Positions 1-42,480 of a DNA stretch of 42,480 bases are shown here, piece after piece. The notes beneath the pieces were generated by a model that worked only from the letters and a program-made list of their open reading frames with translations, had not been told where the DNA came from and did not search any database. The first letter of the stretch is position 1. The number at the start of each line of letters is the position of its first letter. The DNA is taken from the NCBI GenBank assembly GCA_001770815.1, contig MESD01000215.1:1-42480 (forward strand). The letters are read 5' to 3'. This stretch comes from Burkholderiales bacterium RIFCSPHIGHO2_12_FULL_69_20 (GTDB taxonomy: Bacteria > Pseudomonadota > Gammaproteobacteria > Burkholderiales > Burkholderiaceae_C). The position numbers were made by a program, and so were the translations under genes.

Positions 1-3000
1 CGACCACCCCGACCACCAGCCGCCCTTCTTCATGACGCTGGCCGGCGACAGTGACCTGTGGGCCTTCATCTCCAGCGCCGGCTCGCTGACCGCCGGGCGC
101 CGCGACCAGGACGGCGCCTTCCTGCCCTACGAGACGGTCGACAAGATCCACCTGCGCTGGGAGCACACGGGCCCGCGCACCTGGATCCGCATTGGGCACG
201 GCGCGCAGGCCACGCTGTGGGAGCCCTTCGCGCCGCGCCTGGCCGGCGGCACCGGGCAGCGCTCGGTATGGAAAAACCTGTCGGGCACCCGCATCCGCCT
301 GCGCGAGGTGCATCCCTCGGGCCGGCTGGCGTTCCAGTACGAATGGTCGGGCGCGGCCGGTCTGGGCCTGGTGCGCAGCGCCCGGCTGGACGCCCTGCAG
401 GGGCCGGTGAGGGTGCAGGTGCTCGATGGGGTGCTCAACCTGGTGCCGCCCGGCATCAGCTTCGAGCAGTCGGCCACGATGAGCAGCCTGACCGATGCCT
501 ACAAGTGGAACGAGTCCGCCGCCGGCGGCCGGCTGGGGCTGTTCACGCTGTATGCGCAGATCTGGGACCGTGCCGAGCCCAAGGAATGCTTCAACGCACT
601 CACCGCCTGGCATGCCGGCCTGCCCGCGGGCAGCCGCAGCTTGCTGTCGGCACAGCAGGTGGCCGGTTTCTGCCAGACCGGCCAGGTCGAGGCCGAAGTG
701 CTGACCCGCGGACGGCGCGGCGCCTTCCTCGTTCACTTCGAGACCGAACTCGGCGCTGCAGGCCAGCCCTCGCAGGCCTGGCAACTGGTGATCGACGGGC
801 CGCGCTCGCAGGTCGAGTGCTTCGAACTGGCGCGCCGGCTCGAGGCCGGTGGTGGCACGCCGGCTGAGATCAACGCCGCGCTGGCACGCAACGATGCCGG
901 CCTGGATGAACTGCTGGCCTCTGCCGATGCCTTCCAGACCTCGGGCGACCCGATGGCCGCCGCCCACCACCGCGCCAACGTGCTGTTCAACATCATGCGC
1001 GGTGGTGTCTTCGCCGACGGCAGCTTGCTCGATCGCGACGACCTGCTGGCCTTCTGCCGGCAGCGCAACCGGGCGCTGGCCGACGCGCTGGCCGCGGTGG
1101 CTGCAGGCTGGCCGGCGCGCATCGAGCGCGCGGTCGCGCTGCAATCGGCCAGCGCCGCGCTGGGCCCGCAGGCCGAGCGGCTGGTGCTCGAGTACCTGCC
1201 GCTCACCTTCAGCCGCCGCCACGGCGACCCGAGCCGTCCGTGGAACAAGTTCGCGATCCGCGTGCGCAACAGCACCGGCCAGCGCGTGGTCGATTACCAG
1301 GGCAACTGGCGCGACATCTTCCAGAACTGGGAAGCGCTGGTGCCGAGCGCACCCACCTTCGTCGGTTCGATGGTCACCGCCTTTCTCGGCGCGATGACCC
1401 CCGATGGCTACAACCCCTACCGCATCAGCCGAGCGGGCATCGACTGGGAAGTGCCCGAGCCCGACAACCCCTGGAGCCACATCGGCTACTGGGGCGACCA
1501 CCAGGTGGTGTACCTGCTGCGCCTGCTCGAAGCCGCCCGTGCCCATGAGCCCGCCCTGGTGCCCGGGCTGTGGGACCGCGCCCTGTTCAGCTTTGCCGAC
1601 GTGCCCTACCGGTTGAAGCCGCATGCCGTGCAGACCGCCCAGCCCAAGGCCACGATCGACTTCGACGCGGCGGCAAACCTGCGTGCCCACGACCGCGCCG
1701 CACGCATCGGCAGCGACGGCCTGCTGGTGTGCGATCCGCAGGGCCAGCCGGTGCTGGCCACGCTGGGCGAGAAGCTGGCCATCATCGTGCTGGCCAAGGC
1801 CGGCAGCCTGGTGCCCGGCGGCGGCTTGTGGTTGCACACGCAGCGCCCCGAATGGAACGATGCCAACAACGCGTTGGTGGGCAACGGCTTGTCGGTGGTC
1901 ACGTTGGCCCACCTGCGCCGGTTCCTGCAGTTCCTGGTCGATCTGCCCGGCGCCGACCGGCCCTTCGATCTGAGCGCGGCCACGCTGCAAGCGCTGACCG
2001 GCTTCGCGGCGCTGGTGCGGGCCACGCCCACCAGCGTGGTGCACGATGCCACCGGCCGGCGCCGCTTTCTCGACGCCGCCGGCGACCTGCTCGACCCCTG
2101 GCGCGCCGCCTCTTACCAGGGTGCGGCCGGCCGCAGCGCGGCGCGATCGCCCACTGGCCTGCTGACCACGTTGGCGAGCGACCTGCTGCCGCTGGTGGAT
2201 GCCACGCTGGCGCGCTGCCGGCGCGACGACGGCCTGTTCCACAGCTACAACCTGGTCGACCTGTCGGCCGGCCGGGCCGAGGTGTCGCACCTCTACCTGA
2301 TGCTCGAGGGCCAGGTGGCGATGCTGTCCAGCGGCCTGCTGGGGCCGGCCGAATCGGCGCGCCTGCTCGATGCCCTGTTCAACAGCGCGCTGCTGTGTCC
2401 GGTGCGGCAGAGCTTTCTGCTTTACCCCGATCGGCAACTGCCCGGCTTTCTGGCGCGCAACCGGCTCGACGCCGAGGCGCTGGCATTGCCGGTGGTGCAG
2501 CAGTTGCTGGCGGCCGGCCGCAGCGATCTGCTGCAACGCCAGAGCGATGGCACGGTGCGCTTTGCACCTGCGCTGGCCAACCGCGGTGATCTCGAAGCCG
2601 TCGGCGCCGATCTGGGCGCGGCGCTGCAGCTGCTGGCCGAGGCCTACGAGCGGGTGCTGGCCCACCACGCCTTCACCGGCCGCTCCGGCACGATGTTTGG
2701 TTATGAAGGCCTGGGCTGCATCTACTGGCACATGGTGGCCAAGCTGCTGCTGGCGGTGCAGGAGCAGGTGTTTGCGGCGGCCGACCAACAGGCCCCCGCG
2801 CTGCCTGCGCTGGTGGCGCACTACCGGCGTGTGCGCGACGGGCTGGGCTACCGCAAGACCGCGGCCGCCTATGGCGCCTTCCCGGCCGATCCGTACAGCC
2901 ACACGCCGGGTGAAGGCGGTGCGCAGCAGCCCGGCATGACCGGCCAGGTGAAGGAGGAGATCCTCACCCGCTGGGGCGAGCTGGGCCTGCGGGTGCGTGA

Positions 3001-3223
3001 TGGCCGGGTGCACTTGCAGCCGGTGTTGCTGGATGCCGCCGAGCTGGCGACCGGCGATGACCTGCGTTTCACCTGGGGCGGTGTGCCCTTCACCTACCGC
3101 GCCGGACCGGCCACGACGTTGCGCATCCAGACTGCCGACGGTTGGCGCACCTGCCCCGATCTGTGTTTCGATGCCGCTGCCGTGCGCGCTGTCGAGGCCG
3201 AGATCGCCGTCGCCACCGACTGA
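1..3223 (+). CDS. Glycoside phosphorylase of clan GH-Q (GH149/GH161/GH94-like), 5' partial
   Basis: The frame is open from base 2 through the left edge, so the first visible ATG (base 32) is probably internal; about 1073 residues are visible. The length, the N-terminal beta-rich part and the later helical barrel-like part with GYWGDHQ (Asp489 counted from the ATG at 32) resemble the GH94/GH149/GH161 phosphorylases, where an Asp at a similar place is the general acid. Other conserved-looking blocks are PEWNDANNALVG and the C-terminal TPGEGGAQQPGMTGQVKEE. Such enzymes split beta-glucosidic bonds with phosphate to give glucose 1-phosphate in the cytoplasm. Beside GH16, GH17 and GH1 genes, a beta-1,3-oligoglucan phosphorylase (GH149 or GH161) is the best guess. 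The clan assignment is by recognition and the exact family and substrate are inferred. It could instead be a GH94 enzyme for another beta-glucan. Confidence 0.62.
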   Translation, partial: DHPDHQPPFFMTLAGDSDLWAFISSAGSLTAGRRDQDGAFLPYETVDKIHLRWEHTGPRTWIRIGHGAQATLWEPFAPRLAGGTGQRSVWKNLSGTRIRLREVHPSGRLAFQYEWSGAAGLGLVRSARLDALQGPVRVQVLDGVLNLVPPGISFEQSATMSSLTDAYKWNESAAGGRLGLFTLYAQIWDRAEPKECFNALTAWHAGLPAGSRSLLSAQQVAGFCQTGQVEAEVLTRGRRGAFLVHFETELGAAGQPSQAWQLVIDGPRSQVECFELARRLEAGGGTPAEINAALARNDAGLDELLASADAFQTSGDPMAAAHHRANVLFNIMRGGVFADGSLLDRDDLLAFCRQRNRALADALAAVAAGWPARIERAVALQSASAALGPQAERLVLEYLPLTFSRRHGDPSRPWNKFAIRVRNSTGQRVVDYQGNWRDIFQNWEALVPSAPTFVGSMVTAFLGAMTPDGYNPYRISRAGIDWEVPEPDNPWSHIGYWGDHQVVYLLRLLEAARAHEPALVPGLWDRALFSFADVPYRLKPHAVQTAQPKATIDFDAAANLRAHDRAARIGSDGLLVCDPQGQPVLATLGEKLAIIVLAKAGSLVPGGGLWLHTQRPEWNDANNALVGNGLSVVTLAHLRRFLQFLVDLPGADRPFDLSAATLQALTGFAALVRATPTSVVHDATGRRRFLDAAGDLLDPWRAASYQGAAGRSAARSPTGLLTTLASDLLPLVDATLARCRRDDGLFHSYNLVDLSAGRAEVSHLYLMLEGQVAMLSSGLLGPAESARLLDALFNSALLCPVRQSFLLYPDRQLPGFLARNRLDAEALALPVVQQLLAAGRSDLLQRQSDGTVRFAPALANRGDLEAVGADLGAALQLLAEAYERVLAHHAFTGRSGTMFGYEGLGCIYWHMVAKLLLAVQEQVFAAADQQAPALPALVAHYRRVRDGLGYRKTAAAYGAFPADPYSHTPGEGGAQQPGMTGQVKEEILTRWGELGLRVRDGRVHLQPVLLDAAELATGDDLRFTWGGVPFTYRAGPATTLRIQTADGWRTCPDLCFDAAAVRAVEAEIAVATD

Positions 3224-3366
3224 ACGACCGGGCCCCGACTCGGCAGCCCGCGACAGCCGCGACCGCCGGGCCGCCGGGCCGCCTGAATGGGCGTGGCCGA
3301 CACGGCAACTGACCCCCGCTGCGGCGCGAGCGACGACGACGCCAATCGCGCATACCACCCATCAAC

Positions 3367-3380
3367 CAGGGAAGTCCCTG
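3367..3380. promoter_or_regulatory. Small inverted repeat upstream of the receptor promoter
   Basis: CAGGGA-AG-TCCCTG is a palindrome with 6-bp arms and a 2-base centre. It overlaps the possible -35 box (CTGACA, 3378-3383) of the receptor gene and may be a site for a second regulator. It occurs once in the regions inspected, so chance is possible. The rest of the 3224-3526 gap holds no gene that can be supported. Confidence 0.25.
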
Positions 3381-3409
3381 ACACAACGCAACACCACGCT
3401 TCATAGAAT
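3378..3409 (+). promoter_or_regulatory. Putative sigma-70 promoter of the TonB receptor gene
   Basis: TAGAAT (3404-3409) matches the -10 consensus at 5 of 6 positions. CTGACA (3378-3383) matches the -35 at 5 of 6, but the 20-bp spacer is longer than usual, so the -35 is uncertain. The placement is supported by the operator palindrome starting two bases after the -10, the same layout as at the sugar-binding protein promoter near 21680. Confidence 0.5.
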
Positions 3410-3411
3410 CT

Positions 3412-3425
3412 TGAAAGCGCTTTCA
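3412..3425. promoter_or_regulatory. LacI-family operator in front of the TonB receptor gene
   Basis: TGAAAGCGCTTTCA is a perfect 14-bp palindrome with a central CG step, the usual form of a LacI/GalR-family operator. The identical 14 bases occur at 21663-21676 before the sugar-binding protein gene, and a 12/14 version at 22941-22954 before the lacI-type gene. It covers the expected transcription start, so a bound repressor would block initiation. Confidence 0.85.
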
Positions 3426-3526
3426 GTTTGAGCAACGCCCGGCCCGGCGTTGGCGTCTGACTTCGACTCGCCACAGACCAACCCAAGCGCCACCACCGCC
3501 ACCACCAAGACCGATCAGGAGATGCC

Positions 3527-6500
3527 TTGAACACCACCCCCCCACCGATCTTTCGCGGCGTCGGCGAGCAGCCCCGCTTCCGGCTCACCCGACTGGCTGC
3601 AGCCAGCGCCTGCGTGATGGTCGGCATCAACGCGCAAGCGCAGCAGGCTGCCGCGCCAGCGGCGCAGACGGTGGTGGTCACCGGCATTCGCGGCAGCCTG
3701 GAGACGTCGCTGAGCCTCAAACGTGACGCGCAAGGCTGGGTGGACGGCATCACGGCCGAAGACATCGGCAAGTTCCCCGACACCAACCTGGCCGAGTCGT
3801 TGCAGCGCATCAGCGGTGTGTCGATCGACCGCAGCATCGGCGAAGGTTCGCGCATCACCGTGCGCGGCGCCGGTCCCGACCACAACCTGGTGCTGCTCAA
3901 CGGCCGGCAGATGCCCGCCTCCAGCATTGCCGACACCGCCGCGTCCAACTCCCGGGCCTTCGACTTTGCCAACCTGGCGTCGGAATCGATTTCCGCGCTC
4001 GAGGTCTACAAGACCAGCCGGGCCAGCACGCCCACCGGCGGCATCGGCGCCACCGTCAACATCAGGACCGCCAAACCACTGGAAGCGCGCCGCAGGGTGG
4101 CCAGCGTCGGCATCAAGGGGGTGCTCGACAAGTCGAACGACCGCCTGCCCGATGCGATCCAGGGCAGCGGCATCACGCCCGAGATCTCCGGCATCTACAG
4201 CAACATCTTTGCCGACGGCAAGTTCGGCATCGCCATCAGCGGCAGCTATCAGGAGCGCAACCTGGGCTACAACCAGGCGGCGGTGCCGGGTGGCTGGCGG
4301 CCCTTTGCCGGCGACGAGAACAACTGGGGCACCATCCCCCAGCCCGGCACGCCCGGCTCGGAGAACATCACCAACCGGCCCAAGGCGGGTGACCTGTACT
4401 CGGTGCCGCAAAACCTGAACTACAGCGTCAATGGCCTGCAGCGTCAGCGCACCAACGGCCAGCTCACGCTGCAGTACGCGCCGTTCAAGGGCCTCACCGC
4501 CACGCTGGACCACACCTACTCCGAGAACAAGATCCAGACCAAGCGGCACGAACTGTCGGCCTGGTTCAACTTCGGCCCCTCGGTCAGCAGCTGGACCGAC
4601 GGCCCGGTGGCCGCGCCCAGGTTCTACGCCGAGACCATCGTGCCGCCCACCAGCGACATCGCGATGGCAGGAGCGGCCTTTGCCACCCGCAATCAGAACC
4701 AGTCCACCGGCCTGAACGTGGCCTGGAAGGTGTCCGACCGGCTGCGCGTGGAGCTGGACGCCCACAGCTCCACCGCCACTTCGGGTGCCGACAGCCCCTA
4801 CGGCTCCAATGCCACACTGGGCACCGCCAGCTTCAACCGCGGCACCACCAGCGTCGACTTCACCAACGACTTCCCGGTGCTGGGCATCGCGGGATCGGCC
4901 ATCGACGCGTCGCTGATGCAGGTCACCGGCTCGTCGTTCCGCAACAGCTACATGAAGTCCGGCGTGGACCAGGTGCAGGCCAAGGGCAAGTGGGAGCTGG
5001 ACGACAGCTCGGGCCTGGACTTCGGCGTCAGCCTCACCAAGGTGAAGAACCGCACCGCCTACGGTTTCGTGCAGCGGGACACCTGGGGCGGCGCCACCAA
5101 TCCCGGCGACTACCCCGACGATGTCTGGAAGGCCGACACCATCCGCCCGTATTTCGGCAGCATCGGCGGCAGCGACAGCACGGCGTTGTTCAACCAGTTC
5201 TTCACCTTCGATTTCGAGCGGGTGCGCGCGCTGGCCTCGGCCGCGGGTGGCAACTCCGCGCTGTACCTGCCGCCCACCGACTTCCAGGTCGACAGCCGGG
5301 TGCAGGAGAAATCGCAGAGCGCCTACCTGCAGTACAACAAGGGCTGGGAGTCGTGGGGCCTGCCGATGCAGCTCGCCGCCGGCCTGCGCTACGAGACCAC
5401 CGACGTCACCTCCACTGCCCTGGTGCCCACTGCCACCGGCATCACCTGGGTGGCCAACAACGAGTTCTCGGTGCTGTTCGGCCCGCCGGGCTTCACCACG
5501 CTCAAGGGCAGTTACAGCCACGTGCTGCCCAGCATCGATTTCGACGTCGACCTGCGCCGCGACACCAAGTTCCGCGCCAGTTATGGCGAGAGCATCGGCC
5601 GGCCGGTGTGGGATGCCATCCAGGGCGGGCAGACCCTGAACCAGCTCGCGCGGCTCGATGGCGGCACCGGTGCGCAGGGCAACCCGGCGCTCAAGCCGCT
5701 GAAGTCCAAGAACCTCGACCTGTCGCTGGAGTACTACTACGCCAAGGCCAGCTATGCGGCGGTGGGCGTGTTCGTCAAGAACGTCAGCAACTACATCGGT
5801 GTCACCAACACCAAGGGCACGCCGTTCAACCTGACCACGCCCGCCAACGGCACGCTGTTCAAGGAGGCCGTGGCGCAGGGCTGCGTCTCGTCCGATATGG
5901 GCTGCATCCGCAACTACATCTTCGCCAACTACGACGGCCGCAACGGCGTGCTGGCCGACAAAAACCTCGACGGCAGCCTGAAGACCGACACCAACGGCAA
6001 CTTCAGCGGCAGCATCGCCGGGCAGCCCGGTGACCCGGTCGCCAGCTTCGACATCACCACCCAGGCCAACCAGCGCTCGGCGCGCATCGACGGCCTGGAG
6101 TTCAACGTCCAGCACATGTTCGGCAAGAGCGGCTTTGGACTGTCGGCCAACTACACCAAGGTGAACTCCGGCCTGACGTACGACAACGCCAGCCGGGGCG
6201 AGCAGTTCGCGCTGGTGGGCCTCAGCGATTCGGCCAACCTGGTCGGCTTCTACGAGAACGACAAGTGGAGCGTGCGCCTGGCCTACAACTGGCGCGACAA
6301 GTTCCTGTCGGGCCTGACCGACGGTGCCGGCGCCAACCCGGCCTACACCGAAGCCTATGGCCAGATCGACGTGTCGGTGGGCTACAACTGGAACGACAGA
6401 CTGAGCTTCCAATTCGAAGGCATCAACCTCAACGATGGCGTCCAGCGACTGCACGGTCGCACCAAGGAACAAGTGCTCTTCGTCACCCAGACCGGGCCGC

Positions 6501-6532
6501 GCTACATGTTCGGGGCACGCTACAAGTTCTGA
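3527..6532 (+). CDS. TonB-dependent outer membrane receptor (carbohydrate type)
   Basis: A 1001-residue receptor that would carry a sugar ligand through the outer membrane using TonB energy. It starts at TTG: the nearby ATG at 3522 meets a stop after one codon, and AGGAG at 3517-3521 is well spaced from TTG 3527. The N-terminus has a basic stretch and a hydrophobic segment ending in ...INAQAQ, a signal peptide. The mature protein begins with TVVVTGIRGSL, then a plug domain (IGKFPDTNLAESLQRISGV, TVRGAGPDHNLVLLNGRQ), then a long beta-barrel ending in the aromatic C-terminus GARYKF. The sequence style fits the TIGR01782 group common in Xanthomonas and Caulobacter. It leads the halogenase-SapC-cupin-halogenase set and has its own LacI operator. 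The ligand is inferred to be a beta-1,3-glucan oligosaccharide from the neighbours; no residue seen here proves it. Confidence 0.93.
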   Translation: MNTTPPPIFRGVGEQPRFRLTRLAAASACVMVGINAQAQQAAAPAAQTVVVTGIRGSLETSLSLKRDAQGWVDGITAEDIGKFPDTNLAESLQRISGVSIDRSIGEGSRITVRGAGPDHNLVLLNGRQMPASSIADTAASNSRAFDFANLASESISALEVYKTSRASTPTGGIGATVNIRTAKPLEARRRVASVGIKGVLDKSNDRLPDAIQGSGITPEISGIYSNIFADGKFGIAISGSYQERNLGYNQAAVPGGWRPFAGDENNWGTIPQPGTPGSENITNRPKAGDLYSVPQNLNYSVNGLQRQRTNGQLTLQYAPFKGLTATLDHTYSENKIQTKRHELSAWFNFGPSVSSWTDGPVAAPRFYAETIVPPTSDIAMAGAAFATRNQNQSTGLNVAWKVSDRLRVELDAHSSTATSGADSPYGSNATLGTASFNRGTTSVDFTNDFPVLGIAGSAIDASLMQVTGSSFRNSYMKSGVDQVQAKGKWELDDSSGLDFGVSLTKVKNRTAYGFVQRDTWGGATNPGDYPDDVWKADTIRPYFGSIGGSDSTALFNQFFTFDFERVRALASAAGGNSALYLPPTDFQVDSRVQEKSQSAYLQYNKGWESWGLPMQLAAGLRYETTDVTSTALVPTATGITWVANNEFSVLFGPPGFTTLKGSYSHVLPSIDFDVDLRRDTKFRASYGESIGRPVWDAIQGGQTLNQLARLDGGTGAQGNPALKPLKSKNLDLSLEYYYAKASYAAVGVFVKNVSNYIGVTNTKGTPFNLTTPANGTLFKEAVAQGCVSSDMGCIRNYIFANYDGRNGVLADKNLDGSLKTDTNGNFSGSIAGQPGDPVASFDITTQANQRSARIDGLEFNVQHMFGKSGFGLSANYTKVNSGLTYDNASRGEQFALVGLSDSANLVGFYENDKWSVRLAYNWRDKFLSGLTDGAGANPAYTEAYGQIDVSVGYNWNDRLSFQFEGINLNDGVQRLHGRTKEQVLFVTQTGPRYMFGARYKF

Positions 6533-6576
6533 CGAAACGCCCGCCGCCGGCTGGCACCCGGCAGGCCTGCGACTCG

Positions 6577-6612
6577 ATGGGTGACGCGATGGGTGACGGG
6601 ATGGGTGATGCA
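6577..6612 (+). repeat. 12-bp tandem repeat x3 with three in-frame start codons
   Basis: Three near-identical units (ATGGGTGACGCG, ATGGGTGACGGG, ATGGGTGATGCA) each hold an in-frame ATG at 6577, 6589 and 6601, encoding MGDA-MGDG-MGDA. No strong ribosome binding site separates the three, so the true start of the halogenase is undecided. Copy-number change would keep the frame. Confidence 0.85.
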
Positions 6613-8148
6613 GTCAGGCGGGTCGTGATCATCGGCGGCGGCTCGGCCGGCTGGCTGGTGGCCGCCGTGCTCGCGGTCGACCATGCCGCGGCCACGGCCG
6701 AGGGCCTGCAGATCACGCTCCTGGAAGCCCCCGGCATCCCGCCCATCGGCGTGGGCGAGGGCACCTGGCCCAGCATGCGCGACACGCTGCGCAAGATCGG
6801 CCTGGCCGAGGCCGATCTGGTGCGCGACTGCGACGCCGCGTTCAAGCAGGGGTCACGCTTCGACGGCTGGGTCAGCGGCGCTGCGGGCGACCACTACAGC
6901 CACCCCTTCGCGCTGCCGCAGGGCTACACCGAGGCCGATCTGGTCGGCACCTGGCTGGCACGCCATGCCGACCAGCCGTTTGCCGAGGTGGTGAGCTTCC
7001 AGCCCCGACTGTGCGCGCACGGCCTGGCGCCCAAGCAGGTGACGACGCCCGAGTACGCTGCCGTGGCCAACTACGGCTACCACTTCGACGCGGGCAAGTT
7101 CGGCCTGCTGCTGCGCCGGCACTGCACCGAGCAGCTGGGCGTGCGGCATGTATGCGACGAGATGATTGGCGTGCAGTCCCACGCCAACGGCGACATCGCA
7201 TCGCTGCAGACGCGCGCCCACGGTGCGTTGGCCGCTGACCTGTTCATAGACTGCACCGGCCTGCCCTCGCTGCTGCTGGGCCAGCACTACGGCGTGCCGC
7301 TGGTGTCGCAGCGCCAGGTGTTGTTCAACGACCGCGCGCTGGCGCTGCAGGTGCCGTACCCGCAGCCCGACAGCCCGATCGCGTCGCAGACCCTGGCCAC
7401 GGCGCAAGGCAACGGCTGGATCTGGGACATCGGCCTGCCCACCCGGCGCGGCGTGGGCCATGTGTATTCCAGCGCGCACTGTTCCGACGACGCAGCCGAG
7501 CAGGCGCTGCGCCGCCACATCCGCGCCAGCGGCGGCCCCGACGACCTGCCCGCGGCACGCCAGCTCCGGTTCGAGCCCGGCTACCGGGCCGAGTTCTGGC
7601 ACCGCAACTGCGTCGCCATCGGCCTGTCGTCAGGCTTCATCGAGCCGCTGGAAGCCTCGGCGCTGGCGCTGATCGAACTGTCGGTGCATGCGCTCAGTGC
7701 GCAGATGCCCGCCACGCGCGCGGCAATGGACATCGTCGCCCGCCAGTTCAACGAGGCCTTCAGCTACCGCTGGGAGCGGGTGATCGACTTCCTGAAGCTG
7801 CACTACGCCCTGAGCCAGCGGCGCGACACCGACTACTGGCGCGACCACACCGCGGCCGCGTCGATGCCCGAACGCCTGCGCGAGCTGCTCACGCTGTGGC
7901 GCCACCGGCCCCCGTCGCACTACGATCTGGCGTGCATCGAGGAGGTGTTTCCCTCGGCCAGTTACCAGTACATCCTGTACGGCATGGGATTCCGCCCCGA
8001 AGCTGGGAGCCGGCGGCGTGAAGACCCGGCGCTGGCCGAGCGCTGCTTTCAAGAGGCCGCGGCCCTGGCCGCCCGGATGCGGCCTGCCCTGCCCGGCAAC
8101 CGCGCCCTGATCACCCACATCCAGCGCCACGGCCTGCCAAAGATTTAG
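6577..8148 (+). CDS. Flavin-dependent tryptophan halogenase-family protein 1
   Basis: A 523-residue protein (from the first of three possible ATGs) of the FADH2-dependent halogenase family, which make HOCl or HOBr from halide and a flavin hydroperoxide and pass it along a tunnel to an aromatic substrate. Visible marks are the FAD-binding VVIIGGGSAGW near the N-terminus, GVGEGTWPS, the conserved lysine of AFKQGSRF (Lys90) expected to be the halogenating lysine, and the catalytic-type Glu of GFIEPLEAS (Glu359). The family signature WxWxIP appears here as WIWDIGL (281-287), with Gly in place of Pro. It follows the TonB receptor by 44 bp on the same strand and precedes the SapC gene by 51 bp. Receptor-linked halogenases of this type are known in Xanthomonas and Caulobacter; their natural substrate is unclear. 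Cytoplasmic: no signal peptide is seen. Confidence 0.88.
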   Translation: MGDAMGDGMGDAVRRVVIIGGGSAGWLVAAVLAVDHAAATAEGLQITLLEAPGIPPIGVGEGTWPSMRDTLRKIGLAEADLVRDCDAAFKQGSRFDGWVSGAAGDHYSHPFALPQGYTEADLVGTWLARHADQPFAEVVSFQPRLCAHGLAPKQVTTPEYAAVANYGYHFDAGKFGLLLRRHCTEQLGVRHVCDEMIGVQSHANGDIASLQTRAHGALAADLFIDCTGLPSLLLGQHYGVPLVSQRQVLFNDRALALQVPYPQPDSPIASQTLATAQGNGWIWDIGLPTRRGVGHVYSSAHCSDDAAEQALRRHIRASGGPDDLPAARQLRFEPGYRAEFWHRNCVAIGLSSGFIEPLEASALALIELSVHALSAQMPATRAAMDIVARQFNEAFSYRWERVIDFLKLHYALSQRRDTDYWRDHTAAASMPERLRELLTLWRHRPPSHYDLACIEEVFPSASYQYILYGMGFRPEAGSRRREDPALAERCFQEAAALAARMRPALPGNRALITHIQRHGLPKI

Positions 8149-8199
8149 CATGAAGCCACTTTCGCTGCCCCGCCGGTCGCACGGACGGGCACCACCGAC

Positions 8200-8910
8200 A
8201 TGACCAACACCGTGCTGCTGAACAACGTCGACCACCACGACCTGCGCTTGCGCACCCAGCGCAGCGCGGCCTGGGGCGACGGCGTGATGCTGGCCCACGC
8301 CGTGCCGGCCGAGTTTCGCGAGCTGCAGGCGCATTACCCCATCGTGTTCCAGAAGTCGGCCGATGGCACCACCTTCCATCCGGTGGCCTTGCTCGGCTTT
8401 CAGGACGGACAGAACCTGTTTCTCGACGCCGACGGCTGGGACGCCGGCTACCTGCCGCTGGCCATCGAGCGCGAGCCCTTCCTCATCGGCCGCGACGGCG
8501 GCGAGCTGCTGGTGCATGTCGACCTGGACAGCCCGCGCCTCAGCCGCAGCGACGGCGAGCCGCTGTTCCTGCCGCACGGCGGCACGACCGACACCCTGGA
8601 ACGCATCAACTCGGTGCTGCTGGCCCTGCACGAGGGGCTGCAGGCCACGCCGGCCTTCGTCGCGGCGCTGCTGGCGCACGACCTGCTCGAATCCTTCGTG
8701 CTCGACGTCGAGCAGCCCGACGGCTCGCAGCAGCGGCTGGCAGGCTTCTACACCATCGCCGAAGAGCGGCTGGCCGCGCTGGACGGCGCCGCGCTGGCGC
8801 AGTTGCACCGTGCCGGCCACCTGCAGGCGGTGTTCATGGCGGTGGCGTCGCTGTCGAACTTGGCTGCGCTGATCGAGCGCCAGAACCGGCGGCTGGCGGG
8901 CGGTGCCTGA
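8200..8910 (+). CDS. SapC-family protein
   Basis: A 236-residue protein that fits the SapC family (Pfam PF07277): an opening MTNTVLLNNVDHHDLRL, a PIVFQKSADG block followed by FHPVALLGFQDGQNLF, and WDAGYLPLAIEREPFLIGR. The family is named for an S-layer locus product of Campylobacter, but in proteobacteria it is usually found next to TonB receptors and tryptophan halogenases, as here; its biochemical role is not established. No signal peptide or membrane segment is seen. Its stop overlaps the GTG start of the next gene by eight bases, so the two are probably translated together. ATG 8200 has only a weak upstream GGGCA stretch as ribosome binding site. Confidence 0.85.
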   Translation: MTNTVLLNNVDHHDLRLRTQRSAAWGDGVMLAHAVPAEFRELQAHYPIVFQKSADGTTFHPVALLGFQDGQNLFLDADGWDAGYLPLAIEREPFLIGRDGGELLVHVDLDSPRLSRSDGEPLFLPHGGTTDTLERINSVLLALHEGLQATPAFVAALLAHDLLESFVLDVEQPDGSQQRLAGFYTIAEERLAALDGAALAQLHRAGHLQAVFMAVASLSNLAALIERQNRRLAGGA

Positions 8911-9961
8911 ACCGATGCAGACCGTGACGGTCACCGGTGCGCAGGCGCAGGCGCAGGCGCAGGCGCAGGCGCAGGCCCACGCGCAGGCGCAGGCCCACGC
9001 GTTGGCGGCGGCGCTGGGCCGGGCCGATCAGCCGGTGGTGTTGCGTGCGCTGGTGGCGCACTGGCCGGTGGTGCAGGCGGGCCTGCGCTCGGCACAGGCC
9101 GCCTGCGATCACCTGCTCGGTTTCTACCGCGATGCCACCGTGGACGCCTGGCTGGGTGACCCCGGGATCGGCGGGCGCTTCTTCTACAACGATGACTTCA
9201 GCGGCTTCAACTTCCGCCCCGAGCGCCTGCGGCTGGACACGGTGCTGCAGCGGCTGCTGCAACCGCGGCAGGACGCTGCGCCACCAGCCCTGTACGTGGG
9301 CTCGACCACCGTCGACACCTGCCTGCCGGGCTTTCGCGCCGCCAACCACCTCGACCTCGGTGGCCGCGATGCGCTGATGAGCCTGTGGCTGGGCAACCGC
9401 ACCCGCATCGCCGCCCACCACGACCTGCCCGACAACCTGGCCTGCGTGGCGGCCGGGCGCCGACGCTTCACGCTGTTTCCGCCCGATCAGGTGGCCAACC
9501 TCTACATCGGCCCGCTCGACCTGACACCGGCCGGGCAGGCGATCAGCCTGGTCGACTTCGCCCAGCCCGACCTGCAGCGCCATCCCAAGTTTGCGCAGGC
9601 GATGGCTGCGGCGCAGGTGGTCGACCTGGGCCCGGGCGACGCCCTCTTCATCCCCAGCCTGTGGTGGCACCAGGTCGAGGCGCTCGATCCGTTCAACCTG
9701 CTGATCAACTACTGGTGGCGCGACGCGCCGGCGCACATGGACAGCCCGATCAACGCGCTGATGCACGCGATGCTGAGCGTGCGCGACCTGCCCCCGGCCC
9801 AGCGGCGGGCCTGGGCGGCGCTGTTCGACCACTACGTGTTCGGCGCCGGGGCGCACGACACCGACCACATCCCGCCCCATGCCCGGGGCGTGCTGTCGCC
9901 CCTGCAACCCGATGCCGCACGCATGCTGCGCGCGCGGCTGCTGCGCAAACTGAACCGCTGA
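8903..9961 (+). CDS. Cupin-like / JmjC-type Fe(II) oxygenase-like protein
   Basis: A 352-residue protein of the cupin_8/JmjC-like fold seen in FIH-type 2-oxoglutarate oxygenases. A metal triad is readable: H172 and D174 in AAHHDLPDN, and the distal His256 in SLWWHQVEAL (counted from GTG 8903). The blocks RRRFTLFPPDQVANLY and LLINYWW are typical of the family. The start may be GTG 8903, overlapping the end of the SapC gene, or ATG 8915 four codons later; neither has a clear ribosome binding site. Residues 13-32 are an Ala-Gln/Ala-His dipeptide run encoded by a hexanucleotide repeat. Proteins of this type recur between SapC and halogenase genes behind TonB receptors. The substrate is unknown; a hydroxylase acting on the same compound or protein as the halogenases is only a guess. 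Confidence 0.83.
   Translation: MPEPMQTVTVTGAQAQAQAQAQAQAHAQAQAHALAAALGRADQPVVLRALVAHWPVVQAGLRSAQAACDHLLGFYRDATVDAWLGDPGIGGRFFYNDDFSGFNFRPERLRLDTVLQRLLQPRQDAAPPALYVGSTTVDTCLPGFRAANHLDLGGRDALMSLWLGNRTRIAAHHDLPDNLACVAAGRRRFTLFPPDQVANLYIGPLDLTPAGQAISLVDFAQPDLQRHPKFAQAMAAAQVVDLGPGDALFIPSLWWHQVEALDPFNLLINYWWRDAPAHMDSPINALMHAMLSVRDLPPAQRRAWAALFDHYVFGAGAHDTDHIPPHARGVLSPLQPDAARMLRARLLRKLNR
8939..8998 (+). repeat. Hexanucleotide tandem repeat, ten units, in the cupin gene
   Basis: Ten units of GCGCAG or its variant GCCCAC encode six Ala-Gln pairs, then Ala-His, two Ala-Gln and Ala-His. Slippage by whole units would change the length of the N-terminal extension without breaking the frame. Confidence 0.92.
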
Positions 9962-9968
9962 GATCCGC

Positions 9969-11507
9969 ATGAACCAGTTCACCGCCCCCGGCCCCGTTCC
10001 CAACCCCGGAGGCGAGCGTCCACCGGTGCGGCGCGTCGTCATCGCCGGTGGCGGCACGGCCGGCTGGATGGTGGCGGCCTGCCTGTCCAAGGTGCTGGGC
10101 AAGGCGCTGGACATCCGGCTGGTCGAATCCGACGAGATCGGCACGGTCGGCGTCGGCGAGGCCACCATTCCCACGTTGCTGACCTTCCATCAGCTGCTGG
10201 ACATCAACGAGCAGGAGTTCATGGCCGCCACGCAGGCCACCTTCAAGCTGGGCATCGGCTTCGAAGGCTGGCGCGACCAGGGGCAGGACTACATCCACTC
10301 GTTCGGCCTGACCGGCCAGGACCACTGGACGGCGGGCTTCCAGCACTTCTGGCTGAAGGGCCGCGACCGGCAACTGGCGGGCGACTACGGCGACTACTGC
10401 CTGGAGCTGAAGGCCGCGCGGCACAACCGCTTTGCGCACCTGCCGCGCGCCGGCATGAACTACGCCTACCACCTCGACGCCAGCCTGTATGCGCAGTTCC
10501 TGCGGCGCTTCAGCGAGCGCCTGGGCGTGCAGCGCATCGAGGGCCGCATCACCAGCGTGCAGGCCGATGCCGCCAGTGGGCATATCCGCGCCATCCAGCT
10601 CGACTCGGGCGCCCGCATCGAAGGCGACCTGTTCATCGACTGCACCGGCTTCCGCGGCCTGCTGATCGGCGAGACGCTGAAGGTGGGCTACGAGGACTGG
10701 TCGCACTGGCTGCCCTGCGACAGCGCGGTGGCGGTGCAGACTGCATCGGTGGGCGAGGCCGTGCCCTACACCCGGTCGATGGCGCACGAAGCGGGTTGGC
10801 AGTGGCGCATTCCGCTGCAGCACCGGGTGGGCAACGGCCTGGTCTACTGCAGCCAGTACTTGCCCGACGCGCAGGCCCGGCAGCGGCTGCTGGACCGCGT
10901 GCAGGGCCCCACGCTGACGACACCGCGGCTGATCAAGTTCACGCCCGGCCAGCGGCAGGCCACCTGGCGCGGCAACTGCGTGGCCATCGGCCTGTCCAGC
11001 GGCTTCATCGAGCCGCTGGAGTCGACCAGCATCCACCTGATCCAGCGCGGCATCGTTCGGCTGATGCAGCTGTTTCCGGCCGCCGGCATCAGCCCCGCCG
11101 ACGTGGACGAGTACAACCAGCAGGCGCGAGCCGAGATCGAGCACATCCGCGACTTCATCGTGCTGCACTACCACGTCACCCAGCGCGACGATTCGCCGTT
11201 CTGGCGCGGTTGTCGGTCGATGGACATCCCGCCCTCGCTGCGCCACCGCATCGACCTGTTCCGCGACAGCGGGCGGGTGTTCCGCACCGGCAACGAGCTG
11301 TTTGCCGAGAACTCGTGGATCCAGGTGATGCTGGGCCAGGGCATCGTGCCGCGCCGCCATCACCCGGTGGCCGACCTGATGGGCGACGCCGAGCTGGCGC
11401 ACTTCCTCGACGGCATCCGGGCCCAGGTCGACCGCACGCTGGCGCAGCTGCCGCAGCACGAGGCCTATGTGCGCCAGTACTGCGGCGTGGCGGCCGCGCC
11501 GCGCTGA
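9969..11507 (+). CDS. Flavin-dependent tryptophan halogenase-family protein 2
   Basis: A 512-residue halogenase with all family marks: FAD-binding VVIAGGGTAGWMVA near residue 20, GVGEATIPTLL, the reactive lysine in ATFKLGIGFEGW (Lys93), an intact WxWxIP motif (WQWRIP, 277-282) and the conserved Glu of GFIEPLESTS (Glu351). It begins 7 bp after the cupin gene, so it is the last gene of the receptor-halogenase set. It is clearly paralogous to the first halogenase but closer to the classic consensus. The family is known to halogenate indoles or other aromatics; the substrate here cannot be read from sequence. A partner flavin reductase is needed; none is adjacent, though flavin-type oxidoreductases lie further along (23140-24355). 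The first 20 residues are Pro/Gly-rich and look disordered. Confidence 0.92.
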   Translation: MNQFTAPGPVPNPGGERPPVRRVVIAGGGTAGWMVAACLSKVLGKALDIRLVESDEIGTVGVGEATIPTLLTFHQLLDINEQEFMAATQATFKLGIGFEGWRDQGQDYIHSFGLTGQDHWTAGFQHFWLKGRDRQLAGDYGDYCLELKAARHNRFAHLPRAGMNYAYHLDASLYAQFLRRFSERLGVQRIEGRITSVQADAASGHIRAIQLDSGARIEGDLFIDCTGFRGLLIGETLKVGYEDWSHWLPCDSAVAVQTASVGEAVPYTRSMAHEAGWQWRIPLQHRVGNGLVYCSQYLPDAQARQRLLDRVQGPTLTTPRLIKFTPGQRQATWRGNCVAIGLSSGFIEPLESTSIHLIQRGIVRLMQLFPAAGISPADVDEYNQQARAEIEHIRDFIVLHYHVTQRDDSPFWRGCRSMDIPPSLRHRIDLFRDSGRVFRTGNELFAENSWIQVMLGQGIVPRRHHPVADLMGDAELAHFLDGIRAQVDRTLAQLPQHEAYVRQYCGVAAAPR

Positions 11508-11573
11508 CCTTTCAGGGCGCGGCCAAGGCCCCGGACACGCTGCGCGGGGTGCCGGCCGCATCGGGCCAGGCCA

Positions 11574-13931
11574 TCAGATGGCGTACTTGGGCCGCTCGTC
11601 CTTGTCCCACAGGCCCCACTGCGTGCCCACTTCGCCCTCCTGCCCGCGCTTCCAAGGCTCGTCGAACGACGAGAACCAGAACAGCTTGACGCCCTCGCGG
11701 CGGCTCCACTGCTGTGCCTCGACGAAGTAGCGCATCGCGTGGTCGGCCGCGGGCACCGCTGCGCCCACGGCCTCGCCTTGGCCGGGCCAGCCCGTCTCGG
11801 TGATGACGACAGGCTTGTCCTCGCCAGCGGCGGCCTTCACCAATGCGTGCATGCGGCGCAGGTACTGGGCCGCGTGGTCGATGTGGGCGCCTTCCCAGAA
11901 GGGGTAGCAGTTGGGCAGCAGCACGTCACAGGCGGCCACCAAGGCCGGGCGCTCGAGGAACTGGAAGTAGGCATCAACGCAACCCACCTGCACCTCGGCG
12001 GGCACGGCGGCCCGCACGCGGGCCAGGCAGGCCAGCAGGTCCTGCTCGGGCAGCTCACCACGCAGCAGCACCTCGTTGCCCACCACGGCGATGTCGACCA
12101 TGCCGTCCTGGGCCAGCCGGATCAGCGCGGCCAGCTCGCGCTCGTTGCGCGCGCGGTCCTGGCTCAACCAGGCCCCCACCATCGTCTTCAGGCCCTTGGT
12201 GCGCGCCAGCCGGGGAATCGCTTCATGGCCTTCGGTGCACGAAAAGGAACGCACCCACCGGGTATGCGGCGCGATGAGATCGATGCGGCGACCGACGTCG
12301 GCGGCCAGCAGTTGGTCGCCAGCGCGCTGGCCCTCTGGATAGGCGCTGAAGCACAGGCCGTACAGGCCGGCCTGGAACTGCTCGGCAAACAGCGGCTGGA
12401 TGTCGGCCGGCACCTTGCCTGCCAGCGGCGACACCTCCGCACCCGGCAGCAGCAGGCCATGCTCGGCCAGCCAGGGCCGGGCCCCCGAACCCTGGGTGGA
12501 CGCCGAGCCGCGCAGCTTGCGCCGCTCGAGTTCGGCGTGCACCTCGGTGGCGCGCTGCTCGTCCAGGTCGTAGTCGCGCATGACCCACATCGCCAGCAGC
12601 GTGCCGAAGATGGGCACGCCGGAATAGAACAACCGCAGGCCATCAACAGCGCCCGCGGGCTGCACGGCGGCACCCGGGGTGAACGCCACCAGCGACATGA
12701 TCGCGCCGCTCAGCAGGCCCGCGATCGCGAAGCCGAACTTCACCATCCACCAATAGATCGCGCCGAAGATGCCTTCGCGCCGCTTGCCGGTGGCCAGCTC
12801 GTCGAGGTCGCAGACGTCGGCCGTCATCGACATCATCAAGGTGAACAGGCCGCCGATGCCGAACGAGAAGAACGGCAGCGCGAACATGAACATCCAGGGC
12901 TTGCCAGGCACCATCAGGAACCACAGCAGCACGTAGCCGATGAGGGAGATGCCCTGCGACAGCATGAAGGCGTTCTTCTTGCCCATCTTCCTGGACATCC
13001 AGGCCACGGTGGGGATGACAGCAAAGGTGGTGACCAGCGCGCCCACGCTGCCGAACAGCGTGGGCCAGATCCAGGCCGCCACCGTGTTGCCGTTGAAGAG
13101 GTGGTAGACGACGATGAAAAACGAGAATGCCGCCACCGTGTTGAAGGCGTTGAAGATCAGGAAGGTGGCAAAGCACAGCTTGCGGAAGGGCTTGGAGCTG
13201 AAGGCCTCCTTGAAGCCGGCGAGGATCTCCTTCATGCCGCCCCCCAGGTTGCCCAGGGTCAGCGGGACCAGGTGCTCATCGTGCTGGGTCGAGCGGCTGG
13301 GCAGGAAGATGGCGGGCACCATGGCCAGCAGCATGCAGATCACGCCGACCCAGATGGACAGCGTGCGCGTGGCGGTGTCGGCGTTTTCGAACCACTTGGG
13401 GTCGTACATCACCACCCAGAACCACGGCGCGATGACCCAGGCCCATTGGCCTATCCACTGCGCCACGGCCATGATGCTGGTGCGCTCGTGGAAGTCGTCG
13501 CTCATCTCGTAGCCCATGGCCACGTAGGGGATGCTGAACAGCGTCAGCCCCAGGTAGAACACGAACGACCAGCACAGGAAATAGACGAAGTTGTAGCTCA
13601 CCCCGTCGGCACGGTAGAGCTGCCACATCGCCACGAACGAGAGGCCCATGACGATGGCCCCGATGAACACATATTGCTTGCGCCGGCCCCATTTGGAGCG
13701 CGTGTTGTCGGAGATGAAACCCATGATCGGGTCGGTGACCGAATCGAAGACCCGCGGCAGGAAAAACAGCACGCCCCACATCCAGCCGGGGAAACCCATG
13801 TCCTGCACCAGCACCACCATGAAGATGCCCAGGGCCGCCGGGAACATCTGGTTGGCCAGCATGCCCAGCCCGAAGGCCACCTTGTGACCGAAGGGAACCT
13901 TGTGGGCTGGGGCGGTGGTGGATGCGGTCAT
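11574..13931 (-). CDS. Fusion of a GPH/MelB-type sugar symporter with a GH17 glycosidase domain
   Basis: One uninterrupted 785-residue frame. Residues 1 to about 455 are a glycoside-pentoside-hexuronide:cation symporter of the MFS superfamily, with many hydrophobic helices and the MelB-like block DPIMGFISDNTRSKWGRRK near residue 65. The last helix ends before MRDYDLDEQ (Met451), a short charged linker follows, and from about residue 500 a GH17 domain runs to the end. Both GH17 glutamates are visible: Glu620 in VVGNEVLLR (acid/base) and Glu712 in VITETGWPG (nucleophile). The GH17 part is highly similar to the separate enzyme at 14939-15946 (shared VRSFSCT-GHE, VGNEVLLR, NCYPFWEG). MFS proteins usually end in the cytoplasm, so the enzyme would sit at the inner mouth of the transporter and could cleave beta-1,3-oligoglucosides as they enter. 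It is last in the operon, 60 bp after the preceding GH17 gene. An internal restart giving free GH17 is not excluded. Confidence 0.88.
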   Translation of the reverse strand: MTASTTAPAHKVPFGHKVAFGLGMLANQMFPAALGIFMVVLVQDMGFPGWMWGVLFFLPRVFDSVTDPIMGFISDNTRSKWGRRKQYVFIGAIVMGLSFVAMWQLYRADGVSYNFVYFLCWSFVFYLGLTLFSIPYVAMGYEMSDDFHERTSIMAVAQWIGQWAWVIAPWFWVVMYDPKWFENADTATRTLSIWVGVICMLLAMVPAIFLPSRSTQHDEHLVPLTLGNLGGGMKEILAGFKEAFSSKPFRKLCFATFLIFNAFNTVAAFSFFIVVYHLFNGNTVAAWIWPTLFGSVGALVTTFAVIPTVAWMSRKMGKKNAFMLSQGISLIGYVLLWFLMVPGKPWMFMFALPFFSFGIGGLFTLMMSMTADVCDLDELATGKRREGIFGAIYWWMVKFGFAIAGLLSGAIMSLVAFTPGAAVQPAGAVDGLRLFYSGVPIFGTLLAMWVMRDYDLDEQRATEVHAELERRKLRGSASTQGSGARPWLAEHGLLLPGAEVSPLAGKVPADIQPLFAEQFQAGLYGLCFSAYPEGQRAGDQLLAADVGRRIDLIAPHTRWVRSFSCTEGHEAIPRLARTKGLKTMVGAWLSQDRARNERELAALIRLAQDGMVDIAVVGNEVLLRGELPEQDLLACLARVRAAVPAEVQVGCVDAYFQFLERPALVAACDVLLPNCYPFWEGAHIDHAAQYLRRMHALVKAAAGEDKPVVITETGWPGQGEAVGAAVPAADHAMRYFVEAQQWSRREGVKLFWFSSFDEPWKRGQEGEVGTQWGLWDKDERPKYAI

Positions 13932-13991
13932 GGGATGCTTTCGGGGGTGAGGCCCTGCGCGGAGAACGGCGGCATGGGCGTGGGCGCAGCG

Positions 13992-14942
13992 TCAGGCGTC
14001 TGCGGCCTGTGACAGCAAGTCCGGGTACAGCGCCTGCATCACCAGCTTGGGTCGGCGGTCGGCCGTGAACAGGCCCCAGTGCTTTTCGGGCTCCAGCGGG
14101 TCGGACGAGCCCTTCCAGTTCTCGTCGAAGGCCTCGAAGACGAAGCACAGCAGTCCTTCTGCACGGGTCCAGGCCATCAGGTCCGCGTAGTAGATGGCCT
14201 GCAACGCCTGCACCGCGTGCTCGGCGTGCATGCCACGCCCGTTGCTGTTGGTGCACCAGCCTGCTTCGGTGATGACGATGGGTTTGCCGGGGTACAACCG
14301 CGTCACGCTGGCCACGTTGTCCTGGGTGTAGTCCAGCGCCTCGTGGATGTGCTTGTATTCCCACACCGGGTAGGTGTGCAGCGAGATGAAGTCGAGCTCG
14401 GGCACCAGGTCGCGCAGCTTGTGCTGCCAGGGCACGTAGTTCTCGCAGAAGGTGACGGGCTGGCGCACCGCCGCCTTCACGCGGCGCACGTAGTCGATCA
14501 TCGTCGGCACCGGCACGAAGTGGTCGGTCCAGTCGACCGTGGCCTCGTTGCCCACCGCCACCGAGAACACGATGCCGGGGTAGCGGTTGGCCAGCGCGAT
14601 GAGCCGGTCGAGCTCGGCGGCATTCTCGGCGCGGCTGGCTTCGAGTTGCACTTCGGTGAAGGTGGCACCCCAGGGGCAGCCGAAGTTGTTCATCTCGGCA
14701 CCGAGATAGGCGCCCAGCATCACCTGGAAGGGCAGGCTGTCTTCCTCGATGACCTGCAGCACCCGTTCGGCGTGCGGGCTGCAGTCGTACAGGCGCAGCA
14801 GCGGCCAGTGGCGGCGCAGGATCGCCAGGTCTTCGCGGATCTCGGCCAGCGAGGGGTAGGTTTTCTCGCCCGGGTTCTGGCCATTGCGGTAGCCCGAGTA
14901 GCAGATGGCGTTTCCAGTGGGCAGCTTCAGCATGGGTTTCAT
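13992..14942 (-). CDS. GH17-family beta-1,3-glucan hydrolase or transglycosylase, divergent
   Basis: A 316-residue enzyme starting MKPMLKLPTGNAICYSGYR. Its ATG overlaps the stop of the upstream GH17 gene in an ATGA junction, which fixes the start and suggests translational coupling; the much longer open frame upstream is a shadow. The catalytic pair is Glu133 (VAVGNEATVDW) and Glu226 (VITEAGWCTN). The sequence differs clearly from the other two GH17 domains here (FGCPWGATFTEV, DFISLHTYPVWEYKHIH), so it may have another linkage or chain-length preference. GH17 enzymes act on beta-1,3-glucans as hydrolases or transglycosylases with retention. No signal peptide is seen, so it should act in the cytoplasm on imported oligosaccharides. 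Confidence 0.87.
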   Translation of the reverse strand: MKPMLKLPTGNAICYSGYRNGQNPGEKTYPSLAEIREDLAILRRHWPLLRLYDCSPHAERVLQVIEEDSLPFQVMLGAYLGAEMNNFGCPWGATFTEVQLEASRAENAAELDRLIALANRYPGIVFSVAVGNEATVDWTDHFVPVPTMIDYVRRVKAAVRQPVTFCENYVPWQHKLRDLVPELDFISLHTYPVWEYKHIHEALDYTQDNVASVTRLYPGKPIVITEAGWCTNSNGRGMHAEHAVQALQAIYYADLMAWTRAEGLLCFVFEAFDENWKGSSDPLEPEKHWGLFTADRRPKLVMQALYPDLLSQAADA

Positions 14943-15946
14943 CCGAACTTGAGGACGCCGTCCTTGTCCCACAGGCCCCAGTAGGCACCGACATCGCCCT
15001 CGGCGCCGACCTTCCAGGCTTCGTCGAAGGCCGCAAACCAGAAGACCTCGATGCCGTCTTCGGCCGCCCAGCGGCAGGTGTCGACGAAGTACTGCATGGC
15101 CCCTTCGCGTGACGGCACCGCGGCATGGAAGGCGCTGCCCTGGTCGGGCCAGCCGGTCTCGCTGATCACCACGCGTTTGCCCGGCGCCGCCGCCCGCGTG
15201 CGCGCCACCATGGTCTGCATGTAGGCCAGCGCCTGCTCGCGCGGGCAGCCTTCCCAGAAGGGATAGCAGTTGGTCAGCACCACGTCGCAGGCGGCGGTGA
15301 TGCGGGGATGCTTCTCGAACAGGTAATAAGCGTCGACATAACCCACCGCCACGCCGGGCAGCGCAGCTTTCACGCGCTGGATGCAGGCCAGCAGGTCGTC
15401 CTCGCTCATGTCCTCGCGCAGCAGCACCTCGTTGCCGACGGCGACGATGTCGGCATGGCCGGCGCGCGCGACCTCGATCACGCCCTGCAGCTCGGCCTCG
15501 TTGATCTTGGCGTCGGTGCCCAGCCAGGCGCCCACCAGCGTCTTGAAGCCGAGTTCGTGGGCGATGCGTGGTGTCTGCTCGTGGCCGTCGGTGCAGGAGA
15601 AGCTGCGCACCCAGCCGGTGTGCGGCCGGATGATCTGCAGCCGTTCGCGGATCGGCGCCTCGCCGATCTGGTCGCCGGGCTGCTGGCCTTCGAGGTAGGG
15701 GCTGAAGCACAGCCCATGCACGCCGCGCTGCAGCGTGGTGGTGAACTCGGCGGCCAGCACGTCGCGTGTCTGGTCCGTCCAGACCTCGGGGCCGGAACGG
15801 GCCCAGCGGCCTTGCTGCACTTCGCCAGCCAGGGGCTGGGCGCCGGAGTGCACGCCTTGCGTTGGCTGCAGGTGCTCGCCCTGCTCGTGGGTCTGCGTCA
15901 CGCTCTGCGCCGTCACGCGGCTCGGGGGGAATCCTGGTCGGGACAT
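14939..15946 (-). CDS. GH17-family beta-1,3-glucanase-like enzyme
   Basis: A 335-residue GH17 protein. The chosen start MSRPGFPPSR (ATG at 15946) lies 11 bp after the GH16 stop and has a purine-rich GAGAGA just upstream; longer open frames run through the GH16 gene and are not used. The first 70 or so residues are Gln/Thr/Gly-rich and probably disordered. The barrel follows, with VRSFSCTDGHEQ, Glu173 in VAVGNEVLLR as acid/base and Glu263 in VISETGWPDQ as nucleophile, ending WGLWDKDGVLKFG. It is the close paralogue of the GH17 half of the transporter fusion. Without a signal peptide it is placed in the cytoplasm. Probable role: trimming or remodelling beta-1,3-glucan oligosaccharides before the GH1 enzyme and the phosphorylase finish them. 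Confidence 0.88.
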   Translation of the reverse strand: MSRPGFPPSRVTAQSVTQTHEQGEHLQPTQGVHSGAQPLAGEVQQGRWARSGPEVWTDQTRDVLAAEFTTTLQRGVHGLCFSPYLEGQQPGDQIGEAPIRERLQIIRPHTGWVRSFSCTDGHEQTPRIAHELGFKTLVGAWLGTDAKINEAELQGVIEVARAGHADIVAVGNEVLLREDMSEDDLLACIQRVKAALPGVAVGYVDAYYLFEKHPRITAACDVVLTNCYPFWEGCPREQALAYMQTMVARTRAAAPGKRVVISETGWPDQGSAFHAAVPSREGAMQYFVDTCRWAAEDGIEVFWFAAFDEAWKVGAEGDVGAYWGLWDKDGVLKFG

Positions 15947-15957
15947 GGTGGTCTCTC

Positions 15958-16977
15958 TCAGCGCGGCTTGGCGCGGGTCTTGGGCGTGGTCTTGGGCGTG
16001 GTCTTGGCCGGGGGTTTGCGCGGCGGCTTGGGCGCGGCCTTGGCAAGTGGTGCGGCCTTCTTCTGCCACGGGAACTTGCCTTGGCCGATGGGCTTGACCG
16101 GGCCGTAGCCGCCAACCTTGTCGTAGACGCGCACGTAGTCGACCACCAGTTCGGCCGGGAACCGGGTCTGGTCGTTCGGCGCGCCGGGGAAGTTGCCGCC
16201 CACGGCCACGTTCATCAGCAGGTAGAAGGGCTGGTCGAAGGGTGCAGGCCAGGGGTGCAGGTCGGCGGGGCCACTGGGCTCCAGGCCGGCGCCGTCCCGC
16301 CGTTTGCTGCAGCTCCACCAGTGGTCGTAGGTGCAGGTCTGCACGCCGTCGACGTAGAAGCGGATCTCACCCGGCTCCCATTCCACGCTGTAGACGTGCC
16401 AGTCGGACACGCCATTGCCCGCGGGCAGCGGGTGCACGGTGGTGATGAGCGAGCGCTTGGGGAAGGTGCTGCCGAAGTGGATGCTGTTGAGCACCTCGTG
16501 CGGCTGCTCGCCCGCGATCTCCATCAGGTCGATCTCGCCGCTGGCCGCCCAGCCGCCGTAGGTGTCGTCGACCGGCAGCATCCACAGCGCGGGCCACAAG
16601 CCCTTGCCCCAGGGCACCTTGGCACGGAACTCGATCCGCCCGTAGCGGGTGGCGAACAACACCATGCCATCGCGCGCCTTGGTCTTGAGCCGCGCCGAGG
16701 TGTAGCCGCAGCCGTGCAGCGGCGCCTTCACGGCGCGGATGCGCAGGCAGCTGTCGCGCACGGTGACGTTTTCGGGCTCGTGCGTGTAGTACTGCAGCTC
16801 TTCGTTGCCCCAGCCTTCGACCCAGGCGTGGTTCTTGTAGTCGTAGAACCCGTTGCCGATGTCGAAGTCCCACTTGCTGCGGTCGACCGTGTCGCCATCG
16901 AACTCGTCGTGCCAGACCAGCTTCCAGCGCGTCTTGGTGGGTGCCGTCTTGGCAGGTGGTGTCTTGCCGATGCTCAT
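15958..16977 (-). CDS. GH16-family endo-beta-glucanase (laminarinase-like) with a basic Lys/Pro tail
   Basis: A 339-residue enzyme starting MSIGKTPPAKTAPTKTRW, five bases after the GH1 stop. The GH16 fold is shown by LVWHDEFDG at the start, NEELQYYTHEPENV, LWPALWMLP, and the catalytic signature SGEIDLMEIAG. The signature has the beta-bulge form E-I-D-L-M-E, with Glu148 as nucleophile, Asp150 assisting and Glu153 as acid/base, the form found in laminarinases and lichenases. The C-terminal 35 residues or so are a very basic Lys/Pro/Ala/Thr tail, partly encoded by 12-bp repeats. No signal peptide is seen, which is unusual since most bacterial GH16 endoglucanases are exported. It may act on imported oligosaccharides, or leave the cell by a route not visible here. 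Endo-beta-1,3-glucanase is the best guess; mixed-linkage activity is possible. Confidence 0.88.
   Translation of the reverse strand: MSIGKTPPAKTAPTKTRWKLVWHDEFDGDTVDRSKWDFDIGNGFYDYKNHAWVEGWGNEELQYYTHEPENVTVRDSCLRIRAVKAPLHGCGYTSARLKTKARDGMVLFATRYGRIEFRAKVPWGKGLWPALWMLPVDDTYGGWAASGEIDLMEIAGEQPHEVLNSIHFGSTFPKRSLITTVHPLPAGNGVSDWHVYSVEWEPGEIRFYVDGVQTCTYDHWWSCSKRRDGAGLEPSGPADLHPWPAPFDQPFYLLMNVAVGGNFPGAPNDQTRFPAELVVDYVRVYDKVGGYGPVKPIGQGKFPWQKKAAPLAKAAPKPPRKPPAKTTPKTTPKTRAKPR
15977..16012 (-). repeat. 12-bp tandem repeats in the GH16 tail
   Basis: On the + strand the unit GTCTTGGGCGTG occurs at 15977-15988 and 15989-16000, followed by a partial third copy. On the coding strand it gives repeated Thr-Pro-Lys-Thr residues in the basic tail of the GH16 enzyme. 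Confidence 0.75.
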
Positions 16978-16982
16978 GCGGA

Positions 16983-18413
16983 TCACCGGTTGGCGGCGTC
17001 GACCGCCGCTTTGGCGCCACTGCGCTGGCGCTGCAGAAAGCCCTGGTACCAGCGCGCGCTGTCCTTGGGGGTGCGGCGCTGGGTGGCGTAGTCGACAAAC
17101 ACGATGCCGAAGCGCTTGGCGTAACCCGAGGCCCATTCGAAGTTGTCGAGCAGGCTCCACACCATGTAGCCGGCCATCGGCACGCCCTGCCCCAGCGCGG
17201 CGCCCACCGCGGCGATGTGGCTGGCGATGTACTCGGTGCGGTCGGGGTCGTGCACCCGGGCCTCGCCGTCCTCCATCACGCACTGGTCCTTGAAGGCGCC
17301 GCCGTTCTCGGTGACGTAGATCGGCGGCACGCGGTAGTCGCGGTGCAGGCGCAGCAGCAGGTCGGTCAGGCCCTCGGGGTACACCTCCCAGCCCATGTCG
17401 GTGATCGGCAGCCCGCTGGCCTGCACGTCGACCGGACCGGCCGCGCTGACCACGTTGCGCGAGTAGTAGTTGATGCCCAGGAAGTCCATCGCCGTGGCGA
17501 TGGCGGCCAGGTCACCCGGCTCGGTGCGCGGCGCGTCGGCACCGAGGTGGTCGAGCACGTCCTGCGGATAGCGCGCCCGAAACAACGGATCGAGGTACCA
17601 GCGCAGCAGCAGGCCGTCTTCGAGCCGGGCCTGCGCGATGTCGGCCGGTGAATCGGTGGCGGGCTGCACCGGCGCCAGGTTCAGCACGATGCCCAGCCGG
17701 GCGCGACAGCCCGCCGCGCGCAGCGCCTGCAGCGCCAGGCCGTGGCTGAGCAGCAGGTGGTGCGAGACCTGCATCGCCATCGCCCGGTCGCGCAGCCCCG
17801 GCGCGAACACGCCGTCCTCGTGCCCCAGCTTGGCGATCACCCAGGGCTCGTTGTGGGTGGTGATGGCCGCCACGCGGTCGCCCAGCCGGCGTTGCACGCC
17901 CAGCGCGTAATCCACGAAGTGCTGCACCGTGGCGCGCGCCGCCCAACCGCCCTGCGCCTGCAGCGCCTGCGGCAGGTCCCAGTGGTTGAGCGTGAGGTAG
18001 GGCTGGATGCCCCGCGCCAGCAGGCCGTCGACCAGACGCTCGTAGAAGGCCAGGCCGGCCTCGTTCCAGGCGCCCTGGCCCAGTGGCTGCACCCGCGGCC
18101 ACGACACCGAGAAGCGGTACGCGTCCACCCCCAGCGCAGCGATCAGGTCGAGGTCTTCGTCGAGGCGGTGGCAGTGGTCGCAGGCGATGTCGCCGTCGCT
18201 GTGGTCGGCGATCGCGCCGGGCACGCGGCAGAAGCGGTCCCAGATCGACTCGCCCTTGCCGTCCTCGGTGGCCGCGCCCTCGATCTGGAAGGCGCTGGTG
18301 GCCACGCCCCAGACAAAACTGGGTGGGAAATGCGCAGCGGGCGCAGCGGGTGCAGCAGGCGCAGCGGGCGCAACGGGCTGGATGCCGGCGCGGGGATTCA
18401 AGGGCATGAGCAT
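16983..18413 (-). CDS. GH1-family beta-glucosidase
   Basis: A 476-residue retaining beta-glucosidase. FPPSFVWGVATSAFQIEGA is the GH1 N-terminal signature. The acid/base is Glu189 in TTHNEPWV, the nucleophile Glu369 in YVTENGGAF, and the sugar-binding WSLLDNFEWASGY block follows. A Pro-Ala run at residues 14-25, encoded by a 9-bp repeat, precedes the barrel. The start is MLMPLN at 18413 or the second Met at 18407; no strong ribosome binding site is seen. It follows the permease gene by 48 bp and lacks a signal peptide, so it should release glucose from short beta-linked oligosaccharides in the cytoplasm. Preference for beta-1,3 links is inferred from the operon. Family assignment is firm. Confidence 0.95.
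   Translation of the reverse strand: MLMPLNPRAGIQPVAPAAPAAPAAPAAHFPPSFVWGVATSAFQIEGAATEDGKGESIWDRFCRVPGAIADHSDGDIACDHCHRLDEDLDLIAALGVDAYRFSVSWPRVQPLGQGAWNEAGLAFYERLVDGLLARGIQPYLTLNHWDLPQALQAQGGWAARATVQHFVDYALGVQRRLGDRVAAITTHNEPWVIAKLGHEDGVFAPGLRDRAMAMQVSHHLLLSHGLALQALRAAGCRARLGIVLNLAPVQPATDSPADIAQARLEDGLLLRWYLDPLFRARYPQDVLDHLGADAPRTEPGDLAAIATAMDFLGINYYSRNVVSAAGPVDVQASGLPITDMGWEVYPEGLTDLLLRLHRDYRVPPIYVTENGGAFKDQCVMEDGEARVHDPDRTEYIASHIAAVGAALGQGVPMAGYMVWSLLDNFEWASGYAKRFGIVFVDYATQRRTPKDSARWYQGFLQRQRSGAKAAVDAANR
18334..18378 (-). repeat. 9-bp tandem repeat, five units, in the GH1 N-terminus
   Basis: Five units of the form GCAGCGGGC (+ strand) at 18334, 18343, 18352, 18361 and 18370 encode the Pro-Ala-Ala run before the GH1 barrel. 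The unit is a multiple of three, so copy change keeps the frame. Confidence 0.85.
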
Positions 18414-18461
18414 GGGGAGTCAGAGCAAGGCGAAGGCGAGAGAAGGGGTTTGCGCGGCGGC

Positions 18462-19286
18462 CTACTTGACCGCGCCGGTGGTCAGGCCCGAGATCAGTTG
18501 CCGCGACGACAGCATGAACAGCACCACCAGCGGCAGCGTGGCAATGGCCGAGCCGGTCATCAGCGCACCCCACTCGGTGTTGACAGGGCTCTGCAGGCTG
18601 CGCAGCGCCAGCGGCAGCGTGTACATGTCGGGCGAGCGCATGACGATCAGCGGGCCGATGAAGTTGTTCCAGCTGGCGATGAAGGTGATCAGCCCCAACG
18701 TGCCCAGTGCCGGCTTGAGCAGCGGCAGCACGATGCGCCAGTAGATGCCCAACTCGCCGCAACCGTCCATGCGCGCGGCCTCGATCAAGTCCTTGGGGAT
18801 GGCCGTGGTGACGAACTGGCGCATCAGGAAGATGCCGAAGGCGCTGGCCGCACCGGGGATGTAGAGCGCACGCGGCTGGTCGATCCAGCCCAGCGCGTCC
18901 ATGATCATGAAGGTGGGGATCATGTTCATGAACGACGGCAGCAGCATGGTGCCCATCACCAGCGCGAACAGCGCGTTCTTGTGCTTGAAGTCGAACCGCG
19001 CGAAGGCATAGCCACCCATCGAGCAGAACAGCAGCGTCAGCACGGTGGAGGCGATGGCCACGTACAGGCTCCAGCCCAAATTGCGCCAGAACGGCAGCCG
19101 CTCGGTGAGGATCTTCAGGTTGCCCGGTAGATCGTCGCCGAACCAGATCGGCGGCGGCAGGCTGAAGATCTCGGTGCGCGAGTGCGTGGCAAACACGAAC
19201 ATGAAATAGAACGGCGCCAGCATGATCAGCGCGCCGATGCCCACCAGCGCGTAGGCGGCCATGGGGGCGAGGCGATGGGGGTTCAT
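18462..19286 (-). CDS. ABC sugar transporter permease, MalG-like
   Basis: A 274-residue inner-membrane permease with about six hydrophobic helices. The start MNPHRLAPM at 19286 has GGGGAGA seven bases upstream, better than the longer open frame that reaches into the previous gene. The EAA loop that docks the ATPase is EAARMDGCGELGIYW starting at Glu169. The C-terminus LISGLTTGAVK is typical of MalG-like subunits of the carbohydrate uptake CUT1 group. It follows the partner permease by 17 bp. With the binding protein and MalF-like subunit it should import oligosaccharides from the periplasm. No ATP-binding subunit is encoded in the operon. Confidence 0.94.
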   Translation of the reverse strand: MNPHRLAPMAAYALVGIGALIMLAPFYFMFVFATHSRTEIFSLPPPIWFGDDLPGNLKILTERLPFWRNLGWSLYVAIASTVLTLLFCSMGGYAFARFDFKHKNALFALVMGTMLLPSFMNMIPTFMIMDALGWIDQPRALYIPGAASAFGIFLMRQFVTTAIPKDLIEAARMDGCGELGIYWRIVLPLLKPALGTLGLITFIASWNNFIGPLIVMRSPDMYTLPLALRSLQSPVNTEWGALMTGSAIATLPLVVLFMLSSRQLISGLTTGAVK

Positions 19287-19303
19287 CGTGCGATCTCCCC
19301 GCC

Positions 19304-20239
19304 TCAGACCGTGCCGGCCTTCGGCCGGAACGCGCGGTTGGTCAGCCAGGTGAGCGCGGCCACCACGATGAACAGCAGCCACGACATTGCACTGGCGGCG
19401 CCGAAATCGTTGAAGTCGAAAGCCATGCGGTAGAGGTAGATCGCCGCCGTCATGCCCGACTGGTCAGAGCCGCCGCGCCCGCCGGTGAGGATGAAAGGCT
19501 CTTCGAACAACTGCAGCCCACCGATCACGCTGAGCGTGACGCCGAAGAAGATCATCGGCTTGAGGCTGGGCAGCGTGATGTAGAAGAACTGCTGCAGGCG
19601 GCTGGCGCCGTCGATCCTGGCGGCCTCGTACAGGTCGACCGGGATCGTCTGCAGCGCAGCCAGGTACAGCACCACGTTGAAGCCCAGGTAGCGCCAGAAC
19701 ACCAGCAACGCAATCGCCGGCTTGATGCGGTCGGGGTCGTTGAGCCAGTCGATCGCGTCTGCCGGCATCAACCAGCCCAACACCGGCACCCGCGCCAGCG
19801 CCTGCAGGCCCACGTTGATCAGGCCGAAGTCGGTGGAGAACAGCGACGAGAACAAGATCGCGATCGCCACGGTGGAGGTGATGTAGGGCAGGAAGTAGGC
19901 CCCCACCACGCCGTTGCGCAGCCGCTTGAACGCGGTGTGGATGAACACCGCCAGCGGAATCGCCACCAAGTGCTGCGGCACGCCCGAGGCCAGCGCCAGC
20001 CAGGCGGTGTTGCCCAGCGACTTCCAGAACCAGTCGTCGTTCAGCGCGAAGACGAAGTTGTCGAACGCGACGAAATGCATAGCAGCCAGCCCGCTCGACG
20101 GCTCCCACGACTGAAACGCCAGGTACAGCGAAAAGCCCAGAGGGAACACGCCGAACACCGCGAACAGCACGACGAACGGACTGAGAAGGACATAAGGCGC
20201 CCAGCGGGGAGGCAGGCGCAGCGCAGCGGGCAGCTTCAT
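19304..20239 (-). CDS. ABC sugar transporter permease, MalF-like
   Basis: A 311-residue inner-membrane permease from the ATG at 20239 (MKLPAALRLPPRW). A GTG six codons upstream (20257) is also possible, and neither has a clear ribosome binding site. It has about six membrane helices, beginning YVLLSPFVVLFAVFGVFPL. The ATPase-docking EAA loop is EAARIDGASRLQQFF from Glu205, and the block ILTGGRGGSDQS that follows is common in CUT1 MalF-like subunits. It starts 25 bp after the binding protein gene and precedes the MalG-like gene. Substrate specificity is inferred from the operon to be glucan oligosaccharides. Confidence 0.94.
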   Translation of the reverse strand: MKLPAALRLPPRWAPYVLLSPFVVLFAVFGVFPLGFSLYLAFQSWEPSSGLAAMHFVAFDNFVFALNDDWFWKSLGNTAWLALASGVPQHLVAIPLAVFIHTAFKRLRNGVVGAYFLPYITSTVAIAILFSSLFSTDFGLINVGLQALARVPVLGWLMPADAIDWLNDPDRIKPAIALLVFWRYLGFNVVLYLAALQTIPVDLYEAARIDGASRLQQFFYITLPSLKPMIFFGVTLSVIGGLQLFEEPFILTGGRGGSDQSGMTAAIYLYRMAFDFNDFGAASAMSWLLFIVVAALTWLTNRAFRPKAGTV

Positions 20240-20264
20240 CGGCAACTCGGTTCGCACGGCCGGG

Positions 20265-21572
20265 TCATCGCTTGGCGCGCTGCAGCAGCAGGCGTTGCGC
20301 GTCGGCCAGCGCGGTGGCGATGTCCTTGCCGCGATCGAGCACCTTGTCGAGCTCGGTGTCGATCACCTCGGACGCAAAGGCATCCTGCTTGTGCACGTCG
20401 ACCGCGGCGATGCGCCGGGCCGCATCGCGCCAGTCCAGGCGCGCGGGCTGGCCGCCGAGAAAGGCGATCGGCTGGTCGAAGAACGCATCGTCGAAGGTCT
20501 CGAGCAGCGCCGGAAAGGCATCCTGCGACTTGAAGGCCGCCAGTTGCATCGTGCGGTCCAGCGTCATCAGCTTGACGAACTGCCAGGCCAGCGGCTTGTG
20601 TGCCGCCGGCGCGGCGCGGGCAATGGCCAGGAAGGTGCCACCGTAGGCCGCCATCGCGCCTTCGGGCAGCGGCGCGGCGCGCCACAACCCGGCGGTGGCC
20701 GGCGCCAGCCAGTTGTTGAGGTGGCCGGCCAGCCAGGCGCCGGTCATCTGCGTGGCGATGGTGCCGCGCTTGAAGCCCTCGGCCCATTCACTGGACCAGG
20801 CACCGACCTTGGCATCGAGCTTGTGTCGACGCACCTCGCGCGCCAGCTCGAAGGCCCGCACGAAGCGCGGCGAGTTGACCAGCACCCGCGACTGGCTGTC
20901 GTAGTACAGGCCCTCGCCCGGCTGGATGCCGGTGCGAATGACGATGTCTTTCATGTCACGCGCATGGGCCATCAGGTAGGCACCGGTGGCCGCCTTGATG
21001 CGCACACCGGTGGCCACATAGCTGTCCCACGAGCGGGTGAGATCGGCTTCGCCGACACCGGCCTTGGCCAGCACGTCGTGGCGGTACAGCAGCGTGCCGG
21101 GGCCGATGTCGGTGGGCGCGGCCACCACCTGGCCGCGGCGGTTGGTGGCCTGCTGGTAGGCATAGGGCACCCAGCGGGCCTTGAACTGCGCGATGTCGTA
21201 GGGTGCTGCCGCCAGGTCCTGCAGCCCGCCGCCCCGGGCGAAGCGGCCGACGTAGCCCACTTCGAGTGCCATCACGTCGGGCAGGTAGACGCTGGTCGAC
21301 AGCGCGGTGGTCATCGCGGTGTGGTGGTCGCTGAACTGGCGGCTGGTCACGCGGATGTCGACCGTGGGATGCAGCTGCCTCCAGCGCGGAATCGCGGCGC
21401 GCACGATTTCGTCGACCGCGGGATAGGCGGCCACCGTCAGCACCTGCTGTGCCTGCGCTGCACCCGGCCCGCCCACCAGCACGCCCACCAGCATGCCCAC
21501 CAGCACGCCCCCCAACACGCACCGCCGCGCCACGGCCCTGCCGGTGCTGATCAACAGTGTTCTGACGTGCAT
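20265..21572 (-). CDS. Extracellular sugar-binding protein of an ABC importer
   Basis: A 435-residue family 1 solute-binding protein. The start MHVRTLLIST at 21572 is chosen because GGAG lies eight bases upstream and because the promoter and operator lie further upstream; a longer open frame to 21794 would place the promoter inside the gene. A signal peptide is clear: basic start, hydrophobic run VLVGMLVGVLVGG, then AQA before QQVLTVAAYP. The mature part has the usual features (LPDVMALEVGYVGRFA, MTGAWLAGHLNNW). It binds the oligosaccharide in the periplasm and delivers it to the two permeases. It is the first gene of the operon under a strong promoter with a LacI operator. Confidence 0.93.
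   Translation of the reverse strand: MHVRTLLISTGRAVARRCVLGGVLVGMLVGVLVGGPGAAQAQQVLTVAAYPAVDEIVRAAIPRWRQLHPTVDIRVTSRQFSDHHTAMTTALSTSVYLPDVMALEVGYVGRFARGGGLQDLAAAPYDIAQFKARWVPYAYQQATNRRGQVVAAPTDIGPGTLLYRHDVLAKAGVGEADLTRSWDSYVATGVRIKAATGAYLMAHARDMKDIVIRTGIQPGEGLYYDSQSRVLVNSPRFVRAFELAREVRRHKLDAKVGAWSSEWAEGFKRGTIATQMTGAWLAGHLNNWLAPATAGLWRAAPLPEGAMAAYGGTFLAIARAAPAAHKPLAWQFVKLMTLDRTMQLAAFKSQDAFPALLETFDDAFFDQPIAFLGGQPARLDWRDAARRIAAVDVHKQDAFASEVIDTELDKVLDRGKDIATALADAQRLLLQRAKR
21471..21506 (-). repeat. 12-bp tandem repeat x3 in the binding-protein signal peptide
   Basis: Three units GCCCACCAGCAY (+ strand) at 21471, 21483 and 21495 encode the repeated four-residue block VLVG/MLVG/VLVG of the signal peptide's hydrophobic core. 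Gain or loss of a unit would lengthen or shorten that core by four residues. Confidence 0.88.
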
Positions 21573-21662
21573 GCCTGGGTCTCCGAGGGCCGGGCGTGCA
21601 GCGCCTGCACCGGCCTTGAGTTGGGCCGTGCCAGTCTCCAGACGGCGGCACGGCATTGCGCG

Positions 21663-21676
21663 TGAAAGCGCTTTCA
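21663..21676. promoter_or_regulatory. LacI-family operator in front of the transport and hydrolase operon
   Basis: TGAAAGCGCTTTCA, identical over all 14 bases to the site at 3412-3425. It starts one base after the -10 box on the - strand, so a bound repressor would cover the transcription start of the eight-gene operon. Confidence 0.88.
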
Positions 21677-21677
21677 A

Positions 21678-21707
21678 ACTATAGGGTGTGCAGCTTCGGC
21701 ATGTCAA
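21678..21707 (-). promoter_or_regulatory. Sigma-70 promoter of the transport and hydrolase operon
   Basis: On the - strand, TTGACA (21707-21702, perfect -35) is followed after 18 bp by TATAGT (21683-21678, 5/6 to the -10). This is the clearest promoter in the window. It directs the binding protein gene and, through tight spacing, the seven genes after it. The remainder of 21573-21810 holds the leader and no supported gene. Confidence 0.8.
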
Positions 21708-21810
21708 TCGAGGGAAAGCGAGCAGGCCCTGCGCTGGCCCGCTGTGCGGCGGCGACGGCGCGGTGCCTGTGCAGCCGCTGCCGCACAGGGCCACCCGGGC
21801 CGGACCCGCC

Positions 21811-22866
21811 TCAGCCGCGCAGGCGGCGGCTGGATTCGCGCGCGATCAGGCGCGGCGCGGGCACGTCGACGTCGGGGGTCTTGCCGGCCAGCAGCCGCAA
21901 CATCGCAGCAGCCGCCAATCGGCCCATCTCGTAGGCCGGCTGGTGCACCGTGCTCATCGGCGGGCTGGTGTACATCGAGGTCGGCAGGTCGTCGAAGCCG
22001 ACCACCGACACGTCCTCGGGCACCCGCAACGATCGCCGGTGCAGGCCCAGCATCGCGCCGCAGGCCATCTGGTCGTTGGCCGCGAAGATCGCCGTGAAGC
22101 GCTGGCGTGTCTCCAGCAGGCGGTCGACGGCCAGCAGGCCGCTCACCTCGTGGTACTCGCCCGGCACCACCAGCGCCGGGTCGTAGCTCAGGCCGGCCTC
22201 CTCGAGCGCCAGGCGGTAACCGCGGTGCCTGTCGTTGGCATCGGGGTGGTCGGCATCGCCGGCGATGAAGGCGATGCGCTGGTGCCCCATCTCGATCAGG
22301 TGCCGCGTGGCCAGGCGGCCGCCCTCGACGTTGTCGAAGTGCAGCGAGAACAGGCCCGCCGCCTTCAGTTGCCGCCCCGTCACCACCACCGGCAGCTGCT
22401 TGGCACAGGCCTTCAGCGCGGCATCGGTCAACCGGCCCGTCAGCACGATGATGCCGTCCACCCGGCGCGAGCGCAGCACGTCGATGCAGCGCGCTTCGGT
22501 GGCGGCATTCCAGTGGCCGCTGACGAACAGCGGGCTGTAGCCGGCGGGGTCGAGTTCGTCCTCGATGCCGCGCAGCGCGGCGCCGTAGAACGGGCTGTCG
22601 ATGGCCTGCGTGACCACGCCCACGCTCAGCGTGCGGCCCCCGGCCAGGCCACGCGCGATCGGATTGGGCACAAAGCCCAGCCTGGCGATGGCGTCGTCGA
22701 CGGCCTGCTTCTTCAGGCCGCTGACCACCGCCGTGCCGTTGAGGATGCGCGAGACCGTGCTGGGCGACACACCCGCCGCCTGCGCCACCATCTCGAGCGT
22801 GATGGGCCCGCTGGCGTGGCTGGCCGACGCCCGTGCGGCCCTGGGCTTGCTGGGAGTGGGCTTCAT
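21811..22866 (-). CDS. LacI/GalR-family transcriptional repressor
   Basis: A 351-residue regulator. The N-terminal helix-turn-helix is ITLEMVAQAAGVSPSTVSRI at about residues 22-41, followed by the hinge LNGTAVVSGLKKQAVDDAI and GFVPNPIARGL. The periplasmic-binding-protein-like sensor domain has VDGIIVLTGR, RIAFIAGDADHPDA and ISVVGFDDLP-like VSVVGFDDLPTSMY. It lies 238 bp upstream of the operon on the same strand. The same palindrome sits before the receptor gene, before the operon, and in degenerate form before this gene itself, so it is very probably the repressor of all three. The inducer is inferred to be glucose-containing oligosaccharides of beta-1,3 type. Confidence 0.94.
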   Translation of the reverse strand: MKPTPSKPRAARASASHASGPITLEMVAQAAGVSPSTVSRILNGTAVVSGLKKQAVDDAIARLGFVPNPIARGLAGGRTLSVGVVTQAIDSPFYGAALRGIEDELDPAGYSPLFVSGHWNAATEARCIDVLRSRRVDGIIVLTGRLTDAALKACAKQLPVVVTGRQLKAAGLFSLHFDNVEGGRLATRHLIEMGHQRIAFIAGDADHPDANDRHRGYRLALEEAGLSYDPALVVPGEYHEVSGLLAVDRLLETRQRFTAIFAANDQMACGAMLGLHRRSLRVPEDVSVVGFDDLPTSMYTSPPMSTVHQPAYEMGRLAAAAMLRLLAGKTPDVDVPAPRLIARESSRRLRG

Positions 22867-22940
22867 CGGCGGCCGCTGTACGTCATCGGACGCAGTGTAA
22901 GCGTGACACTGGCGGCCAGACCGCTGCAGCGGGGGGGTGA

Positions 22941-22954
22941 TGATGGCGCTTTCA
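22941..22954. promoter_or_regulatory. Degenerate LacI operator upstream of the repressor gene
   Basis: TGATGGCGCTTTCA matches the operator palindrome at 12 of 14 positions, with the right half intact. It lies 75 bp before the repressor start, fitting autoregulation. The rest of the 22867-23139 gap between divergent genes shows no clear promoter and no other supported feature. Confidence 0.5.
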
Positions 22955-23139
22955 GCGTTGGCCGCCCGCCATGCGCTGCGCCACCACGGCGGCAGCGATG
23001 AAGACGTCCGTTCCGACGACGCGATCCGCTGCGCGCCGCGCTAGCATTTGATGACACGGTCCGCATCAAGACGGCAAACGCCCGTTCATCCGAGGCGGGC
23101 CTTCACCGACCCACCAGAACAGCGAAGCAGGAGATGGCA

Positions 23140-23817
23140 ATGGAATTCGATGACGTGGTCCAGGGGCGCCGGAGCATCCGGGGCTACCTGAAGCAGCCGG
23201 TCCCCCAGGCGTTGATCCGGGAGATCCTCGCACTGGCCATGCGCGCGCCGACCTCGCTCAACACCCAGCCCTGGAACTTCTACGTGGTCACCGGCGACGT
23301 GCTCGACCGCATCCGCCGGGGCAATGTGGAGCGCAACCTCGCCGGCGTGCCGGATTCGCGTGAATTCCGCATGGGCCCGGGCTATGAAGGCGCGCACCGC
23401 GAGCGGCAGATCGGCGTGGCCAAGCAGCTCTTCGCGGCGATGGGCATAGAGCGCGACAACAAGGAGAAGCGGCAGGACTGGGTGTTACGCGGCTTCCGCC
23501 AGTTCGACGCGCCGGTGTCGATCGTCGTGACCTACGACCGCTCCATCCAGGGCAGCGACATCGCCCCGTTCGACTGCGGCGGCGTGGTCAACTGCATCGT
23601 CAATGCCGCCTGGTCGCGTGGGCTGGGCTGCGTGATCAACAGCCAGGGCATCATGCAGTCACCCGTCGTGCGCGCCGAAGCGGGCATCCCGGACGACCAG
23701 GTGATCCAGACCTGCATCGCGATGGGCTGGCCGGACGACAGCTTCCCCGCCAACGCGGTGGTCTCGCAGCGCAAGTCGGTGGACGAGGCTGCGGTGTTCG
23801 TGGGCTTCGCCGACTGA
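23140..23817 (+). CDS. Nitroreductase-family FMN oxidoreductase
   Basis: A 225-residue protein of the NfsA/NfsB-like nitroreductase fold. The N-terminal RRSIRGYLKQPVP and RAPTSLNTQPWNFYVVTG are the FMN-binding signatures; DCGGVVNCIVNAAWSRGLG is the dimer and cofactor region. The start is set at ATG 23140 (MEFDDVVQGRRS) because AGGAG at 23129-23133 is six bases upstream; ATG 23134 directly abuts that site and is less likely. Such enzymes reduce nitro groups, quinones or flavins with NAD(P)H. It is divergent from the lacI-type gene and not obviously part of the glucan regulon. Whether it supplies reduced flavin to the halogenases is speculative. Confidence 0.92.
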   Translation: MEFDDVVQGRRSIRGYLKQPVPQALIREILALAMRAPTSLNTQPWNFYVVTGDVLDRIRRGNVERNLAGVPDSREFRMGPGYEGAHRERQIGVAKQLFAAMGIERDNKEKRQDWVLRGFRQFDAPVSIVVTYDRSIQGSDIAPFDCGGVVNCIVNAAWSRGLGCVINSQGIMQSPVVRAEAGIPDDQVIQTCIAMGWPDDSFPANAVVSQRKSVDEAAVFVGFAD

Positions 23818-23860
23818 TCGGTGGCCTTCATACGCACCGGCGCATGCACAGCGGACGGCA

Positions 23861-24355
23861 ATGAAGACGCTGCTGATCGTCTACCACTCGATGACCGACG
23901 GCACGCGCCAGATGGCGGCGGCGGCCGCGGCTGGTGCGGGCGGCGAGGCGGCCAGCGTGCGGGCCACCCTGCTGCACGCCAGCGCCGCAGGCCCTGCCGA
24001 CGTGCTGGGCGCCGATGCCTACCTGTTCGCAACGCCCGAGAACCTGGCGTCGATGTCGGGGCTGATGAAGGACTTCTTCGACCGCAGCTACTACGCTGCG
24101 CTCGACCGCATCAACGGCCGGCCGTACGCGACGATGGTCTGCGCCGGCAGCGACGGTCGCAACGCCGCACGCCAGATCGAACGCATCGCCACCGGCTGGC
24201 GTCTCAAGCCGATCGCCGAGCCGTTGATCGTATGCACCCAGGCCCAGACGCCCAAACAGATCCTGCGCACCAAGCAGATCGCACCGCAGGACCTGGCCCG
24301 CTGCGCTGAACTGGGTGCCGCACTGGCAGCGGGATTGAGCCTGGGCGTTTTCTGA
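23861..24355 (+). CDS. Flavodoxin-like / NAD(P)H-dependent FMN reductase-like protein
   Basis: A 164-residue protein with a flavodoxin-type start, MKTLLIVYHSMTDGTRQMA, where the YHSMTDGTRQ loop would hold the FMN phosphate. ADAYLFATPENLASMSG and MKDFFDRSYY match the second flavin-contact region of the NADPH-dependent FMN reductase and flavodoxin superfamily. It follows the nitroreductase by 43 bp and is probably co-transcribed. It may serve as an electron carrier or quinone/flavin reductase; substrate unknown. Confidence 0.82.
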   Translation: MKTLLIVYHSMTDGTRQMAAAAAAGAGGEAASVRATLLHASAAGPADVLGADAYLFATPENLASMSGLMKDFFDRSYYAALDRINGRPYATMVCAGSDGRNAARQIERIATGWRLKPIAEPLIVCTQAQTPKQILRTKQIAPQDLARCAELGAALAAGLSLGVF

Positions 24356-24378
24356 CGCCGCCCGCAGGCCAGCCTCGC

Positions 24379-24927
24379 TCAGCCGCCCTCGCGCGTCGGC
24401 CGGTACCAGCGCGGAAAGAACTTCGCCACCTGCGGCCCCGATGATTTCAGCGCGTGGCAGCCATCGATGCTGAATGGCTGCTCGTCGGTGTTCTGCGTCA
24501 GGTCGTTCCACATCGCCTGCAGCGCCGCGCTGCCCATCGCGCCGGCCAGCTCGTTGATGTGGGTGCAGCCGGCCGTGCGGCCGAACAGGCGGCGGATGGC
24601 ATCGCGGTAACCACGCGCCACGCGCACACCGACCAGTTGCTGGTAGTCGGGGGTGATCTCGCCGCAGGCGCTGCCGTAAGGCCCGGCATCGGTGACGGCC
24701 TGCACCGCGATGATGGTCGCGGTCTTGTCCACCGTCATGCGCAACCACATCGAGTGCATCGGCTCGCCGGGTGGCAGCAGACCGTCGGCTTTGGGTATCG
24801 GCGCCGACCAGGCGTCAGTGAGATGGCCTTCGATGTCCCACTGCCCGTCGGTGCGGGCGTAGGCGCGGATCGTGATCGAACGCTGGTGCGAGGCTTCGCG
24901 GGCGCAATCGGGTGCAGGCAAGGGCAT
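24379..24927 (-). CDS. DUF2889-family protein
   Basis: A 182-residue protein matching the DUF2889 family (Pfam PF11136), with REASHQRSITIRAYARTDGQ at the start, WDIEGHLTDAW, and the conserved GCTHINELAGAMGSAALQA. The function of the family is not established. It ends 23 bp from the convergent flavodoxin-like gene. It lies 144 bp downstream of the giant LEPR-XLL gene on the same strand; that 144-bp gap contains no clear terminator and no supported gene. No signal peptide or membrane helix is seen. Confidence 0.85.
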   Translation of the reverse strand: MPLPAPDCAREASHQRSITIRAYARTDGQWDIEGHLTDAWSAPIPKADGLLPPGEPMHSMWLRMTVDKTATIIAVQAVTDAGPYGSACGEITPDYQQLVGVRVARGYRDAIRRLFGRTAGCTHINELAGAMGSAALQAMWNDLTQNTDEQPFSIDGCHALKSSGPQVAKFFPRWYRPTREGG

Positions 24928-25071
24928 GGGACGCAGGGGGAGAGTGAAGTGGGAGCGATGCCAAGCCTACACCGGCCACCGTGGCACCGCCTCACGGGAG
25001 CACCGCGGCCCGGCAGACGTGCAGCCCGACAAACGCGCGGATCGGCCGTGCGGTGCCTGGGCCGTTGGTGT

Positions 25072-28000
25072 CTACAGCACCAGGCTGTCGTCCCAGAAGT
25101 GGTGGCGCTGGACCACGGCCGCGGCCATGCCGCCAGCCGATTGCAGCGACGCCGCGCCCATCGCCGACAGGTAGCGCACCGCGGCGCTGTCGGCCTCACC
25201 CTGCAGGCTGGTGCCGGCCATGGTGGTGCCCGCAGGGCCGTCGAGCATCAACGCGCCCGCGCTCAGCGCCACGCCGCGCAGATCGGCCAGCGGGCGCAAG
25301 GCCGCCAGCCACGACGCCACTTGCAGCGCATCGGCCGCATCGGTCGTGCCAGTGGCGGCGCCGCTGTCGGGCAACGGCGTCGGCGCACCGCGGCTGGGGG
25401 CACCGGTCACCACGGCGGCTTGCATCAGCACGTCGCCCACCGCCAGGTTGAAGCGGGTGCGCCCGTCGGTGCCGGTGTCGCGCAGCACGATGCCGCTGCG
25501 GTAGTCGACATCCAGTTGCGGCGATTCCACATCCAGCGCGGCCGGGGTGGTGGACTGCCCGTCCACCAGCACCGGGCCCTGGCCACGCAGCGTGACCGAT
25601 GCCGCCTGCAGGTTGACGGCCTCGTCGTTGCCCGCGTCCAGCAGCGTGCCCTGGCTGCTGACCAGCAGCACCGCGCCGGCCGCGGCCGCGCCGTTGCGGG
25701 CATCGAGCAGGCCCACGGCCATGTCGTGCACGGCGCGCAGCGTGATGTCGCCGCCCGGCGCCAACACCACGGCATCGGCGGCCATGGTGAGGGTGTCGCC
25801 ACTGTCGAGGCTGAGGTCGGCGCCCGCTGCGGCCAGCGCCACCCGGCCGCTGACCACCATGGCGCCCGGCGACTGCGCGACGATGCGGTCGGTCATGCCC
25901 AGCGTGGTGGTGGCACTGCCCACCAGGTCGATGCGGCTGCCGGCCAGCTGCAGCGCACCGGTGTTCAGGCTGGCCAGCGTGGCACTGTCGACGGCCAGCG
26001 CACCGCCATCGCTGCGGCCGATATTGACCTGGCCAAAACCCTGCAGTTGGGCCAGCGTTGCGGCATCGAGCCGCAGGCCGGCACCATTCGCAACAGGCGC
26101 ACCCACCACCACCGGCTGGGCATCAGCCGCGCCGGCAATGCGCAGCGTGCCGCCGGCGCTGCCTTGCAGCGGGCCGGTCAGCTGCAGCACGTCGGTCTGC
26201 AGTTGCAGATCACCGACGCTGACCGTGACGTTGCCCATCACCACCCGCGTGGCGCCCACGATGCGCAGGCTGCCGCTGTCGAGCAGCAGCGGGCCGAGGA
26301 ACTCGACGACGCCGGTGGCGTTGATGACCACATCACCCATCACGTGCAGCCCGGCAGCAAAGTGGACGTCGCCGGCGTTGTGAATCAGCAGGCTGTCGAG
26401 CGGCGTGATGGCGCCCACGGCGCCCAGCACACGCACGTTGCCGCCGTCGCTGCGCAGTTCCAGCCGGTCGGCCGGGTTGCCGGCGTTGCCGTCGACGGCA
26501 CCGTGCAGCGTGATGGCACCATCACCGCTGCCGGCACCCAGGCCGGCGGTGATGGCCAGCGTGCCTTGCAGGCGCAGTGCGCTCTCGATGTCGGCCGCGC
26601 CTTGTTGTTCGATGGTGTCCGTGGTCGCGTCGAGCACCGCCCCCACCCCACCCGCCAGCAGGCTGACGCCGCCCGTGCCGTGGGCGCTGACACTGCGGCC
26701 ATCGGCCGGCGCGCTGCCATCTTCCAGGTCGATGTTGCCGGCCAGCGTGCGCAGCGCGATGCTGCCGTTGCCAGCGGTGGTGACCAGGTCGGACTGCCTG
26801 GCATCGACCACCTCGGCCGTGCTGCCCGTGGCGCCCACACGGCGCACGGTGACGGTGACGTCGGTCACCCGCACCAGATCGGCTTCTTCCAGCCAGAGGC
26901 CACCACTGCTGGCACGCGCACTGACCGAGATCACCGCGGTCTCCAGCCGGTTGTCGGCACTGCCCACGCCGATGGCGGCGTTCAGCCGCAAGCCACCGGC
27001 CGAGATGTCGGCTTCGGCATCGCTGCCCACCTCGGTGATGCTGCCAGTGCCCGCCGTCAGACCCACGGCGCCGTTGCCGGTGTTGATGGCTGACACCGCC
27101 ACGCTGCCACCCGCCGCCACGCGCAGATCGCTGTGCAGCGTGGTCAGGCTGGCCGTGGCGGCCATGGTGACATCCTGCGCGGCCGTGAGTTCGATGTTGC
27201 GGGCGCTGCGGGCGGTGGCCACATCGGCATTCACCGCCAGTTGCCCGCCGGCGTTGACCGTGACATGCCCGCCCGAGCTGCGCACCGCCGCGTCCAGCGT
27301 CACGTCGCCCGCGATCGCATCGACCAGCACGTTGGCGCCAGCCTGGATGCCGCGGTCGTCGGCGCTGCCCTGTTGCACGCTCAGCGCGCCAGTGCTGCTG
27401 CGCAGCACCACGTTGCCGCCCGAGACCACGTCGGACAAGGCCGCATCGGTGCTGGCACCGCGTGCGGTGCTGCCATCGGCCGCCACCCGATCGACCGCCA
27501 CCGGGCCCACCGTGTCGATGCGCAGGCCGTCGGCCTCCAGCACGAACAGCCCGCCCGCGCCGATACCGGCCACGTCGGCCGCCAGCCGCGCCACCTGCAA
27601 CTGGATCGGCAATGCGCCGCTGCCGAAGCCCTGGGTGGTGCCGGTGCCGGTGGTGACCACCCGCAGGCCGCTGGCGACGATGTCCAGGTCGTCGGTACCC
27701 GAATCGGCCAGGCTGCGCGCACTGAGGCTGACATCACCCCCGGTGGCGATAGCCCCCAGGGTCATGGTGTTGACCACCACCACCCGCACCGCGCCGCTGT
27801 CGCTGAGCAAGGTGGCGCCATCGGCCATGGTGAGCACGCCGCCGGCCTGCAGGTCGATGCTGCTGGCACCGGCCACGGTCAGGTCGCCGCCGGCGGCCAG
27901 GTTGAGGTCGGTGCCGGCCAGCAGCGAGGCCGAGCCCCCGCTGATGACACCGCTGTTGACGATGAGCTTGCCGGCGCGCGCGTCGAGCAGCAGCACGCCC

Positions 28001-31000
28001 CCGGCGGCCACGGCCTCGGCCGGGGTGGTGCTGCTGCCGTCGACCGTCAGGTCGCCGGCCAGCAGCGTGAGCGTGAGCGCGCCGCTGCTGCGCAGATCGT
28101 CCTGCGCACCGCTGGTCACCACACTGGTGCTGCCATCGGCCGCCACGCGGTCGACGCTGGCCGCGGTGCTGGCGGTGCGCAGGCCACTGGTCTCGACCAG
28201 AAAGGCGCCGTCTACCCCGGCGGACAGGCTCAGGCTGTCGACGCTGGTTTCCAGCGCATTGGCCGCGCTGCCCACGCCGGCGCCGGCGCTCAGGCGCAAG
28301 GCGCCCGCGGTGATGTCGACCGCCGCGTCACCCGCGGCATCACCGTCGATCAAGGCGCCACCGGCGATCACCGCCACGCCGGCCGTGCCCGCTTGCAGCG
28401 ATGCGAGCGTCAGCGCGCCGCCTGCCTGCAGCAGCATGGCGCCGTTGCTGGTGGTGGCGCTGCTGGCCTGCGCTTGCGTGAGATCGCGCCCGGCGGTGAT
28501 GTCCAGCGTGCGGGTGCTGCCGCCCAGCGCCAGGTTGCCGGCCAGCGCCACATCGCGCCCGGCCTGCAGCGTCGCCGCGCCAGCCGATACGGCCAGGTCG
28601 GCGCCCAGCAGCAGATCGGCCGCAGCGCCGGTGGCCGCCAGCAGCAGGTTGCCACCGGCGATGATGGCACCGCCCGCGCCGCTTTGCAGCGTGCCGGTGG
28701 CTTGCAGCACCAGCGCCCCTGGGCTGGCCAGGTTGTCGAGTGCGGCATCGGCCTGCGGCACCGCGGCCACGCTGCCGTCACGCTGCACCCGGCCCACGGC
28801 CACGGCCGACACGCTGCCCAGCATCAGGTCACCGGTCTGGGCGACGAACAACCCGCCGCCACGCACGTCGGCGGCCAGGCGGCCCACGGCGGTCTCGATG
28901 GCATCGGCCGAGCTGCCCACGCCGTCGCCCGTGGCCGTACCGCGCGCTTCCAGCCGCAGACTGGCGGCCGACAGATCGGCCAGCGCATCGTCACCGGCGG
29001 CATCGCGCACCGACGACGCCAGCAGGCTCATCGCGCCCAGGCCCGCGTCCAGCCGGCCCAGCGTGAGCAGACCGCCCGCAGCCGCACGCAAGGTGCCACC
29101 GCCGCTGTCGGCCACGCTGCCGGCGGCCATGGTCAACAGCGTGCCGGCCTCGATGTCGAGGCTGCCGCCCGCGGTGCGCACATCGCCCGCATCTGCCAGT
29201 TGCACCGCCATGCCGGCCAGCAGCGACACCGCGCCACCCACCCCACCCGATGCCAGCCCAAAGGCCGAATCAAGCGCCGCGGCCAGCGACAAACCGCCCG
29301 CCGCCGCATCGAGGCGGATCGCCCCGCCGGCGCTGCGCACGTCGGCACCCGCGGCCACCTGCAGATCACCCGCCAGCGCCACCAGCACCAGCGCGCCGGT
29401 GCCGCTGCCCGCCCCTTGCAGCGCCAGCACCGGCGCCGATGCGGCCATGCCGTCGCCGCCCACACGCTGCGCGGCCACCGACACCGCGCCCACTGTCAGC
29501 GCCGTGCTGTTGCTGACGAACAAGCCACCGGCCGCGCTGCTGGCGGCCAGCGTGGCCACCTGGGTTTCGAGCGCATTGGCCGACGAACCCACCGCACCGC
29601 CGGCCTGCAGCGCCAGCGCGCCCGCCTGCACGTCGACGCCGGTATCGCCGTCGGCATCACCATCGATCACCCGAGCGCCGGCCACCAGGCCCACGCTGCC
29701 GGTGCCGGCGCTGACTTGCGAGAGCGTGATGTCGCCGCCCGCGGTGAGCAGCACCGCCGCATCCACCGTGCTGACCGTGGCCGAGGCGGCCATGTGCAGA
29801 TCACGCCCGGCCACCGCATCCAGGCTGCGACCGCTGGCCGAGGCAGTGGTGGCTGCCGCCAGCAGCAGATCACGCCCGGCCTGCAGGCTGACGGCGCCAC
29901 CGCTGCTGTCGAGGTTGGCGTTCAGTGCCAGATCACCCGCACCACCGGCGGCCAGGCGCAGGTGGCCGCTGGCGCTGATCGGTGCATCGGCATGCACGGT
30001 CAATCCGGCACCTGCCTGCAGCACCAGCGCGCCTGCGCTGGACAAGCCGGCCAGCGCGGCATTGGTGGGCGGCGCCGTCGACAGGCTGCCGTCGGCCAGC
30101 ACCCGCGCCCCGTTGGACACCGCCAGCGTGGCCACGCCGAGCGTTTCCACCTCGCCCAGGAACAGGCCACCGGCACCGGCCGATGCCGCGGCCAGGCTGC
30201 TGCCTTGCAGCATCAGCGCCTGGTCGGCGCTGCCGATGCCGTCGTCGGCCGCGCTGCCGCTGGCCTGCAGGCGCAGGGCGCCGCCGATCACGTCGGTGCC
30301 AGTGCTGCCGCCCGCACGCGCGATGCGGCTGCCCGCCAGATCCACGCTGCCACTGCCGGCATCGAGCATGCCGATGCTCAGCGCCGCACCCGCCACGGCG
30401 CGCACGGCGCCCCCGGCGGTGGTGTAGCTGCTGCCGTCGGCCATGGCCAAGGCGGCGCCGGCCTGGGCGTCGATGCCGCCGGTACCGCTGGTGGCCACGT
30501 CGGCATCGGCCGTGTGGCTGAGGTCGGCGCCCGCCAGCAGCGAGACCTGCCCGCCGGCCGATATCACCGCCGCGCCCAGCGCCAGGCGCCCCGCGGCGCT
30601 CAGCAGCACATGGCCGGCGCTGGCGGTGGCCACCGCGCTGCCCGCCGCCACGGTGAGGTCCCCGCTGGCCAGGGCCAACACGACCGCATTGGCGCCCGCA
30701 GTGGCGCTGCTGGACAGCCCCGCAAGCGCGGCATCGGCGGCCTGCGCGGTGGCTATGCCATTGGCCGCCACACGCTGCACCACCGGGCCGCTGGCGCTGC
30801 CCACGGTCAGCGCATCGGCCTCGGCCAGCACGATGGCGCCGGTGGCCGCAGCGGCCAGCAGCGCTGCCTGCGTGCCCAGTGCATCGGCGCCACTGCCGAT
30901 GCCACCGCCCAGCGCCTGCAGACGCAGGGGACCGGCCACGATGTCGTTGCGCGCCGGTGCACCGGCCGCGCCGGCAATGCCGCCACCGGCGGTCACCCCC

Positions 31001-33711
31001 ACCGCACCGGCCGCCACCGCACCGGCATTGCCGGCATCGATGCGGCCGATGGTGACCGAGCCCACCGCCTCCACCCGCACCGCCCCGCCCTGCGTCACCA
31101 GGCTGGCATCGGCCGCCAGGGTGACGGCACCGGCCGCGCGGACATCGACGCTCTGGCCGCTCGCGCGGGTGCGGACTTCGGTGGCCGCGGAGCCACCCAT
31201 CAGCAGCGCCTGCGAGGCCAGCAGGCTGATGCTGCCGCTGGCCGACACCACATTGGCCGCCAGCGAAAGATCGCCGGCACTCTGTGTCTGCAGCAGGATG
31301 TGCCCGCTGCCGCTGCCGGTGGCGTCGGACCGCACGGCGCCCTGCACGTCCAGCGCGCCGCTGGCCACGCTGACCACGATGGCACCCACGCCGCTGCCGC
31401 TGCCCGCGGCCAGCAGGCCACCCGCGCTCACGCTCAGCGCCGTTTCTTCGGCGATGTAGAGGCCACCGGCGGCCGTGCTGCTGCCTTGCACGCTGCCCAC
31501 CGCGGTGCGCAGCGGCGCTGCGGCGGCGCCCACGCCGTTGGCCGAGGCCAGCACCACGGCGGCGGCCTCACCCCGCAGGTTGGCGCCGTCACCGCTCAGG
31601 CCGTCGACGATGGCCCCCGCGGTGGCACGCAGCGTGATGGCGTTGGCGGCTTCGACGATGCCCACGGTCAGGTCGCCCACCGATTCGAGCGTGATGACGC
31701 CGCTGGCGCCCGCTGCCAGCGTGACGCCCGACAGATCGAGCGCCGCACCCGAGGCCAGCGTCAGCGAGCCGCCGGCGGTGCTGACCGCCGCGCCCAGCGT
31801 CAGCGCGCCGGTGCCCGAGGCCAGCGAGACCGCCGCCGCGCCGCTGGCGCTGATGCTGCCGGCCGCGCTGCTGGTCAGCGCATCGGCGGCGCTGAGTTGC
31901 ACCGCGCCGGCGCCGGTGCTGATCGGTGAGCCGAGCGTGAGGTCGGAGCCGGTGCCGCGTGCATCCAGCGCCAGCGTGCCGCTGCCGGCCAGCGTGATGC
32001 CGCTGCCACCACTGCCCGCGGCCAGCAGCGTGATGCTGCCGTTCTGCGTGGTCAAGGCCATGTCGTTGTCGCCGCTGCCGGCCGTCTGTGCCAGGCGCAG
32101 CACGTCGACGCTGCCGCTGATCACGGTGTTGTCGAAGCGGGTGGTCGAGCGCGCGGCGTTCACGCCCACGGCCACATCGCCCGCACCGCTGTTGAGCACA
32201 TCGAGCCGCTGCACTTCCACGTTGGGCAGCGACACGCCGGTGGCGGCCTGCGCGGTGAGGGTGAGCGTGCGCAGGGCTTCGCCCACGCGGCCGTCGAAGC
32301 TGGCATCGACCTGCGCGATGCCCCCGCTGGTGGACACCAGCGTCAGCGCATCGGTCTCGATCTCGTTGGCTATGCTGATGTTGCCCACCGCATCGAGCCG
32401 CAGGCTGTCGCCGGCGCCCAGGCGCAGCATGGCGTTGGCCTGGCTGTAGTCCGCCACCGTGATGCTGCCGCCGAAAATGGACGTGCTGTCCTTGAAGCCG
32501 ATGCTGTCGAGCACGGTGCTGGCACCCACGCTGACCGCACCGCTGCCCGCCACCGCACGCGCGCCCGACACATGGCCGAAGGTGAAGCTCGAGAAGCCGT
32601 CGGCAAACTTTGCCAACTCGGTCGTCTCGAGGTTGAGCACGTTGCTGGTCAGCGCACCTTGGGGCGACAGGATCGCCATGGCCTGCGACATCAGTGCCGG
32701 GCGCAGCGTGACATTGCCCACCCCGCTGATGCTTTCATCGGGCATCTGCAGATCGATCTCGTTGCCTTCGATCACCAGGTTGCTGCCGGCGCCCAGCGTG
32801 ATCGCGCCCTTGAGCACCACCTGGGTGGCGCCCAGGATGGTGAGACTGCCGCCGCTGCCCAGCGTGATCGAACTGTCGAAGGTGACGATGCCGGAGGCCG
32901 TGATGCTGAGGGGGCCATTGACCACCACGCTGTCGCGGAAGCTGACATCGTTGGCGTTGCTCACCGTCAGCGCGTCCAGCGCGTCGGAGCCGTCCTGGCC
33001 GTTGCCCACAGCGCCGTTGAAGGTGATGTTGCGGCCGGCGGCCGAGAGCGTGAGCGTATCGACCGTGGACGCGCTGTTGCCGCCCAGGTAGTGGTTGCTG
33101 GCCGGGCTGCCCAGCGTGATGTTGCCGTCGGCGGTGGTGACGCTGCGGGTGCCGTCGACCCGCACCGAATCGCTGATGGTTTGCGCACCGGCCGAGCTGA
33201 TGTCCTGATCGAGCAGGAAGGTATGCCCCGAGCCGCTGGCAAACAAGGATTGCACCACCAGCGGGCTGCCGATGCGGATGTACCCACCCTCACCATCGGC
33301 ATACAACACCAGATCACGCTCGGTGACGATGGGGCCGCCGTCGGCGCTCTGCAGCACGATGGCCTGGCTGCTGCCGGGGTGGCCCAGCACCAGCGTGTCG
33401 CCGCTGCCCGGGGCGGCGGCGATGGCCGCGGCGCCGTCGATTGGCGCATCGTCGTGCGCGGGCGCATCGCCCGGCGGCTGCGGGCCGACCTCGATCGCCG
33501 CCGGCGCTTGTTGATCGGGGTCGAAGGCCGCGGCCAGGGCATCACCATCGGCGGCGGGCAGCAGGATCGCCGTCAGCGCGCCAAACACCGGATCGGCCGA
33601 CAGCAGCACCCGCGGCTCCAACGGCTCCAGGCGCCAGGTGTCGCGTTGGCCACGCGGCAGGCGTTGGACGGGGGGCCGGGCGGGGCGGTGGTTTCGGCTC
33701 ACGGGGGACAT
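25072..33711 (-). CDS. Giant LEPR-XLL repeat protein, predicted beta-helix adhesin-like surface or secreted protein
   Basis: A complete 2879-residue protein. After a basic N-terminus (MSPVSRNHRPARPPVQRLPR) comes LEPLEPRVLLSADPVF, the LEPR-XLL motif of large repetitive bacterial proteins, whose role is not settled. No classical TPS (FHA) domain or standard signal peptide is seen. The N-terminal third and C-terminal block are aligned along their length with the neighbouring giant protein. Between them lie eight units of about 215 residues, each marked by G-[VIF]-G-S/A-x-x-x-x-L-x-T followed by a G-G-L-F-V-x-E-like block. Low charge, no Cys-rich regions and endless Gly/Ala/Ser/Val beta-strand patterns suggest a long parallel beta-helix. 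The C-terminus ends HHFWDDSLVL; an acidic residue then hydrophobics at the extreme end recalls some type I secretion signals. It is probably co-transcribed with the upstream giant. The function, perhaps adhesion or biofilm, is inferred. Confidence 0.85.
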   Translation of the reverse strand: MSPVSRNHRPARPPVQRLPRGQRDTWRLEPLEPRVLLSADPVFGALTAILLPAADGDALAAAFDPDQQAPAAIEVGPQPPGDAPAHDDAPIDGAAAIAAAPGSGDTLVLGHPGSSQAIVLQSADGGPIVTERDLVLYADGEGGYIRIGSPLVVQSLFASGSGHTFLLDQDISSAGAQTISDSVRVDGTRSVTTADGNITLGSPASNHYLGGNSASTVDTLTLSAAGRNITFNGAVGNGQDGSDALDALTVSNANDVSFRDSVVVNGPLSITASGIVTFDSSITLGSGGSLTILGATQVVLKGAITLGAGSNLVIEGNEIDLQMPDESISGVGNVTLRPALMSQAMAILSPQGALTSNVLNLETTELAKFADGFSSFTFGHVSGARAVAGSGAVSVGASTVLDSIGFKDSTSIFGGSITVADYSQANAMLRLGAGDSLRLDAVGNISIANEIETDALTLVSTSGGIAQVDASFDGRVGEALRTLTLTAQAATGVSLPNVEVQRLDVLNSGAGDVAVGVNAARSTTRFDNTVISGSVDVLRLAQTAGSGDNDMALTTQNGSITLLAAGSGGSGITLAGSGTLALDARGTGSDLTLGSPISTGAGAVQLSAADALTSSAAGSISASGAAAVSLASGTGALTLGAAVSTAGGSLTLASGAALDLSGVTLAAGASGVITLESVGDLTVGIVEAANAITLRATAGAIVDGLSGDGANLRGEAAAVVLASANGVGAAAAPLRTAVGSVQGSSTAAGGLYIAEETALSVSAGGLLAAGSGSGVGAIVVSVASGALDVQGAVRSDATGSGSGHILLQTQSAGDLSLAANVVSASGSISLLASQALLMGGSAATEVRTRASGQSVDVRAAGAVTLAADASLVTQGGAVRVEAVGSVTIGRIDAGNAGAVAAGAVGVTAGGGIAGAAGAPARNDIVAGPLRLQALGGGIGSGADALGTQAALLAAAATGAIVLAEADALTVGSASGPVVQRVAANGIATAQAADAALAGLSSSATAGANAVVLALASGDLTVAAGSAVATASAGHVLLSAAGRLALGAAVISAGGQVSLLAGADLSHTADADVATSGTGGIDAQAGAALAMADGSSYTTAGGAVRAVAGAALSIGMLDAGSGSVDLAGSRIARAGGSTGTDVIGGALRLQASGSAADDGIGSADQALMLQGSSLAAASAGAGGLFLGEVETLGVATLAVSNGARVLADGSLSTAPPTNAALAGLSSAGALVLQAGAGLTVHADAPISASGHLRLAAGGAGDLALNANLDSSGGAVSLQAGRDLLLAAATTASASGRSLDAVAGRDLHMAASATVSTVDAAVLLTAGGDITLSQVSAGTGSVGLVAGARVIDGDADGDTGVDVQAGALALQAGGAVGSSANALETQVATLAASSAAGGLFVSNSTALTVGAVSVAAQRVGGDGMAASAPVLALQGAGSGTGALVLVALAGDLQVAAGADVRSAGGAIRLDAAAGGLSLAAALDSAFGLASGGVGGAVSLLAGMAVQLADAGDVRTAGGSLDIEAGTLLTMAAGSVADSGGGTLRAAAGGLLTLGRLDAGLGAMSLLASSVRDAAGDDALADLSAASLRLEARGTATGDGVGSSADAIETAVGRLAADVRGGGLFVAQTGDLMLGSVSAVAVGRVQRDGSVAAVPQADAALDNLASPGALVLQATGTLQSGAGGAIIAGGNLLLAATGAAADLLLGADLAVSAGAATLQAGRDVALAGNLALGGSTRTLDITAGRDLTQAQASSATTSNGAMLLQAGGALTLASLQAGTAGVAVIAGGALIDGDAAGDAAVDITAGALRLSAGAGVGSAANALETSVDSLSLSAGVDGAFLVETSGLRTASTAASVDRVAADGSTSVVTSGAQDDLRSSGALTLTLLAGDLTVDGSSTTPAEAVAAGGVLLLDARAGKLIVNSGVISGGSASLLAGTDLNLAAGGDLTVAGASSIDLQAGGVLTMADGATLLSDSGAVRVVVVNTMTLGAIATGGDVSLSARSLADSGTDDLDIVASGLRVVTTGTGTTQGFGSGALPIQLQVARLAADVAGIGAGGLFVLEADGLRIDTVGPVAVDRVAADGSTARGASTDAALSDVVSGGNVVLRSSTGALSVQQGSADDRGIQAGANVLVDAIAGDVTLDAAVRSSGGHVTVNAGGQLAVNADVATARSARNIELTAAQDVTMAATASLTTLHSDLRVAAGGSVAVSAINTGNGAVGLTAGTGSITEVGSDAEADISAGGLRLNAAIGVGSADNRLETAVISVSARASSGGLWLEEADLVRVTDVTVTVRRVGATGSTAEVVDARQSDLVTTAGNGSIALRTLAGNIDLEDGSAPADGRSVSAHGTGGVSLLAGGVGAVLDATTDTIEQQGAADIESALRLQGTLAITAGLGAGSGDGAITLHGAVDGNAGNPADRLELRSDGGNVRVLGAVGAITPLDSLLIHNAGDVHFAAGLHVMGDVVINATGVVEFLGPLLLDSGSLRIVGATRVVMGNVTVSVGDLQLQTDVLQLTGPLQGSAGGTLRIAGAADAQPVVVGAPVANGAGLRLDAATLAQLQGFGQVNIGRSDGGALAVDSATLASLNTGALQLAGSRIDLVGSATTTLGMTDRIVAQSPGAMVVSGRVALAAAGADLSLDSGDTLTMAADAVVLAPGGDITLRAVHDMAVGLLDARNGAAAAGAVLLVSSQGTLLDAGNDEAVNLQAASVTLRGQGPVLVDGQSTTPAALDVESPQLDVDYRSGIVLRDTGTDGRTRFNLAVGDVLMQAAVVTGAPSRGAPTPLPDSGAATGTTDAADALQVASWLAALRPLADLRGVALSAGALMLDGPAGTTMAGTSLQGEADSAAVRYLSAMGAASLQSAGGMAAAVVQRHHFWDDSLVL
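26930..31545 (-). repeat. Eight higher-order protein repeats of about 650 bp in the LEPR-XLL gene
   Basis: The anchor motif (forms such as GVGSADNRLETAV, GVGSAANALETSV, AVGSSANALETQV) is encoded near 26950, 27620, 28260, 28900, 29580, 30220, 30885 and 31520. Successive copies are about 635-680 bp apart. DNA copies are diverged, so the array is old or under selection for change. Confidence 0.8.
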
Positions 33712-33744
33712 CCTTCAGGTGCATTGGCGCCAGGCGCCGCCGGG

Positions 33745-36700
33745 TCACAGCGCAAGGCTGTCTTCCCAGATGTCGAATCGCTCGCTGCCCAGGCTTTGCA
33801 GGCCGGTGGCAGCCGGTTGTTGTGACGAGCTGCCCAGCAGCCAGGCCTGCTCGAGGCGCTGCGCCAGGCCGAACGAGGCGTCGCTGAGCAGCGCCTCGGC
33901 GCTCATCCACAGCAGGTCTGCGTCGCCAGGCTGCAGCGACTGACCGGCGCCGGTGGCCAGTGCCGATCCGGGCTCGGTGGCATTCAGCGCGGCCAGGTAG
34001 CCGGCCGCCGCACTGTCGGCCGGCAGTGCGGAATCCAGGCTGGTGAAGGCCGCGCGGGTGGCCTGCGGCGTTTCGCGCAGTTCGGCCAGCGGGCGCAGCG
34101 CCGACAGCCAGGCGGCGATCTGCGCACTGCCGTTGGCGCTGAGCGCGCTGCTGTCGCTGATGGGTGCGGCGGCGGTGCGCAGCGGGCCGCCGGTGGCCAC
34201 CATCTGCTGGTACAGCGTGCCGCCACTCAGCAGGTTGAAACGGGTGCGGCCGTCGGTGCCGGTGTCGCGCAGCATCAGCCCGGTGCTGTCGTCGATGTCC
34301 AGGCGCTCGGCGTTGACGTCGATGGCGGCATCGGTGGTGGTCTGGCCATCGGGCAGCACCGGGCCGCGGCCGCGCATCACCAGCCAGCCCGCGTTGACGT
34401 TGAGGCCGTCGTCCATCGCCGCGTCGCTGATGGTGCCGGTGCGGCTGATCAGCACCACACCACCGGCGGCGGCCAGATCGCTGCCGTTGCGGGTGTCGAG
34501 CAGGCCCAGGCCGAGGTTGCCCTGTGACTGCAGCGTGATGTCGCCACCGCGGGTCTGCAGCACCGCATCGGGCCGCAGCGTGATCGAGGCGCCGCTGTCG
34601 ATCACCAGATCGGCACCCACCGCGGCCAGCGAGAGACGCCCGGCCACGGTGATGTCGCGCACCGCCTGCAGCACCACGCGGTCGGTGACCACCACGGTGC
34701 CGGTGTCGCTGCCGACGATGTCGATCTGGCTGCCGCTGACGGTGAGCTGCGCCGCGCCCAGGCCGGCCAGCGCCGCGGCATCGATGAACACCGCGCCGCC
34801 GCTGGGCTGGCCGATGCTGACCGAGGCGAAGGCCTGCACCTGCGACAGCGAGGCGCCGGCCAACTGCAGCGCGTGGCCGGCCACCGGCGCGCCGCCGATG
34901 CGGATCTCGGTGTCGGCCGCCAGCGGCGTGATCTGCAGGCTGGACTGGCCGTCGCCGCGCAGCGGGCCGTCCAGGCGCAGCGCATCGGTGCGGATCGCCA
35001 CGTTGCCGCCGGTCACCGTGGTGGCGCCCAGCACCACGCTGGCCGCACCGGCGATGGACAGCCCGCCGCCGTCGACCTGCAGGCTGCCGGTGGACGTGAA
35101 CGCCCCGCTGGTGGACAGCATCACGTCGCCCGCCACCTGCACCGTGCCGGCCAGATGGATGGCGCTGGCGGCATCGATCTGCAGGTTGCCCTGGGCCAGC
35201 ACCAGCCCGGCATCCACCTGCACGGTGCCCAGCGTGGTGATGGCCACGTCGCCCTGCACCTGCACCGCCGCGCCGAACTGCACCGCGCCGAAGGTGTCCA
35301 CCTGCAGGCCACCGCCGGCCACCGTCAGCGCCTGGCCGAAGTGCACCGCGCCCGTGGTGTTGAGCGCCACGCCCGCGGCCACCTGCACATCACGCACGAA
35401 GCTCAGGTCGCCGCTGCTGTTGACCACCAGGCGCCCGGTCTGTACCGACACGCCGTCGGCAAAGGTGATCTGGCCGGTGGCGTCGATCAGCAGGTCGCCG
35501 TTGGTCAGCACCACGTCGCCCAGCAGCACCTGGCTGGCGCCAACGATGTGCAGCGTGCCGCCATCGAGCAGCAGGCCGGCGTTGAAGACCACGCTGCCGC
35601 TGGCTTCGATCAGCACGTCGCCGTTGACATGCACCGCCTGGCTGAAGCTGACATCACCCGCGCCACGGATGGTCATGCCGGCCAGCGGCTGGCTGGCCCC
35701 AACGGCGCCCAGCACCTGCACGAAGCCACCATCGCTGGTGATCGTCAGCAGGTCGGCCGCGCCGCCGGCCAGGCCGTCGATAGCGCCTTGCAGCGTGATG
35801 TTGCCGTCGGCCGCCGCGCCGCCCACGCCGGCGGTGATGTCGAACGTGCCATCCACGCGCAGCGGGCTGTCGATCAGCACCGGGCCTTGCTGGGTCAGCG
35901 CATCGTTGTGGATGTCGAGCACGGCACCCGGGCCGGCCACGCTGAGCGCCACCGTGCCGCTGCCATCGGCGGTGACGCTGCGGCCATCGGCCGGCGCCGT
36001 GCCATCGGCCGTGACGATGTTGCCGTTGAGCGTGCGCAGGGCGATCGAGCCATTGCCGGCGGTGGTGACCAGGTCAGACTGCAGCGCGTCGCTGACCGGC
36101 GTGGCCACGCCATCGGCGCCCACCCGCTGCACGGTGACCGTCACGTCGCCGATGGTGACCGCGTCGGCCTCTTGCAGCCAGATGCCGCCCGAGGTGGCGC
36201 GGGCACTGATCGTGTCCACCGCGGTCTCCAGCCGCTGGTCGGCCGCGCCGATGCCCACGCCGGCGTTCAGGCGCAGCGCGCTGGCACTGATGTCGGTGCC
36301 CGCGGCCGATGCGCCGGTGATGGAACCACCGGCCACCAACGAGGCCGCCGCCGGCGTGCTGAGGCTGCTCGGCGCGGCCAGCGTGATGTCGCTGCCCGCG
36401 GCGATGCGCAGTTGATCGGCCGCGGCCACGCTGCCGGCGGCACCGACCTGCACCGCGCCACCGGCGGCGATGTCGACTGTGGCGCCCGCGCCTTGTGCGG
36501 TGACGGCAGCGCCGACCTGCACCGCGCCCGCGGCCTGCAGGCTGAGCGCACTGCCACCCACCACGCCGACGCCGGCCTGCACCGACAAATCACCGCCGCT
36601 GGACAGCAGCAGGTGGCTGCCGCTGCCGGTGGTGGCGACGCTGCTGTTGACCGTCAGCGGGCCCCCGGCCTGCAGCACCAGCGTGCCGCCCGTCTGGGCA

Positions 36701-39700
36701 CCGGCCAGCGCGCCCACGCTGCCGACGCTCAGCGCCGACGCCTCGCTGACGGTGGCCGAGCCGCCGGCCTGCAAGGCCAGGGTTTGCAATTCGGTCTGCA
36801 GCGCGGCACCGGCGGCGCCGATGCTGCTGCCCGCCACCAGTTGGGCGCCGCTGCCGCTGACATGGGCAGCGCCGGCATCCAGCGCAGCACCGCCGATGGC
36901 GCCGGCCGAGCTGACCACCACACTGCCCCACTGCGCCTGGGTGGTCAGATCATTGGAGGTGGAACCATCCAGCTGGCCCAGCACCACGCTGTTGGCCTGC
37001 ACACCGATCGCGCCGCCCTGGCTGCTGACCACGGCGCCGCTGGCCATCGTCAGGCCACCATCAGCCTGCAGCGTGACCGCACCGCCTTGACTGCCAATGT
37101 CGCCGGCGGCGGCCATCTGCAGATCACCGGCGGTGAGCGTGAGGTTGACTGCGCCATTGGCGGCGACGCCCGAGGCCTGCGCCGCCACTGCGGCGGCGCC
37201 TTCGGTCGGCACCGACACGGTCAGGCTGTCCAGCGTCAAAGCGCCGGTCTGGCTGAGCACCACGCCACCGCCGCTGCGCACCGCCAGCGTGCCGACGCGG
37301 GTGTCCAGCGCATCGCTGGCGCTGCCGACGGCCGCGCCGGCATCGATCAACAAGGCACCGGCGGTGACATCGACTGCCGCATCGCCATCGACCACCGCGC
37401 CCGTGGCCAGCAAGGCCACCTGGCCCGGCGTGGTGATGCGCCCCAGCACCACATCGCCGGCCAGCGCCTGCAGCACCACGTCGCCGCCCGCGGCCACCGC
37501 CAGGTCGGCGCCTTGCAGCACCACGCTGGTGGCACCACGCAGGGTGACCTCGGCGCCAGCCGTGACACCGCTGATGGCCGCATCGGTGGTGGCGCTGCGA
37601 TCGGCGGCCAGGGTGCCGTCCAACGTGACGCTGTCGACACCGATGGCGCCAACGCTGCCGATCACCAGCGCGCCGGTGCCCGCCAGCGTCACCGCGCCGC
37701 CGGCCTGTGCACCGAGCACACCGACCGTGGTTTCCAACGCATTGCCGGCGCTGCCGATGGCCTGGCCGGCCTGCAGCCGCAGCGTGGCGGCCTGCACGTC
37801 GGCGCCGGCCGTGGCTTCGTCGGCGTTGTCGAGGATGCTGCCGCCCGCCAGCAGGCTGACGTTGCCGGCGCCAGCGATCAGACTGCCCACTACCACGTCG
37901 CCGGCGGCGGCATAGCGCAAGTTGCCACCACCGCTGGTGGTGGTGGCGCCTTCGGCCATCGTGATCTCGCCGCCCAGCGCGCGCACGTCGACCGTGCCGC
38001 CGTTGGTGACGATGTCGCCGGTGGCCGTCTGGTCGATGCTGCCCTGCGCCACCACGCTGACGGCGCCGGTGCCGCCGTCCACCAGCGCGTTGATCGTGAT
38101 ACTGCCCGGCTGCGTGGTGGAGTTGCGCTGGGCCTGCAGCAGCACCGCGCCGCTGCCCTGCCCGACCACCGCTGCATCCACCACCAGCCGGCCGTCGTGC
38201 GTATTGCCGTTGGTGATGACGATGGCACCGTGATGGCCCACCGTGGCGCCGGCCAGCGCCGCACCGCCGCTGGTGGCCACGTCGAGCACGCTGCCGATCA
38301 CCAGGCCGTTGCCTTCGGCCACGAAGATGTTGCCGGCCCGCGCATCGGCGGCCAGCAGGCTGATGCTGGTTTCGAGCGCGTTGCCGGCGCTGCCCACGCC
38401 GCCGTCGACCTGCATGCGCAGGGCACCGGCGGCCACGTTGACGGTCTGGGCCACGTTGGCCGCGTCGGCGTCGATGATGGTGCCGGCCGTGACCAGCGAC
38501 ACCGTGCCAGTGCCCGCCGCGGCCTGGCCCAGCACGATGCCGGTGGCCGCCACGATGCGCTGCGCGCCGTTGGCGGTCATCAGCCGGGCATCGGCGGCCA
38601 TGGCCAGTTGGCCGGCGGCCAGCAGGTCGAGGGTCTGGTCGGCGGCCTTGGCCTGCACCCGGCTGCCGGCGGCCATCACCACATCGCCGGCCGACTGCAC
38701 CAGCAGGCCGCCGTTGTCGGAGGCCAGCAAGGCAGCGATGCGCAACTCGGCGCCGGCCTGCAGCGTGCGCAGCTGGATGTCGCCGCCCGTGGCCGCCGTG
38801 TTGACCAGCGATTGCGACAGCACCAGGCTGCCTTGCGCCAGCGTCAGCGACAGGCTGCCGTCGCTGCCACCCACGCTGAGGCCGCCCGAGGCCAGCTGCA
38901 GGCCGTCGGCCTCGACGATGAACAACCCGCCGCTGCCGCTGTTGGCCGCGCCCAGCGTGTCCACATCGGTGTGCAGCGCGGCCGTGGCGGCACCGATGCC
39001 AGTGCTGCCCAGCAGCCGCGCGGCGGCCGTGCGCACGTTGGCGCCATCACCGGCCAGGCCGTCGCGCAAGGCGCCCGCCGTGCTGGTGATGGCGACACTG
39101 CCACCGGCCGAGACGATGGACAACGTGATGTCGCCCACCGCATCCATCGTGATGCGCCGCGCGTCGGCCAGCGCACCACCCAGCGACGACACGGTGCTGC
39201 CGTCGGCCATGGCCAGTGCCGCGCCGGCGTTGATCGTCACCAGCCCGCCGGCGGCGATCACGTCGGCGCCCAGGCTGATCGCACCCGCCGCGGTCAGCGT
39301 GATGGTGCCCGCGCCGGTGGGCGCAATGCGCCCGGCGCCACTGGTGGTGATGGCGTCGGCCGCGGTCAAGGTGATGGTGCCGGCCGCTGTGCTCAGCAGC
39401 TGCGCCAGCCCGATGTCGGCACCCTCGCCACCGGCATCGAGCCTGAGGTTGCCACCGCCGGCCAGGCTGATGCCGCTGCCGGTGGCCGGCAGCACGATGT
39501 GGCCACCCAGGGTGCTGAGGCTGATCGCGCCGGCCTCGTTGGCATCGAGCTGGGCCAGCCGGTTGACGCTGATGCTGCCGTCGATCTGCGTGGCCGAAAA
39601 ACCCGGCGTGGCGCGCGCGGCCAGCACGACCAGCGTGATGGCGCCGCTGCCGCTGTTGACCACGTCGATGGTGTGCACTTCCAGCGCCGACAGCGACACG

Positions 39701-42480
39701 CCCTGCACCGCCGTGACGCTGAGGTCGGGCGTGCGCAGCGCCTCGCCCAGCAGGCCATCGGCGCCGGCGTCGATCTGGCGCACGCTGCTGGTGGCCGAGG
39801 TCAGCGTGATGGCGGCGGCCTCCACCTCGTTGGCCAGGTTGATCAGGCTCACCGCGTCCAGCGTCAGCCGGTCGCTGCCGCCCAGGCGCAGCACCGCGGC
39901 GGCATCGCTGTAGTCGGCCACGCTGATGGTGCTGCCGTAAAGGGCCGTCGCGTCGCGGAAGGTGAGGCTGTCGAGGTCGGTGCGCGCGCCCACGGTGACC
40001 GCACCGGTGCCGGTGGCGGCATGCCCGGTGGCGTCGACCCGGTGGCCGATGACGATCTGCGCAAAGCCGTCGGCCAAGGTGCGCAGCTCGGGCATGTCGA
40101 GGTTGAGCACGCCGGTGGTGCCCACGCCGGTGGGCGAGGCCACCGCAATCGCCTGCGTCAGCGTGGTGGGCCGCAGCGTGAGCAGGCCCTGGCCGCGCAA
40201 CTGCTCTTCGCTCATGCGCAGGTCGATCTCGTCGGCCTCGAGGAAGATGTCGCCGGCCGCGCCCGCGTTGCTGCCTTCGAGCAGCACGCTGCCACGCAGC
40301 ACGATCTGGCTGGCGCCGCGGATGATCAGGTCACCGCCGTTGCGCAGGGTGATGCTGCCGCCGAAAGTGACGATGCCGGTGGCGTTGATGATCAGGTCGC
40401 CATCGACGACGACATCCTGGTCGAAGCTGACGTCGGTGGCGCGCAGCACGTTGATCAGGTTGAGTGCGTCGCTGCCCTCGTCGCCGCCGCCCACGATGCC
40501 TGCCACGGTGACGTCGCCGTTGCCGGCGTCGAGTGTCAAGGTGTCGACGGTGCTGACGCTGTCGCCACCCAGGTAGTGGATGTTGGTGCCGCCCAGCACG
40601 ATGCCACCGGCGCTGGCGGTGATGGTGCGGCCACCGGCCACGCGCACCGAGTCGTTGATGGTGACGTTGCCGGTGGTGGCGGTGGCGTCGTCGGCCAGCG
40701 TGGTGGTGTCGCCCGAGCCGAAGATCGTCAGCGACGGCGCGGTCAGCTCGCCGTCGATGCGCACATGGCCACCGGCGCCGTCGGTGTAGAACACCACGTC
40801 GTCTTTCAGCGTCATGTCGCTGCTGACGCTGATGCCGTTCGAGCCACCCTGCGCGCCGAACACCAGTTGGCCGAAGCCGTCCTTCAGGTTGCCCAGGTCG
40901 CCGCTGCTCAACGACAGGCTGCCCGCCGCCACCGCGCCCAGCACGATGCCGCGGCCGGGGTCGATGGTGCGGAAACTGAGCGTGCCACCGGCGCTGCGCA
41001 CCGCCGCGGTGATGTCCACGTCGTCGGCGGCGATGCCGACGTTCTCGCCGTTGGCGTCCAACGCCGACGACAGGGTCTGCTTGCCGGCCAGGCTGGTCAC
41101 GTTGGTGCTGCCGCCGCGGGCGCCGTTGCCACTGCCGGTGCCCACGCTGATGGCATCGGTGGCCACCACCGAGACGTTCTCGCGCAGGCTGCTGCTGGCC
41201 ACCACGTTGGCCGCGTCGACAAACACCGCCAGCGGGCTGACGTTGAATCCATCCGCGGCCTGACCCACCTCATGCAGCGCATTCAGCGTGATGCGCCCGC
41301 CAGTGCTCTGCAGGTAGGCACCGCCGGCCGCGCGCAGGATGTCACCGTCGACGGCGCCATGCAGCACCGTGTCGGCGGCGGTCAGCTTGTCGGCGATGAC
41401 GGCGCCCGTGGCGGCATTCACCGTGAACTTGCCGTGCGCGAGCAGCCAGTCGAGCGCGGGCAGGAATTCACCGCCGCTGCGCGCCCAGTTCGACGCCAGC
41501 GCATCGGTCAGCACCGAGCCCTGCACCGCGCGCAGCGTGATGTCACCACCCGCGGTGCCAGCGGTCGGGCTGCTGGCGTCGATGCCGGCGCCCAGCACCA
41601 GGTTGCCGGCTTCGGCGGTGAGCTGCACCGTGCCGCCGTTGGCATCGATGTTGGCATTGACCTGCAGGTAGCGCTCGTCGGTGGGCACCACCGCGCCCAC
41701 GCCGGCGCCGGCATACAGCACGACGCGCCCGCCCGCGGTGGTGATGCCATGGTCGATCAGCGTGATCGTGCCGTGCCGCGTGGTCACCATCACCTCGTTG
41801 ACGATGCCTCTGACAGGCACCGAGGGGTCGTCGGCGTCCTGCTCGATGCGCTCGATGATGATGCCGTCGACTTCCTCGATCGCCACCGCACCAGCGGTGC
41901 CCACACCAACCGCACCGCGGTTGATCACGTCCAGCGACTTGACCTGCACTTCCAGTGCATCGGCGGCCGAGCCGACGCCGCCGCTGGATCGGATCACCAG
42001 CCGCGACTCGGGTGCAACGATGTCGATGTCGCCCTCGCCACCGTCCTTGACGGCGGCCGTCACCACGCCGCCGGCGTTGATCAACACGTCATCGGCAGCG
42101 GTGCTGCGCAGCTTGCCCAGCTGGATGTAGCCGCCGGCGGTCAGGCTCAGCGCGCCGCTGCCCGCGTCGAGGTAGGTTTCGGCGGTGAACTCCATCGAGC
42201 CGCTGCCGCTGTCGAGCGTGATGTCGCCGCTGGTGCTGCGCAGATCGGCCAGCGCCCCCAGCGTGATGGCCAGGTTGGTGACCGTGGTGGCCCCACTGGT
42301 CGCGGCCACGTCGCCATGCGCATTCAGGCTGATGGCGCCAGTCTGCGTGGTGATGCCCTGCGACAGGCTCATGCTGCCGCCGCTGCTGGCCAGGCTGACC
42401 GCATGGCTGCCGGTGGCGGCGATCGCCGCATCGATGACCAGCGAGCCGGTGGCATCCAGCGCCACCGCGCCGCCGTCGCT
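33745..42480 (-). CDS. Giant beta-helix repeat protein, paralogue of the LEPR-XLL protein, 5' partial
   Basis: At least 2906 residues; the frame stays open through the right edge, so the start and any N-terminal LEPR-XLL motif lie outside. Its C-terminal 1000 residues and a block near 39400-40900 run parallel with the downstream giant (shared HYLGG-S-STVDTLTL, SVADYS, GTDGRTRFNL, A-WL-ALRPLA-LR). It carries at least seven copies of the same repeat anchor (SVGSAADALEVQV-like), at spacings from about 430 to 640 bp plus one far copy near 41965. An extra region of 500 or more residues lies N-terminal to the shared block. The C-terminus is RFDIWEDSLAL, closely matching the neighbour's WDDSLVL. It is upstream in transcription, and its stop is 33 bp before the LEPR-XLL start. 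It is probably a very long surface or secreted fibre. Confidence 0.83.
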   Translation of the reverse strand, partial: SDGGAVALDATGSLVIDAAIAATGSHAVSLASSGGSMSLSQGITTQTGAISLNAHGDVAATSGATTVTNLAITLGALADLRSTSGDITLDSGSGSMEFTAETYLDAGSGALSLTAGGYIQLGKLRSTAADDVLINAGGVVTAAVKDGGEGDIDIVAPESRLVIRSSGGVGSAADALEVQVKSLDVINRGAVGVGTAGAVAIEEVDGIIIERIEQDADDPSVPVRGIVNEVMVTTRHGTITLIDHGITTAGGRVVLYAGAGVGAVVPTDERYLQVNANIDANGGTVQLTAEAGNLVLGAGIDASSPTAGTAGGDITLRAVQGSVLTDALASNWARSGGEFLPALDWLLAHGKFTVNAATGAVIADKLTAADTVLHGAVDGDILRAAGGAYLQSTGGRITLNALHEVGQAADGFNVSPLAVFVDAANVVASSSLRENVSVVATDAISVGTGSGNGARGGSTNVTSLAGKQTLSSALDANGENVGIAADDVDITAAVRSAGGTLSFRTIDPGRGIVLGAVAAGSLSLSSGDLGNLKDGFGQLVFGAQGGSNGISVSSDMTLKDDVVFYTDGAGGHVRIDGELTAPSLTIFGSGDTTTLADDATATTGNVTINDSVRVAGGRTITASAGGIVLGGTNIHYLGGDSVSTVDTLTLDAGNGDVTVAGIVGGGDEGSDALNLINVLRATDVSFDQDVVVDGDLIINATGIVTFGGSITLRNGGDLIIRGASQIVLRGSVLLEGSNAGAAGDIFLEADEIDLRMSEEQLRGQGLLTLRPTTLTQAIAVASPTGVGTTGVLNLDMPELRTLADGFAQIVIGHRVDATGHAATGTGAVTVGARTDLDSLTFRDATALYGSTISVADYSDAAAVLRLGGSDRLTLDAVSLINLANEVEAAAITLTSATSSVRQIDAGADGLLGEALRTPDLSVTAVQGVSLSALEVHTIDVVNSGSGAITLVVLAARATPGFSATQIDGSISVNRLAQLDANEAGAISLSTLGGHIVLPATGSGISLAGGGNLRLDAGGEGADIGLAQLLSTAAGTITLTAADAITTSGAGRIAPTGAGTITLTAAGAISLGADVIAAGGLVTINAGAALAMADGSTVSSLGGALADARRITMDAVGDITLSIVSAGGSVAITSTAGALRDGLAGDGANVRTAAARLLGSTGIGAATAALHTDVDTLGAANSGSGGLFIVEADGLQLASGGLSVGGSDGSLSLTLAQGSLVLSQSLVNTAATGGDIQLRTLQAGAELRIAALLASDNGGLLVQSAGDVVMAAGSRVQAKAADQTLDLLAAGQLAMAADARLMTANGAQRIVAATGIVLGQAAAGTGTVSLVTAGTIIDADAANVAQTVNVAAGALRMQVDGGVGSAGNALETSISLLAADARAGNIFVAEGNGLVIGSVLDVATSGGAALAGATVGHHGAIVITNGNTHDGRLVVDAAVVGQGSGAVLLQAQRNSTTQPGSITINALVDGGTGAVSVVAQGSIDQTATGDIVTNGGTVDVRALGGEITMAEGATTTSGGGNLRYAAAGDVVVGSLIAGAGNVSLLAGGSILDNADEATAGADVQAATLRLQAGQAIGSAGNALETTVGVLGAQAGGAVTLAGTGALVIGSVGAIGVDSVTLDGTLAADRSATTDAAISGVTAGAEVTLRGATSVVLQGADLAVAAGGDVVLQALAGDVVLGRITTPGQVALLATGAVVDGDAAVDVTAGALLIDAGAAVGSASDALDTRVGTLAVRSGGGVVLSQTGALTLDSLTVSVPTEGAAAVAAQASGVAANGAVNLTLTAGDLQMAAAGDIGSQGGAVTLQADGGLTMASGAVVSSQGGAIGVQANSVVLGQLDGSTSNDLTTQAQWGSVVVSSAGAIGGAALDAGAAHVSGSGAQLVAGSSIGAAGAALQTELQTLALQAGGSATVSEASALSVGSVGALAGAQTGGTLVLQAGGPLTVNSSVATTGSGSHLLLSSGGDLSVQAGVGVVGGSALSLQAAGAVQVGAAVTAQGAGATVDIAAGGAVQVGAAGSVAAADQLRIAAGSDITLAAPSSLSTPAAASLVAGGSITGASAAGTDISASALRLNAGVGIGAADQRLETAVDTISARATSGGIWLQEADAVTIGDVTVTVQRVGADGVATPVSDALQSDLVTTAGNGSIALRTLNGNIVTADGTAPADGRSVTADGSGTVALSVAGPGAVLDIHNDALTQQGPVLIDSPLRVDGTFDITAGVGGAAADGNITLQGAIDGLAGGAADLLTITSDGGFVQVLGAVGASQPLAGMTIRGAGDVSFSQAVHVNGDVLIEASGSVVFNAGLLLDGGTLHIVGASQVLLGDVVLTNGDLLIDATGQITFADGVSVQTGRLVVNSSGDLSFVRDVQVAAGVALNTTGAVHFGQALTVAGGGLQVDTFGAVQFGAAVQVQGDVAITTLGTVQVDAGLVLAQGNLQIDAASAIHLAGTVQVAGDVMLSTSGAFTSTGSLQVDGGGLSIAGAASVVLGATTVTGGNVAIRTDALRLDGPLRGDGQSSLQITPLAADTEIRIGGAPVAGHALQLAGASLSQVQAFASVSIGQPSGGAVFIDAAALAGLGAAQLTVSGSQIDIVGSDTGTVVVTDRVVLQAVRDITVAGRLSLAAVGADLVIDSGASITLRPDAVLQTRGGDITLQSQGNLGLGLLDTRNGSDLAAAGGVVLISRTGTISDAAMDDGLNVNAGWLVMRGRGPVLPDGQTTTDAAIDVNAERLDIDDSTGLMLRDTGTDGRTRFNLLSGGTLYQQMVATGGPLRTAAAPISDSSALSANGSAQIAAWLSALRPLAELRETPQATRAAFTSLDSALPADSAAAGYLAALNATEPGSALATGAGQSLQPGDADLLWMSAEALLSDASFGLAQRLEQAWLLGSSSQQPAATGLQSLGSERFDIWEDSLAL
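36205..39005 (-). repeat. Clustered irregular repeats in the upstream giant gene
   Basis: Six anchor copies are encoded near 36235, 36805, 37310, 37738, 38380 and 38975 (for example GIGAADQRLETAV, AVGSASDALDTRV, AIGSAGNALETTV). Spacing varies from about 430 to 640 bp, unlike the even array in the downstream gene. A seventh copy lies near 41965. Confidence 0.7.

Follow-up and report, generated by a model that had tools for sequence, protein, structure and literature searches.

A MelB-like carrier fused to a GH17 glycosidase in a laminarin-type operon of Burkholderiales: reality, relatives and proposed role

Why should a sugar carrier have a glycosidase attached to it? The question is raised by a single open frame of 785 codons (11574..13931, minus strand; ATG start, TGA stop) in the window, that is, the whole stretch of DNA analysed here, which comprises bases 1 to 42,480 of the 66,633-base contig C215 in a draft genome of 5.53 Mb. 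The initial annotation read the frame as one polypeptide made of a MelB-like carrier and a GH17 enzyme, and both Pfam domains do lie inside it. Such a protein, carrier and enzyme in one, lends itself to asking whether uptake is made faster by cleavage at the exit.

The fused protein and its published counterpart

The MFS_2 domain (PF13347) was matched at residues 20-458 with 222.2 bits, above the curated cut-off of 27, and Glyco_hydro_17 (PF00332) with 43.9 bits, above its cut-off of 28.2, the best stretch covering residues 692-785 only. The GPH model TIGR00792 of NCBIfam gave the carrier 183.2 bits, below its curated cut-off of 231.35; the carrier is thus a divergent GPH-like protein, whose family membership gives no substrate. 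The GC content at the three codon positions of the frame (0.62/0.45/0.92) is gene-like.

The protein was divided into three parts. The carrier half (residues 1-460; 12552..13931, minus) has 12 predicted membrane helices and was assigned from Pfam MFS_2, the helices of an AlphaFold2 model and Foldseek matches to MelB. The linker (residues 461-510; 12402..12551, minus) is modelled as helical at 458-480 and with low confidence after that. The GH17 barrel half (residues 511-785; 11577..12401, minus) was assigned from Pfam GH17 and a Foldseek match to 4wtr. The model, computed from an 80-row alignment, has a mean pLDDT of 84; its pTM of 0.59, with pLDDT <50 at 475-481, means that the placing of the two halves is loosely predicted. 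In this predicted model the carrier half shares the fold of the melibiose symporter MelB (9old, 7l16; TM 0.83 to 9old by target length), which differs in carrying no enzyme and is 16-17% identical to it. The GH17 half has the same barrel as the Rhizomucor miehei GH17 glucanosyltransferase (4wtp/4wtr; TM 0.88 to 4wtr by target length, 26% identity), although the latter is fungal, free and a transferase.

The model helices and hydropathy place the GH17 half after the last of the 12 predicted helices. The predicted carrier loops hold 11 Lys/Arg residues inside, with the C-terminal tail left out, versus 3 outside. From the 12 helices and the basic inside (even) loops, both ends of the fusion are predicted to be cytoplasmic, in agreement with the earlier proposal that the enzyme hangs on the cytoplasmic end of the carrier.

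The two glutamates claimed to be catalytic and intact are both present. Glu620 (12072..12074, minus), in the motif VGNEV, which by the GH17 family rule we take to be the catalytic acid/base, and Glu712 (11796..11798, minus), in ITETGWP, by the same rule presumably the nucleophile, are each invariant in 80/80 aligned fused proteins.

The fusion is real. A frameshift or sequencing error between the halves, which the initial annotation named as grounds for doubt, and an assembly error are ruled out as its source, since the same fusion recurs in a single frame in other assemblies, including those of named isolates (Rubrivivax pictus, R. rivuli, R. albus, Winogradskyella and Cecembia). Named genomes were scanned and gave 501 relatives; the best-ranked 80 (Pseudomonadota 34, Bacteroidota 46) were kept, and all of them had carrier and GH17 domain within one frame. 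These relatives were ranked by their match to the whole fused query; the figure of 80/80 therefore shows that the fusion is no artefact and is not a measure of prevalence.

The architecture is also already in print, here being found in another bacterial group. The initial annotation knew of no characterised example; one is provided by FORMB_24740 (FbGH17B) of Formosa sp. Hel1_33_131, described as an N-terminal 12-helix MFS domain with a C-terminal GH17 domain encoded in a laminarin-use locus (Unfried et al. 2018, PMC6246565). The likeness, drawn from this published description, extends to both domains in one protein and to the laminarin locus. The two differ in that the nearest named relatives of the window genome are labelled Rhodoferax and Rubrivivax, and in that the window fusion has a LacI-type regulator, an ABC importer and a GH1 enzyme alongside. 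The Formosa paper states that the MFS-GH17 fusion is common in marine Flavobacteriia, its authors knowing of none from other bacteria (PMC6246565). In the open-licence PMC literature searched, an MFS-GH17 fusion from Burkholderiales was unreported, and there was no report of a second carrier class fused to GH17. What is added here is thus the spread of the fusion to Burkholderiales-type bacteria and, as described below, a second class of carrier joined to GH17.

Conservation and distribution

The carrier is the better conserved half of the fusion. The alignment consists of the window protein and 79 of the 80 relatives (L088, cut by a contig end, was left out). In it, 167/460 carrier columns are invariant, compared with 48/275 in the GH17 half and 0/50 in the linker. 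The mean identity between the two phyla, calculated from every second row of each phylum, is 76% for the carrier and 56% for the GH17 half. Flavobacteriaceae account for 16 of the 80 kept relatives, with identities of 63-66% to the window protein.

The one-frame class was rarer in samples that were not ranked by match to the fusion. At genus level it was found in 4/21 genomes (G000, G003, G008 and G016). In the three larger samples at most two candidates were scored per genome, and the counts are lower bounds: at least 10 of 399 family genomes (G000, G003, G184, G397, G213, G286, G405, G348, G390 and G072), taking a single near full-length match with no inside stops and an identity of at least 75%; at least 1 of 398 phylum genomes, the window's own, at E <= 1e-40; and at least 12 of 395 Bacteroidota genomes, including the centre genome G800, plus three variant fusions (G847, G858 and G1160). 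Left out of the counts were G028, in which the carrier runs off a contig end, G015, which has GH17 fragments only, and carrier pieces in G908 and G1126. The fragments in G015 (L010; G015:C96:7606-8166) are 69-78% identical to the fused domain, lie in two reading frames and have no carrier match beside them; they stem either from the decay of a copy or from an error in sequencing. Carriage of the fusion on plasmids was not borne out, as 3/72,556 plasmid records matched, with a best cover of 60%, and the best places listed matched the carrier half alone.

Origin and repeated joining

Trees were calculated for each half. The MFS trees were made from 73 of 135 extracted domains (a quick tree with a distant outgroup root) and from 67 rows (two added later); the GH17 trees had 99, 57 and 55 rows hand-picked from 366 extracted domains, or 50 rows (four added later). 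Two rows of the type of free GH17 no. 2 (see below) are included in the 57-row tree and are absent from the 55-row tree. Fusions on the window type of carrier are termed class-1, and those on a carrier ∼25% identical to the window's, class-2.

The fusion was initially thought to have arisen by local duplication and joining, with the gene at 14939-15946 as a close paralogue of its GH17 half. That gene, free GH17 no. 1 (14939..15946, minus; 335 aa), is 55% identical to the fused domain, which is no recent copy of its neighbour. Approximately unbiased (AU) tests, whose p values are somewhat optimistic because the groups were partly picked after earlier trees, reject both a single clade uniting the fused and the free GH17 domains of Burkholderiales type (p 2.7e-6) and the pairing of the window's fused GH17 with free GH17 no. 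1 as sisters (p about 2e-6), and the local origin was abandoned. In the GH17 trees the fused domains of both phyla group together, and those of class-1 stand apart from the window's free GH17 no. 1.

The carriers point to a different history. In the 73-domain MFS tree the fused class-1 carriers and nine unfused carriers form one clade (support 100), with the unfused ones interspersed among the fused. The Burkholderiales-type carriers form a set (SH-aLRT 98) that joins a row from Saprospiraceae (96), and both are nested within other Bacteroidota (89, 92). This nesting suggests that the finished fusion was transferred, SH-aLRT being the sole support for the direction of transfer in a tree with long branches outside the fused clade. 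The simplest reading would be that carrier and enzyme were joined once, early, in Bacteroidota, that Burkholderiales acquired the fusion ready-made and that the enzyme was lost several times; three of these losses (L141, L142 and L143) would fall in the window's family. The Bacteroidota fused domains group with the free GH17s encoded just downstream in quick trees (89, 88), but not in the careful 57-row tree; an old GH17 duplication within Bacteroidota is possible.

A second kind of fusion was found in four family genomes (G257, G176, G245 and G382), Pfam-checked, in which GH17 is joined to the class-2 MFS_2 carrier; no class-1 fusion was among the matches listed for these four. A class-2 query, with at most two or three candidates scored per genome, recovered the fusion from at least 3 of 250 family genomes, as one piece in G245 and as two pieces within one frame in G257 and G176. 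The GH17 domain of the G245 protein shares 76% identity with the window's free GH17 no. 1 and is flanked by GH16 and free GH17 no. 2, which is the slot that free GH17 no. 1 occupies in the window; the new carrier precedes it and a long low-complexity linker joins the two. The carrier-GH17 fusion at L146:7777-10242 (minus), separate from that of the window, has a long low-complexity linker and a GH17 that closely resembles free GH17 no. 1 of the window.

Partners appear to have been exchanged as well. In G858 and G1160 a class-1-type GH17 (support 99) is attached to the carrier of an otherwise unfused sister clade (support 100), and in G847 a GH17 of free type is attached to a class-1 carrier. 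The AU test rejects placing all fused GH17 domains in one clade (p 2.85e-5 with 57 rows, 0.001 with 55 rows). With the 57 rows, one clade of the four class-2 domains gives p 0.023, and one clade of the 20 class-1 domains is not rejected (p 0.478); support for this class-1 clade is 97 and 99 in quick trees with other row sets and weak (36/0) in the careful 55-row tree. Unfused arrangements also occur: separate carrier and GH17 genes adjoin at five loci (L196, L197, L198, L207 and L211), and carriers 81-86% identical to the window's occur without GH17 in 3/399 family genomes. The tether is thus dispensable in some lineages, and these carriers without GH17 are ready-made natural controls.

Judged by the carriers, the comparisons indicate at least two independent joinings and, judged by the GH17 domains, probably three or more. 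The second carrier class, the carrier exchange and the apparent losses together suggest that the joining was repeatedly made and unmade. Tethered-type GH17 on another carrier and the apparent enzyme losses were not found in print; what may be new to a specialist is that the joining was repeated.

Gene neighbourhood and proposed role

The fusion stands in a laminarin-type operon, as the initial annotation held, with GH1, GH16 and two free GH17 genes around it and a GH149 gene nearby. Directly upstream is free GH17 no. 2 (13992..14942, minus; 316 aa), which had been absent from the initial list. It forms a clade of its own (support 99) and has a differing motif, GNEATVDW, after the catalytic acid. 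The fusion and the two free genes are the three Pfam GH17 matches in the whole genome at E <= 0.001. Beyond free GH17 no. 1 follow, all on the minus strand, a GH16 gene (15958..16977; 58.9 bits in Pfam, cut-off 22; presumed start, frame open to 17283), a GH1 beta-glucosidase (16983..18413; 504.6 bits in Pfam and 593.9 bits to TIGR03356, cut-off 478.5), two ABC-type permeases (18462..20257), an ABC solute-binding protein (20265..21794) and a LacI-type regulator (21811..22866). On the plus strand, a GH149 beta-1,3-glucan phosphorylase-like gene (32..3223) scores 1120 bits to NF058639 versus a cut-off of 1150 and matches PDB 6hq6 at E 1.1e-219; it is near the contig end and is perhaps cut. Genes for a TonB receptor, SapC, Cupin_8 and two tryptophan-halogenase-like proteins (3527..11507, plus; Pfam), standing in a row, adjoin the operon.

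In the DNA fetched around the 80 relatives, a separate GH17 was found at 72/80 loci with one query and at 76/80 with five, and relatives of GH149 at 40/46 Bacteroidota and 8/34 Pseudomonadota loci. Inspection by eye showed no signal peptide at the starts of GH16, GH1 and both free GH17s, which fits cytoplasmic work on imported oligosaccharides; the GH149 phosphorylase fits their arrival in the cytoplasm too. Since GH16 and GH1 seemingly lack a signal peptide, the outside depolymerase of the pathway may be encoded elsewhere.

We consider it likely that the fusion is a two-domain laminarin-use protein of the FORMB_24740/FbGH17B kind, whose carrier takes up debranched β-1,3-gluco-oligosaccharides and whose cytoplasmic GH17 trims these where they leave the carrier. 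The N-terminal 12-helix MelB-fold symporter would take short debranched β-1,3-gluco-oligosaccharides over the inner membrane, and the GH17 barrel, held on its cytoplasmic end by the ∼50-residue linker, would shorten them as they emerge. Trimming would keep free oligosaccharide low at the carrier's inner mouth, and the products would pass to the GH1, free GH17 and GH149 enzymes encoded nearby. We infer the carrier's substrate, the cytoplasmic side of GH17 and the kinetic coupling; exo-β-1,3-glucosidase chemistry would follow by analogy with the Formosa counterpart. The GH17 of FbGH17B was measured to be a β-1,3-glucosidase of exo type that acts on debranched laminarin and not on the branched form (PMC6246565), and the same account has it freeing glucose from debranched-laminarin oligosaccharides (PMC6246565).

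Whether the joint itself matters is the harder question. GH17 tethering may have evolved at least two or three times, given two carrier classes, differing GH17 lineages and at least one carrier exchange, and this, if true, would mean a physical coupling between the uptake of β-1,3-gluco-oligosaccharides and their cleavage, with the enzyme clearing the carrier's inner mouth and so driving uptake. We put this forward tentatively, at somewhat under an even chance. That coupling drives uptake appears in the Formosa paper as a suggestion (PMC6246565). The five loci with adjoining separate carrier and GH17 genes are counted for the trimming mechanism, as linkage without fusion.

Alternatively, the fusion may simply secure equal dosage and membrane placement of two pathway proteins without kinetic coupling, a possibility that we take seriously while thinking it rather doubtful. 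The nine unfused carriers interspersed among fused ones, the linker without an invariant column and the long low-complexity linker of the L146 version all speak for this reading. The apparent repeated joining of MFS_2 carriers to different GH17 lineages, however, suggests a benefit of the physical link, of whatever kind.

Trimming could also be the wrong chemistry. A free 295-residue GH17 of Muricauda lutaonensis, MlGH17B, is a beta-1,3-glucanosyltransglycosylase and is 53% identical to the Formosa fused domain (PMC11005184). As described, it resembles the present case in having no signal peptide and in being encoded in a laminarin locus where it adjoins an MFS gene, and differs in being a free enzyme and a transglycosylase (PMC11005184). 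Its Tyr136 is a published transglycosylase signature. Its authors allow for undetected transferase activity in FbGH17B (PMC11005184), and the nearest solved fold to the window's GH17 half, 4wtr, is itself a transferase. The GH17 half might thus be a transglycosylase that, in the cytoplasm, re-forms imported oligosaccharides or makes them longer, for trapping or storage. We regard this as unlikely, since the published fused counterpart is reported to free glucose from debranched-laminarin oligosaccharides (PMC6246565) and the adjoining GH1 and GH149 are breakdown enzymes by family.

Cytoplasmic trimming, the preferred reading, also depends on the side of the membrane. The Formosa authors describe cleavage and transport as simultaneous and two enzymes as likely periplasmic, and their account leaves the side of the fused protein unsettled (PMC6246565). 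A periplasmic GH17 half that cuts before uptake, the carrier then importing glucose or a disaccharide, is nevertheless very improbable here: the 12 helices and the basic residues in the even loops predict both ends inside, and the two free GH17s of the window have no signal peptide by eye. Regulatory domains on transporters exist generally, but a GH17 half that acts as a sugar-binding sensor or gate controlling the carrier, with catalysis unneeded, can hardly be reconciled with two catalytic glutamates invariant in all 80 aligned proteins. Its Formosa counterpart is, moreover, active (PMC6246565).

At the far end of the window from the fusion lie two giant Ala/Gly-rich frames of 2879 and 2906 aa (25072-33711 and 33745-42465, both minus), neither of which has a Pfam match. 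The first starts with a LEPR-XLL domain (NCBIfam), and stretches toward the C-termini of the two are 46-58% identical to each other.
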